DNA from: an uncultured Eubacteriales bacterium | GTDB lineage: Bacteria; Bacillota; Clostridia; Peptostreptococcales; Anaerovoracaceae | DNA: 43,127 nucleotides | Reading direction: 5' to 3' | NCBI GenBank assembly: GCA_902798745.1 | Contig: CADBXM010000013.1 | Location: 1-43,127, forward strand | Part shown: positions 1-43,127 of the stretch, one piece after another | Numbering within the stretch: the stretch's first letter is position 1 | Layout of the letters: each line of letters opens with the position of its first letter | Program-made: the position numbers and the translations under genes | The notes under the pieces: generated by a model | What the model saw: the letters and a program-made list of their open reading frames with translations, nothing else | Database searches by the model: none | Told to the model about the DNA's origin: nothing

Positions 1-1
1 A

Positions 2-241
2 AAGCAGCTCGGCAAGCCTGAGAGCCTCATCACCTTCGTTACAGATCGAAAGGGACACGACCAGCGCTATGCCATCGACCCTGCGAAGATCCACAGCGAA
101 CTCGGCTGGCTGCCTGAGACAAAGTTCGAAGATGGTATACGCAAGACGATACAGTGGTATCTCGACAACGAAGATTGGTGGCAGAACATAATAAGCGGCG
201 AATACCAGCAGTACTACGAAAAAATGTACGGCAATCGCTAG
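2..241 (+). CDS. rfbB: dTDP-glucose 4,6-dehydratase, C-terminal fragment (5' cut by window edge)
   Basis: Only the last 79 codons are present; the start lies outside the window. RmlB/RfbB converts dTDP-glucose to dTDP-4-keto-6-deoxyglucose, the branch point for dTDP-rhamnose and dTDP-amino sugars. The visible tail carries the family's C-terminal signature: [20 protein letters not shown], then a helix with [20 protein letters not shown] and a Trp-Trp pair (DNEDWW), the usual end of the substrate-binding domain. It lies upstream of an aminotransferase that uses its product as precursor, so the two probably act in sequence to make a dTDP-4-amino-sugar. The active-site Tyr-x3-Lys and the NAD-binding Rossmann motif are outside the window. 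Identification rests on the C-terminal signature and the neighbour. Confidence 0.9.
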
Positions 242-436
242 TTGTATGATACTTATGAGACTGCGAGCAAATGACCGCCCGGATCGATACGGCTCTCGCC
301 TCGCCGCGGCTTAACGCAGCGGTACTAAGCTCTGACTTCGCTCTACGAGCTTGTCAATCGCTAAGTGCCGGCTACCGCGGAGTCGATCCTGCCGCTTATT
401 TGCTCACCGTCTGCAGATAATAACAAAGGAGTCAGA

Positions 437-1564
437 ATGATCAGTTTCAATGTGCCGCCGTATATCGGCAAAGAGCAGGACTACATAATGGAAGCCATCC
501 GCGCGCATAAAATTTGCGGAGACGGAGCTTTCACCAAAAAGTGCAACAAATGGATCGAGGACAAGACCGGTGTCAGCAAAGCTCTGCTGACAACAGCATG
601 CTCGACTGCTCTTGATATGTCTGCGATGCTTACCGAGGTAGGCTCTGGGGACGAGGTCATACTGCCTTCGTTCACCTTTGTATCGACGGCCAACTCATTT
701 GTGCTTAGAGGCGCAAAGCTGGTATTTGTCGACATAAGACCTGATACCCAGAATATAGATGAAAAGCTGATAGAAGACGCTATCACCGATAGGACAAAGG
801 TGATAGTTCCTGTCCACTACGCGGGAGTCGGCTGCGAGATGGATACCATCATGGACATCGCAAAGCGCCACGGACTGCTGGTGGTCGAGGACGCGGCTCA
901 GGGAGTCATGTCTACATATAAGGGCAGAGCGCTTGGGTCCATAGGCGACTACGGATGCTACAGCTTCCACGAGACCAAGAACTACAGCATGGGAGAAGGC
1001 GGAGCGCTGCTCATCAAGGATGAGGACAAGGTAGACCGCGCGGAAGTAATAAGAGAAAAGGGCACCGACAGAAGCAAATTCCTGAAAGGTGTCGTAGATA
1101 AATACACATGGGTAGACATGGGGTCGTCGTTCCTGCCAAGCGAAATGAACGCGGCGTATCTGCTTGCTCAGCTTGAAGAGGCAGACATGATCAACGACAA
1201 CAGGAAGGCAAGCTGGAACGCGTATTACGAAATGCTTGCTCCTCTTGCGGAGGAAGGGCGTATTGAGCTGCCGGTGATCCCTGAGGAATGCGAACACAAC
1301 GCGCATATGTTCTACATCAAAGTGAAGGACATCGAGGAGAGAAGCGCTTTGGCATCGTTCCTCAAGGAGAACGGGATACTTGCGGTATTCCATTACGTGC
1401 CACTTCACAGCTCACCTGCCGGTAAAAAGTTCGGCAGCTTCCACGGCGAAGACAGATACACGACCAACACATTTGAGCGTTTGCTGAGGCTTCCTATGTA
1501 TTACGGCCTGAAGCCTGAAGAAGTCGAGTACGTGGCAGACAAGGTAAAGGAATTCTACAAGTAG
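437..1564 (+). CDS. rffA: RffA/WecE-type dTDP-4-amino-4,6-dideoxygalactose transaminase
   Basis: PLP-dependent DegT/DnrJ/EryC1-family aminotransferase, 375 aa. It closely follows the enterobacterial WecE (RffA) sequence as I recall it: N-terminal MISFNVPPYIGKEQDYI, KICGDGAFTKKC, PSFTFVSTANSFVLRGAK, VIVPVHYAGVGCEMDTIM, VVEDAAQGVMSTYKGRALG and SFHETKNYS. The Lys in the last motif (K181) is the predicted PLP Schiff-base residue. Family reaction: glutamate-dependent amination of dTDP-4-keto-6-deoxyglucose to dTDP-4-amino-4,6-dideoxygalactose (dTDP-Fuc4N). I chose ATG 437 because AAAGGAG (425-431) sits 5 nt upstream; an in-frame GTG at 365 would add 24 residues with no such site. It is followed after 15 nt by a polymer transferase gene, which points to a cell-surface polymer. 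The partner acetyltransferase (WecD/RffC) is not in the window. Confidence 0.9.
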   Translation: MISFNVPPYIGKEQDYIMEAIRAHKICGDGAFTKKCNKWIEDKTGVSKALLTTACSTALDMSAMLTEVGSGDEVILPSFTFVSTANSFVLRGAKLVFVDIRPDTQNIDEKLIEDAITDRTKVIVPVHYAGVGCEMDTIMDIAKRHGLLVVEDAAQGVMSTYKGRALGSIGDYGCYSFHETKNYSMGEGGALLIKDEDKVDRAEVIREKGTDRSKFLKGVVDKYTWVDMGSSFLPSEMNAAYLLAQLEEADMINDNRKASWNAYYEMLAPLAEEGRIELPVIPEECEHNAHMFYIKVKDIEERSALASFLKENGILAVFHYVPLHSSPAGKKFGSFHGEDRYTTNTFERLLRLPMYYGLKPEEVEYVADKVKEFYK

Positions 1565-1579
1565 AAGAAGAGGTATCAA

Positions 1580-3232
1580 ATGGCTGCAGAGACCCCGCGC
1601 CCTCTTATAGGGATGCTTACAAGAAACATAAAAGAAGAAGGCGACAAACTGATCTTCAGCGGGCTTTGCGTTGTCAAATATTCAAAGAGCAAGGAAAAGA
1701 TCGATACTGACAGGATCAGGATCGATGTTCCCGTAAGAGAAAATGCCGCTAAGATAAGCTTCGGCTCAAGATACGGAATTCCTGCGCCAAAGGGTTACCG
1801 CCTTAACAGCTGCAGGATGGAATTCGATATAAATGAACTGAGAGACTACGACCTGCAGAACAAACTGCTCGTCGTCTACAAAGACAGGAAAGGCGAAGAA
1901 AACGCCGGAAGAGTCCTGTTCGCGGCGGCAGATATGAGGCAAGGGAAGAACCGCAACAGCGAGATCTTCATTCACGATGAGTTCTCTGTCTACTTCAGGC
2001 AGAACATCCACAACTCGACCTTCCTCACTGTAAGGGATACTAATCAGTACGACTATCCGGAAGGACAGGCGCGCATAAAGAAGGCGCATGCGAATGCCGC
2101 GAAATACAAGGACAAGGACATAGTCCTGCTCTATGAGAAGAAGTGCCAGAAGTACGAGGAAAGCGCTTCGGTGCTGTACGAGAAGCTGATCGACATGGGC
2201 TACGACAATGTTTACTTCATCGTGGACAAGTCAGTGCCGGCCGTGAAGGATCTTCCTGAAAAGTATAAGAAGTACCTCATAGACAAGGACAGCGACAAGC
2301 ATCTTGAGTACTTCTTTGCCTGCAATAAATTCATATCGACAGAGACCATAGATCACTCGCTCCAGCTGCGCATAGCGAACAAGTATGTGCAGGACAAGCT
2401 TAACAAAGACACGGGCGACATGATGTATGTCTTCCTGCAGCACGGACCGACTTACATGGTCTCGCTCAACATGGATCTGCGAAACGGCTTCCGCAAGAAG
2501 ACCGATTACAAGCTCCATAAGACAGTCGTTTCATCGCAGCTAGAGGCTCAGCACTTTATCGAGCTGGGCGGTATGACCGAGGACGACCTGTATATAACCG
2601 GCATGGCGAAGTTCGATAGGGCGTTCAGAAACGAGGGCGCCGATAGAGTCGTTATAATGCCTACCTGGCGCAGATGGGAGCTGAATCAGGCCAGAGACGA
2701 CCTGACGCAGACCAATTACTACAAAATGATGAAGCTCATGTATGACTCAGTCCCTGAAGAGCTCAAGGACAAAGTCATAATCCTGCCTCATCCGCTGATG
2801 GCTGAGCGCTTTGAAGATATATCGAAGAAGAGCGAAGGCAGTGATGCCGAGTTGTGCAGCCGCATACTCGTGACCGACAACTACGACAATGTGATGAGGG
2901 ACTGCGAGGTGCTGATCACCGACTATTCATCGATATCCTATGACGCGTACTACCGCGGCGCGAAAGTGGTGTTCTACTGGGCTGAGAAGGACGAATGCAT
3001 GACTCACTATGGTGAGGGAACGAAGCTGATGCTCAACCTTGATAACGTGTTCGGGCCGGTCGCGATGAACGGAGAAGAGATCACTGCCGCTGTTCGGGAG
3101 ACTTACGGAAAAGAGCAGAGACAGGACTACCTCGACAGATACAGAAAGATCATCGAGTTCCACGACGGCAAGAACACCGAGAGGATAATAGAGCACCTGA
3201 TAAGGGACGGAGTAATAGAGAGAAGGGGCTGA
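1580..3232 (+). CDS. CDP-glycerol glycerophosphotransferase family protein (TagB/TagF-like)
   Basis: 550 aa. The C-terminal half (about 180-540) matches the CDP-glycerol:poly(glycerophosphate) glycerophosphotransferase family (Glyphos_transf): QHGP with the conserved His-Gly at 288-289, TGMAKFD at 340-346, PTWRR from 361, PHP at 403-405, and TDYSSISYDAYYRGAKVVFY from 447. These His residues and the DYSS segment form the active site in TagF-type enzymes. The N-terminal 170 residues look like a beta-rich accessory domain of the kind often found ahead of this catalytic domain. Family role: transfer of glycerol phosphate or another polyol phosphate from a CDP donor to a lipid-linked chain at the inner membrane face. 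The acceptor and polyol cannot be read from sequence. The gene is 15 nt downstream of the aminotransferase, with a purine-rich SD around 1563-1574. Confidence 0.85.
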   Translation: MAAETPRPLIGMLTRNIKEEGDKLIFSGLCVVKYSKSKEKIDTDRIRIDVPVRENAAKISFGSRYGIPAPKGYRLNSCRMEFDINELRDYDLQNKLLVVYKDRKGEENAGRVLFAAADMRQGKNRNSEIFIHDEFSVYFRQNIHNSTFLTVRDTNQYDYPEGQARIKKAHANAAKYKDKDIVLLYEKKCQKYEESASVLYEKLIDMGYDNVYFIVDKSVPAVKDLPEKYKKYLIDKDSDKHLEYFFACNKFISTETIDHSLQLRIANKYVQDKLNKDTGDMMYVFLQHGPTYMVSLNMDLRNGFRKKTDYKLHKTVVSSQLEAQHFIELGGMTEDDLYITGMAKFDRAFRNEGADRVVIMPTWRRWELNQARDDLTQTNYYKMMKLMYDSVPEELKDKVIILPHPLMAERFEDISKKSEGSDAELCSRILVTDNYDNVMRDCEVLITDYSSISYDAYYRGAKVVFYWAEKDECMTHYGEGTKLMLNLDNVFGPVAMNGEEITAAVRETYGKEQRQDYLDRYRKIIEFHDGKNTERIIEHLIRDGVIERRG

Positions 3233-3233
3233 C

Positions 3234-4331
3234 ACGAAAACGAACATACTGAAAAAAGCAATACTGATAATACTCGCGGCGGCACTGATGATGCCGATAC
3301 AGGCTTTTGCTGTAACCGATCAGGTTATCGAAAGTCCTAAATTAAAGGTGGCGGCGAAAGGGATCAGTTTCAACGAGTCCGCATACAGGACGCTCTCGAA
3401 CAGATCGATAAAAGGGAAAAAGATCAAGAATTTCAATCTCAGAAAGCTGATCAAAGAGAAAAGCAGCGGCTATTCGGTAGTCCAGGGTGGATGCACCGAT
3501 GGGAAGTACGCGTACTATCTCATGGTTTCACCGACGACTCAGAAGGGCAGAGTCCTCAAGGTGAGGATCAAGAACAACAAGGTCATCAAGAGATCGAAAG
3601 TGCTCAACGTACACCACGGCAACGGAATGGCATACGACAGCAAGCGCAAAAAACTTGTGGTCATCGCCCGTGAGAAAAGGAAGCAGGAGATCACCCTGAT
3701 CGATGCCAAAACACTCAGGATAACAAGGCAGCAGAATGTAAAATACAACAACTACGATTCTGCCGGAAAGAAGTCTTTGAGCAAACTGCATCAGAAGCAG
3801 GGCCTGGCAGCCATAGCATATGTAAAGAAGTATGACTGCTACATAGCACTCGAGAGGAAATACCACCACCTCCTGATATTCGATCCGGACAGTTTCGAAG
3901 CGATAGGGATGGTGAAGACCAATATCACGGGTGACTATCCGGGGACTTTTCAGGCGATGGATGCAGACGCGAAATACGTGTACCTTCTTTTGAGCTATTA
4001 TAATGAAAGAGGAAAGGTGCAGCCATACAACCTCATACTGGCGCTTGACTGGAACAGCGAGAAGCTGCTGCCCGTTGTGAACCAAGACGAAATCACCGGT
4101 CCAAACTATGTTGAAGAAGCTTGGTACTGCAAAAATGACGAAAGCGGAAGGCCTGATGCCGCAATAAGGATCAGAACGAAGCATGAGGCCGAGAACATAT
4201 ATCACACGACAGACAAGAAGGGTAGAGAACACTTTTATCTGTCTGAATACTACAGCCACTATGTGTACAGCAAAAAAGGCTATTGGGTTTTAAAAAGAGA
4301 TGATCGAGTCTATGATCTGGGAATAATATAA
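3234..4331 (+). CDS. Secreted beta-propeller-like protein, possible non-standard ACG start
   Basis: Function unknown. The first ATG (3288) leaves only MMPIQAFA of a signal peptide. Reading the same frame upstream gives TKTNILKKAILIILAAAL before that ATG, making a full signal peptide if the ACG at 3234 is the start; AGAAGGGG (3221-3228) sits 5 nt before it. CTG 3249 is a second non-ATG candidate. The mature part (about 340 residues) has repeated strand blocks such as HHGNGMAYDSKRKKLVVIAR, LIFDPDSFEAIGMV and NLILALDWNSEKLLPVV, typical of a beta-propeller. The HxNGMAYD block resembles GHPNG(F/I) blocks in the two larger surface proteins at 8.6-10.1 kb and 11.1-12.4 kb, so all three look related. 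It lies one base after the transferase and one base before the TagO/WecA-like gene, so it is co-transcribed with wall-polymer genes. Confidence 0.7.
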   Translation, partial: TKTNILKKAILIILAAALMMPIQAFAVTDQVIESPKLKVAAKGISFNESAYRTLSNRSIKGKKIKNFNLRKLIKEKSSGYSVVQGGCTDGKYAYYLMVSPTTQKGRVLKVRIKNNKVIKRSKVLNVHHGNGMAYDSKRKKLVVIAREKRKQEITLIDAKTLRITRQQNVKYNNYDSAGKKSLSKLHQKQGLAAIAYVKKYDCYIALERKYHHLLIFDPDSFEAIGMVKTNITGDYPGTFQAMDADAKYVYLLLSYYNERGKVQPYNLILALDWNSEKLLPVVNQDEITGPNYVEEAWYCKNDESGRPDAAIRIRTKHEAENIYHTTDKKGREHFYLSEYYSHYVYSKKGYWVLKRDDRVYDLGII

Positions 4332-4332
4332 A

Positions 4333-5613
4333 ATGCCTGTAATCAATTACTACTTAAGCAAAATACTGAGTGCTTTTCTGGTGAGCGTCGGAGTCGCATT
4401 CCTTACCAGCCCGCTTAGCATACAAATCGCAAATAGGTTTGGCATCATAGACAAGCCAAAGGATTCCAGAAGAGTCCACAAAAAGCCGATCCCGAGATTT
4501 GGCGGAATGGCCATATTCCTCGGCTCCATGGCAGCGATGACGATACCGGCAGGCATGAACGAAAAGATAAAGATCGCCATGCTTGGCGGCGCGTTGATGT
4601 ACCTTGTTGGTATCATTGACGATATCGTAGACATAAGGCCAGTGACAAAGTTCATCGGACAGTGGCTGATAGCGACCATCGTATTTGCGATGGGAATCAG
4701 GATCAGCTTTATAGGCAATTACTTCGGATCTCACTCAACTGACGCTCATGCCAATGTAATACTCAGTATCGGTGTCAGCTATATCATAACGGTCATCTGG
4801 ATAGTAGGCATAACCAACGCGGTAAATCTTATGGACGGCCTCGATGGCCTCGCCGCCGGTTCGGTGGCGATAATGGCCCTGTCTCTGGCTTATGTTGCGT
4901 ACATACACGGGGCAAGGCTTGGTTCAATGCCTGTATGCATCGCGCTTGTCGCGGTCGCCGGAGGATGTCTGGGATTCCTGCCTTTCAATTTTTCGCCTGC
5001 AAAGACGTTTATGGGCGACGGAGGAGCCCTTTATCTCGGCTACATGATAGCGGTGCTTTCCGTCATATCTCCACTCAAACAGGCAACGGTAGTCGGAGCT
5101 CTCATACCTATGCTGACCCTTGCCGTACCTATTTTCGATACAGCGCTGGCCATGCTGAGGCGCGCCCTCAAACATCAGTCTATAATGTCCGCTGACAAGG
5201 GGCACCTCCATCATCATTTGATGGCTGCCGGCTTCGGCCAGAGGCGCTCGGTACTTATTATATATGGCATCGTCGGAATAATGGGCGAGGTGGCGGTGCT
5301 AATGAGCCGCGAGCTATACAAGGATGCGACGTTGCTGCTCTTCATCGCTCTTTTATATCTTGGCATCATCATCGTTCCAAAGAGACCAAAGAAAGGCCTC
5401 AAGATGATAATCACACAGGATATGTCCGAAATAGAGAAAGAGGCGTTCATTCAATATCTGAATTCCGAACGGGAAAGAAGAAAATCGATGCACGAAGCTG
5501 CGATCGAGCAACTGGACAAAGAGGAAGAACAAAAGGCAGAGAATCCGGAAAATCAAAAAGAAGAAGACGAAGAGAAAACCGGAGACAAAGAGACAGAGAC
5601 AGATCAGAAATAA
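4333..5613 (+). CDS. Undecaprenyl-phosphate sugar-1-phosphate transferase, TagO/WecA family
   Basis: Polytopic membrane enzyme, 426 aa, of the MraY/WecA/TagO family. These enzymes transfer an N-acetylhexosamine-1-phosphate from a UDP-sugar to undecaprenyl phosphate and so start wall teichoic acid or other lipid-linked polymers. Visible motifs: DKPKDSRRVHKKPIPRFGG (40-58), the Asp pair IIDDIVD (D96, D97), NLMDGLDGLAAG (165-176), FMGDGG (226-231) and HLHHHL (291-296), the usual Mg and nucleotide-sugar binding elements. About ten hydrophobic segments precede residue 360. The last 65 residues are a highly charged Glu/Lys-rich cytoplasmic tail that is not needed for the family fold. The start ATG follows the previous stop by one base (TAAAATG), indicating translational coupling. 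MraY is less likely because of the HLHHHL form and the neighbours. Confidence 0.88.
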   Translation: MPVINYYLSKILSAFLVSVGVAFLTSPLSIQIANRFGIIDKPKDSRRVHKKPIPRFGGMAIFLGSMAAMTIPAGMNEKIKIAMLGGALMYLVGIIDDIVDIRPVTKFIGQWLIATIVFAMGIRISFIGNYFGSHSTDAHANVILSIGVSYIITVIWIVGITNAVNLMDGLDGLAAGSVAIMALSLAYVAYIHGARLGSMPVCIALVAVAGGCLGFLPFNFSPAKTFMGDGGALYLGYMIAVLSVISPLKQATVVGALIPMLTLAVPIFDTALAMLRRALKHQSIMSADKGHLHHHLMAAGFGQRRSVLIIYGIVGIMGEVAVLMSRELYKDATLLLFIALLYLGIIIVPKRPKKGLKMIITQDMSEIEKEAFIQYLNSERERRKSMHEAAIEQLDKEEEQKAENPENQKEEDEEKTGDKETETDQK

Positions 5614-5617
5614 TTAA

Positions 5618-6082
5618 ATGAAATTACCGATAATAGCGGGAAAGAACCGCGAAGAGATAATAGAAATAGTGGCATATCTGGTATTCGGCGTCCTTACGAC
5701 GGTTGTAAACATCGTCGTATATTGGCTGGCTGCGCACCCGCTTGGAATAAAAACAGTTCCGAGTTCGGTGATCGCGTGGATCGCTGCCGTTGCCTTTGCA
5801 TATGTCACCAACAGGATATGGGTCTTTCACAGCGAAACGACCGAGACGGCCGGAGTTATCAAAGAGGTCGTTTCTTTCTTTTCGTGCAGACTGGCTACCG
5901 GAGTGATCGATTGGGTATTCATGTATGTTACGGTAGACCTGCTGCATTATAACGATGTGATCATGAAGATCATCGCAAATGTGATAGTCATCATTTTGAA
6001 TTACATAGCATCAAAATTATGGATCTTCAGAAAACCGGAAAAAAACGAAAACAACGAAAACACGGATCAAATAAAAGGGTAA
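5618..6082 (+). CDS. GtrA-like family membrane protein
   Basis: 154 aa with four predicted transmembrane segments and the GtrA family pattern: VAYLVFGVLTTVVNIVVYW near the N-terminus, FAYVTNRIWVFHS in the middle, and IIANVIVIILNYIASKLWIF at the end. GtrA-like proteins are proposed to translocate lipid-linked sugars such as undecaprenyl-phosphate-glucose or to act in surface-polysaccharide decoration; the substrate is not predictable here. The gene begins 4 nt after the TagO/WecA-like gene. Its last 64 nt overlap the start of the LCP gene in another frame, so the two are tightly coupled. Confidence 0.85.
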   Translation: MKLPIIAGKNREEIIEIVAYLVFGVLTTVVNIVVYWLAAHPLGIKTVPSSVIAWIAAVAFAYVTNRIWVFHSETTETAGVIKEVVSFFSCRLATGVIDWVFMYVTVDLLHYNDVIMKIIANVIVIILNYIASKLWIFRKPEKNENNENTDQIKG

Positions 6083-7320
6083 GCGGTAAGAAGCGTTTCT
6101 TCCCCCGCAAACCGTCATACAGGATCGCGCTGATGGTGATGGCTCTGCTCGTCATTGCCCTTTACGCGATGCTTATTCTTGCGGATGTGCTGCCACCCGA
6201 CCTTACAGTGATCGTTGCGTTAGCAGTACTGGGGCTTTTGATTCTTATCAATTGCATGTTTGCCAGCCGGTACAAGTGGAAAAGGATAGTCGGGATCGTA
6301 CTATCCCTTGTTTTTGTTGTCATGATGGGCTTTGTCACTAATTTTATGTGGGACACATACAGCATGATGGCCAAGATGAGCAAAAGCTCAATGTCGGCTG
6401 TCGGACCTATCGCAAAGAGCGTGGATGTTACGGAGGAACCTTTCAATATTTATCTGACCGGTATCGATCAGTGGGAAGAAGAAAAAGGCTTGGATCTGGA
6501 GAGAAGTGATGTAAATATGATCCTGACCGTTAACCCCGTTACAAAGAAGGTTCTGCTGACATCCATACCGCGTGACACGTATGTAAAGCTGCACACGGCT
6601 CAAAAGATGGATAAGCTTACTCATACAGGGGTATATGGTGTAGATGAGACCCTGAACACAGTTGAAGATTGGCTGGGCATAGATTTGAATTATTACGTAA
6701 AAATGAATTTTACGGCAGCCCAGAAGATCATCAATGCTATCGACGGTATAGCCGTTTATTCGCCGGTCGCTTTCGACAGCAGTCTTAAGCCTTACAGATA
6801 CAAAAAAGGCTGGAATGCCCTCGGCGGAAAAGAGGCGCTCTACTTTGCAAGAGAGAGAAAAGCGTTTGAGGGCCAGGATTCCATAAGGGTAGAGAATCAG
6901 CAGCGTGTACTGAAGGCAATCATAAAGAAGATGACCAGGAGAGATGTTCTTCTGACTAAATACGGAAAAATTATGAGCGTCGCAGGCGATAATATTTCCA
7001 CGAACATGCCCGCGTCCGATATGACCGACCTTGCGAAGATGCAGCTGACCGATCTTAGCGAGTGGGATATCCAGACTCAGAAGGTGACAGGTACGTATGA
7101 CATGGATTATGTCGCTTCCCTGACGCAGGCTCATAAGTTCTCGGTATATAAGGCTGACTATAAATCAGTCAGGAAGTGCCTGACCGCAATAAATGATGTG
7201 ATGGAACCATCGCGTTCCGTTATCGCAAATGCCGAAAGAAACAAAAGCAGGAGCTTTGTGGTCAATGTGGTAAGAAGCGCCATTGAACGGGTCAAGGGCG
7301 GCGCGGACAAAGACGAGTGA
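6019..7320 (+). CDS. LytR-CpsA-Psr (LCP) family wall-polymer ligase
   Basis: 433 aa. A short, very basic cytoplasmic N-terminus (about residues 1-34) is followed by three hydrophobic segments (about 35-55, 62-82, 90-110) and an extracellular LCP domain (about 140-305). Diagnostic LCP motifs are visible: IYLTGID, the RSDVNM block (162-167), TSIPRDTYV with R185-D186, and the Arg-containing YFARERKAF plus QQRVLKAI block late in the domain. LCP enzymes move lipid-linked glycopolymers, such as teichoic acid or capsule, onto peptidoglycan. The LCP gene fits the end of the pathway begun by the upstream transferases. ATG 6019 is the only plausible start; no clear SD is seen and the start lies 64 nt inside the GtrA-like gene. 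Confidence 0.9.
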   Translation: MDLQKTGKKRKQRKHGSNKRVSGKKRFFPRKPSYRIALMVMALLVIALYAMLILADVLPPDLTVIVALAVLGLLILINCMFASRYKWKRIVGIVLSLVFVVMMGFVTNFMWDTYSMMAKMSKSSMSAVGPIAKSVDVTEEPFNIYLTGIDQWEEEKGLDLERSDVNMILTVNPVTKKVLLTSIPRDTYVKLHTAQKMDKLTHTGVYGVDETLNTVEDWLGIDLNYYVKMNFTAAQKIINAIDGIAVYSPVAFDSSLKPYRYKKGWNALGGKEALYFARERKAFEGQDSIRVENQQRVLKAIIKKMTRRDVLLTKYGKIMSVAGDNISTNMPASDMTDLAKMQLTDLSEWDIQTQKVTGTYDMDYVASLTQAHKFSVYKADYKSVRKCLTAINDVMEPSRSVIANAERNKSRSFVVNVVRSAIERVKGGADKDE

Positions 7321-8471
7321 TGAAGCAAAGGATATACAAATACGACAACGTAAAAGCGCTCCTCATATTCCTTGTAGTTCTCGGGCACATGACGACTGAC
7401 TATGTGTCCGATTCGCATATTATAAGATGGACTACGCTGTGGATATACGCTTTTCATATGCCTTGCTTTATTTTTATCTCGGGGCTCGTGCACAAGCGCT
7501 ACATAACAGAGGAAAGAGCGTCGCTCGGGATCAAAGGCGAGACACGCTTCAGGTTGGACAAAGCCCTTGGCTTCTTCCTCTGCGGATATGCTCTGAAAGT
7601 GTTCCTGCAGCTTACCAGGACTCTTATGGGACAGAACCCTCTATGGCACTGGATAGAGGAACCGGGCATCCCGTGGTATCTGTTCGTTATGGCGGAGTAT
7701 GAGATCCTTTTCTTCCTGATGAGGCGTCTCGACGGCAAGGTCAAGCCTGCCTATATGATAGGCGGCGCATTTGCTCTAAGCGCGGTGATCGGTTATTTCC
7801 CGATAATCGGAGACGCGTTTTGTCTCTCGAGGATGATCAACTTCCTTCCGATCTACATGATCGGTTACTACATCGATATGAAGCAGTTCCCGGCTTTTAT
7901 CGATCAGAAGAAGTACAAGATATACGGATGGATCATAATAGTTGTAACGCTGCTGATGGCGCGCTTCGCTCCTTGGGGAGCGTACAGCCTGAGGAAGTGG
8001 TTCACGGGCAGGCGCTCATACGAGTTCCTTTCAGACTTCTTCGGAAGCACAGCTATCACCTGGGGCTGGGCACTCAGACTGGCAATATGGGCATTCGCGA
8101 TCATTCTTTCATTCGCTATCATCGCAGTGGTGCCTGACAAAGATCTCGGCTATGCTACAAAGGTGGGTGAAAGGACCCTGAATGTATACTTCTGGCACAG
8201 ACCTCTATGCTATCTCTTCCGCAACTGGGCGGTGCTTCCAAAACTGTGCGTGCTCTTCGGTGGCACATACAACGCCGCGGTAGCCGGTCAAGTGAAGGGA
8301 CACGCGTTTGGCGGAAGCGAATGGTCGATGATAGCAGCCTACGCTGTATACATACTGATCGCCGTTCTGATGACCGCGTTTTTCGCGCTTAAGGTGTTCG
8401 AGCATCCGTGCAGCGACCTCATGAAACTCGCTGGCAAAATTGCAGCGTCAGGCCGCAAAAAGACATCATAA
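7320..8471 (+). CDS. Membrane acyltransferase, acyltransferase-3 family (sugar O-acetylase type)
   Basis: 383 aa, about ten hydrophobic segments. The N-terminus KYDNVKALLIFLVVLGHMTT carries the family-typical early His after a first membrane segment, followed by FHMPCFIFISGLVHKR. This is the pattern of inner-membrane O-acyltransferases that acetylate surface sugars; the opening resembles the fucose-4-O-acetylase-like group (COG3594 as I recall it). The likely role is O-acetylation of the wall polymer made by the upstream genes. ATG 7320 overlaps the LCP stop in TGATG; a GTG immediately upstream (7317) would add one residue. The C-terminus ends in a basic cytoplasmic tail (KIAASGRKKTS). Confidence 0.82.
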   Translation: MKQRIYKYDNVKALLIFLVVLGHMTTDYVSDSHIIRWTTLWIYAFHMPCFIFISGLVHKRYITEERASLGIKGETRFRLDKALGFFLCGYALKVFLQLTRTLMGQNPLWHWIEEPGIPWYLFVMAEYEILFFLMRRLDGKVKPAYMIGGAFALSAVIGYFPIIGDAFCLSRMINFLPIYMIGYYIDMKQFPAFIDQKKYKIYGWIIIVVTLLMARFAPWGAYSLRKWFTGRRSYEFLSDFFGSTAITWGWALRLAIWAFAIILSFAIIAVVPDKDLGYATKVGERTLNVYFWHRPLCYLFRNWAVLPKLCVLFGGTYNAAVAGQVKGHAFGGSEWSMIAAYAVYILIAVLMTAFFALKVFEHPCSDLMKLAGKIAASGRKKTS

Positions 8472-8476
8472 ATCTA

Positions 8477-8504
8477 TTGAATTTGAGTGGAATTAATATA
8501 CAAT
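8477..8504 (+). promoter_or_regulatory. Predicted sigma-A-type promoter for the 8585 surface-protein gene
   Basis: TTGAAT (8477-8482), 16-nt spacer, TACAAT (8499-8504). It lies just after the stop of the acyltransferase gene and about 80 nt before the next start, so the surface-protein gene can be transcribed independently of the polymer operon. The leader (8511-8584) ends in AGGAGA upstream of ATG 8585. Prediction from hexamer match and position only. Confidence 0.6.
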
Positions 8505-8584
8505 AAATGAGCACGTTCGCCGTGTGAATAGAGAACAAGGTAACCGGCCCGCAAGGACTGGTTTTCAATTTCAGGAGAAATCGA

Positions 8585-10126
8585 ATGCCGCATTTTATAC
8601 GCGGAAGAAAAGTAAAGAGCGCAAAGAAGGGCAAGGAGCGTAAGGGCACATATGTCAGGCAACTTACGATCGGAAGGCTCACCTACGACCTGAACAAATG
8701 GATCAGGATCTTTTCTTATGCTGCGGTATTCGTGATGGCAGTGCTCACGATCGTCGTTTTTATACTGTTCAACTTCTCAAAGTCTTACCCTGGGCGCGTC
8801 AAGTCGGACACGCTCAACTCGATGGACAAAGGGTCTGACTACATAGTGCTCAGCTGGGAAGGCGTGCAGAATGCCGACATGTATAAAGTGTGGGTCAAGG
8901 AACGCGACGTCAAATCTGAAAGACGAGGAGACCCGGAAGAAGACCAGGCCGACTACGCAAAGGCAGCTGAGATCGACGATAGCTGGCTCGAGTACGATAC
9001 TAAAGAGCCGAAGGTGAAAGTCGATGGACTCAAGGACGGCACCTCGTATTCCTTCGTAGTAAGAGCCGACAGCGTGAAAAGAGAAGGCAGTCCCACAAGG
9101 ATCAGAAACTTCAGGACCAAAAAGATCCAGACTATAGATGTCGAGAAAACGGTCACGAAATTCACATTCAGCAAGCCATTCGAGCTGGAAGCCGACGCGG
9201 AGACCGATCTTGTATTTGAGTCTGAAGATCCCGACGTGGCAGTCGTGGATCCCGAAACGAACAAGATAAAGATAACCGGAGACGGCGAAACAGAGATAAA
9301 GGTGAGGGCGAAGTCATCGAGCACTTACGAAGCCGCGAAAGAAGTCGTTGATCTTAAGGTCATAGAATCGGAAGCGGTTCCGGCAGGAGGAGCTTCCGCG
9401 CATAACATCTATCATCTCGATTCCGATAATTGCGATGTCGTAAAGATGGTGACAGGCGCCGAGGGGGCGGTCGTACCGCAAGGCCTTGCGTATACAGGCG
9501 ACAAGTACATCATAGCGTACGGAATGGGAAGTCCGAATCGCATGATCAGTTTTGACGTTGACGGCGATGGGAAGGAAGTCAGCGCGCCTACGGTATCTAT
9601 AGGACATCCGAACGGCTTCGCGTACGCTGATGAAAACGGTCTGTGCTATTGCGCGAAAGGCTGGACGTCAAAGGTGTTTACGTATGAACCGGCAAGCGGT
9701 GAATATGGATCGGTCAACTTGTCTTACGGCTGCTCGGGCATAGCTTATGACAGAAAAGAAAAACTGCTGTATACATGCTCACGGACCGCGATGGTCGCCT
9801 ATGACATAAGCGATGGATACAGCATCAAGTACAGGTGTGGGGTGGTAAGTCACAGCGGAAATACATTTACGCAGGACTGCGGCGGCCATGCCGGCATCAT
9901 GCTCAGATGCCTCTCGGGCAGCAGCAAGCATGGTATCAATTACATAGACCTTTACGATATGAAGAACGGTAATTATCTCGGCACGCTAACATGCGATCTT
10001 TCCGAAGTGGAAAGCTGCATAGTAGATGAAGACGGGTTCCTTGAAATACTTGCGAATAACTCAAGCGGGACCGACTACATATGGAAGACCGATTTGAATA
10101 TAGATACGCTTGGAGAAGGATTATAG
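8585..10126 (+). CDS. Membrane-anchored surface protein: FN3-like, BIG2-like and propeller-like domains
   Basis: 513 aa, function unknown. A basic N-terminal cytoplasmic segment (1-38) is followed by one transmembrane helix (about 43-65), so the protein is anchored with its C-terminus outside. Residues about 75-175 read like a fibronectin type III domain (DYIVLSWEGVQNADMYKVWV ... VDGLKDGTSYSFVVRA). About 185-275 resembles a bacterial Ig-like (BIG2) fold. About 285-513 is a propeller-like domain: VVPQGLAYTGDKYIIAYGM, IGHPNGFAYADENGLCYCAK, FTYEPASGEYG, SGIAYDRKEKLLYTCS, TQDCGGHAGIMLRCLSGS and SGTDYIWKTDLN. The last domain is clearly paralogous to the C-terminal half of the protein encoded at 11066-12433 on the other strand. 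Its 3' end overlaps the convergent panE-like gene by 6 nt. AGGAGA precedes the start. Confidence 0.75.
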   Translation: MPHFIRGRKVKSAKKGKERKGTYVRQLTIGRLTYDLNKWIRIFSYAAVFVMAVLTIVVFILFNFSKSYPGRVKSDTLNSMDKGSDYIVLSWEGVQNADMYKVWVKERDVKSERRGDPEEDQADYAKAAEIDDSWLEYDTKEPKVKVDGLKDGTSYSFVVRADSVKREGSPTRIRNFRTKKIQTIDVEKTVTKFTFSKPFELEADAETDLVFESEDPDVAVVDPETNKIKITGDGETEIKVRAKSSSTYEAAKEVVDLKVIESEAVPAGGASAHNIYHLDSDNCDVVKMVTGAEGAVVPQGLAYTGDKYIIAYGMGSPNRMISFDVDGDGKEVSAPTVSIGHPNGFAYADENGLCYCAKGWTSKVFTYEPASGEYGSVNLSYGCSGIAYDRKEKLLYTCSRTAMVAYDISDGYSIKYRCGVVSHSGNTFTQDCGGHAGIMLRCLSGSSKHGINYIDLYDMKNGNYLGTLTCDLSEVESCIVDEDGFLEILANNSSGTDYIWKTDLNIDTLGEGL

Positions 10127-11050
10127 ATATCCTTTGCGAAGCGCGCGGATCTTCTGGCGCGCAGTGATGGCAAGATAAAGTATCTCGTTGGCAGGAGTCG
10201 GTATGCCGTGCTTTCTTCCAAGTCTCACGACCTCTCCCGCGTACTCTTCTATCTCTATAGGGCGACCCGCTTCATAGTCCTGAAGCATCGACATCTTCTT
10301 GTCCGGCGGGAAGTTGACGAGCATCTCGATCACCTCGTCGCGATCGTCTTCATTGATATCAACGTTTTCGGCTCTTCCAACCGCCAATATCTCATCCATG
10401 AGCATCTTCATCAAAGACCTGACTTCTTTGACCTGACCGAAGAATCCGCACTCAGCCTGCACCTCGACAGCCGTCTGGCTGGCCCCGGTGTTGAGCATCC
10501 ACTTACGCCACTTTGCACGGCGCATGTCCTCGTATACCTTTACATTGATCCCGAGCTCTTTGAGCCTTTCATATGACTCTCTCACCTCAGGCTTTTCATC
10601 ATGGTTGTCCGCGTATCCGATCTGCATCTCGCCGAGAGTATGATAATAGACTCTGCGGCTCATGCGGTGGGCGTCTGTTCTGAGAACGACACCGTAAAAG
10701 ACGCGGTTGTTTGGGAACTCGCCCTGCAGCAGCTGTGTTGTCGTTATTCCGTTTTCGATTGGAAGAAGGATAGTGTCTTCATCAATAAGCAGACGGATAT
10801 CATCTATGACCGAGTCCATACTGTAGGTCTTTGCCGCGAGTATGAGCAGATCGATATGGATATCCTGCGCAGGGTCGGAATAGATGATAGGGTAGAACTC
10901 TTCGTTGTTGACTGAGATACCCTTTCTGAGCCTTTCCGCGCGGTCGCCCGTTGCGAGCAAATACACGTTATCGGGGTCTCTTTTGTACATCTCGTACATC
11001 AGAGCGCTTCCTACCGAACCTGCGCCCAAAATGCCTACTGTCTTTATCAT
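10121..11050 (-). CDS. panE: Ketopantoate reductase-like oxidoreductase (2-dehydropantoate 2-reductase, PanE/ApbA family)
   Basis: 309 aa. N-terminal NADPH-binding Rossmann motif GAGSVG (9-14), an early catalytic-Lys block LILAAKTYSMD, a substrate-domain block WRKWMLNTGASQTAVEVQ at the family's conserved Lys/Asn position, and the C-terminal signature EIEEYAGEVVRLGRKHGIPT followed by PANE. The family reduces 2-dehydropantoate to pantoate in coenzyme A synthesis, but this superfamily includes proteins with other 2-oxo-acid substrates, and no other pantothenate gene is nearby. It follows the SH3/propeller gene on the same strand by 15 nt, with AAAGGA before the start, so the two are probably co-transcribed. 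Its stop codon overlaps the convergent gene: TTATAG at 10121-10126 holds both stops. Confidence 0.8.
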   Translation of the reverse strand: MIKTVGILGAGSVGSALMYEMYKRDPDNVYLLATGDRAERLRKGISVNNEEFYPIIYSDPAQDIHIDLLILAAKTYSMDSVIDDIRLLIDEDTILLPIENGITTTQLLQGEFPNNRVFYGVVLRTDAHRMSRRVYYHTLGEMQIGYADNHDEKPEVRESYERLKELGINVKVYEDMRRAKWRKWMLNTGASQTAVEVQAECGFFGQVKEVRSLMKMLMDEILAVGRAENVDINEDDRDEVIEMLVNFPPDKKMSMLQDYEAGRPIEIEEYAGEVVRLGRKHGIPTPANEILYLAITARQKIRALRKGYL

Positions 11051-11065
11051 ATATAAATCCTTTCG

Positions 11066-12433
11066 TTAAAACTTCAGCTCGCGCACGTTCAGAGGAGTCC
11101 TCCAGATATAATCTGTTTTGCCCGGCGAGTTGATCAATAGCTGCAGATGGCCGTCTTTTCCGACGCAAGCGCTCTCTATTTCACCGATTTTGATCTTTAT
11201 GGAGCCGAGATACGCGTAGTCAGATGCGCGATATATATCGATATAGTTTGTCTTCCTTTTGTTCGCTCCGCTGATACCATGGAAGATGAAACCCTCTCCT
11301 GCACCGCAATCCTGTATGTAGTGGAATATGCCGTGCCTGCATCTGGAGAATAGCACCTTGTGAGAGAATTTCCCATCGGCACTGTATGCTCTGATGCCAG
11401 TGTGCGAGGTGGCGTAAATAAGCTTTGTGGCATTATCGTATCCAACTCCCGATGAAGAGTACGGGGTTCTGGATTTTCCGTATTTGCCAGTAGCTGGATC
11501 ATAGGTGTAGATCCTCTTCTGATTTCCTTTGAAGATGTAGCACTTTTTCGTGATAGGATCCCATGTGATGCCGTTAGGGTGTCCTATGTTGAAAGAGAAC
11601 TTGCTAGCAGCAAGGCGTTGGCCGCTCGCCGAGTATGTCACTACTCCCTGACCGGCTGCCATTCCATAGACGATATGATATTTGCTGCCGGTGAACGTAA
11701 AGCCCTGAGGCACGATGGCGTTTCTATAACCTTCTATCGGGAAAAGGGCTTTGCAGTTTTTCTTGTTGAATGTGTAAACGACTCTTGCCTTGCCTCCCGC
11801 AGTCGGATTTGTCAGAAGTGCTCTGGCAAGCTCAGACTTTCCCTGGAGTACTTTGGCGGACGGTTTTTTAAATGCCGAAGAACCAGGTCTAACATATTCT
11901 GCATAGACATAGGCGGTCTTTCCGCCGACTCTGGCTTTATACCATTCCAGATCGCTGCCTTTCATTTTTGCCGGAAGCAGAAGTCCTATTGTTGTTCCGA
12001 AATCCGCAGTACCTAGCCTCTTGAAATCAGTTGAAGGGCCGGTCCTGTAGTTCAGCGCGTCGGTAGTCGTTCCCTGAGCCTTGCTCCAGACTATATCCTT
12101 GACCATGTCGGCTCTGATATAGCCGCTTTTTTTACTTGTCGACACATAATACCAACGGTTCTCCAGTGAGGTGCTGCCGTCTTTTGTAAATACTTCACGC
12201 TGAAGAGTGAGCTTGGTGTTCCGCTTGAGAGTCGCGACCGACTTCGAGGAAGTGCTCGCCGACTTTCTCAGATTGACATCGCTGTAAGCGACTTTGCCTG
12301 TCGCGGTGACAGAGGCAGCCGATGATCCAGGCGCGATATCCGTACCAAGAGCCGGTAGCATCGCCGTGAACACGAATGCGATGATAAATGCAGCGCTGAT
12401 CTTTTTCAGCAGTATATTCTTTGTGTTGTTCAT
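11066..12433 (-). CDS. Secreted protein with two SH3b-like domains and a C-terminal propeller-like domain
   Basis: 455 aa. I use the second ATG (12433) because AAAGGGAG lies 4-5 nt before it; the upstream ATG at 12460 has no such site. The N-terminus is a signal peptide (NNTKNILLKKISAAFIIAF ... GTDIA). Two bacterial SH3-like repeats follow: SDVNLRKSASTSSKSVATLK ... YYVSTSKKSGYIRADMV and LNYRTGPSTDFKRLGTADFG ... VGGKTAYVYAEYV. SH3b domains commonly bind peptidoglycan. The C-terminal 240 residues are propeller-like: AIVPQGFTFTGSKYHIVYGM, IGHPNGITWDPITKKCYIFK, QDCGAGEGFIFHGISGA, KTDYIWRTPLN. This half is paralogous to the end of the 8585-10126 protein. No catalytic residues were recognised; a wall-bound sensing, binding or hydrolytic role is possible. 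Confidence 0.78.
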   Translation of the reverse strand: MNNTKNILLKKISAAFIIAFVFTAMLPALGTDIAPGSSAASVTATGKVAYSDVNLRKSASTSSKSVATLKRNTKLTLQREVFTKDGSTSLENRWYYVSTSKKSGYIRADMVKDIVWSKAQGTTTDALNYRTGPSTDFKRLGTADFGTTIGLLLPAKMKGSDLEWYKARVGGKTAYVYAEYVRPGSSAFKKPSAKVLQGKSELARALLTNPTAGGKARVVYTFNKKNCKALFPIEGYRNAIVPQGFTFTGSKYHIVYGMAAGQGVVTYSASGQRLAASKFSFNIGHPNGITWDPITKKCYIFKGNQKRIYTYDPATGKYGKSRTPYSSSGVGYDNATKLIYATSHTGIRAYSADGKFSHKVLFSRCRHGIFHYIQDCGAGEGFIFHGISGANKRKTNYIDIYRASDYAYLGSIKIKIGEIESACVGKDGHLQLLINSPGKTDYIWRTPLNVRELKF

Positions 12434-12504
12434 TGTTCTCCCTTTGTTGTCCCTTTCCATTTCCCTGCCGCCTAGCGCATCGGCGTGGATAATAATTCAT
12501 CATG

Positions 12505-12534
12505 ATTATAGAAGTAGAAAGAAATCGCCTTCAA
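12505..12534 (-). promoter_or_regulatory. Predicted promoter for the SH3/propeller gene
   Basis: On the minus strand: TTGAAG (12534-12529), 18-nt spacer, TATAAT (12510-12505). Transcription would start near 12498, giving a leader of about 65 nt. It is divergent from the rpsF promoter in the same intergenic region. Confidence 0.6.
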
Positions 12535-12615
12535 CAAACCTTTACAAACAAAAACCTTTATATCTTGTAAGCATTTTGGGGGATCGGACAGCTTCAAAAA
12601 AGGCTGAAAAAAGGC

Positions 12616-12644
12616 TTGCTTTTGCATGGTCTTTTGAATAAAAT
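12616..12644 (+). promoter_or_regulatory. Predicted promoter for rpsF-ssb-rpsR
   Basis: TTGCTT (12616-12621), 17-nt spacer, TAAAAT (12639-12644). It sits about 80 nt before the rpsF start and is followed by a structured leader. Confidence 0.55.
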
Positions 12645-12660
12645 GAATGAGCGCGTCAAT

Positions 12661-12718
12661 ACGGACGTGCATGCCAACTGCGCAGAGAGAATCTGCGCCG
12701 CTATAGACCACAGGAGGT
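12661..12718 (+). promoter_or_regulatory. Candidate S6:S18 autoregulatory leader of rpsF
   Basis: The rpsF leader contains a perfect 7-bp hairpin, GCGCAGA (12680-12686) / TCTGCGC (12692-12698), with the loop GAGAA and CCG (12698-12700) at its 3' foot, then the SD AGGAGG (12712-12717) 7 nt before ATG. In many bacteria the S6:S18 complex binds a leader hairpin carrying a CCG element and represses its own operon. The hairpin and CCG are seen; the regulatory role is inferred from gene order and position, and the exact consensus was not checked. Confidence 0.4.
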
Positions 12719-12724
12719 GTCAAC

Positions 12725-13012
12725 ATGAGAGATTATGAACTTCTATTCGTGCTTGATCCGAGCCTGGATGAAGAGACAAAGGCAAACCTCATCGAAACCG
12801 TCAAGGGCGTTATCAATGCTGACGGCGAAGCCGGCGAGGCTGATGTCTGGGGCGACCGTAAGCTCGCTTACAAGATTGGCAAGAACACAACAGGCTACTA
12901 CGTAGTTCTGCCGTTCAAGGCTAATGCAGACCTGCCAAAGGAACTCGACAGAAGACTCAGGATCAACGAAAACGTTATGAGGCATATCATCGTAAGCCAG
13001 GATGAAGAGTAA
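12725..13012 (+). CDS. rpsF: 30S ribosomal protein S6
   Basis: 95 aa, typical for S6. The start MRDYELLFVLDPSLDEE, central WGDRKLAYKIGKNTTGYYVV and final LDRRLRINENVMRHIIV are the conserved family blocks. S6 binds the central domain of 16S rRNA as a heterodimer with S18, encoded two genes downstream. A strong AGGAGG site precedes ATG. It heads the conserved rpsF-ssb-rpsR cluster. Confidence 0.97.
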   Translation: MRDYELLFVLDPSLDEETKANLIETVKGVINADGEAGEADVWGDRKLAYKIGKNTTGYYVVLPFKANADLPKELDRRLRINENVMRHIIVSQDEE

Positions 13013-13028
13013 CATCAGGAGGTAAGTT

Positions 13029-13541
13029 ATGAACAGTGTAGTACTTATCGGAAGACTTACCAGAGACCCTGAACTCAGCTATACTCCTAACACTCAGTCG
13101 GCAGTCTGCCGCTTCACTATCGCAGTAGACAGACCGAGAAGGCAGGGAGAAGATCAGGGCGCTGACTTTATCCGTATCACTGTATGGGGCAGACAGGCAG
13201 AGACTTGTGACCGCTACCTCTCCAAGGGCAGACAGGTCGCAGTGCTCGGCAGGATCCAGACAGGAAGCTACAAGAACAGAGAGGGTGTCACAGTCTACAC
13301 GACAGATATCGTGGCAGACAGAGTCGAATTCCTCAGCAACGGTAACGGCGGACAGAGCGACCGCGGCGGCTCTTATCAGGGCGGCGGACAGGGTTCGTTC
13401 GGCGGCGGCAGAGACCAGGGATTCGGTGGAAATGAGACCCAGGGCACAGGCTTCAGCCCGGCTCCGGCTAATGAAGGTTCCGACCTCTTTGACGACATGC
13501 CGGATACCTTCCAGGCAGCCGAAGATGATATTCCATTCTAA
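13029..13541 (+). CDS. ssb: Single-stranded DNA-binding protein
   Basis: 170 aa. N-terminal OB fold (about 1-105): [60 protein letters not shown] flexible Gly/Gln/Ser-rich linker (about 110-155) is followed by the acidic tip ending DDIPF, the conserved peptide that recruits replication and repair partners. SD AGGAGG lies just upstream (13018-13023). Position between rpsF and rpsR is the standard Firmicutes arrangement and ties SSB expression to ribosomal protein control. Confidence 0.97.
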
Positions 13542-13561
13542 GAAAGGGGAAAGCACGAATC

Positions 13562-13813
13562 ATGGAAAGAAATCCAAGACCTAGACGCATGAACACAGGC
13601 ATGAGAAGACGTAAAGTCTGCCAGTTCTGCGCTGATCCGGAAAAGAAGATCGACTATAAAGATGCAGAGACTCTTAAGAAGCACATCACAGAGAGAGGAA
13701 AGATCCTCCCTAGAAGAGTAACAGGAACATGCGCAATGCATCAGAGAGCTGTTGCTAAGGCTATCAAGAGAGCAAGAGTAGTCGCGATCCTTCCATTCGA
13801 CGCGGATCAGTAA
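13562..13813 (+). CDS. rpsR: 30S ribosomal protein S18 (Cys-containing form)
   Basis: 83 aa. Conserved core: [60 protein letters not shown]. The CxxC plus the later Cys and His suggest the zinc-binding (C+) form of S18. It pairs with S6 on 16S rRNA. A terminator follows directly, so it is the last gene of the operon. Confidence 0.97.
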
Positions 13814-13849
13814 ACCGAGATCGAAATCAGATCACAAAAAACAAAACGC

Positions 13850-13880
13850 AAAAACTCCGACCATTTAGGCCGGAGTTTTT
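13850..13880. terminator. Probable bidirectional intrinsic terminator between rpsR and the ABC exporter genes
   Basis: AAAACTCCG (13851-13859) pairs with CGGAGTTTT (13871-13879) around an 11-nt loop, with inner CC/GG pairing possible. T-rich sequence follows on the plus strand and TTTTTGCGTTTTG on the minus strand, so it can stop both convergent operons. Its T-run overlaps the stop codon of the minus-strand ATPase gene. Confidence 0.8.
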
Positions 13881-14628
13881 ATTTGTTCTGCACAGAAGAA
13901 GTTTTGACATTGTTGTCGTAATACGCGAGAGCCTCTTCATATGGTCCATCGTATACCACCTTGCCTTTATGGATCACTATGCCGCGCTCGCAGAGCATGC
14001 CGGCGTATTCTCTGTGGTTGACGGTCATAACCAGAGTAGTATCACCATCGGCCGTGAGTTTTTTAAGCCGATGGACAGCTTCATCGGAGAATTGCTTTGA
14101 CCCCAATGAAAAGCTCTCATCGTATATCATGATGTCTGGTTTGCGTTCCGTGTAGATCGCGAAACCGAGACGGCTTGCCCGCCACTTCTTATACTGCTTC
14201 ATTGGCAGGTTCTTTTCATTCTCGAGTTCAGCGAATCCGAAGACGGCATCTTCGCTCTCGGCTGCCTGATCATCTGACCAATCGAGCAGCTTGCACCTCA
14301 GACGGTAATTTTCGAGACCACTCATCTCGGCCTTGAATCCCATTCGGTAATTGAGTACAGCGGTCACTTTTCCGCTTACTTCAAGCGAGCCTGAGTCAGG
14401 CGTGATGGCACCGCAGAGTATCTTCATGAGAGTAGTCTTGCCCGAGTACGGAAACCCGATTATACCCACTTTTTCACCCTTATGTATCTCAAAGTTGATG
14501 CCTCTGAGTACATTCCTCTTTCGACCGGCTTTCAACCCAAGCAGCAGAGATTTGATTTTCTGCCAGTTGGTCTTGTACACACGGTAACTCTTTACGATAT
14601 TGTCTGCCCTGATGACTACTTCTCTCAT
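13879..14628 (-). CDS. Polysaccharide ABC exporter ATPase (TagH/Wzt-like) with altered signature motif
   Basis: 249 aa, nucleotide-binding subunit partnered with the permease just upstream on the same strand (9-nt gap). The Walker A is GFPYSGKT (58-65), Walker B DIMIYD followed by E171, and the H-loop NHRE (H205). The family's short N-terminal region before Walker A (FEIHKGEKVGIIG) and a Q-loop-like turn fit KpsT/TagH/Wzt proteins. The oddity is the signature region: where relatives have a Ser-Ser-Gly-Met type motif before ARLAFA, this protein reads QYKKWRASRLGFA (145-157), lacking the Ser and Gly that contact ATP in the partner subunit. There is no C-terminal carbohydrate-binding extension. 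The likely role is export of an undecaprenyl-linked wall glycopolymer. Confidence 0.82.
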   Translation of the reverse strand: MREVVIRADNIVKSYRVYKTNWQKIKSLLLGLKAGRKRNVLRGINFEIHKGEKVGIIGFPYSGKTTLMKILCGAITPDSGSLEVSGKVTAVLNYRMGFKAEMSGLENYRLRCKLLDWSDDQAAESEDAVFGFAELENEKNLPMKQYKKWRASRLGFAIYTERKPDIMIYDESFSLGSKQFSDEAVHRLKKLTADGDTTLVMTVNHREYAGMLCERGIVIHKGKVVYDGPYEEALAYYDNNVKTSSVQNK

Positions 14629-14637
14629 ACAAGTCTC

Positions 14638-15441
14638 CTAAACCAGTTCCGGAATACGCCTTCCGACTCTCTTCCAGAGAAGTCCGCACAGCGCCGTCAG
14701 AACAGCCATTACAATAACAAAGTATATGAAGAGGCGACCGCGCTCCCATATCCAGATGTGATACGCAAAGCAGTTCCGGAAGCCTTCGGCCAGATAGCAT
14801 ATCGGGTTGAAAGCGAAGAATAGGTTGTTGCTGTTGTGTACGTTATATATTATGCCCGAGAGCCAAAAGAATGCGGTCCTGATCACACGAATGAATTCGA
14901 TGAAGTCAGAACTTATTGTGTTGATCAGCGCAGTAAGCATGACCCATATGTAGCAGAAGATCACGGTCAAAAGAATGTATATCGGGAGTTGGAGCCAATA
15001 TATGCTCGGCATGACCCCCGCGCAGACTGACGTAATAATCAGGGCTGCGATCATCGCAAGATATACGTAGAATCGCGTCATGACCGCTATCAAGGGAACT
15101 GTGGTCAGCGGGAATCCGGTATAGCGTACGATATTTGCTTGTCTTTGGAAGCATCCCGAACCCCAGACGAGTAGATCGGAAATGAACTGCCATTGGACGA
15201 TGCCGGCCGCGAGCCAGATGAAATAAGGACAGTGCAAGTCTTCGACTTTCGCGGTGCCTCTGAAGCCTACTGTGATGGCGAAATAAAACATGAAAAGATA
15301 AAAGACCGGCTTGGCAACTGCCCAGAATATGCCGAGATCGGAAGCGTTGTGCTGCCGTTCCAAGTCAATTCTTGCGATGCTGACCGTCAAAGTGAAGTTT
15401 GCTATATTTTCTTTGATCACCTGTGCGAGCCATTTGAACAT
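14638..15441 (-). CDS. Polysaccharide ABC-2 exporter permease (TagG/Wzm-like)
   Basis: 267 aa from ATG 15441 (MFKWLAQVIKENIANFTLTV). About six transmembrane segments with family blocks: ARIDLERQHNASDLGIFWAV, PVFYLFMFYFAITVGFRG, GFPLTTVPLIAVMTRFYVY, WLSGIIYNVHNSN and FNPICYLAEGFRNCFAY (the conserved Asn-Pro near the last helices). This is the membrane half of the exporter whose ATPase follows. The open frame extends 63 codons further upstream to a TTG, but that part is translated from a hairpin-rich intergenic element and I do not accept it. No SD precedes the ATG. A TGTTATAAT extended -10 lies only 12 nt before the start, suggesting a nearly leaderless mRNA. Confidence 0.85.
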   Translation of the reverse strand: MFKWLAQVIKENIANFTLTVSIARIDLERQHNASDLGIFWAVAKPVFYLFMFYFAITVGFRGTAKVEDLHCPYFIWLAAGIVQWQFISDLLVWGSGCFQRQANIVRYTGFPLTTVPLIAVMTRFYVYLAMIAALIITSVCAGVMPSIYWLQLPIYILLTVIFCYIWVMLTALINTISSDFIEFIRVIRTAFFWLSGIIYNVHNSNNLFFAFNPICYLAEGFRNCFAYHIWIWERGRLFIYFVIVMAVLTALCGLLWKRVGRRIPELV

Positions 15442-15453
15442 ATTATTAAATAA

Positions 15454-15462
15454 ATTATAACA
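15454..15462 (-). promoter_or_regulatory. Extended -10 promoter of the TagGH-like exporter operon
   Basis: On the minus strand TGTTATAAT (TGnTATAAT form). No -35 hexamer is recognisable 16-18 nt upstream, as is common for extended -10 promoters. Expected transcription start is within about 5-9 nt of the permease ATG, so the transcript would be leaderless or nearly so. Confidence 0.5.
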
Positions 15463-15469
15463 CGCGCAG

Positions 15470-15661
15470 ATGACTCCGTCCTGAAAGACGGAGTCATTTT
15501 CGGGTTTCAGCGGTGCGTCGATTCCCGATACGGCCTTCCCGCAGTTTACGCAAGGCATTCCATAGCCACCGTGAAACCCGAAAGAGCTGAAGCTCCTGCG
15601 CGTGTTGACGGCGTCGCTCGCTTCAACCAAGCGAGCTTGATGAAGCTTCGCTCCTGCGCGT
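15470..15661. repeat. Dense cluster of inverted and direct repeats, possible structured RNA or palindromic mobile unit
   Basis: Four elements are seen. First, an 11-bp hairpin ATGACTCCGTC (15470-15480) / GACGGAGTCAT (15487-15497) followed by TTTT on the plus strand. Second, a long inverted repeat 15498-15514 / 15568-15583 (TTTCGGGTTTCA...CGGT against ACCGTGAAACCCGAAA) with one extra base, enclosing a small stem GCCTT (15533-15537) / AAGGC (15552-15556). Third, an 8-bp hairpin GCTCGCTT (15616-15623) / AAGCGAGC (15629-15636). Fourth, a direct repeat GCTCCTGCGCGT at 15592-15603 and 15650-15661. The first hairpin could act as a plus-strand terminator, but no plus-strand gene precedes it. Confidence 0.6.
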
Positions 15662-15705
15662 ACTTTAATAATTATTAATGAAAGGCGTTTTTTGCGGTCT
15701 GAAAG

Positions 15706-15734
15706 TTGTCAACAGAACGGGATAACTTTATAAT
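15706..15734 (+). promoter_or_regulatory. Predicted promoter of the VanZ-glutamine-type ABC operon
   Basis: TTGTCA (15706-15711), exactly 17-nt spacer, TATAAT (15729-15734). Predicted start near 15741, leaving a leader of about 197 nt that contains two hairpin systems. Confidence 0.7.
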
Positions 15735-15745
15735 TTTTCAATCAA

Positions 15746-15833
15746 ATGTTGCAGCATGATCACTTGCAGCAACATCATTTGCAATGCCCGGTCAAAGGCG
15801 ACATGTAAAAATGTGAGAAGTCGATTTACCGGG
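15746..15833 (+). promoter_or_regulatory. Structured 5' leader, possible cis-regulatory RNA
   Basis: ATGTTGC (15746-15752) pairs with GCAACAT (15769-15775). A second, longer fold has CCCGGT (15787-15792) / ACCGGG (15828-15833) enclosing CGAC (15799-15802) / GTCG (15820-15823). No T-run follows, so it is not a simple terminator. I could not match it to a riboswitch class I know. Confidence 0.4.
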
Positions 15834-15937
15834 ACAAAAACCGCAAAACAACATAATACAAATACAAACACTACATATAAGCTAATTACTATAAGTCAGA
15901 GAAAAAATAGAAAAACAGAAAGAAGGTCTCAAACAAC

Positions 15938-16513
15938 ATGAGTGAACTAATATATCGATTCATTTATATGGTCGCGAATGTGCACGAGCGCATCATCGGC
16001 ATCAACGACTCCGGTGGATATTACTTCGACGACAAGCAGCTTCACTTCATAGTGGTCGGGTTGTTCGGCATGGCGCTCTTATTAGTGCTCTATCCTATCT
16101 TCAAGCTTTTGGCCAAGACAGGGCACACCATGGTGATCACCTGGCTTTACGTATTTACGGTCGTGCTAGTTCTGTGCTTTGCGATAGAGATAGGCCAGTG
16201 GTATTCAGGAACAGGGGTCATGGAGAGAGAAGATGTCGCCTATGGGATCACCGGATTCCTTGTGATGTTCCTGATCTTCGCTGTCCTGCGCGGCTTGTAT
16301 CACGGCATAAGAGCTCTGACAAAAAAGAATGACAAGGAAGCCCCTGAGGGCAGGCGTTACGAATACGACGAATACCCTGAAGGAAAACATTACGACTATT
16401 CTGAAGGAAGACGTTACGAACACGCGGATACAAAGCGCTTTGAATACCCTGAAGTAAAACGTTACGAACGTCCTGAGGAGAAGCGTTACGTGTACCAGGA
16501 ACGCAGCTACTGA
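15938..16513 (+). CDS. VanZ-like membrane protein with Tyr-rich repeat tail
   Basis: 191 aa. VanZ-type features: FDDKQLHF (Asp and H36) before the first long hydrophobic segment, a membrane segment ending in FAIEIGQWY (E84, Q87), then the acidic VMEREDVAYGITGF block (D99) and a last membrane helix. VanZ family proteins are small membrane proteins; the founding member gives teicoplanin resistance, but most are of unknown role. Residues 137-191 are a cytoplasmic repeat tail of about seven units built on (K/R)-(R/H)-(Y/F)-(E/D)-Y, for example GRRYEYDEYPEGKHYDYSEG and KRFEYPEVKRYERPEEKRY. The tail is rich in Tyr, Glu and Arg. It is 9 nt upstream of the transporter gene and likely co-transcribed. 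No strong SD was found. Confidence 0.8.
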   Translation: MSELIYRFIYMVANVHERIIGINDSGGYYFDDKQLHFIVVGLFGMALLLVLYPIFKLLAKTGHTMVITWLYVFTVVLVLCFAIEIGQWYSGTGVMEREDVAYGITGFLVMFLIFAVLRGLYHGIRALTKKNDKEAPEGRRYEYDEYPEGKHYDYSEGRRYEHADTKRFEYPEVKRYERPEEKRYVYQERSY

Positions 16514-16522
16514 TCCAAGCAA

Positions 16523-18091
16523 ATGCGTAAAAGAAACAAGTTAAAGATCCATAGCGGATTAGCCATTACCCTCGCTATACTGATGTCATTCATCGGGATC
16601 AGCGGGGTTTTTGTGACCGCGGCAAGCGAAGATGGCGGAACCCGCGTACCGGTATATAAGAATCTGGAGGAACTCAGCGGAAAGCGTGTAGGGGTCCAGG
16701 TAGGTTCGGTATTTGATAAAATCGTAGAGGAGGCCATCCCGGGCGCGAGCGTCGAGTACTACAGCACGTTCCCTGACGAGATCAATGCTCTCAAGGCATC
16801 GAAGCTTGAGGGCGTCGCCTGTGTTGAATCAGTCATAATCCAGCTGCAGGCGCAGGATGATAGTATTGCGTACATAGAAGAACCGATCGGAGCTGTTCCG
16901 CTCGGTTTTCTTTTCCCTAAAAATGAAAAAGGAAAGAAGCTCGCAGATCAGATGAGTGAATTCCTGACGAACATGCGCGAGAGCGGCGAGATGGACAGAC
17001 TGATGGCAGTTTGGAACGAGACCGATGAATCGCTCAAGCCGATCGAAGACTACAAGTCGCTACCTGCTGAGAACGGAACGCTGACATTCGTGACTGAAGG
17101 CACCTTCCCGCCGTTCGACTATTTCAGAGAAGGCGAGTTGGTCGGATATGATGTCGACGTCGCGATACGTTTCTGCAAGGAATACGGCTACGGGATCGAG
17201 CTCAAGGATATGAACTTCGATGCGCTGATGCCTGCTGTGCAGTCCGGAAAGTGCGACTTCGCTGCTTCAGGTATCGCCATCACAGAGGAACGCAAGGAAA
17301 AGGTGTATTTTTCCGAGCCGGACTACTATCAGGACGCGTACGTCGTGGTCCTTGCCGCGGACAGAAGCGGAGGCTCGTTCATCTCATCACTCAAGGACAG
17401 TTTCAACAGGACGTTCATCAAAGAGCACAGGTACAGGCTCTTCCTGAAAGGCATATGGGTGACATTGGCCATAACCGTAATGTCCATCATCTTCGGGACG
17501 CTGCTCGGATTCATTCTGTACATGTGGTGCAGAAAGGGCGGAAAGCCGGCGAACGCGATAACGCGCTTCTGCATATGGCTTGTCCAGGGCATGCCGGCGA
17601 TCGTGCTTTTGATGATCCTGTATTATGTGGTGTTCGGCAAGGCGGATATCGGTGGCATCGGTGTCGCGGTCATAGGATTCACGATGACTTTCGCGGCTTC
17701 CGTTTACAGCATGATACTCTCGGGCGTCCGCGCGGTCGACTTCGGGCAGACTGAAGCGTCATACGCCCTTGGATTCAACGATACCCAGACATTCTTCGGC
17801 ATCATACTGCCGCAGGCGGCAAGGCACTTCATGCCGACATTCAAAGCCGAGATAGTGACTTTGATCAAGGCGACAGCTGTTGTAGGCTACATAGCCGTAC
17901 AGGATCTCACGAAGATGGGAGATATCGTCAGGAGCAGCACTTATGAAGCATTCTTCCCTCTGATAGCAGTCGCGGTCATGTATTTCGTGCTCGCAGGCTT
18001 GCTGAAACTGGTCGCGAACAAGCTGACGGCTTCTGTTGATCCAGAGAAGAGAAGCGAAGAGAAGATCCTGAAGGGAATAAAGACGAAATGA
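16523..18091 (+). CDS. Polar amino-acid ABC transporter: substrate-binding domain fused to permease (GlnH-GlnP type)
   Basis: 522 aa. Signal-anchor region about 1-35; two segments of a type-3 periplasmic-binding fold at about 45-165 and 185-278; HisM/GlnP-type permease domain about 300-515 with an EAA-like loop (EASYALGFNDTQTFFGIILP). The second segment, LTFVTEGTFPPFDYFREGEL ... VGYDVDVAIRFC ... GIAITEERKEKVYFS, has the features of lobe 1 of GlnH-type proteins. The first segment, YKNLEELSGKRVGVQVGSVF ... PLGFLFPKNEKGKKLADQM ... RESGEMDRLMAVW, looks like lobe 2 and the C-terminal helix. The order is therefore lobe 2, lobe 1, permease. The ligand is probably a polar amino acid such as glutamine or cystine, not determined. 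The gene's stop overlaps the ATPase start (ATGA). Confidence 0.85.
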   Translation: MRKRNKLKIHSGLAITLAILMSFIGISGVFVTAASEDGGTRVPVYKNLEELSGKRVGVQVGSVFDKIVEEAIPGASVEYYSTFPDEINALKASKLEGVACVESVIIQLQAQDDSIAYIEEPIGAVPLGFLFPKNEKGKKLADQMSEFLTNMRESGEMDRLMAVWNETDESLKPIEDYKSLPAENGTLTFVTEGTFPPFDYFREGELVGYDVDVAIRFCKEYGYGIELKDMNFDALMPAVQSGKCDFAASGIAITEERKEKVYFSEPDYYQDAYVVVLAADRSGGSFISSLKDSFNRTFIKEHRYRLFLKGIWVTLAITVMSIIFGTLLGFILYMWCRKGGKPANAITRFCIWLVQGMPAIVLLMILYYVVFGKADIGGIGVAVIGFTMTFAASVYSMILSGVRAVDFGQTEASYALGFNDTQTFFGIILPQAARHFMPTFKAEIVTLIKATAVVGYIAVQDLTKMGDIVRSSTYEAFFPLIAVAVMYFVLAGLLKLVANKLTASVDPEKRSEEKILKGIKTK

Positions 18092-19176
18092 TAGAGTTCA
18101 GACACATGCAGAAGGCGTTCGGCACTTCTGTGGTATTGAAGGACATAAACGCGACTGTCAACGAGGGAGACTCCATAGCGGTCATCGGACCTTCCGGCAC
18201 CGGAAAGTCCACTCTGCTCAGGTGCCTCACTTATCTTGATCCGCCTACAGGAGGGCAGATATTCGTGGACGGGGAAGACATAACCGCTCCGGGCTGCAAT
18301 ATCTACAAGGTGAGACAAAAGATGGGCATGGTGTTCCAGTCGTACAATCTGTTCGGCCACATGACCGTGATAGAAAACATAATGTACGCGCCTGTCAAGC
18401 TTCTCGGAATGAGCCGTCAGGACGCTTATGACAGAGGTGTCGAGTTGCTGAAAAAAGTGGGGCTGGCGGACAGGACGCTGAAATACCCTGAAGCCCTTTC
18501 CGGCGGACAAAAACAAAGAGTCGCCATAGCAAGGACGCTCGCGATGGATCCCGAGATCATACTTTTCGACGAGCCTACAAGCGCGCTGGACCCGACGATG
18601 ACGGGCGAAGTCGAGGCGGTCATAGAGGATCTTGCCCGTGCAGGCAAGACCATGATGATAGTCACGCATGAAATGAACCTCGCGAAAAGGGTGGCCAATC
18701 GCGTATTCTACATGGACGAGGGGATCATTTACGAGGACGGCCCGGCTGATCAGATATTCAATGATCCGCAGAGGGAAAAGACGAGCAGATTTGTCAGAAA
18801 GCTCAAAGTGCTCGAGTTCAATATAGACAGCCACGGTTTCGATTTCGTGGGCGCGAGCACCGAAATAGACAGATACTGCTTCAAGAACCATATCCCGCTC
18901 AAAACATCGAACAAGATAAGGTCGGTCATCGAGGAACTGTGCGTCCAGATACTGCTTCCTGTGGTCAAAGACCCGGGCATCAATGTCTGCGTGGAATACT
19001 CCGAGGAAGAAGAGTATACGATCATTACAGTGAAGTATCCGGACAGATTCAGACCCGAGGATTCCGGAGATTCCGGAGAGGACCTGTCATACAGACTCCT
19101 TAAGGCCAATACGGAATCAATCGATTACTCGTATGACGAGGCGGAAGGAAGCACTATAGTAATGAAGCTCCGCTGA
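18088..19176 (+). CDS. Amino-acid ABC transporter ATPase (GlnQ-like) with C-terminal HATPase-like domain
   Basis: 362 aa against the usual 240-250 for GlnQ/HisP. Residues 1-242 are a complete ABC ATPase: Walker A GPSGTGKS (34-41), Q-loop VFQSYN, signature LSGGQ (137-141), Walker B IILFDE (157-162), H-loop H194. The extra 120 residues (about 243-362) resemble the anti-sigma-factor/histidine-kinase ATPase fold: IRSVIEELCVQILLPVV (an N-box-like helix where Asn is replaced by Gln286), strands CVEYSEEEEYTIITVKY, and a final LLKANTESIDYSYDEAEGST followed by a last strand. Key ATP-binding residues of that fold (Asn, DxGxG) are not evident, so it may be a regulatory or dimerisation module. The start overlaps the permease stop (ATGA), so the ATPase and permease form one transporter. 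Confidence 0.88.
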   Translation: MIEFRHMQKAFGTSVVLKDINATVNEGDSIAVIGPSGTGKSTLLRCLTYLDPPTGGQIFVDGEDITAPGCNIYKVRQKMGMVFQSYNLFGHMTVIENIMYAPVKLLGMSRQDAYDRGVELLKKVGLADRTLKYPEALSGGQKQRVAIARTLAMDPEIILFDEPTSALDPTMTGEVEAVIEDLARAGKTMMIVTHEMNLAKRVANRVFYMDEGIIYEDGPADQIFNDPQREKTSRFVRKLKVLEFNIDSHGFDFVGASTEIDRYCFKNHIPLKTSNKIRSVIEELCVQILLPVVKDPGINVCVEYSEEEEYTIITVKYPDRFRPEDSGDSGEDLSYRLLKANTESIDYSYDEAEGSTIVMKLR

Positions 19177-19363
19177 ACGATGCCCGGTCGAACGACGCTC
19201 TGGTCGAATGGTGTTCCGCTGAACATGTTATCACTAGAGCCTTGGCGCTCGTCCTCAAGCGCGGTATCGAGTTTTCGCCTGAAAGCTGCGATAGAGTTGC
19301 GGATTGTCGGAATCTTTGCAAAATATCGAAACCTTTGCAAAATAATTGATAATTATCTTAAAA

Positions 19364-19403
19364 TCATTTGATTACAGGCATTGAAAGTGAAAGAATATCT
19401 ATG
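19364..19403 (+). repeat. Leader element copy 1 (shared with purE upstream region)
   Basis: A 40-nt segment starting TCATTTGATTA and ending CTATG, upstream of the MATE gene. It matches 33 of 40 positions, without gaps, with 21420-21459 upstream of purE. Both are followed 44-52 nt later by the identical 12-mer CCCGGGCTCGCT (19447-19458 and 21511-21522). The function is unknown. Confidence 0.6.
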
Positions 19404-19475
19404 AGAATAATTGCGGAGGATAATTACGAGAATACGAGAATAATCGCCCGGGCTCGCTTATCATAGTTACCATAG

Positions 19476-20843
19476 ATGAAACAGAAAGACGATCATAAAT
19501 ATATAACTGACTTTACAAGCGGAAATGTAATGAGACAACTTGTCACCTTTGCATCTCCGCTATTTTTGTCGAGCCTGCTCCAGATCGCGTATAACATGGT
19601 GGATATGATCATAGTGGGGCAGAAACTCGGCAAGGTCGGGCTGTCAGCTGTATCGGTAGGCGGCGACGTTACGTCCTTCCTCACCTTGGTCGCGATGGGA
19701 TTCTCGAATGCGGGGCAGGTGATCATTTCGCAGTATCTCGGCTCGGGCCGGAAAGAGAAGATAAGCAGATTCATCGGTACTATGCTCTGCTTCCTTATGG
19801 GGTGCGCGGTCGTTGTGAGTCTGCTGTGTCTCGCTCTCAAAAAGCAGATACTGACATTGATGAACACACCTGCCGAGGCTTTCGACGAGGCTATGAACTA
19901 CGCGACGATCTGTATTGCCGGGCTTGTGTTCATATATGGGTATAACATCGTGAGCGCGGTCCTAAGGGGGCTCGGCGATTCGGTGAGACCGCTTCTGTTC
20001 ATAGGGATCTCGGCCGTCCTCAACGTGATACTCGATGTCGTGTTCGTCTTGATGATGGGGCTGGGAAGTGGCGGAGCCGCGCTTGCGACTGTGGTGAGTC
20101 AGGGAACGTCCTTCGCCCTGTGCTGCATATACGTGTACAGATACAGATCGCGCTATGAGCTGACGCTGACCAGAGGGGAGCTGCTTGGGATCGACCGAAG
20201 TATGCTCGTGAACCTCGTGAAGCTCGGAGTGCCGATGGCGATAAAGTTTGCCGCGGTCCATCTGTCGAAGCTGTTCGTCAACGCGTACGTCAATTCTTAC
20301 GGCGTCGCGGTGTCGGCGTTTGCGGGTATCGCGAACAAGATCAACAGCATAACCAACCTGCTTTCGAATTCCTTCAACACTTCCGGCGCGTCGATGATCG
20401 GCCAGAACATCGGAGCCGGCAAATATGAGCGCGTCGGCAAAGTGATGAAGTCTATATTCTCGATAACGGTCATAATATCAACAGTCCTCTCGTTGCTTAT
20501 CATATTCTTTCCTGACAAGATATACGGCATGTTCACGGATGCCCCTGATGTTATTGCGATCGGGTATAAATATGTTCCGATCGCAGTGCTGTTCTTTTTC
20601 GGCAGCGCAGCCAGGTCGGGCATGAACGCTCTTATCAACGGAAGCGGCAATTACAAGGTGAACTTCGCGACGGCCTTACTTGACGGCATAATTCTGAGGA
20701 TAGGCTTTGCGGTGTTGTTTGGCCTTACTCTTGGGATGAAGCATTACGGTTTCTGGCTGGGAGATGCTCTGGCTGGATTTACTCCTTTGTGGCTCGGTTT
20801 GATCTTCTATTATTCAGGCGCCTGGAAGAAAAGAAGCGTCTGA
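19476..20843 (+). CDS. MATE family multidrug/Na+-driven efflux transporter
   Basis: 455 aa, twelve hydrophobic segments, with the MATE pattern in two halves: FASPLFLSSLLQIAYNMVDM followed by IIVGQKLGKVGLSAVSVGG, then SNAGQVIISQYLGSGRKEKI; the second half has GVPMAIKFAAVHLSKLFVNA and FNTSGASMIGQNIGAGKYER. MATE proteins export drugs or metabolites in exchange for Na+ or H+. The substrate cannot be predicted. No strong SD is seen before ATG 19476. The 299-nt leader contains the shared element at 19364-19403, three GAGAATA copies (19403, 19428, 19436) and a direct repeat CTTTGCAAAATA. A terminator follows at 20926-20970. Confidence 0.9.
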   Translation: MKQKDDHKYITDFTSGNVMRQLVTFASPLFLSSLLQIAYNMVDMIIVGQKLGKVGLSAVSVGGDVTSFLTLVAMGFSNAGQVIISQYLGSGRKEKISRFIGTMLCFLMGCAVVVSLLCLALKKQILTLMNTPAEAFDEAMNYATICIAGLVFIYGYNIVSAVLRGLGDSVRPLLFIGISAVLNVILDVVFVLMMGLGSGGAALATVVSQGTSFALCCIYVYRYRSRYELTLTRGELLGIDRSMLVNLVKLGVPMAIKFAAVHLSKLFVNAYVNSYGVAVSAFAGIANKINSITNLLSNSFNTSGASMIGQNIGAGKYERVGKVMKSIFSITVIISTVLSLLIIFFPDKIYGMFTDAPDVIAIGYKYVPIAVLFFFGSAARSGMNALINGSGNYKVNFATALLDGIILRIGFAVLFGLTLGMKHYGFWLGDALAGFTPLWLGLIFYYSGAWKKRSV

Positions 20844-20860
20844 TTCCACTTTTGGATTAT

Positions 20861-20936
20861 TTTTGAATAAAAACGTTACTTATATCACGCTTATTGCACC
20901 GATTTTGAATAAAAACGTTACTTATGTCACGCTTAT
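20861..20936 (+). repeat. 34-nt direct duplication downstream of the MATE gene
   Basis: Units at 20861-20894 and 20903-20936 begin TTTTGAATAAAAACGTTAC and end TCACGCTTAT. They differ at one position (TATATCACG against TATGTCACG) and repeat at 42 nt. The second unit provides the 5' arm of the terminator. Confidence 0.85.
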
Positions 20937-20970
20937 GCTTGCAAAATCGCGCAGGAAGCGTGACTTTTTT
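20926..20970 (+). terminator. Intrinsic terminator of the MATE gene
   Basis: GTCACGCTT (20926-20934) pairs perfectly with AAGCGTGAC (20956-20964), followed by TTTTTT (20965-20970). Confidence 0.85.
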
Positions 20971-21068
20971 CTGTAAAAACCTAAAGAGTTTGGCTAAATT
21001 AAGTCATTATTCAATGATATGAATAATAATTCATGGCATTTTTCGGTGTGATCTCAAGATTGTTCTCA

Positions 21069-21101
21069 ATTCGGTATAAATTCGGTATAAATTCGGTATA
21101 A
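21069..21101 (+). repeat. Three perfect 11-bp tandem units
   Basis: ATTCGGTATAA occurs three times head to tail at 21069-21079, 21080-21090 and 21091-21101. The near-helical period would place equivalent faces on the same side of the DNA, as in protein-binding arrays, but no binding protein is known. Confidence 0.9.
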
Positions 21102-21184
21102 ATAGCGCGGGATTCGCGCTGTTAACTAGATTTACAAAATCGCGAATGACTTTGTGTTCACGCTTGAACCGCGAAAAAAGGGGT

Positions 21185-21210
21185 AGAGACGTGACAATAA
21201 TCACGTCTCT
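21185..21210. other. 10-bp perfect hairpin in the purE upstream region
   Basis: AGAGACGTGA (21185-21194) / TCACGTCTCT (21201-21210), loop CAATAA. On the minus strand it is followed by ACCCC and TTTTTT, so it could terminate minus-strand transcription. On the plus strand no T-run follows. No minus-strand gene lies to its right nearby. Confidence 0.6.
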
Positions 21211-21313
21211 TCAAGAAAAATGGCAAATGTGCGTGACCGGAGAACGCGAATTATTATGCATTTGAATCTCATCGTGTTTGTGTTGTTACGTATGCGCTGA
21301 ATAACCCGGTGTT

Positions 21314-21381
21314 CTGGTATTAGTGTCCGGCATTGGTGCACTGATATTTGCCTTCTGGTGTTGGTACCCGATACTGGTATT
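21314..21381 (+). repeat. Degenerate CTGGTATT repeats
   Basis: CTGGTATT at 21314-21321 and 21374-21381, with variants CTGATATT (21341) and CTGGTGTT (21355) between. This is a loose, decayed repeat tract. Confidence 0.5.
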
Positions 21382-21419
21382 TTCGTATTATTGTAAAAAC
21401 ATAGATTATTACTGCAAAT

Positions 21420-21459
21420 TCATTTGATTATAAGCTCTGAAAATGAAATAATAACTATG
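21420..21459 (+). repeat. Leader element copy 2 (upstream of purE)
   Basis: Begins TCATTTGATTA and ends CTATG. It aligns ungapped with 19364-19403 (33 of 40 identical). The 12-mer CCCGGGCTCGCT follows at 21511-21522 as in copy 1. Confidence 0.6.
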
Positions 21460-21530
21460 TGTTTTTGTGTTTAAACTGACGGCGTGTTCTATTCAGCCGG
21501 CAGGGCTGATCCCGGGCTCGCTGTCAACGG

Positions 21531-21632
21531 ATAACAAGCGTATAGAAAAGCAAATAATAAGTGAATAATAAGCGTATAGAGAAGCAAATTATAAGCAGAT
21601 AATACGCGGATAAAAAAGCAAATAGTAAACAG
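21531..21632 (+). repeat. Three 34-bp tandem repeats ending at the purE ribosome-binding site
   Basis: Units 21531-21564, 21565-21598 and 21599-21632 share ATAATAAGCG near the start and AAGCAAAT in the centre. A fourth, partial unit starts at 21633 with ATAATAAGCGGAGG, so the purE SD (GGAGG, 21642-21646) lies at the same phase where the other units read TATAG or GATAA. Confidence 0.85.
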
Positions 21633-21653
21633 ATAATAAGCGGAGGAAATGAT

Positions 21654-22142
21654 ATGAAAAAAGTCGGACTTATCATGGGAAGCGACAGCGATCTGCCTGT
21701 AGTCAGCAAGGCTGCCGGCGTGCTAAAGGAACTGGGCATCCCATACGAAGCTCACGTATACTCGGCGCACAGGACGCCTGCCGAAGCGGCGGAGTGGACG
21801 AAGGCGGCGAAGAGCGAAGGCTTCGGAGTCATCATAGCCTTCGCGGGCATGGCAGCCCACCTGGCGGGAGCGATTGCGGCAAACACTACGCTCCCGGTGA
21901 TCGGCGTGCCATGCAAGAGCGCCGCGCTTGAGGGCATGGACGCTCTGCTGTCGACCGTGATGATGCCGAGTGGCATCCCGGTCGCCACTGTTGCGATCGA
22001 CGGAGGCAAGAACGCGGCGCTGCTCGCCGCCGAGATGCTGGCCCTTTCGGACCCTGCTTTGGCAGACGCGCTGGATGCGAAGAGAGCAAAGGAAGCAGCC
22101 GCAGTCCTGGAAAAAGATAAAGGGATCGAGGAGAGGTTATAG
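21654..22142 (+). CDS. purE: N5-carboxyaminoimidazole ribonucleotide mutase (class I PurE)
   Basis: 162 aa. Conserved blocks: GLIMGSDSDLPVV (nucleotide-phosphate binding), YSAHRTPAEA (with the catalytic-site His), FAGMAAHLAGAIAANTTLPV and GVPCKSAALEGMDALLSTV. Reaction: N5-CAIR to CAIR, step 6 of purine synthesis. Class I PurE normally partners with the ATP-dependent PurK; no purK is in this cluster, so PurK is elsewhere or absent. The first gene of the purine cluster, with SD GGAGG 7 nt before ATG. The preceding 34-bp repeats and shared leader element make its upstream region unusual. Confidence 0.96.
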   Translation: MKKVGLIMGSDSDLPVVSKAAGVLKELGIPYEAHVYSAHRTPAEAAEWTKAAKSEGFGVIIAFAGMAAHLAGAIAANTTLPVIGVPCKSAALEGMDALLSTVMMPSGIPVATVAIDGGKNAALLAAEMLALSDPALADALDAKRAKEAAAVLEKDKGIEERL

Positions 22143-22144
22143 AC

Positions 22145-22183
22145 CGGCAGTGAATCGGTAGTAAGTCGGCAGTGAGCCGACAG
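22145..22183 (+). repeat. 11-bp degenerate tandem repeats after purE
   Basis: CGGCAGTGAAT, CGGTAGTAAGT and CGGCAGTGAGC in tandem (22145-22177), with a partial fourth unit CGACAG. They start three bases after the purE stop. Confidence 0.8.
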
Positions 22184-22230
22184 GGCGATAAGCTGATAAG
22201 TATTTGAGAAATCGGATATGCCGGTGCCGG

Positions 22231-22260
22231 GGCGAGATCATATCATGCGTGGATCTCGCC
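22231..22260 (+). other. 9-bp hairpin in the purC leader
   Basis: GGCGAGATC (22231-22239) / GATCTCGCC (22252-22260) with a 12-nt loop, 46 nt before the purC start. There is no T-run, so it is not a terminator. It could protect or time the processed purC mRNA. Confidence 0.55.
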
Positions 22261-22306
22261 AATCAAAACAGATAATAGTTTTATTCACATACAAGGAGGC
22301 CATTTT

Positions 22307-22987
22307 ATGAAATTAGTGTACACAGGAAAGACAAAGAACGTATTTGAACTTGAAAACGGCAACTATCTGCTGAAGTTCAAGGATGACGTTACGGGCAAGG
22401 ACGGCAAGTTCGATCCGGGCGAAAACTCCGTTGGACTCACGATCGAAGGCGTAGGCGACATCAACCTTCAGATGACAGACTACTACTTCAAGAAGATCAA
22501 CGAAGCAGGTATCCGCACTCATTTCGTAAAGGCCAACTTCGAAGATACAACAATGGAAGTAAAGCCTGCAAAGGTGTTCGGTCACGGTCTCGAAGTCATC
22601 TGCAGACTCAGAGCTGTAGGTAGCTTCATCAAGAGATACGGTGAATACATCGAGTCGGGCACAGAGCTCCCTGCATATGTAGAGACGACTTTCAAGAATG
22701 ATGCACTCGGCGATCCGCTCGTAACAAAGGACGGACTCGTGGTGCTCGGAGTCATGACAGAAGAGCAGTATGACGACCTCAAGGACATGACCCAGAAGAT
22801 CACAAAGATCGTTGCCGACGACATGAAGGAAAAGGGACTGGACCTCTACGACATCAAGTTCGAGTTCGGCTATGACGCAGACGGCAAAGTGATGCTCATC
22901 GACGAGATCGCTTCGGGCAACATGAGAGTCTACAAAGACGGCGAGTACATCGAGCCTCTGAAGCTGAACGAACTCTTCTTCGCATAG
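22307..22987 (+). CDS. purC: Phosphoribosylaminoimidazole-succinocarboxamide (SAICAR) synthase
   Basis: 226 aa, the short bacterial form. Blocks: [20 protein letters not shown] (ATP-binding Gly-Lys loop), [49 protein letters not shown], and the Mg/ATP block [16 protein letters not shown]. Reaction: ATP-dependent ligation of aspartate to CAIR. SD AAGGAGG (22293-22299) 7 nt before ATG. It follows purE after 164 nt containing repeats and a hairpin. PurB, which acts next on SAICAR, is not in the window. Confidence 0.95.
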
Positions 22988-23031
22988 AGACAAGCGCAAT
23001 AAGAGCTGCTTAAGAAAAGAAAGGATTAGTC

Positions 23032-24459
23032 ATGGGAGGATTCTTTGGCATAACTTCCACTGAGAACTGCATACTGGACGTCTTTTTCGGCGTCGACTAC
23101 CATTCGCACCTCGGCACGCGCCGGGGTGGTTTGGCTTCATACGATAAGAAATTCGGCTTCCAGCGTGAGATCCACAACATCGAAAACGCCCCATTCAGAA
23201 CCAAGTTCGAGGGCATAGTCGATAAGATGAGCGGACAGTCCGCGATCGGCTGCATAAGCGACATGGACCCGCAGCCACTGCTCTTCAGATCGGTGAGCGG
23301 CACCTACGCGATATGCTTCGTCGGCGTCATCAATAATGTGAAAGAGATCGCTGACCTGGTGCTTAAAGGTTCGCACGGCCACTTCGAGGCGATGACAGCG
23401 GGCAGACTCAATCAGGCAGAGATCATCGCGGCGCTGATTTCGGATAAGGACGATTTGGTCGAGGGCATTCGCCACGCGCAGGAGATCATCGACGGTTCGG
23501 CATCGATACTGGTGCTCAAAGAAGGCGGCGACATCATAGTCGCGCGAGATAAAGACGGCAGGATACCTGTGACCGTCGGAATCTCCGAGAACGCGAGCGG
23601 CGTATCGTTCGAGACCTTCCCTCTTGAAAAAGCAGGCTTCGAGAATATAAGAGACCTCGGGCCGGGAGAGATAGTCGAGCTGAAGCCGGGTAAATGCAAA
23701 CAGCTGAGAGCGCCTGATGAAGAAATGAAGATCTGCGCGTTCCTCTGGAGCTACTACGGCTACCCGACGACCACCTACGAGGGTGTCAATGTCGAGACGA
23801 TGCGCTACAAGAACGGCCGCATCATGGCAAGGAACGACCGGGAGAGTGGCTTCGATCTTGAGAGCGTCGATTACGTGGGAGGAGTTCCTGACAGCGGCAC
23901 ACCGCATGCCATCGGATATTCCAACGAGAGCCACAGACCGTTCGCGAGAGCGTTCATCAAATACACTCCTACATGGGCGAGGAGCTTCATGCCTACGAAC
24001 CAGGAGGAGCGTAACGAAGTAGCCAAGATGAAACAGATCCCTGTAAAGGAGCTGATCGACGGCAAGAGCCTGCTCTTCGTGGATGATTCAATAGTCCGCG
24101 GCACACAGCTCCGCGAGACCGTAGAGTTCCTCTATGACAACGGGGCGAAAGCAGTGCATATGAGGTCGGCATGTCCGCCGATAATGTACGCCTGCAAGTA
24201 TCTTGGGTTCAGCCGGAACAAGAGCGAAATGGACCTCCTGTCGAGACGCCTTATCGTGAAACTAGAGGGAGAGATCGGACTCAAGCATATAGACGAATAC
24301 GCGGACGCTTCGACAGAACGCGGACGCAGGCTGAGAGATGAGATCGCCAAGGAAATGGGATTTGAGACACTTGAGTTCCAGTCGCTGGAAGGCGTGATCG
24401 AAGCCATCGGTTTAGATAAGTGCAAACTCTGCACGTACTGCTGGACCGGAGAAGAATAG
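23032..24459 (+). CDS. purF: PurF-like amidophosphoribosyltransferase lacking the N-terminal catalytic Cys
   Basis: 475 aa. The C-terminal phosphoribosyltransferase half is intact, with PRPP motif LLFVDDSIVRGTQLRET (D351-D352, R356-G357-T358) and GGVPDSGTPHAIGYS. The N-terminal half has the Ntn glutamine-amidotransferase layout, but it starts MGGFFGI where active enzymes have Cys directly after Met (MCGI/MCGV), and HLGTRRGGLASYD and GCISDMDPQPLLF replace the usual HRGQES and Arg-Tyr-Ser-Thr/NAQPF glutamine-site blocks. Cysteines C235 (KICAF), C388 (YACKY) and C464/C467 (CKLC, with C470 after) sit where Bacillus PurF binds its 4Fe-4S cluster. The enzyme should therefore make phosphoribosylamine from PRPP, possibly with free ammonia or ammonia from a partner. 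Start with AAAGGA upstream; SD and length fit. Confidence 0.9.
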   Translation: MGGFFGITSTENCILDVFFGVDYHSHLGTRRGGLASYDKKFGFQREIHNIENAPFRTKFEGIVDKMSGQSAIGCISDMDPQPLLFRSVSGTYAICFVGVINNVKEIADLVLKGSHGHFEAMTAGRLNQAEIIAALISDKDDLVEGIRHAQEIIDGSASILVLKEGGDIIVARDKDGRIPVTVGISENASGVSFETFPLEKAGFENIRDLGPGEIVELKPGKCKQLRAPDEEMKICAFLWSYYGYPTTTYEGVNVETMRYKNGRIMARNDRESGFDLESVDYVGGVPDSGTPHAIGYSNESHRPFARAFIKYTPTWARSFMPTNQEERNEVAKMKQIPVKELIDGKSLLFVDDSIVRGTQLRETVEFLYDNGAKAVHMRSACPPIMYACKYLGFSRNKSEMDLLSRRLIVKLEGEIGLKHIDEYADASTERGRRLRDEIAKEMGFETLEFQSLEGVIEAIGLDKCKLCTYCWTGEE

Positions 24460-24482
24460 AGAATAATAGAAATGGAGAGAGA

Positions 24483-25535
24483 ATGAGTACTTATTCGAAT
24501 TCAAACAGCTATGCTGCAGCCGGTGTTGATCTTACAGCGGGCTACAAGGCCGTAGAGCTGATGAAGAAACACATCGCAAGGACTACCACCCCGGGAGTGA
24601 TGGGGCAGGTCGGCGGGTTCGGCGGCCTCTTCGAGCTCGACCTCACAGGCATCGAAAAGCCTGTCCTGGTGAGCGGCACCGACGGGGTAGGAACCAAGCT
24701 CAAGCTGGCATTCACGCTGGAGAGACACGATACCATCGGCATCGACTGCGTGGCTATGTGCGTGAACGATATCATCTGCGTGGGAGCGAAGCCACTTTTC
24801 TTCCTTGACTATATCGCATGCGGAAAGAACGTCCCTGAAAGGATCGAGCAGATCGTTTCGGGCGTTTGCGAGGGCTGCGTTCAGTCAGGCGCGGCGCTCA
24901 TCGGCGGCGAGACCGCGGAGATGCCGGGTTTCTACGACGCAAATGAATACGACCTTGCCGGATACTGCACAGGCGTAGTCGACAAGGACAAGATGATAGA
25001 CAATAACGAGATGAAGGAAGGGGACATTATCATCGCGCTTCCTTCGAGTGGAGTCCATTCCAACGGATTCTCGCTGGTGAGGAGAGTCTTCGCGCTCGAC
25101 AAGCCTGATGTCATGATGCTCAATGCCGCGAACACACAGCTCGGCGGAGCATCGCTCGCAGACACACTGCTTGCCCCTACCAAGATCTACGTAAAGCCTG
25201 TACTGGCACTTCTCGACGAAGTCAAGGTAAAGGGCATCTCGCATATCACAGGCGGAGGTTTCTACGAGAACATCCCTCGCTCCATCCCTGGCGGACTCGG
25301 AGCCGTGATCGTGAAGAAGGCAGTGAAGGTGCTTCCGATATTCGAGCTTATCCAGGCTGTCGGAGTCATCGACGAGCACGACATGTACAACACATTCAAC
25401 ATGGGCGTCGGCATGACGATCATCGTTTCGAAGGAAGACGCAAACAGAGCGATCAGCATCCTGAAGGAAAACGGTGAGGATGCCTACGTTATTGGTGAAG
25501 TCGTGCGTTCAAAAGAAAAGATCCAGTTCATTTAG
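24483..25535 (+). CDS. purM: Phosphoribosylformylglycinamidine cyclo-ligase (AIR synthetase)
   Basis: 350 aa from ATG 24483, chosen because GGAGAG lies just upstream; the longer frame to 24420 overlaps the purF end and has no SD. Conserved blocks: YAAAGVDLTAGYKAVELMKK, GGFGGLFEL, LVSGTDGVGTKLKLAF, DCVAMCVNDIICVGAKPLFF, LIGGETAEMPGFY, HSNGFSLVRRV, ISHITGGGFYENIPR. ATP-dependent ring closure of FGAM to AIR, step 5. The spacing of 23 nt after purF suggests co-translation. Confidence 0.96.
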   Translation: MSTYSNSNSYAAAGVDLTAGYKAVELMKKHIARTTTPGVMGQVGGFGGLFELDLTGIEKPVLVSGTDGVGTKLKLAFTLERHDTIGIDCVAMCVNDIICVGAKPLFFLDYIACGKNVPERIEQIVSGVCEGCVQSGAALIGGETAEMPGFYDANEYDLAGYCTGVVDKDKMIDNNEMKEGDIIIALPSSGVHSNGFSLVRRVFALDKPDVMMLNAANTQLGGASLADTLLAPTKIYVKPVLALLDEVKVKGISHITGGGFYENIPRSIPGGLGAVIVKKAVKVLPIFELIQAVGVIDEHDMYNTFNMGVGMTIIVSKEDANRAISILKENGEDAYVIGEVVRSKEKIQFI

Positions 25536-25541
25536 GGCGGT

Positions 25542-25614
25542 TCAATCAGAAAGTATCGGTTTGGGCAGATCGACCAGAACGTATCGATCAGTACGGATCG
25601 ATCAGAAAAGATAG
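25542..25614 (+). repeat. 18-nt repeats in the purN leader
   Basis: Related units at 25542-25559, 25569-25586 (ATCGACCAGAACGTATCG) and 25597-25614 (ATCGATCAGAAAAGATAG), spaced 27-28 nt apart, fill the purM-purN gap. Confidence 0.75.
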
Positions 25615-25627
25615 TTAGGACGGTGCA

Positions 25628-26236
25628 ATGGCAGACAAAGCGAAGATCGCCGTGTTGGTGTCGGGAGGCGGCACCAATCTGCAGGCGCTTATAGACGCAG
25701 AGAGATCAGGGATCATCGATTCCGGAGAAATAGTGCTCGTGATATCCAACAACGAGGGAGCCTATGCGCTCGAGCGCGCTGAGAACGCGGGGGTCGAAGC
25801 CAGGGCCGTCACAAAGAAAGCGAATGGCGGACAGGCCGGCTTTGAGGCGGCAGTCAGAGAGCTGATAGATTCGAGGGGTATCGACCTTATTGTGCTCGCG
25901 GGCTTCCTGAGCATACTGAGCGAGGACTTCGTAAAGCACTACGATCACAGGATCGTGAACATACATCCGGCTCTCATCCCGTCGTTCTGCGGACCCGGAT
26001 ACTATGGGCTGAAGCCGCATATAGCGGCGCTCGAACGCGGAGTCAAGGTGACGGGCGCGACGGTCCACTATGTCAACGAGATAGCGGACGGCGGTGAGAT
26101 CATCGCGCAGAAAGCCGTCTATGTAAAGGATGGCGATACTCCTGAGATGCTACAGAGGCGTGTAATGGAGGAGGCCGAGTGGATAATACTTCCACAGGCC
26201 GTCGCGGACATCTGCAAAAAGATAATAAACGCGTAG
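25628..26236 (+). CDS. purN: Phosphoribosylglycinamide formyltransferase (GART)
   Basis: 202 aa. The N-terminal SGGGTNLQALID binds substrate phosphate; IVNIHPALIPSFCGPG carries the catalytic Asn-His pair; TGATVHYVNEIADGGEIIAQ carries the catalytic Asp region. Reaction: 10-formyl-THF-dependent formylation of GAR, step 3. The folate-independent PurT is not needed. The stop is 9 nt before the PurO-like start. Confidence 0.95.
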   Translation: MADKAKIAVLVSGGGTNLQALIDAERSGIIDSGEIVLVISNNEGAYALERAENAGVEARAVTKKANGGQAGFEAAVRELIDSRGIDLIVLAGFLSILSEDFVKHYDHRIVNIHPALIPSFCGPGYYGLKPHIAALERGVKVTGATVHYVNEIADGGEIIAQKAVYVKDGDTPEMLQRRVMEEAEWIILPQAVADICKKIINA

Positions 26237-26245
26237 GGGAGTTTT

Positions 26246-26965
26246 ATGGATATTTATTCAACTGAAAGATTCAGAGATGCGGTAAGCGGCAACAGTTATC
26301 CTGGCCGCGGTATTGTAGTTGGAAATTCAGGCGATGGCGCTAATGCAGTCATCGCGTATTTTATAATGGGGCGCTCGGAGAATTCGCGCAACCGCGTCTT
26401 TTCCGAGAAGGACGGAGCCGTTTACACGGAGCCGTTCGATCCGTCAAAGGTAGAGGATCCGAGCCTGATCATCTACGCGGCGGTAAGGACCTTTGAAAAC
26501 AAACTGATAGTGACGAACGGCGACCAGACCGATACGGTGTACGAGGGTTTCGCGCAGGGCAAGGGTTTCCATGAGGCTCTCACGGAGAGATGCTTCGAGC
26601 CCGACGCGCCCAATCTCACGCCCCGTATCAGCGCAGTCGTGAGACTGGGCTCCGGCGCTTTTGACTACAGCATGAGCATACTCAAAAGCGCGGACCGCGG
26701 CGGCACCGCCTGCAACCGCTACGGATTCGACTACGCGCCGCTCCCGGGCGTCGGGCACTTCATCCACACATACCAGTGCGATGGAAACCCACTGCCGACA
26801 TTCCAGGGAGAGCCTCGCCGCATTGAGATCCCGAATGACATCGATGAGTTCACGGATGAGATCTGGAACTCGCTCGACCCAGGCAACAAGATCTCGCTCT
26901 ACGTGCGTTACACAGACATCAAAACCGGCGAGATACAGAGCCGCCTGATCAACAAAAATCAGTAA
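26246..26965 (+). CDS. purO: IMP cyclohydrolase, PurO-like
   Basis: 239 aa. The sequence shows the archaeal PurO/IMP_cyclohyd family style: YPGRGIVVGNSGDGANAVIA, YFIMGRSENSRNRVF, LIIYAAVRTFENKLIVTNGD, LTPRISAVVRL, PLPGVGHFIHTYQCDGNPLP. PurO closes FAICAR to IMP, the last step of the pathway, and is unrelated to PurH. The gene sits next to a transformylase-only gene, so together the two replace bifunctional PurH. Start ATG 26246 has GGGGAG just before it. The symbol is used by family analogy; a hydrolase of another substrate is unlikely given the neighbours. Confidence 0.88.
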   Translation: MDIYSTERFRDAVSGNSYPGRGIVVGNSGDGANAVIAYFIMGRSENSRNRVFSEKDGAVYTEPFDPSKVEDPSLIIYAAVRTFENKLIVTNGDQTDTVYEGFAQGKGFHEALTERCFEPDAPNLTPRISAVVRLGSGAFDYSMSILKSADRGGTACNRYGFDYAPLPGVGHFIHTYQCDGNPLPTFQGEPRRIEIPNDIDEFTDEIWNSLDPGNKISLYVRYTDIKTGEIQSRLINKNQ

Positions 26966-27030
26966 TATCAGTAATAGAGTTACAGGTGCTATCGGAACTT
27001 TGATCCCGATCGGCCGACCGCGGTGAAAAG

Positions 27031-27098
27031 AGGATCAAATACTGAAGGGCCAAATACAAAGGGTCAAGTATAACAGGATCAAAAAAAGGATCAAAAAA
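27031..27098 (+). repeat. 12-15-nt degenerate repeats before the transformylase gene
   Basis: AGGATCAAATAC-like units start at 27031, 27046, 27060, 27075 and 27087 (variants AGGGCCAAATAC, GGGTCAAGTATAAC, AGGATCAAAAAA). The last copy, AAGGATC, is in position to act as the SD for ATG 27102. Confidence 0.75.
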
Positions 27099-27101
27099 GA
27101 A

Positions 27102-28286
27102 ATGAAAGAATTCGAACTGAAATACGGCTGCAATCCGAATCAGAAGCCGGCACGCATCTACATGGCGGACGGAAGCGACCTGCCTGTAGAGATAATAAGC
27201 GGGCGCCCGGGATACATCAACTTCCTCGACGCTCTGAATTCCTGGCAGCTCGTGAAGGAGCTGAAGGAAGCGCTCGGCATGCCTGCGGCGGCTTCGTTCA
27301 AACACGTGAGCCCGGCGGGGGCAGCCATCGGACTGCCGCTTACAGACAAGCAGAAGAAAGCCTGCTTCGTCGATGATATAGAAGGCCTTGACGATTCACC
27401 GCTCGCCTGCGCCTACGCGAGAGCGAGGGGCACTGACAGGATGTGCTCGTTCGGCGACTGGATCGCGCTTTCGGATGAGTGCGACGCGGTCACGGCCAAA
27501 ATCATAAAGCGAGAGGTGAGCGACGGAGTGATCGCTCCGGGCTACACCGATGAAGCGCTCGAGATACTAAGCGCCAAAAAGAAGGGCAATTACAACGTGA
27601 TCAAGATCGATCCATGCTACACACCGGCCGAGAAGGAATCCAAGCAGGTATTTGGAGTCACTTTCGAGCAGGGGCACAACTTCTTCAAGATAGACGAGGC
27701 TCTGCTCACGAACGTGGTGACCGAGAACAAGATCCTTCCGAGCGAGGCAAAGCGCGATCTCATAGTGGCGCTGATCACGCTGAAATATACACAGTCGAAT
27801 TCCGTATGCTACGCGCACGATGGTCAGGCGATAGGAGTGGGAGCCGGTCAGCAGTCGAGAGTGCACTGCACACGCCTCGCGGGAAGCAAGGCAGACACAT
27901 GGTTCCTCCGCCAACACGACAAAGTGCTCGGCCTGCCGTTCAAGCCCGAGATGAAGAGGCCCGACAGGGACAACGTGATCGACGCGTACATAAACAGGAA
28001 TGAAGAGGATTGCTGCGCTGACGGCAACTGGCAGAAATACTTTACGGAGCAGCCTGAGCGTTTCACAGACGAGGAGCAGAGAGCGTACCTCGATACGATA
28101 ACAGGCGTGAGCTGCGGTTCGGACGCGTTCTTCCCGTTCTTTGACAACGTGCAGAGAGCGGCGGCGTCGGGCGTGAGCTACATCGCTCAGCCGGGCGGAT
28201 CTATTCGCGACGATGCTGTCATCGAGTGCTGCAACGAGCTCGGCATCACAATGGCCTTCACAGGAATGAGGCTGTTCCATCACTGA
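27102..28286 (+). CDS. Stand-alone AICAR formyltransferase (PurH transformylase-type domain only)
   Basis: 394 aa. It matches the AICARFT domain of PurH but lacks the PurH N-terminal MGS-like cyclohydrolase domain. Conserved blocks: LKYGCNPNQKPARIYM, AAASFKHVSPAGAAIGLPL (the catalytic Lys-His pair), DWIALSDECDAVTAKIIKRE, TLKYTQSNSVCYAHDGQAIG, VGAGQQSRVHCTRLAGSKAD, DAFFPFFDNVQRAA, YIAQPGGSIRDDAVIECCNE. It formylates AICAR to FAICAR with 10-formyl-THF; the PurO-like neighbour then closes the ring. I recall the name PurV for such proteins but leave the symbol blank. The upstream gap is filled by repeats. Confidence 0.92.
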   Translation: MKEFELKYGCNPNQKPARIYMADGSDLPVEIISGRPGYINFLDALNSWQLVKELKEALGMPAAASFKHVSPAGAAIGLPLTDKQKKACFVDDIEGLDDSPLACAYARARGTDRMCSFGDWIALSDECDAVTAKIIKREVSDGVIAPGYTDEALEILSAKKKGNYNVIKIDPCYTPAEKESKQVFGVTFEQGHNFFKIDEALLTNVVTENKILPSEAKRDLIVALITLKYTQSNSVCYAHDGQAIGVGAGQQSRVHCTRLAGSKADTWFLRQHDKVLGLPFKPEMKRPDRDNVIDAYINRNEEDCCADGNWQKYFTEQPERFTDEEQRAYLDTITGVSCGSDAFFPFFDNVQRAAASGVSYIAQPGGSIRDDAVIECCNELGITMAFTGMRLFHH

Positions 28287-28345
28287 CAACGCACATCAAC
28301 GCGCAACAAAGTGCAACAACGCATAACAAAGCACAAAACGCACTT
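28287..28345 (+). repeat. 10-12-nt CAAC-type degenerate repeats before purD
   Basis: Units of the form CAACGCACAT, CAACGCG, CAACAAAGTG, CAACAACGCAT, AACAAAGCAC, AAAACGCACTT run without a break from the transformylase stop to just before the purD SD (AAAGGA, 28348-28353). Confidence 0.7.
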
Positions 28346-28361
28346 GGAAAGGAAACATATC

Positions 28362-29627
28362 ATGAACATTATGGTAGTAGGGGGCGGCGGAAGAGAGCAC
28401 GCCATCATCAAGAAACTCAAAGAGAACAAGAGCGTAGAGAAGATATGGGCGCTGCCGGGAAACGGCGGCATCGCGCTTGACGCGGAGTGCCATCCGGTAA
28501 AGGCGACAGACATCGAAGGCATAGTCGCTTTCGCGAAAGAGCATAAGCCGGATTACGCGGTGGTCGCTCCTGACGATCCGCTGGTGATGGGCTGCGTCGA
28601 CGCGCTCACAAGCATCGGGGTGCCTTGCTTTGGCCCTGACGCGAAGGCGGCGATCATCGAGGGAAGCAAGGTCTTCAGCAAGGACCTCATGAAAAAGTAC
28701 GATATCCCGACCGCACGCTACCAGACATTCAGCAATATAAAGGACGCGCTTTACTACCTCGAGTCGGCGCCGATCCCTACGGTCATCAAGGCCGACGGAC
28801 TCGCGCTCGGCAAGGGCGTGGTCATCGCGGAAACGAGAGAAGACGCTGTCGCCGCTGTGAAGTCCATGATGGAAGATCACAAATTCGGCGCCAGTGGTGA
28901 TAATATAGTAATAGAAGAATTCCTCGAAGGGCCTGAGGTATCCGTGCTGAGCTTCACTGACGGCAAGACTGTCGTTCCGATGATAAGCTCCATGGATCAC
29001 AAGCGCGCAGGCGACGGGGACACGGGACTCAACACCGGCGGCATGGGCACCGTCGCTCCGAATCCGTACTATACGGATGAGGTGGCGGCACGCTGCATGG
29101 AAGAGATATTCCTGCCGACTATGCGCGCGATGAATGAAGAGGGGCGCACCTTCAAGGGCTGCCTTTACTTCGGCCTCATGATAACTGCCGACGGCCCTAA
29201 AGTCATCGAGTACAACTGCAGGTTTGGAGACCCTGAAGCGCAGGTGGTATTGCCGCTTCTCGATTCCGATCTTCTCACCATCATGCAGGCGGTCACCGAG
29301 GAGAGGCTTTCCGAAGTCGAAGTCAAGTGGAAAGACAGCTCGGCATGCTGCGTGATAGCCGCGTCAGACGGCTACCCGGTCAGCTATGAAAAGGGATACG
29401 AGATAGAGATCCCTGAGGAAGTGCTCCCATATGTATACGTTGCCGGAGCTGCCGAGGAAGAAGGAAGGCTCATCACGAGCGGCGGCAGAGTGCTCGGCGT
29501 GACAGCGGTGAGACCTACACTCGGCGAAGCGATAGAAGCTTCATATGACATGCTCGACAGCATAGATTTCGCAAACAAGTATTACAGAGCGGATATCGGG
29601 CAGAGAGCGCTGAAAGCACTCAAATAG
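28362..29627 (+). CDS. purD: Phosphoribosylamine-glycine ligase (GAR synthetase)
   Basis: 421 aa from ATG 28362, which has AAAGGA 8 nt upstream; the frame extends to 28311 but only through the repeat tract. ATP-grasp enzyme with MVVGGGGREHAIIKKL, YAVVAPDDPLVMGCVDAL, PTVIKADGLALGKGVVIA, IVIEEFLEGPEVSVLSFTDG, HKRAGDGDTGLNTGGMGTVA, IEYNCRFGDPEAQVVLPLL. It joins phosphoribosylamine (from PurF) and glycine, step 2. No purD-independent promoter is evident. It is followed by the purL leader repeats. Confidence 0.96.
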   Translation: MNIMVVGGGGREHAIIKKLKENKSVEKIWALPGNGGIALDAECHPVKATDIEGIVAFAKEHKPDYAVVAPDDPLVMGCVDALTSIGVPCFGPDAKAAIIEGSKVFSKDLMKKYDIPTARYQTFSNIKDALYYLESAPIPTVIKADGLALGKGVVIAETREDAVAAVKSMMEDHKFGASGDNIVIEEFLEGPEVSVLSFTDGKTVVPMISSMDHKRAGDGDTGLNTGGMGTVAPNPYYTDEVAARCMEEIFLPTMRAMNEEGRTFKGCLYFGLMITADGPKVIEYNCRFGDPEAQVVLPLLDSDLLTIMQAVTEERLSEVEVKWKDSSACCVIAASDGYPVSYEKGYEIEIPEEVLPYVYVAGAAEEEGRLITSGGRVLGVTAVRPTLGEAIEASYDMLDSIDFANKYYRADIGQRALKALK

Positions 29628-29663
29628 AAAAGGATCAGGAAAAAGATCAGTAAAAAAAGCACT
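29628..29663 (+). repeat. 12-nt tandem repeats in the purL leader
   Basis: AAAAGGATCAGG, AAAAAGATCAGT and AAAAAAAGCACT follow each other exactly (29628-29663), directly after the purD stop. Confidence 0.75.
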
Positions 29664-29718
29664 AAACGAACGAATCGTAAAAACATACAAAACACGCAAC
29701 TCAAAAAAGGAGAAAGCA

Positions 29719-32700
29719 ATGGTCTACAGGGTATTTGTAGAGAAGAAGGAAGGTCAGAGAGCTGAAGCCGCAGCACTTAAGAACGACGCGAGGACACAGC
29801 TCGGGATAACGAGGCTCGAAGACGTAAGGATCGTCAACAGATATGATGTCGAGAACATAGAAGAGGAACTCTTCGAAGACTGCGTATGGAAGGTCTTCGC
29901 GGAGCCTCAGCTTGACAACGTCGCGGGAGGGATAGACGAGCTCTTCCCATGGGATTATGCCGCGATGTTCGGAGTGGAAGCTCTCCCGGGTCAGTTCGAC
30001 CAGAGGGCAGACTCCGCGGAGCAGTGCATACAGATAATAAGCCAGGGCGAGAGGCCGACGGTCAAGTTCGCCAGGATCTACCTGCTCTACGGTGAATTGA
30101 TGCCGGCGGATATCGACGCGATCAAAAAATACGTGATCAATCCGGTCGAGACAAGAGAAGCTTCGCTTGAGATGCCTGAGAGCCTGCAGATGGAATACGA
30201 GATCCCTGAGACAGTGGAAACTCTCGAAGGCTTCACAGACATGGAGCCTGCGGCATACAAGATGTGCATCGACGAGATGGGACTCGCTATGGATGAAGAC
30301 GATCTCGGTATGTGCGTGGAGTACTTCAGAGATACCGAGCACAGAGATCCAACCATCACAGAGATCCGCATGATAGACACATATTGGTCCGACCACTGCA
30401 GACACACGACATTCAACACGGTCATAGACAGCGTCACATTCGAAGATCCTGTTCTCGAAAAAGCGTATATGGACTACCTTACAGTCAGGAAAAATCTCGG
30501 GCGCGACAAACCTGTGACCCTGATGGACATCGCGACCATTGCGGTCAAGCATCTGAAACGCCTCGGCAGACTCGACAAGCTCGATGAGTCAGAGGAGATC
30601 AATGCCTGCACCATCAAGATAAACGTGGAGGTCAACGGCGAACTCGAGCCGTGGCTCCTCCTCTTCAAGAACGAAACACACAACCATCCTACCGAGATAG
30701 AGCCTTTCGGAGGCGCTGCTACATGTCTCGGAGGATGCATCAGAGACCCGCTCTCGGGAAGAGCTTATGCTTACTCCGCAATGAGAGTCACGGGCGCAGC
30801 CGATCCTCTTCAGCCGGTCGCGGATACTCTGCCGGGCAAGCTCCCGCAGAGGTCGATCGTAACGACGGCGGCGAAGGGCTATTCCAGCTATGGTAACCAG
30901 ATCGGACTTGCTACGGGCATAGTCGATGAGATCTATCACCCTGGATATGCCGCTAAGCGCATGGAAGTGGGCGCCGTCATGGCGGCCGCTCCATCGGTCA
31001 ATGTCAGAAGGCAGCGGCCGGAGCCGGGCGATGTAGTTATGCTGCTCGGCGGCTCGACCGGGCGCGACGGCATCGGCGGGGCAACAGGATCATCCAAAGC
31101 GCACGACTCGCACTCGGTCGAGACATGCGGCGCCGAGGTCCAGAAAGGAAACCCACCTGAAGAGCGCAAACTCCAGAGACTCTTCAGAAGCGGAGTCGCC
31201 ACACGCATGATCAAGCGCTGCAACGACTTCGGAGCGGGCGGAGTCAGTGTCGCCATAGGCGAACTTGCCGATGGCCTCGAGATCGAGCTCGACAATGTAC
31301 CTAAGAAATACGAAGGCCTTGACGGCACAGAACTGGCTATAAGCGAATCGCAGGAGAGAATGGCCTGCGTGATAGCCGCTTCCAACGAAGAACTCTTCGT
31401 GACTCTCGCCGCCGAGGAAAACCTCCAGTGCGTAAAAGTCGCCACAGTTACCGCGGAGCCGAGGCTCGTGATGAACTGGAACGGCAACAAGATAGTAGAT
31501 ATCTCAAGAGAGTTCCTCGACACCAACGGAGCCGACAAGCACATCGACATAGCTCCTGAAGTTCCAAAAGACTGGAACGCTACGAGCATGTACGCAGAGT
31601 CGAGAAGCTTCACAGCGGCCATGAGAAATCTGGCGCAGGATCTCAACATCTGCTCCAAGAGAGGCCTTTCGGAGCGCTTCGATTCCACCATCGGAGCCGG
31701 CACTGTGTTGATGCCGTTTGGCGGCAAAAACCAGCTCACGCCGATACAGGCGATGGTGCATAAGATCCCACTCGAGGAAGGAAGTACAGACGACTGCTCG
31801 CTGATGGCATTCGGATACAACCCGTTCATCTCGAGCGCTTCGCCTTATCACGGGGCTTACCTCGCGGTGATCGAGTCAGTGGCCAAGCTGATCGCGGCAG
31901 GCGCTGAGTTCAAGGATGTATATCTCTCGTTCCAGGAGTACTTCGAATCTCCTAGGAGAGACGGCAAGAGATGGGGCAAGCCTCTGGCAGCTCTTCTCGG
32001 CGCGTTCGAAGCCCAGATGGGACTCGGCATCGGAGCTATAGGCGGAAAGGACTCCATGAGCGGAAGCTTCGAAGACCTCGATGTGCCTCCGACACTCATT
32101 TCCTTCGCCGTTACCATGGGCAAAGTGCCTGATATAGTTTCGCCTGAATTCAAAGCCGCCGGTCACAAGGTGATCTGGCTGAAGCCTTATCTTCAGGAAG
32201 AAGGCGAAGGCGCGGGAGAAGGCCTTCCTGACCCTGTTTCACTCGTGAGAGTATGGAACAAGGCTTACGAATTCATCTCGAGCGGCAAGGCAGTCGCGGC
32301 GTACACCCCGGGAATGGGAGGAGTCGCGGAAGCTATAATGAAGATGAGCTACGGAAACGGCATCGGATTCAAATTCATGCTCGACGAGGCTGAGGAAGAA
32401 GAAGCCCAGGGCAAGACATACAGCGCTAACAGGATAAAGACCGAAGCCCTTAAAGACATCTTCGGTTATTCATACGGAAGCATCATACTGGAACTGGCCG
32501 AGGACGAAGAGGTCGGCATGCGCGGTATGGATGTTGAAACGCTCGGCTACACATCGGAAGAAGAAAGCATCGACTTCCTCAACGAGAAAGTCAGCATCGG
32601 CGAGCTGCTCATGCTCTATGAGGACAAGCTCGAGAGCGTCTTCCCTAACAACGCCGACACAAAGACTACGCTGATGGGCAACGTCAGCTACGCGGCCAGA

Positions 32701-33528
32701 AGCTGGCACGCCACTGTATACAAGAGAAGCGAGCCAAAGGTTCTGATCCCTGTATTCCCCGGCACCAACTGCGAGTACGACAGCGCGCGTGCGGTGAGAG
32801 AAGCCGGCGCGAAGCCTGAGATAATGGTGATCAGAAACCGCACTTCCGACGATATACGTCGCTCGGTAGAGCAGTTCGCTGCAGCTCTTAAGGAATCGCA
32901 GGTAGTATTCATCCCGGGAGGATTCTCGGGAGGAGACGAGCCTGATGGTTCGGCCAAGTTCATCACTGCGTTCTTCCGCAACGCGGCGATAAGCGAGGGA
33001 GTCACAGAGCTCCTTGAGAAACAGGATGGACTGATGCTCGGTATCTGTAACGGATTCCAGGCGCTCGTCAAGCTGGGACTCGTGCCATACGGCAAGATAG
33101 TCGATACTGATGCCGACAGCCCTACACTGACATACAACACGCTCCACGCTCACCAGTCAAAGATAGTGAGAGTAAGAGTCGCTTCCAATAAATCTCCATG
33201 GCTCAGATACTGCAATGTCGGAGATATCTACTCGGCACCTGTATCCCACGGAGAGGGAAGGTTCATTGCGCCTGAGGAAACGCTGAAGAACCTCGCCAAG
33301 ATGGGCCAGATCGCGACACAGTATGTCGACCTCGAAGGCAACGCGACAGGAGACATCAGGTTCAACCCTAACGGCTCCATGCTGGCAGTCGAGGGCATCA
33401 CTTCGCCTGACGGCAGAGTGTTCGGAAAGATGGGACACGCCGAGAGAGTCGGAAAAGGTCTCTACAAGAACGTCGACGGCAATTATTTCATGAAGCTGTT
33501 TGAAAACGCGGTCGAATACTTCAAATAG
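29719..33528 (+). CDS. purL: Phosphoribosylformylglycinamidine (FGAM) synthase, large fused form
   Basis: 1,269 aa, the single-chain type that contains the PurS-like N-terminus, the two AIRS-like halves and a C-terminal class I glutaminase, so no separate purS/purQ is needed. Core motifs: YWSDHCRHTTFN, FKNETHNHPTEIEPFGGAAT, GGSTGRDGIGGATGSS, GAGGVSVAIGELADGLEIEL, GIGAIGGKDSMSGSFEDL. The glutaminase has PVFPGTNCEYDSARA, FIPGGFSGGDEP, the nucleophile C1110 in LGICNGFQALVKLG and the His-Glu pair H1177/E1179 in VSHGEGRF. Reaction: FGAR to FGAM with glutamine and ATP, step 4. SD AAAGGAG precedes ATG 29719. The intact glutaminase contrasts with the Cys-less PurF-like protein in the same cluster. 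Confidence 0.96.
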   Translation: MVYRVFVEKKEGQRAEAAALKNDARTQLGITRLEDVRIVNRYDVENIEEELFEDCVWKVFAEPQLDNVAGGIDELFPWDYAAMFGVEALPGQFDQRADSAEQCIQIISQGERPTVKFARIYLLYGELMPADIDAIKKYVINPVETREASLEMPESLQMEYEIPETVETLEGFTDMEPAAYKMCIDEMGLAMDEDDLGMCVEYFRDTEHRDPTITEIRMIDTYWSDHCRHTTFNTVIDSVTFEDPVLEKAYMDYLTVRKNLGRDKPVTLMDIATIAVKHLKRLGRLDKLDESEEINACTIKINVEVNGELEPWLLLFKNETHNHPTEIEPFGGAATCLGGCIRDPLSGRAYAYSAMRVTGAADPLQPVADTLPGKLPQRSIVTTAAKGYSSYGNQIGLATGIVDEIYHPGYAAKRMEVGAVMAAAPSVNVRRQRPEPGDVVMLLGGSTGRDGIGGATGSSKAHDSHSVETCGAEVQKGNPPEERKLQRLFRSGVATRMIKRCNDFGAGGVSVAIGELADGLEIELDNVPKKYEGLDGTELAISESQERMACVIAASNEELFVTLAAEENLQCVKVATVTAEPRLVMNWNGNKIVDISREFLDTNGADKHIDIAPEVPKDWNATSMYAESRSFTAAMRNLAQDLNICSKRGLSERFDSTIGAGTVLMPFGGKNQLTPIQAMVHKIPLEEGSTDDCSLMAFGYNPFISSASPYHGAYLAVIESVAKLIAAGAEFKDVYLSFQEYFESPRRDGKRWGKPLAALLGAFEAQMGLGIGAIGGKDSMSGSFEDLDVPPTLISFAVTMGKVPDIVSPEFKAAGHKVIWLKPYLQEEGEGAGEGLPDPVSLVRVWNKAYEFISSGKAVAAYTPGMGGVAEAIMKMSYGNGIGFKFMLDEAEEEEAQGKTYSANRIKTEALKDIFGYSYGSIILELAEDEEVGMRGMDVETLGYTSEEESIDFLNEKVSIGELLMLYEDKLESVFPNNADTKTTLMGNVSYAARSWHATVYKRSEPKVLIPVFPGTNCEYDSARAVREAGAKPEIMVIRNRTSDDIRRSVEQFAAALKESQVVFIPGGFSGGDEPDGSAKFITAFFRNAAISEGVTELLEKQDGLMLGICNGFQALVKLGLVPYGKIVDTDADSPTLTYNTLHAHQSKIVRVRVASNKSPWLRYCNVGDIYSAPVSHGEGRFIAPEETLKNLAKMGQIATQYVDLEGNATGDIRFNPNGSMLAVEGITSPDGRVFGKMGHAERVGKGLYKNVDGNYFMKLFENAVEYFK

Positions 33529-33573
33529 AAAACCGCTAAACAGCAATCAATTAAGAAAAGAATCACATATAAA

Positions 33574-34608
33574 ATGCAAAAAACAAGTATCACAAATCGT
33601 ATCATCTGGATCTTAGCAGCCTTTTTTCTCTGGTATTTGGTGGTTGCGGATACCGCGATGTACGGGTTTTATGAACTTATCAAACTGGTAATAAAAAACC
33701 CTTCCGACGGGCTTTCGTTCGTGCTGGATTACTACGCTCCGCTGTTCGCGAACTGTGTGATGTTCGTGATCATATGCGCGATCATCAAAAAGAACAGATT
33801 CCTGCTCGACATCGCGAAGCCGACAAGAGAAAGACGCAGCATCTCGCATCTAGGCATCGGCCTGCTGCTCGGATTCCTGACCAACTTCTTCTGCATCGTC
33901 TGCGCGCTGCTTCACGGAGACATAAAGCTGTCGTTTGGATTCTCAGCAAATCAGATACCGCTGATGTTGTTTGCGCTGTTATGCGTGTTCTTCCAGAGCG
34001 CTTCCGAGGAGCTCTGGTGCAGGGATTTCATGATGTACCGCATAAACGTGCACTATCCGCTCTGGGTCGGTATCGTCGTAAACGCAATAGCCTTCGGAGC
34101 CCTGCATAGTTTCAATGACGGGATCACAGCGCTTGCGATGGCAGACCTGATCATATGCGGGCTTGCGTACTCGCTGCTCTGCTGGTACACGGGTTCCATC
34201 TGGACATGCTTTGGCATCCACACCATGTGGAACTTCACACAGAACTTCATATTCGGACTGCCTAACAGCGGACTTGTCTCGGAATGCTCGATCTTCCACC
34301 TCGACGCCGCAAACGGCATGAGCAACCTGATATACAGCTATGAATTCGGAGTCGAGGGCGCTTTGCCGGCGGTCTTCATCGACCTGCTGATCGCAGTAGT
34401 GATACTCTATCTGGCGAAGAAGAACGGAAGGCTCAGTGAGCTCAAAGAGAGCCGGGAGTCCCGCGGGCTCGAACCTCCATATCAGCCATGGAAGCTGCGC
34501 AAACAAAAGAAGCAGGAGAGCCTTGAGGTCGAGCTTGAAGGCAATAAAGAAGACGATAAAGAAGATAATAAAGAGGGCGAAAAGTTCGTTGAATTCGATG
34601 CTGAATGA
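33574..34608 (+). CDS. CPBP family intramembrane glutamic endopeptidase (CAAX-like)
   Basis: 344 aa, about eight hydrophobic segments. The CPBP catalytic signature is complete: SASEELWCRDF gives E145-E146 and R150, FGALHSFN gives H178, GIHTMWNF gives H216 and N220. Such proteases cleave membrane substrates, and in Gram-positives many are tied to bacteriocin immunity or maturation; nothing here identifies a substrate. The last 60 residues are charged with a short acidic run (EGNKEDDKEDNKEGEK). It follows purL by 45 nt with no terminator, so read-through from the purine operon is likely. The rubredoxin promoter overlaps its 3' end. Confidence 0.88.
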   Translation: MQKTSITNRIIWILAAFFLWYLVVADTAMYGFYELIKLVIKNPSDGLSFVLDYYAPLFANCVMFVIICAIIKKNRFLLDIAKPTRERRSISHLGIGLLLGFLTNFFCIVCALLHGDIKLSFGFSANQIPLMLFALLCVFFQSASEELWCRDFMMYRINVHYPLWVGIVVNAIAFGALHSFNDGITALAMADLIICGLAYSLLCWYTGSIWTCFGIHTMWNFTQNFIFGLPNSGLVSECSIFHLDAANGMSNLIYSYEFGVEGALPAVFIDLLIAVVILYLAKKNGRLSELKESRESRGLEPPYQPWKLRKQKKQESLEVELEGNKEDDKEDNKEGEKFVEFDAE

Positions 34609-34617
34609 TTGTACAAT
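34589..34617 (+). promoter_or_regulatory. Predicted promoter of the rubredoxin gene
   Basis: TTGAAT (34589-34594), 17-nt spacer, TACAAT (34612-34617). The -35 lies inside the last codons of the CPBP gene. Leader about 60 nt with SD AGGAGG (34673-34678). Confidence 0.65.
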
Positions 34618-34685
34618 CTTCTCATGTAAGCATCGGTCAAACCGAGCGTTATAAAAACGAAAAACAGTAAACAGGAGGAAATAAC

Positions 34686-34844
34686 ATGGATAAATATGTA
34701 TGTGATGTTTGCGGTTACGTTTATGACCCTGAAGTCGGCGATCCTGATAACGGCGTAGAGCCTGGGACAGCATGGGAAGATGTTCCTGAAGATTGGGTAT
34801 GCCCACTCTGCAGCGTAGGCAAGGACAGCTTCAGCGCTGAATAG
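34686..34844 (+). CDS. Rubredoxin
   Basis: 52 aa, a short gene easily missed. [20 protein letters not shown] has the first CxxC pair (C6, C9) with the typical Tyr-Val-Tyr-Asp segment. [19 protein letters not shown] has the second pair (C39, C42). Four Cys ligate one iron. Rubredoxin is a small electron carrier, common in anaerobes for oxygen or peroxide detoxification and other redox reactions. It has its own promoter and terminator, so it is expressed as a single gene. ATG is 7 nt after AGGAGG. Length and both CxxC motifs fit the family very well. Confidence 0.97.
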
Positions 34845-34870
34845 TAAGGCGGTCGTATAGACGAAAGCAG

Positions 34871-34894
34871 CCGGCCCGTGTGGGCCGGTTTTTT
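34871..34894 (+). terminator. Intrinsic terminator of the rubredoxin gene
   Basis: CCGGCCC (34871-34877) / GGGCCGG (34882-34888), loop GTGT, then TTTTTT (34889-34894). Confidence 0.92.
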
Positions 34895-34943
34895 GATGAA
34901 ATATTCATGATCAAATTTTCCTCTTAAATGTCATCTATGTTTA

Positions 34944-34972
34944 TTGAATTGTATATAGGCTAAGGATATAAT
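34944..34972 (+). promoter_or_regulatory. Predicted promoter for the coiled-coil protein and acyltransferase genes
   Basis: TTGAAT (34944-34949), 17-nt spacer, TATAAT (34967-34972). The leader of about 85 nt contains GTCATCAC (34984-34991) / GTGATGAC (35006-35013), an 8-bp hairpin. Confidence 0.72.
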
Positions 34973-35064
34973 CTGTGGGCATGGTCATCACGGCAGCAAA
35001 GTAAAGTGATGACGCGTACGATCAAGAACAGTCAAAGAATCAGGAAAGAGATCAACAGAGGATA

Positions 35065-35559
35065 ATGGAAGAAAAGAAGACAGAAGCTCCAAAGGCTGAA
35101 AATAAAAAGAAGAAAGGCGGCATAATAGCGCTCATCGTTGTAATAGCTATTGCAGCTTGCGCGATCGGCGGATGGCAGTATCATCAGAACAAGATCAAAG
35201 AGATGCAGGAAAAAGGCGTAGCCGATCTTAAAGCATCGATCGATCTCGATGCGTATAGAGAGGCCGAGCAGAAAGAAATAAACAGCATACTCGAAGATGG
35301 TGAAAAAGCCATCCTTGCCACTGAAGAACAGGCCGAAGTGGATAAGGTGATCGAGGAGGCCGCGGGTAAAGTGTCCAAGCTGAAGACAGACGCCCAGTAC
35401 ACTAAAGAAGAGGAAGAAGAAGCGGCCAGGCAGGCCGAGCTTGAACGTCAGCGTCAGGAAGAAGAAGCGGCAGCAGCTGCAGCGGCAGCGCAAAGGTCGG
35501 GCGGCGGATCTTCCGGAGGAGGCGGATGCGTAGGAGGAGGTTCCAGTGCCTTCTATTAA
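35065..35559 (+). CDS. Membrane-anchored coiled-coil protein with Gly/Cys-rich C-terminus, function unknown
   Basis: 164 aa, not recognised. A charged N-terminal segment (1-18) is followed by one hydrophobic helix (about 19-37), then a long charged helical region (about 40-132). It includes EQAEVDKVIEEAAGKVSKL, resembling helical FIVAR-like surface repeats, and an Ala/Glu/Gln run. The C-terminus switches to Gly and Ser and ends SGGGGCVGGGSSAFY, with a single Cys among glycines. The topology suggests a cytoplasmic N-terminus and external tail, or a small scaffold. The Gly codons near the end (GGAGGAGG) double as the SD of the overlapping acyltransferase gene. AGAGGA precedes the start. The overlap and shared promoter suggest a functional link with that acyltransferase. 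Confidence 0.65.
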   Translation: MEEKKTEAPKAENKKKKGGIIALIVVIAIAACAIGGWQYHQNKIKEMQEKGVADLKASIDLDAYREAEQKEINSILEDGEKAILATEEQAEVDKVIEEAAGKVSKLKTDAQYTKEEEEEAARQAELERQRQEEEAAAAAAAAQRSGGGSSGGGGCVGGGSSAFY

Positions 35560-36619
35560 AGACGGGAACCCGAAAGCCGATTTGGCAAATACATTGAGAG
35601 ACTCAAATCAATGGGTCTCTCAGTTTTCGTATATAAGGGTGATCGCCTGCATGGCGATAGTGCTTCTCCACAGCGTCAACGGCGCGAGAGTCTATCACGT
35701 CGATACCATATCCGCAGGGGAATCGGTCGCCGCATATACGGTATGCTCAGCGCTTATGTGGGCAGTGCCGTGCTTTCTGATGGTGAGCGGAGCTCTTCTG
35801 CTTGACCCCGCGAAAGAGATCACATGGGGCAAGATATTCAAAAAATACATTCGCCGCGTGTTCGTGGCTCTCGTGATATTCACAGCGATTTTCACTTTCA
35901 TCAGACACGATCCGCAGGGAGGCACGGGCCTCGTCTACGAATTCTTCACGGGCCTTGCCTTCAATCACTGCATGTCATATCTTTGGTATCTCTACCTGAT
36001 GATCGCCATTTATCTGATGCTTCCTTTGCTCAGAAAGGCAGCGGCTGCCATGAACGATACCGGGCTGTGGCTGCTTTCAGCGGCTCTTGTGATCATATCG
36101 ATCGTGCTGTACATATCGATCAATTCAGCGGGCGAATTGTCCACAGCGCTGATAGGCATCGGCTCATCGATTCAATTGCTGACAGGCTGCACTGCGTATG
36201 TCTTCATCGGGCGACTGATCTACCTGAAGAGATTTGACGCGCGTCTGTGCGCTGTCCTCCTTGTGATAACCACAGCGGGCCTCGCTATAGCCACATATAA
36301 GATGGGGCAGGTAGTAGGAGATCCGAGTTTCATCAGCATCTATTGCTCACCGCTCGTGGTGATCCAGGCGAGTTCGATCTATTCACTCCTGCTTGGGATC
36401 AGGCCTGAGGCCGGAGCATTCATAAAGAGCGCGGATAAATGCAGCTTTGGCATATACCTCGTACACATGATCTTTGTCAGACTCAGCATGTGTGAGCTCG
36501 GCTTGAACCCGTTCGACTATGGCCCATTTGGGTTCATACTGATGAGCGCGGTGTTCTTCTTCGCGGCATACGCTGTAACGTGGATCGTAAAAAAGATCAC
36601 TGGATCGGCGATACTTTGA
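35546..36619 (+). CDS. Membrane acyltransferase-3 family protein (surface polysaccharide O-acyltransferase, WecH-like)
   Basis: 357 aa, about ten hydrophobic segments. FSYIRVIACMAIVLLHSVNG carries the early Arg and His typical of the acyltransferase-3 family, followed by MWAVPCFLMVSGALLL, FKKYIRRVFVALVIFTAIF and SFGIYLVHMIFVRL near the end. The SGALLL form resembles the WecH-type group (COG3274 as I recall it). The likely role is O-acetylation of a surface polymer. The start is GTG 35546 with a strong AGGAGG (35535-35540) 5 nt upstream; it overlaps the previous gene by 14 nt. The frame is continuous, and no downstream start fits as well. Confidence 0.8.
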   Translation: MPSIKDGNPKADLANTLRDSNQWVSQFSYIRVIACMAIVLLHSVNGARVYHVDTISAGESVAAYTVCSALMWAVPCFLMVSGALLLDPAKEITWGKIFKKYIRRVFVALVIFTAIFTFIRHDPQGGTGLVYEFFTGLAFNHCMSYLWYLYLMIAIYLMLPLLRKAAAAMNDTGLWLLSAALVIISIVLYISINSAGELSTALIGIGSSIQLLTGCTAYVFIGRLIYLKRFDARLCAVLLVITTAGLAIATYKMGQVVGDPSFISIYCSPLVVIQASSIYSLLLGIRPEAGAFIKSADKCSFGIYLVHMIFVRLSMCELGLNPFDYGPFGFILMSAVFFFAAYAVTWIVKKITGSAIL

Positions 36620-36653
36620 CTTGCTAAAAAAACAGGTTTGCAAAGCAATAAAA

Positions 36654-36682
36654 TTGTAAACCTTCCAACAATCATCTATAAT
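36654..36682 (+). promoter_or_regulatory. Predicted promoter for the transglutaminase-like secreted protein gene
   Basis: TTGTAA (36654-36659), 17-nt spacer, TATAAT (36677-36682). Start expected near 36689, about 78 nt before ATG 36767. Confidence 0.68.
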
Positions 36683-36766
36683 TAAGAGCCGACTGTGAAC
36701 GCACTTAAAGCATCTTTCGGCGGCAATAAGGATCCAATGAAAGGACAATTAAAGAAAGGCGTATTG

Positions 36767-37729
36767 ATGAAGAGATTTTCGATTATTCTTATACTGACAA
36801 TGATGATGAGCTGTCTGCCGGCATTCGCGTTCGCGGCGGATAACGAAGGCACCGTACAGAACGTTGGCGGCAAGCTTGTCTTCTTCGACGTGAACGGAGT
36901 GCAGGACATGTCCACCGGTTGGAAACGCACTCCAGACGGCACTTACTACAGCAACGGCAAAAAACTCGTGACATCGCCAACGAAGATCAAAAGCACCAGG
37001 CTGATCAAACAACCTGTCACGTATTACTGGAACAAGAAGACCCATGAGTGGGTGAGCCACGAGATCAAGACCGACATTACCACAGACAGAGAAGTAACAG
37101 TAAAAGTACCGGGCACATATTTATATATGTTCGGTAAAGACGGAAAGCTGATCACCAAGAAAGGCGTTTTCAAATACAAAAAGAATGAGTACTGCGGTTT
37201 CGGCGATGGAGCTCTGCAGACCGGTTGGGTAGCCATCGGAAATAAGGCGATGTTTTTCAAAGAGAAAAACGGCCGCATGGCAAAGAACACCAAAGTAGGG
37301 TATCTTAAAATACCGAAAAGCGGCAGACTGGGTAAGGCCTATGCTCTTGGTATAAGAATGCTCGACAACACCAAATGGACGCTCAGACAGGCATATAAGA
37401 ATTCCTATCAGCTCAAATACAAGGGCAGATGGTATCGCGCCAAAGACGCTGAGACCTACGCGATACGCGGATTCACAAAAGGCTATGGAAACTGCTACGT
37501 GATGGCGTCAACATTCTATATCCAGGCAAAACTGCTCGGATACAACGTCCATCAGGTGCACGGCAAGGTCGCCGGCATCTGGCCGCACTCCTGGACAGTC
37601 ATAAGGCAGAACGGAAGGGAATGGGTCTACGATCCGAATTTCAGGAACGAGACAGGGCGTAACGGATGGAAGATCTGGTACGGCAAGAAAGGAACCTGGA
37701 GATACACAGGTTACAGCAAGATGAACTGA
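36767..37729 (+). CDS. Secreted transglutaminase-like protein
   Basis: 320 aa from ATG 36767 (AAAGG 7 nt upstream), which begins a clean signal peptide MKRFSIILILTMMMSCLPAF AFAA. The frame extends to 36695 but without benefit to the signal. The middle (about 30-190) has aromatic/Gly repeat-like blocks (STGWKRTPDGTYYSNGKKL, LQTGWVAIGNKAMFFKEKNG), similar to cell-wall-binding repeats. The C-terminal part has a transglutaminase/papain-like triad: C243 in KGYGNCYVMAST, H274 in WPHSWTVI, D289 in WVYDPNF. Such domains in secreted proteins are peptidases or cross-linking enzymes; the substrate is unknown. It shares the Cys-His arrangement with the protein at 41696-42724, where Asp is replaced. Confidence 0.75.
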   Translation: MKRFSIILILTMMMSCLPAFAFAADNEGTVQNVGGKLVFFDVNGVQDMSTGWKRTPDGTYYSNGKKLVTSPTKIKSTRLIKQPVTYYWNKKTHEWVSHEIKTDITTDREVTVKVPGTYLYMFGKDGKLITKKGVFKYKKNEYCGFGDGALQTGWVAIGNKAMFFKEKNGRMAKNTKVGYLKIPKSGRLGKAYALGIRMLDNTKWTLRQAYKNSYQLKYKGRWYRAKDAETYAIRGFTKGYGNCYVMASTFYIQAKLLGYNVHQVHGKVAGIWPHSWTVIRQNGREWVYDPNFRNETGRNGWKIWYGKKGTWRYTGYSKMN

Positions 37730-37732
37730 TAG

Positions 37733-37807
37733 AGGCCAATTGATCGGAATAAGCTCGTAGATGTGGAAGATAAAGTTTATACAAGAGATTTATTCAGAAG
37801 AGACTAG
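37733..37807 (+). pseudogene. Decayed 3' end of a second HTH-sugar-dehydrogenase-like gene
   Basis: The frame reads RPIDRNKLVDVEDKVYTRDL then FRRD and a stop at 37805-37807. It corresponds to the end of the dehydrogenase encoded at 40143-41627 (DRDDLGDVEAKVYTRDL then FREN). DNA similarity is clear (TATACAAGAGAT is shared). A stop (37730-37732) precedes it and nothing upstream matches the rest of the gene. It is probably a remnant of a lost paralogue or of recombination. Confidence 0.75.
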
Positions 37808-37819
37808 ATGAATTGATTG

Positions 37820-37843
37820 CAGCCAGCTGGAAACAGTTGGCTG
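37820..37843 (+). other. Hairpin with GAAA tetraloop before the DUF1653 gene
   Basis: CAGCCAGCTG (37820-37829) / CAGTTGGCTG (37834-37843), ten pairs including one G-T, closed by GAAA. No T-run follows. It lies 17 nt before ATG 37861 and could affect translation of the short gene or mark the end of the remnant. Confidence 0.55.
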
Positions 37844-37860
37844 TAGTAATATGTAACAAC

Positions 37861-38136
37861 ATGGCAACAAAAGACAACATGCATCAGATCCAATATGAAG
37901 AGTCTGTAAAGACAATACTCCCGGGGAAATATCAGCATTATAAAGGAAACTATTATGAAGTGCTGTTTATTGCCCGGCACTCAGAGACCACTGAGCCGAT
38001 GGTTGTTTATCGCGCGCTTTATGGTGATGGCGACGTGTGGGTAAGGCCGGCGTATATGTGGAATGAGACGGTTGAATACGGCGGTAAGACTGTATTGAGA
38101 TTCAGGAGAGTTGGCAGCGATGAAGAGGGCAAGTGA
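37861..38136 (+). CDS. DUF1653 domain protein
   Basis: 91 aa from ATG 37861; 37879 is an alternative ATG. The open frame continues upstream through the GAAA hairpin, but that part has no start with an SD. The core PGKYQHYKGNYYEVLFIARH followed by SETTEPMVVYRALYGDGDVW and VRPAYMW is the DUF1653 signature. Family members are small cytoplasmic proteins of unknown function. No SD is visible near either start. The stop TGA abuts the stop of the convergent gene in TGATCA (38134-38139). Confidence 0.8.
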   Translation: MATKDNMHQIQYEESVKTILPGKYQHYKGNYYEVLFIARHSETTEPMVVYRALYGDGDVWVRPAYMWNETVEYGGKTVLRFRRVGSDEEGK

Positions 38137-38556
38137 TCAGTCTTCGGGCGACCACGATTCCTGTAGCGGTTCTATATTCAGGATGCCGGGGACTTTCACG
38201 ACTACCTGATACTTATCCTCATAGACGATCTCGCCCGGGGTGTTGGTATAGACCAGAAAATACGGATGCTCGTATTTCTCAAGCAGCCATAGAGCGGGCC
38301 TGATCATCTTCATCATTTCTTCCGAGTTCTCGGTCTTAAAGAAGCAAACTACTTTTTCGTTGTTCTTGCACTGCGGCGGATAAGGCAGCACATCTGCAAA
38401 CCAGGCGTCGATCTCTTTAAAGAGGTCGGCGTCTTCTTCGTCCATTACATCATTCTGCACCAGCTGCCAGCACATGCTGAATACGCCCTTTGCGTACATG
38501 GTGTTCTCGGCCAGCTCTAGGCCCTGTATGCGTAAATACTTATATCTGCTTTCCAT
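38137..38556 (-). CDS. Conserved hypothetical protein, function not recognised
   Basis: 139 aa from the ATG at 38556 (MESRYKYLRIQGLELAENT). The frame continues 53 codons upstream but through promoter-like sequence with no good start; AAGGGATG lies about 11 nt before the chosen ATG. No family is recognised. The composition is that of a soluble globular protein: helices around YAKGVFSMCWQLVQNDVMDE and SEEMMKMIRPALWLLEKYEH, then strands YFLVYTNTPGEIVYEDKYQV and VVKVPGILN. There is no signal peptide or membrane segment. Convergent with the DUF1653 gene with no space between stops. Confidence 0.6.
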   Translation of the reverse strand: MESRYKYLRIQGLELAENTMYAKGVFSMCWQLVQNDVMDEEDADLFKEIDAWFADVLPYPPQCKNNEKVVCFFKTENSEEMMKMIRPALWLLEKYEHPYFLVYTNTPGEIVYEDKYQVVVKVPGILNIEPLQESWSPED

Positions 38557-38588
38557 TTTCAGACACCATCCCTTGTAATGCTGCTTTA

Positions 38589-38617
38589 ATAATACTATTC
38601 GCAAGGCTGTTGAGCAA
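38589..38617 (-). promoter_or_regulatory. Predicted promoter for the 38556-38137 gene
   Basis: On the minus strand: TTGCTC (38617-38612), 17-nt spacer, TATTAT (38594-38589), about 33 nt before the start ATG. Confidence 0.5.
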
Positions 38618-38661
38618 TAAAAGCGCAGGTTTAGGCAAAGGCACTTTTTTCCGACAAATAG

Positions 38662-38670
38662 TGGTACAAT
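38662..38670 (+). promoter_or_regulatory. Extended -10 promoter for the alcohol dehydrogenase gene
   Basis: TGGTACAAT (TGnTACAAT) at 38662-38670. There is no convincing -35. It is 50 nt before ATG 38720 and divergent from the minus-strand promoter nearby. Confidence 0.5.
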
Positions 38671-38719
38671 GTTGGAGTACGCTGTTATAAGCTGCACAGC
38701 GGGAAAGAGTAACACAACT

Positions 38720-39931
38720 ATGAAGATACCTGACTTTTATGATATATACTGCAACACATTCCAGCTTGCCATAAAGCTAGCGAATTATGTGGTCAACTAC
38801 CGCATGCCCGAATACATCTTCGGCAAGGGCTCCCTCGACAGGCTTCCGCAATTGCTTAAGGACAAGGAGGCGGGCAAGGTGCTCTTCGTTACTGATCCGG
38901 GACTCGTGAAGCTCGGCATGGCGAAGCGCGTCGAAGATTCGATGAGAAAGGGAGGCGTGGAATTCGTGACTTTCTCGTCAGTGGAGCAGAATCCTACGAG
39001 CGACAATGTTGAAGAGGGGTTCAGGATCTTCAGGGAGAACGGCTGCAATTCGATAGTAGCGCTTGGCGGCGGATCACCGATGGACTGCTCAAAGGGCATC
39101 TGTGCCAAGGCTGCTCATCCACGGAGGAAGATCAGTCAGATGCAGGGGCTTCTGAGAGTGCACTGGAAAGTGCCTAAGCTCTTTGCCATCCCTACCATGG
39201 CGGGCACCGGCTCGGAGACCACCTTCGCGGCTGTGATAACCGATTCGAAGACCAGGCACAAAGCGCCTATAAACGATTTCGTACTTATCCCGCGTTACGC
39301 GGTGCTCGACCCTGAAATGACAGTCGGCATCCCGCCGGCCCTTACAGCGGCAACAGGCATGGACGCCCTGTCTCACGCGGTCGAGTCATATACGAATCAC
39401 AAGTACAACACGAGGTTTGAAGACCTGCTCGCGATAAATGCCGTGAGGCTCATATACGACAACCTTTATAAAGCATATCTTGACGGCTCTGACATCACGG
39501 CAAGAGAAAATCTCCAGATCGCGGCTCTGTACGCAGGCAGGGCCTTCACCAGAGGAGGCGTCGGATACGTGCACGCTATTGGCCACACTCTCGGCGGATT
39601 GTACGGAGTTCATCACGGGAAGGCCATGGCCATATTGCTGCCTCATGTGATGAGTGCGTTCGGCCCGGCGGCCCACAAAAGACTCGCGGAACTCGCGAAT
39701 GCCTGCGGGATCAAAGGGAGCAGCGACGCCGAAAAGGCAGAAGCCTTTATCTCGTGGATAGAGGATATGAAGCGCAAGATGGATATCCCCGAATACCTCG
39801 ACATGATAAAAGACAAAGACGTCGACCAGATAATCAGATGGGCGATGAAAGAGGCAAATCCGCTGTATCCGACCCCGGTGCTATGGCGCTATGATGACTT
39901 CAGGGATTTCATCGAATCAGTGAGAGTATAG
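38720..39931 (+). CDS. Iron-containing alcohol dehydrogenase
   Basis: 403 aa from ATG 38720; the longer frame to 38669 would begin inside the -10 sequence. Fe-ADH family features: SIVALGGGSPMDCSKGICAK (nucleotide-binding Gly run), AIPTMAGTGSETTFAAVITD, PALTAATGMDALSHAVESYT with the Asp and first His metal ligands, and GYVHAIGHTLGGLYGVHHGK with the other two His ligands. These NAD(P)-dependent enzymes interconvert alcohols and aldehydes or ketones in fermentation; exact substrate unknown. Transcribed alone, ending at the terminator 39983-40011. Confidence 0.92.
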   Translation: MKIPDFYDIYCNTFQLAIKLANYVVNYRMPEYIFGKGSLDRLPQLLKDKEAGKVLFVTDPGLVKLGMAKRVEDSMRKGGVEFVTFSSVEQNPTSDNVEEGFRIFRENGCNSIVALGGGSPMDCSKGICAKAAHPRRKISQMQGLLRVHWKVPKLFAIPTMAGTGSETTFAAVITDSKTRHKAPINDFVLIPRYAVLDPEMTVGIPPALTAATGMDALSHAVESYTNHKYNTRFEDLLAINAVRLIYDNLYKAYLDGSDITARENLQIAALYAGRAFTRGGVGYVHAIGHTLGGLYGVHHGKAMAILLPHVMSAFGPAAHKRLAELANACGIKGSSDAEKAEAFISWIEDMKRKMDIPEYLDMIKDKDVDQIIRWAMKEANPLYPTPVLWRYDDFRDFIESVRV

Positions 39932-39982
39932 AAAGAATAAACTGAGTAGCTGATCACATTTTTGCATAATGTTATTAATAAT

Positions 39983-40011
39983 AACAGTCGATGCTCTATC
40001 GGCTGTTTTTT
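39983..40011 (+). terminator. Intrinsic terminator of the alcohol dehydrogenase gene
   Basis: AACAGTCGAT (39983-39992) / ATCGGCTGTT (39998-40007) with one T-G pair, loop GCTCT, T-run to 40011. Confidence 0.88.
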
Positions 40012-40036
40012 ACATTGAGAATTAATTTTCGGATGG

Positions 40037-40065
40037 TTGACAACTGAATATTGGGCCGATAGACT
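40037..40065 (+). promoter_or_regulatory. Predicted promoter of the HTH-sugar-dehydrogenase gene
   Basis: Perfect TTGACA (40037-40042), 17-nt spacer, TAGACT (40060-40065). Start expected near 40072. Confidence 0.68.
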
Positions 40066-40101
40066 TTTAGTGATAAAGCAGACATTTCAAGGGGTCTGCG
40101 A

Positions 40102-40121
40102 ATTTGCCCATAACGGCAAAT
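40102..40121 (+). promoter_or_regulatory. Palindrome in the leader, candidate operator for the fused HTH domain
   Basis: ATTTGCC (40102-40108) / GGCAAAT (40115-40121) separated by CATAAC. It lies between the promoter and the start, next to a smaller hairpin GCAGAC (40078-40083) / GTCTGC (40094-40099). A HTH protein often binds such symmetric sites in its own leader; the link here is inference. Confidence 0.4.
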
Positions 40122-40142
40122 CAATAAATGGGGATTATATAA

Positions 40143-41627
40143 TTGAAAAAACTATCGTCAGAATTGCTTGCCAAGACTGTTTTAGAATCGCGCAAAGCAA
40201 AGAAAATCACTCAGTCAGATCTTTCGGAAAACACGGGTATCAACAGGTCTCTCTTGTCGAGACTGGAGACACAGGACTTCACACCATCCATAGAGCAACT
40301 CCTTGCTCTCAGCGATATTCTTGATTTTGATATAGCTTCTCTGGTGATAGATGATGACGCGGATGCTGATGCTGTCGTAAAAGACTATCAGGATATCCCG
40401 CGCATGAAGATCACTATCGCAGGCGCCGGCTCTGCAGGCCTTTCGCTTGCGATTTTGTTTGCGCAGAATCATGACGTGACGGTGATCACGACTTCAGAGG
40501 CTGAGGCCGACAAACTTAATGATTTCTACAGCCCGATACGGGATAAGGAGATCGAGAGGTTCTTCGAAGAGGCCCGAATCGGCGAGCGTGAGCTGAGTTT
40601 ACACGCCACAACAGACAAGGCGCTTGCTTACAACGACACCGATCTGGTGATCATTGCGACTCCGACCGATTGTGATGAAGAGGGCAGGGCCTTCGATACG
40701 AGTACTGTTGATAATGCTATCGAGCTCGCTCTGGCAGTTGCCCGGGATGTAAAGATCGTGATCAGTTCTGCCGTTCCGGTTGGATATACCGATCGCGCGC
40801 GTGAAAAGCATGGCACAGATAATATCTTTTTCTGCCCTGTATTCATTCGCGAGTCCATGGCTTTGTACGATGATCTGCATCCAAGCAGGATCGTAGTAGG
40901 CGCAAACGACGATCAGAAGGAAGTTGCTCAGAAATTTGCCGACCTGATGCTGGAAGGTATACGCGCGGAAGAACGACGCGCGGAGCAGAAACCTCAGGAC
41001 ATTCCTATCCTTTTCGTCCGCCCTGCTGAGGCTGAGACAATCAAGTTGTTCTATAACACATATCTGGCGGTTCGCGCCAGCTTCTTCAACGATCTTGACA
41101 CATACGCGCAGATCAAAGGCTTCGATACACAGAAGATCATCAGCGGGATATGCATGGATCCACGTATTGGCCTATATGATAACAATCCGTCTTTCGGTTT
41201 CAGCGACTACTGCTTGCCTGGGGAAGAAGAGCAGCCACCGGCTGACTTTAAGGACGTACCTCAGAACATGATCGGAGCTGTAGTAAAATCGAATTCGGCA
41301 AGAGTAGAGTTCATTGCCGATCAGATAGTTGCGAAGAGTCCGGCCGTCGTCGGAGTATATCGTCTCACTACTAAAGGCAACCCTAACGTCTTAAGGGGTT
41401 CGGCTGTAAAGGGTGTTATCAAGCGAATCAAGGAGAATGGTATTCCGGTCATTCTTTACGAGCCAAAGCTGGAGACTCACAGCGAGTTGTTCGAATGCAA
41501 AGTCATCAATGACCTTGAGTGGTTCAAGGCGCAGAGCGATGTGATACTTGCCGACAGATTCGACCGCGACGATTTGGGCGATGTAGAAGCGAAGGTATAT
41601 ACAAGAGATCTCTTCAGGGAGAACTAA
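40143..41627 (+). CDS. HTH (XRE-type) domain fused to UDP-glucose 6-dehydrogenase-like enzyme
   Basis: 494 aa. The start is TTG 40143, 8 nt after GGGGAT. Residues 1-70 form a Cro/C1-type helix-turn-helix (KKITQSDLSENTGINRSLLS, RLETQDFTPSIEQLLALSDI). Residues about 88-494 form a nucleotide-sugar dehydrogenase: GAGSAG (94-99), DTDLVIIATPTDCDEEGRAF, VISSAVPVGYTDRAR, AEAETIKLFYNTYLAVRASF (K301, N305), and the catalytic Cys C357 in FSDYCLPGEEE, followed by VPQNMIGAVVKSNSARVEFI. It resembles streptococcal HasB-type Ugd. Relatives have CLPKDT after the Cys; here it is CLPGEEE, losing the Lys and the catalytic Asp (Glu in its place). It probably oxidises a UDP-sugar to the uronic acid, or has become a sugar-nucleotide-sensing regulator. 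Terminator at 41643-41678. Confidence 0.85.
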   Translation: MKKLSSELLAKTVLESRKAKKITQSDLSENTGINRSLLSRLETQDFTPSIEQLLALSDILDFDIASLVIDDDADADAVVKDYQDIPRMKITIAGAGSAGLSLAILFAQNHDVTVITTSEAEADKLNDFYSPIRDKEIERFFEEARIGERELSLHATTDKALAYNDTDLVIIATPTDCDEEGRAFDTSTVDNAIELALAVARDVKIVISSAVPVGYTDRAREKHGTDNIFFCPVFIRESMALYDDLHPSRIVVGANDDQKEVAQKFADLMLEGIRAEERRAEQKPQDIPILFVRPAEAETIKLFYNTYLAVRASFFNDLDTYAQIKGFDTQKIISGICMDPRIGLYDNNPSFGFSDYCLPGEEEQPPADFKDVPQNMIGAVVKSNSARVEFIADQIVAKSPAVVGVYRLTTKGNPNVLRGSAVKGVIKRIKENGIPVILYEPKLETHSELFECKVINDLEWFKAQSDVILADRFDRDDLGDVEAKVYTRDLFREN

Positions 41628-41642
41628 AGAGAGAACTAAAGA

Positions 41643-41678
41643 AGAGCCCCGGCCGATCAGCCGAGGCTCTTTTATTTT
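41643..41678 (+). terminator. Intrinsic terminator of the HTH-sugar-dehydrogenase gene
   Basis: AGAGCC (41643-41648) / GGCTCT (41665-41670) with inner CGGC (41650-41653) / GCCG (41660-41663), then TTTTATTTT. It sits between convergent genes and may also act weakly on the minus strand. Confidence 0.9.
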
Positions 41679-41695
41679 AATGTTTAATGTATATA

Positions 41696-42724
41696 CTATC
41701 TCTTTACCGTTCCAATAGGCCACATACCTCCCGGCTGCGCGTTGAGTTCATATCTTTTTCCGCCAAGTCTGATCCAGGTGTTTTTATGCTGTGACATATA
41801 CATGATGCTGTAACCGTAGATGTCTACAGAGCCGCCTTTGTTTCCCATGAATTTTACCTTGCTGTTGATGCCAAGGTCTTTCATGAAGTCGTCCATCATC
41901 AGCGCTCCCGACACGCAGGTGCCATTCCCGCCATACCAAAGCTGCTTAGCGGAAACGCCGCCTTTTGTTCCGTATTTTCCTGAAGAGATGAGGCTGCCTA
42001 CAGCATTTACTATCTCCCAAGTAGTCATATCAGCATCTACCATTGAAGAGATGGTTTTCTTACGCCACTTTTTATAATTGGCGTCAGTCTTTTTTGCTTT
42101 GGCTTTTCCGCGGAACCCATTTACGAACACAAAGTGGCCCGGATCGCGAAGGGCTTCACCATTCTCCTGATAGTGAAGGCAGAAGTTGAATCTGCCAGGC
42201 TTATATGCCTTGGTATTCATTGTTACTTTGGTTTCGCCTGTATCTGCGATCGGCTCTGTCTTTACTGTTAGCTTTCCGACAGATTTATCGTAGTCTGCGC
42301 CTTTATATGTAACGCCTTCCGGCAAGGTGAAACTGTATTTGAACGACTTCCCAACAATGACCGCCGGGAAATACATGTCGTCTACATCGCCGATCGTATT
42401 GTTCAGCACTTTGACCTTGCATTTGAGGGCCTTCTTCCCGACCTTGCACGTCACAGTAGTGCTTCCTGCTTTTATAGGCGTTATCGTAACTGATGTCTTA
42501 GACTTCGACTTGATCTTCGCTACGCCGTTTCCCTGGATAGACCATTTGCCTTTTCCGTTTTTAAGTTTGATCGTTTGCTTGCCGCCTTTTGCGATCGTGA
42601 TCGTTTTTGCTGACAGTTTTGGCGCTGCTTTAGCTTCGACGGATACTGCCGAGAAAGCGAGCGCGCCCGTTATGCACATCATTATCGCCAGAAATGATGA
42701 AAGGAGTCTCTTGCTATTGACCAT
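41696..42724 (-). CDS. Secreted protein with BIG2-like domain and degenerate transglutaminase-like domain
   Basis: 342 aa. Signal peptide MVNSKRLLSSFLAIMMCITG ending near SVEAKA. Residues about 35-108 resemble a bacterial Ig-like BIG2 domain: LSAKTITIAKGGKQTIKLKN, VTITPIKAGSTTVTCKV. About 215-342 is transglutaminase-like: C270 in WYGGNGTCVSGALMMDDFMK and H313 in MSQHKNTWIRLGGKRYEL, but the third position is N328 (ELNAQP) where Asp is usual. It may be an active peptidase or cross-linker with Asn in the triad, or a binding protein. Gly-Gly-rich SD (run of G) lies 8 nt upstream. The 36767 protein has the intact triad. Nothing identifies the substrate. Confidence 0.75.
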   Translation of the reverse strand: MVNSKRLLSSFLAIMMCITGALAFSAVSVEAKAAPKLSAKTITIAKGGKQTIKLKNGKGKWSIQGNGVAKIKSKSKTSVTITPIKAGSTTVTCKVGKKALKCKVKVLNNTIGDVDDMYFPAVIVGKSFKYSFTLPEGVTYKGADYDKSVGKLTVKTEPIADTGETKVTMNTKAYKPGRFNFCLHYQENGEALRDPGHFVFVNGFRGKAKAKKTDANYKKWRKKTISSMVDADMTTWEIVNAVGSLISSGKYGTKGGVSAKQLWYGGNGTCVSGALMMDDFMKDLGINSKVKFMGNKGGSVDIYGYSIMYMSQHKNTWIRLGGKRYELNAQPGGMWPIGTVKR

Positions 42725-42778
42725 CTTCTATTCCCCCCCATATATACCCATATGTTTTAGAAACTTTTATCTACTACA

Positions 42779-42807
42779 ATAATTGTTCCTTCCGATTTGC
42801 TTGTCAA
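42779..42807 (-). promoter_or_regulatory. Predicted promoter of the BIG2/transglutaminase-like gene
   Basis: On the minus strand: TTGACA (42807-42802), 17-nt spacer, AATTAT (42784-42779). The -10 is weak, so confidence is moderate. Confidence 0.45.
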
Positions 42808-42852
42808 CTGAAAAAGGAATTAATTGTGATCGAAAGCACATAAAAGCAAAAG

Positions 42853-42883
42853 ATGACGGTTTCAGTGATGAAACGTCATTTTT
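42853..42883 (+). terminator. Terminator-like hairpin with no upstream plus-strand gene
   Basis: ATGACG (42853-42858) plus TTTCA (42860-42864) pair with TGAAA (42869-42873) and CGTCAT (42874-42879), one bulged G, then TTTT. It lies in the leader of the last gene (43012), so it could end a short transcript or act as a regulatory terminator in that leader. Confidence 0.55.
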
Positions 42884-43011
42884 ATGTGCTATATATGTCA
42901 TCGTTCTTGTTTTCGTGACGCATGTTATGACGCAATTCTTGTTATCATGTAATCACAGAAACAAACAAGGAACAAGTCGGACGGGACTTTGAAAAAACGG
43001 AGGTTGGAAAC

Positions 43012-43127
43012 ATGAAGACTAAATTCAGACACAAAGTGGTAGCAATGACCCTGGCAATGATGATGACAGCGGCGCCTGTATGGGGAGCAGCCCATGCAGC
43101 AGACGAAGGCATCGGAGAACAGCCGGA
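43012..43127 (+). CDS. Start of a secreted protein (3' cut by window edge)
   Basis: Only the first 38 codons are present. MKTKFRHKVVAMTLAMMMTA followed by APVWGAAHAADEGIG is a signal peptide with a likely cleavage after AHA. The mature N-terminus is acidic. SD GGAGG (42999-43003) 8 nt before ATG. The function cannot be judged from this fragment. Its 287-nt upstream region contains the terminator-like hairpin at 42853-42883. Confidence 0.75.
   Translation, partial: MKTKFRHKVVAMTLAMMMTAAPVWGAAHAADEGIGEQP

Follow-up and report, generated by a model that had tools for sequence, protein, structure and literature searches.

Gaps between genes in a purine biosynthesis cluster within the window, by which we mean the whole stretch of 43,127 nucleotides of DNA that was analysed, are built of short tandem repeats, and these repeat-built gaps are real. 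Because the nearest species examined lacks these repeats, the arrays look like fast-changing filler arising from small duplications and not like a conserved switch.

The host is a gut bacterium, with a different unit in each purine gap. The genes of the cluster, called with our own gene caller in an incomplete draft genome of 41 contigs, are as follows:

21654..22142, + strand: purE (TIGR01162 above cut-off)
22307..22987, + strand: purC-like gene (TIGR00081, E 1.2e-35, under the curated cut-off)
23032..24459, + strand: purF-like gene (TIGR01134, E 1.1e-46, under the curated cut-off)
24483..25535, + strand: purM (TIGR00878 above cut-off)
25628..26236, + strand: purN (TIGR00639 above cut-off)
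26246..26965, + strand: purO-like IMP cyclohydrolase gene (PF07826 above cut-off; purO_arch model under cut-off)
27102..28286, + strand: stand-alone AICAR formyltransferase gene, the transformylase gene of the original prediction (NF005492 above cut-off)
28362..29627, + strand: purD (TIGR00877 above cut-off)
29719..33528, + strand: purL, single-chain FGAM synthase (TIGR01857 above cut-off)

Promoter-like matches between positions 19100 and 34700 numbered 23 against 11.5, about a 2-fold excess. Repeats in and near the cluster, detected by TRF and by a lag scan, are these:

15749..15783, no strand: 15-bp repeat in a divergent gap, the first of eight repetitive gaps in a run (TRF score 49; z 4.3)
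19167..19208, + strand: degenerate 15-bp repeat upstream of the pur cluster, across the stop of an ABC transporter gene (TRF score 49; ungapped copy identity only 0.56)
19297..19344, + strand: degenerate 19-bp repeat in the gap that precedes MatE (z 7.6)
21068..21103, + strand: perfect 11-bp array of 3.3 copies within the long gap between MatE and purE, absent from the original prediction's list (TRF score 72, 100% match)
21530..21642, + strand: 34-bp array of 3.3 copies in the purE leader, about 81% copy identity, stopping about 4 nt short of the purE start region (TRF score 149; z 33 against 400 shuffles)
22145..22183, + strand: degenerate 11-bp array in the purC leader, beginning 2 nt past the purE stop, seen by the lag scan and missing from the TRF listing (z 5.7, p 0.005; identity 0.75)
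24449..24470, + strand: 10-bp repeat of 2.2 copies straddling the purF stop (TRF score 37; identity 0.92 over 12 positions)
25536..25607, + strand: 28-bp lag or degenerate 14-bp array in the purN leader, from the first base past the purM stop (z 11.4; by TRF 14 bp x 2.9 at 25568-25607, score 59)
26958..26976, + strand: 9-bp repeat of 2.1 copies spanning the stop codon of the purO-like gene (TRF score 38, 100% match)
27072..27098, + strand: 12-bp array in the transformylase leader, directly 5' of the start (TRF score 48; z 3.8, p 0.0025), with two perfect 12-bp copies at 27075-27098 (TRF 12 bp x 2.0, 100%)
28287..28336, + strand: degenerate 10-12-bp array in the purD leader, from the first base past the transformylase stop (z 7.2; by TRF 10 bp x 5.9 at 28286-28343, score 60)
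29628..29666, + strand: degenerate 12-bp array in the purL leader, from the first base past the purD stop (z 3.4, p 0.0075; TRF scores 46 and 33; by TRF 12 bp x 2.5 at 29627-29656)

The repetitiveness of each gap of 30-900 nt without N was compared with that of 400 dinucleotide shuffles, and a 43% sample of the genome, holding 288 other co-directional gaps, served as background. Among the seven pur gaps that were long enough (30 nt or more), six reached p ≤ 0.01, versus 14 of the 288 others, and a TRF score of at least 40 was found in five of the seven versus 10 of the 288, where shuffles gave expectations of 0.3 and 1.5. The original prediction of tandem repeats in six leaders, which had been offered together with a shuffle control and a comparison with other gaps as checks, was borne out on each count: arrays were found in all six leaders by TRF and the lag scan, shuffles did not reproduce the scores, and the rest of the genome sample was not at the level of the pur gaps. 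The purC-purF gap was not repetitive relative to its shuffles (p 0.91), and the purF-purM gap, at 23 nt, is below the length needed for this test. When the background was matched for length, 8 of the 172 gaps elsewhere that are 40-170 nt long carried arrays. No tile of pur coding sequence was repetitive (0/84), so only free DNA is affected.

The repetitive gaps also lie together. Between 15,559 and 29,718, eight of ten consecutive gaps, two of them upstream of the pur cluster, were flagged at p ≤ 0.02, versus none of the six gaps before this run in the window and none of the nine after it, and a permutation scan for clustering over 390 sampled gaps gave a p value of 0.00015.

The units themselves are unrelated, as had been claimed: with the extra 11-bp array included, only one of the 21 pairs among seven arrays showed similarity at p < 0.02, and a GATCA motif picked out by eye in three leaders was set aside, since similarity across arrays is at chance. 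Wear ranges from perfect copies, which by TRF occur only at 21068-21103, 26958-26976 and 27075-27098, down to about 73% copy identity, with values of 0.73-0.81 in most of the main arrays, and by this gradation the arrays are of different ages. The pur arrays of the window are A-rich compared with non-repetitive segments (p 0.010); a general A-bias of tandem arrays was considered and rejected, as other arrays of this genome and those of the sister, genus and outer sets are not A-rich.

With respect to the neighboring genes, four of the six main arrays begin within 5 nt of the upstream stop, versus 0.7 expected (p 0.0008), and all four in fact lie within 2 nt of it. The observation that repeats begin close to the upstream stop in several cases therefore stands for the purC, purN, purD and purL leaders and not for the purE and transformylase leaders. 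Elsewhere such anchoring is weak (12 of 82 arrays versus 7.1 expected, p 0.03). At the other end, the suggestion that the final copy frequently provides or adjoins the SD did not hold up: by eye this applies to the purE and transformylase leaders only, and arrays whose end lies no more than 20 nt from the start codon (three of six versus 2.6 expected) are at chance level. Nor are the leaders unusually unstructured, as had also been proposed: their folding z-scores lie between -0.45 and -3.34, compared with a median of -1.30 for 150 background gaps 40-200 nt long. A low folding energy per base is confined to the A-rich purE, purD and purL leaders. The idea of a riboswitch or another described RNA in front of purE was rejected, since Rfam gave no hit at the gathering threshold anywhere in the window and, within 20800-22350, not even one at E ≤ 1.

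A comparison with close relatives, likewise among the proposed checks, found the arrays not shared. In the sister species (G060, about 85% DNA identity; one genome per species in all such comparisons), none of six pur gaps reached p ≤ 0.01, with one at 0.015 and one at 0.030. After removal of 21 of the 114 adjacent gene pairs, in which start predictions conflicted or N was present, and with homology testable only where spacers were at least 33 nt on both sides (three of seven pur pairs and 53 of 86 others being untestable), spacer homology between the two species was found in none of four testable pur spacers and in 25 of 33 others. Where the flanking proteins were at least 83% identical, the counts were 0/4 and 15/20 (Fisher p 0.012). 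Gap lengths differ as well, at 92 nt in the window versus 4 in the sister for purM-purN, 23 versus 143 for purF-purM, and 9 versus 66 for purN-purO. Each of these differences may be a gain in one species or a loss in the other.

Across the genus, pur spacers were homologous in 13 of 14 comparisons of species pairs above 95% PurF identity and in 7 of 211 at 80-85%. At 90-95%, 50 of 135 comparisons were still homologous, so that the pair formed by the window and its sister is not extreme for pur spacers. Individual arrays can again be tied to single lineages: L044 carries a 53-bp array in purM-purN while L043 and L045, with PurF 97.7% and 99.2% identical, do not, and a 78-nt gap of L036 holds a 38-bp array where the L046 and L048 gaps measure 18 and 17 nt, respectively. 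In all, arrays occurred in 12 of 113 pur gaps of the genus versus 3 of 92 non-pur gaps at these loci, four of the 12 being one inherited 7-bp repeat.

Because of the excess over shuffles, the unrelated units, the clustering, the stop-anchored starts, the graded wear, the sister without arrays and the fast loss of spacer homology in the genus, we consider that the spacers probably arose by recurrent short tandem duplication between the stop and the ribosome-binding site, followed by decay, without conserved sequence function. Units of about 9-34 bp would duplicate repeatedly in the few free bases between the upstream stop and the next ribosome-binding site, with every gap generating its own unit; the copies would then degrade by point mutation, only the stretch right before the start codon would retain a role, and the sequence of the array would have no conserved function. 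Slippage or copy-choice duplication may be the molecular step, the changes may be neutral, and a regional tendency at about 15.5-29.7 kb, through less constraint or more duplication, may keep yielding arrays. Against this explanation, it does not account for the choice of region (other co-directional gaps, as noted, also carry arrays in 14 of 288 cases), the homology contrast with the sister rests on four gaps and is not extreme for pur spacers in the genus, and pure neutrality does not predict the A-richness of the pur arrays. The original prediction had offered recurrent slippage or selection for unstructured spacers; the slippage-like half fits the unrelated units, the graded wear, the sister without arrays and the array restricted to L044, while selection for unstructured spacers is unsupported.

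An unlikely alternative, though the best placed of those we weighed, is selection on the spacers: longer gaps filled with repeats would break translational coupling or tune translation of each pur gene, duplication being the cheapest route to length. The concentration of arrays in one pathway's operon, their A-richness and their distribution between pur and other gaps in the genus speak for it, and most pur gaps here exceed the spacing of 30-40 nt by which coupling declines according to the available text of a review (PMC12548453). However, gaps of similar length elsewhere seldom carry arrays, the run takes in gaps of other genes upstream, and SD adjacency and folding are unremarkable. Moreover, arrays and array lengths alike change from species to species, so the suggested translation tuning is unsupported. 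We give a still smaller chance to a local mutational hotspot at about 15.5-29.7 kb, where tandem duplications would be commoner whatever the operon. The run of flagged gaps and the differing ages of the arrays, which suggest a lasting cause, agree with it, but the pur coding tiles are free of arrays (though constraint could mask them there), the sister's pur gaps are not repetitive at p ≤ 0.01, and no cause was found, the sample being 43% of the genome.

It is very improbable that the repeats are binding sites, whether for a protein, for Rho, or as phased A-tract curvature, regulating the operon. Four leaders with units of 10-12 nt and an excess of lags of 9-12 and 20-24 in the pooled gaps would suit such sites, but no sequence is common to the units, the arrays are not kept in the sister, Rfam gave no match at the levels above, and helical phasing was rejected, a Rayleigh-type test on the 80 best lags giving p 0.10-0.14 at periods of 10.5-12 and p 0.01-0.03 only at periods of 13-14.5. 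Chance or artefact is scarcely credible: the window was selected for looking repetitive, and the genes come from our own caller on an incomplete draft, but two independent scores and the shuffles agree, the clustering survives permutation over the sampled gaps, and worn, non-identical copies would be unlike a collapsed or duplicated assembly.

The pur arrays have relatives among known repeats. Bacterial minisatellites or VNTRs and small variable intergenic segments, as described in the available text of PMC2884548, are likewise short intergenic head-to-tail units that differ among related genomes, with slippage as the usual explanation, and the pur arrays similarly consist of head-to-tail copies beyond chance and are lineage-specific at a common site, both in the window versus its sister and in L044 versus L043 and L045. 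The minisatellites of that text have units of at least 20 bp and at least 90% identity, whereas units here are mostly shorter and copies worn (about 73-81%), and the pur arrays form a run of consecutive gaps in one biosynthetic cluster. The Borg repeats of archaeal extrachromosomal elements, going by the available text of PMC9879509, are perfect, with at least three units over at least 50 nt, and occur throughout, in ORFs too; in contrast, the arrays here are degenerate in most main cases, lie in gaps only and belong to a bacterial chromosome.

STAR, REP/PU and other dispersed repeats are intergenic and often tandem, with one unit common to a whole genome. The pur arrays, in contrast, are unlike each other and have no one unit across the genome, and no other good copy of the 34-bp unit occurs in it (next match E 0.113).

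Gaps inside operons are usually regarded as short, constrained and uninteresting. In this case the gene order of a conserved operon is retained while its gap sequences change more quickly than the remaining gaps of this genome pair, and by a visible route, tandem duplication. A bolder view, which we hold to be rather unlikely, is that this stretch of the core chromosome persistently generates short tandem duplications, by which almost all cistron gaps are rewritten within sister-species divergence while enzymes and gene order stay fixed, a continual lineage-specific remodelling of spacing that selection may use to uncouple or retune translation. As a caution, repeats in such leaders should not be taken for regulatory signals without a check in a sister species. 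The cluster offers a natural series for studying how intercistronic spacing evolves and whether translation is affected by it.

Tandem repeats in the spacers of the purine (pur) cluster are genuine and concentrated there. Gap boundaries came from a simple gene caller written for the analysis, and the repetitiveness of each gap was scored as its best local self-match at lags of 6-60 against 400 dinucleotide-preserving shuffles, with Tandem Repeats Finder (TRF) as a second method. Of the seven pur gaps that are 30 nt or longer, six reached p<=0.01, compared with 14/288 co-directional, 2/44 convergent and 3/51 divergent gaps elsewhere in this genome (843 kb sampled), and with 0/84 pur and 23/896 other coding tiles. 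TRF scores of at least 40 were obtained in 5/7 pur gaps (0.3 expected from shuffles) and 10/288 other co-directional gaps (1.5 expected); the shuffled-sequence control named in the original prediction thus supports it. When the 28 flagged gaps (p<=0.02) were permuted among the 390 sampled, six fell within seven consecutive gaps in 3/20,000 trials, a value that holds for the sampled 43% of the genome only, in a window that its reader picked for visible repeats.

The window is one entire contig (C13) of a 1.97-Mb draft genome of 41 contigs, and those relatives of the locus that bear names are Mogibacterium-like assemblies from ruminant gut metagenomes. The cluster runs purE, purC-like, purF-like, purM, purN, purO-like IMP cyclohydrolase, AICAR formyltransferase, purD and purL. 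The PurC-like (22307-22987, 123 bits, NCBIfam cut-off 190), PurF-like (23032-24459, 160 bits, cut-off 350) and PurO-like (26246-26965, 52 bits, cut-off 158) proteins score so far under their cut-offs that they represent divergent branches. An archaeal-type IMP cyclohydrolase here adjoins a stand-alone AICAR formyltransferase. At a Candidatus Crickella equi locus (L061, 797-1411), purN is relocated between purE and purC, the remaining order being unchanged.

The main arrays have units of 34, 11, 28/14, 12, 10 and 12 bp which, as first noticed, are unrelated to one another (1/21 array pairs at p<0.02). Three arrays detected by TRF consist of perfect copies:

21068-21103, perfect-copy array
26958-26976, perfect-copy array
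27075-27098, perfect-copy array

At the worn end copy identity is about 0.73-0.81, a range of wear indicating that the arrays are not all of one time. Four of the six main arrays start only 0-2 nt past the preceding stop codon, as had been proposed, and 0.7 starts within 5 nt would be expected (p 0.0008); this anchoring is weak across all other sets pooled (12/82 vs 7.1 expected). The suggestion that arrays often abut the SD was not supported beyond chance, with three ending near the start codon vs 2.6 expected, nor was that of unstructured leaders supported, since the folding of all six is ordinary (z -0.45 to -3.34; median of 150 other gaps, -1.30). The pur arrays are A-rich relative to non-repetitive segments (p 0.010), and no A-richness was found in arrays outside the pur gaps. 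The long gap before purE also holds a near-perfect inverted repeat of 11 pairs (21185-21210), a region with no Rfam match.

The sister species G060 is the closest of the 47 genus genomes searched, with 85% DNA identity across the formyltransferase-purD block and Pur proteins 83-97% identical (its PurC is truncated by a contig end). The pur spacers differ throughout, those of the window and G060 measuring 44/63, 23/143 (purF-purM), 92/4 (purM-purN), 9/66 (purN-purO), 136/359, 75/90 and 91/86 nt, and 0/4 testable ones are homologous, vs 25/33 of the non-pur spacers in these two genomes and 15/20 of those flanked on both sides by proteins of at least 83% identity (Fisher p 0.012). Spacer length changes by a median of 57 nt in pur gaps vs 3 nt elsewhere, or 14 nt when the non-pur gaps are limited to those of 30 nt or more with such flanks (p 0.026). 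In G060, 0/6 pur gaps reach p<=0.01 (one is at 0.015 and one at 0.030), vs 13/284 of its other co-directional gaps. Very strong 54-bp arrays occupy two G060 gaps (L194 7069-7613, z 164; L207 9361-10052, z 104). Both sisters have a gap with a repeat at 21-bp lag whose sequence is alike in the two (TGCAAAAATT...TTTTGCAGGAATTAGG; L124 16633-16821 in the window's genome, L214 5438-5620 in G060); being shared, unlike the pur arrays, this repeat may represent an element that is conserved or dispersed.

Among 24 genus loci, recognisable pur spacer homology falls from 13/14 comparisons above 95% PurF identity to 50/135 at 90-95%, 19/82 at 85-90%, 7/211 at 80-85% and 0/472 below 80%; window spacers match in 0/80 and G060 spacers in 0/68 genus comparisons. 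Fast turnover is therefore a general feature of pur spacers in the genus, and the window-sister pair does not stand out as extreme. Array birth is observable elsewhere: a 53-bp array in the purM-purN gap of L044 is absent from the very close species L043 and L045, and a 38-bp array lies within a 78-nt gap of L036 that is 18 nt in L046 and 17 nt in L048. At p<=0.01, genus loci L032-L052 yield 12/113 pur gaps (four sharing one inherited 7-bp repeat) and 3/92 other gaps, and ten outer loci 1/34 and 1/30. The purM-purN gaps of L043 (13242 on), L044 (13409 on) and L045 (11253 on) carry a near-identical inverted repeat, rich in GC and with a run of T behind it, which by eye resembles a terminator.

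Literature searches found no published report of tandem repeats in purine operon gaps. Among the papers compared (PMC9879509, PMC2884548, PMC12548453), the closest parallel is the Borg repeats (PMC9879509). These likewise have unique units, turn over quickly, are rich in A and start where ORFs end, but their copies are perfect and they occur throughout the genome.

The simplest account is that short tandem duplications, presumably by slippage or copy-choice, would recur in unconstrained bases adjoining the stop codon and the copies then decay. It does not account for the pur-gap A-richness or for the array density at 15.5-29.7 kb in this species, where the window's flagged gaps form a single run (8/10 between 15,559 and 29,718; 0/6 before, 0/9 after). 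This run sets in ahead of the pur genes, in gaps next to the genes for an ABC transporter and a MatE protein. A regional mutational hotspot that would make the arrays is one main rival. Worn repeats (p<=0.02) are common generally, in 28/390 own, 34/383 sister, 18/212 genus and 33/364 outer gaps. In pooled gaps of both sisters, lags of 9-12 and 20-24 bp are over-represented, and helical phasing at periods 10.5-12 was not significant. The other main rival is selection on spacing as the force shaping the pur gaps. Under recurrent duplication and decay the arrays would be neutral, as we infer because sequence, unit and length are all unconserved.
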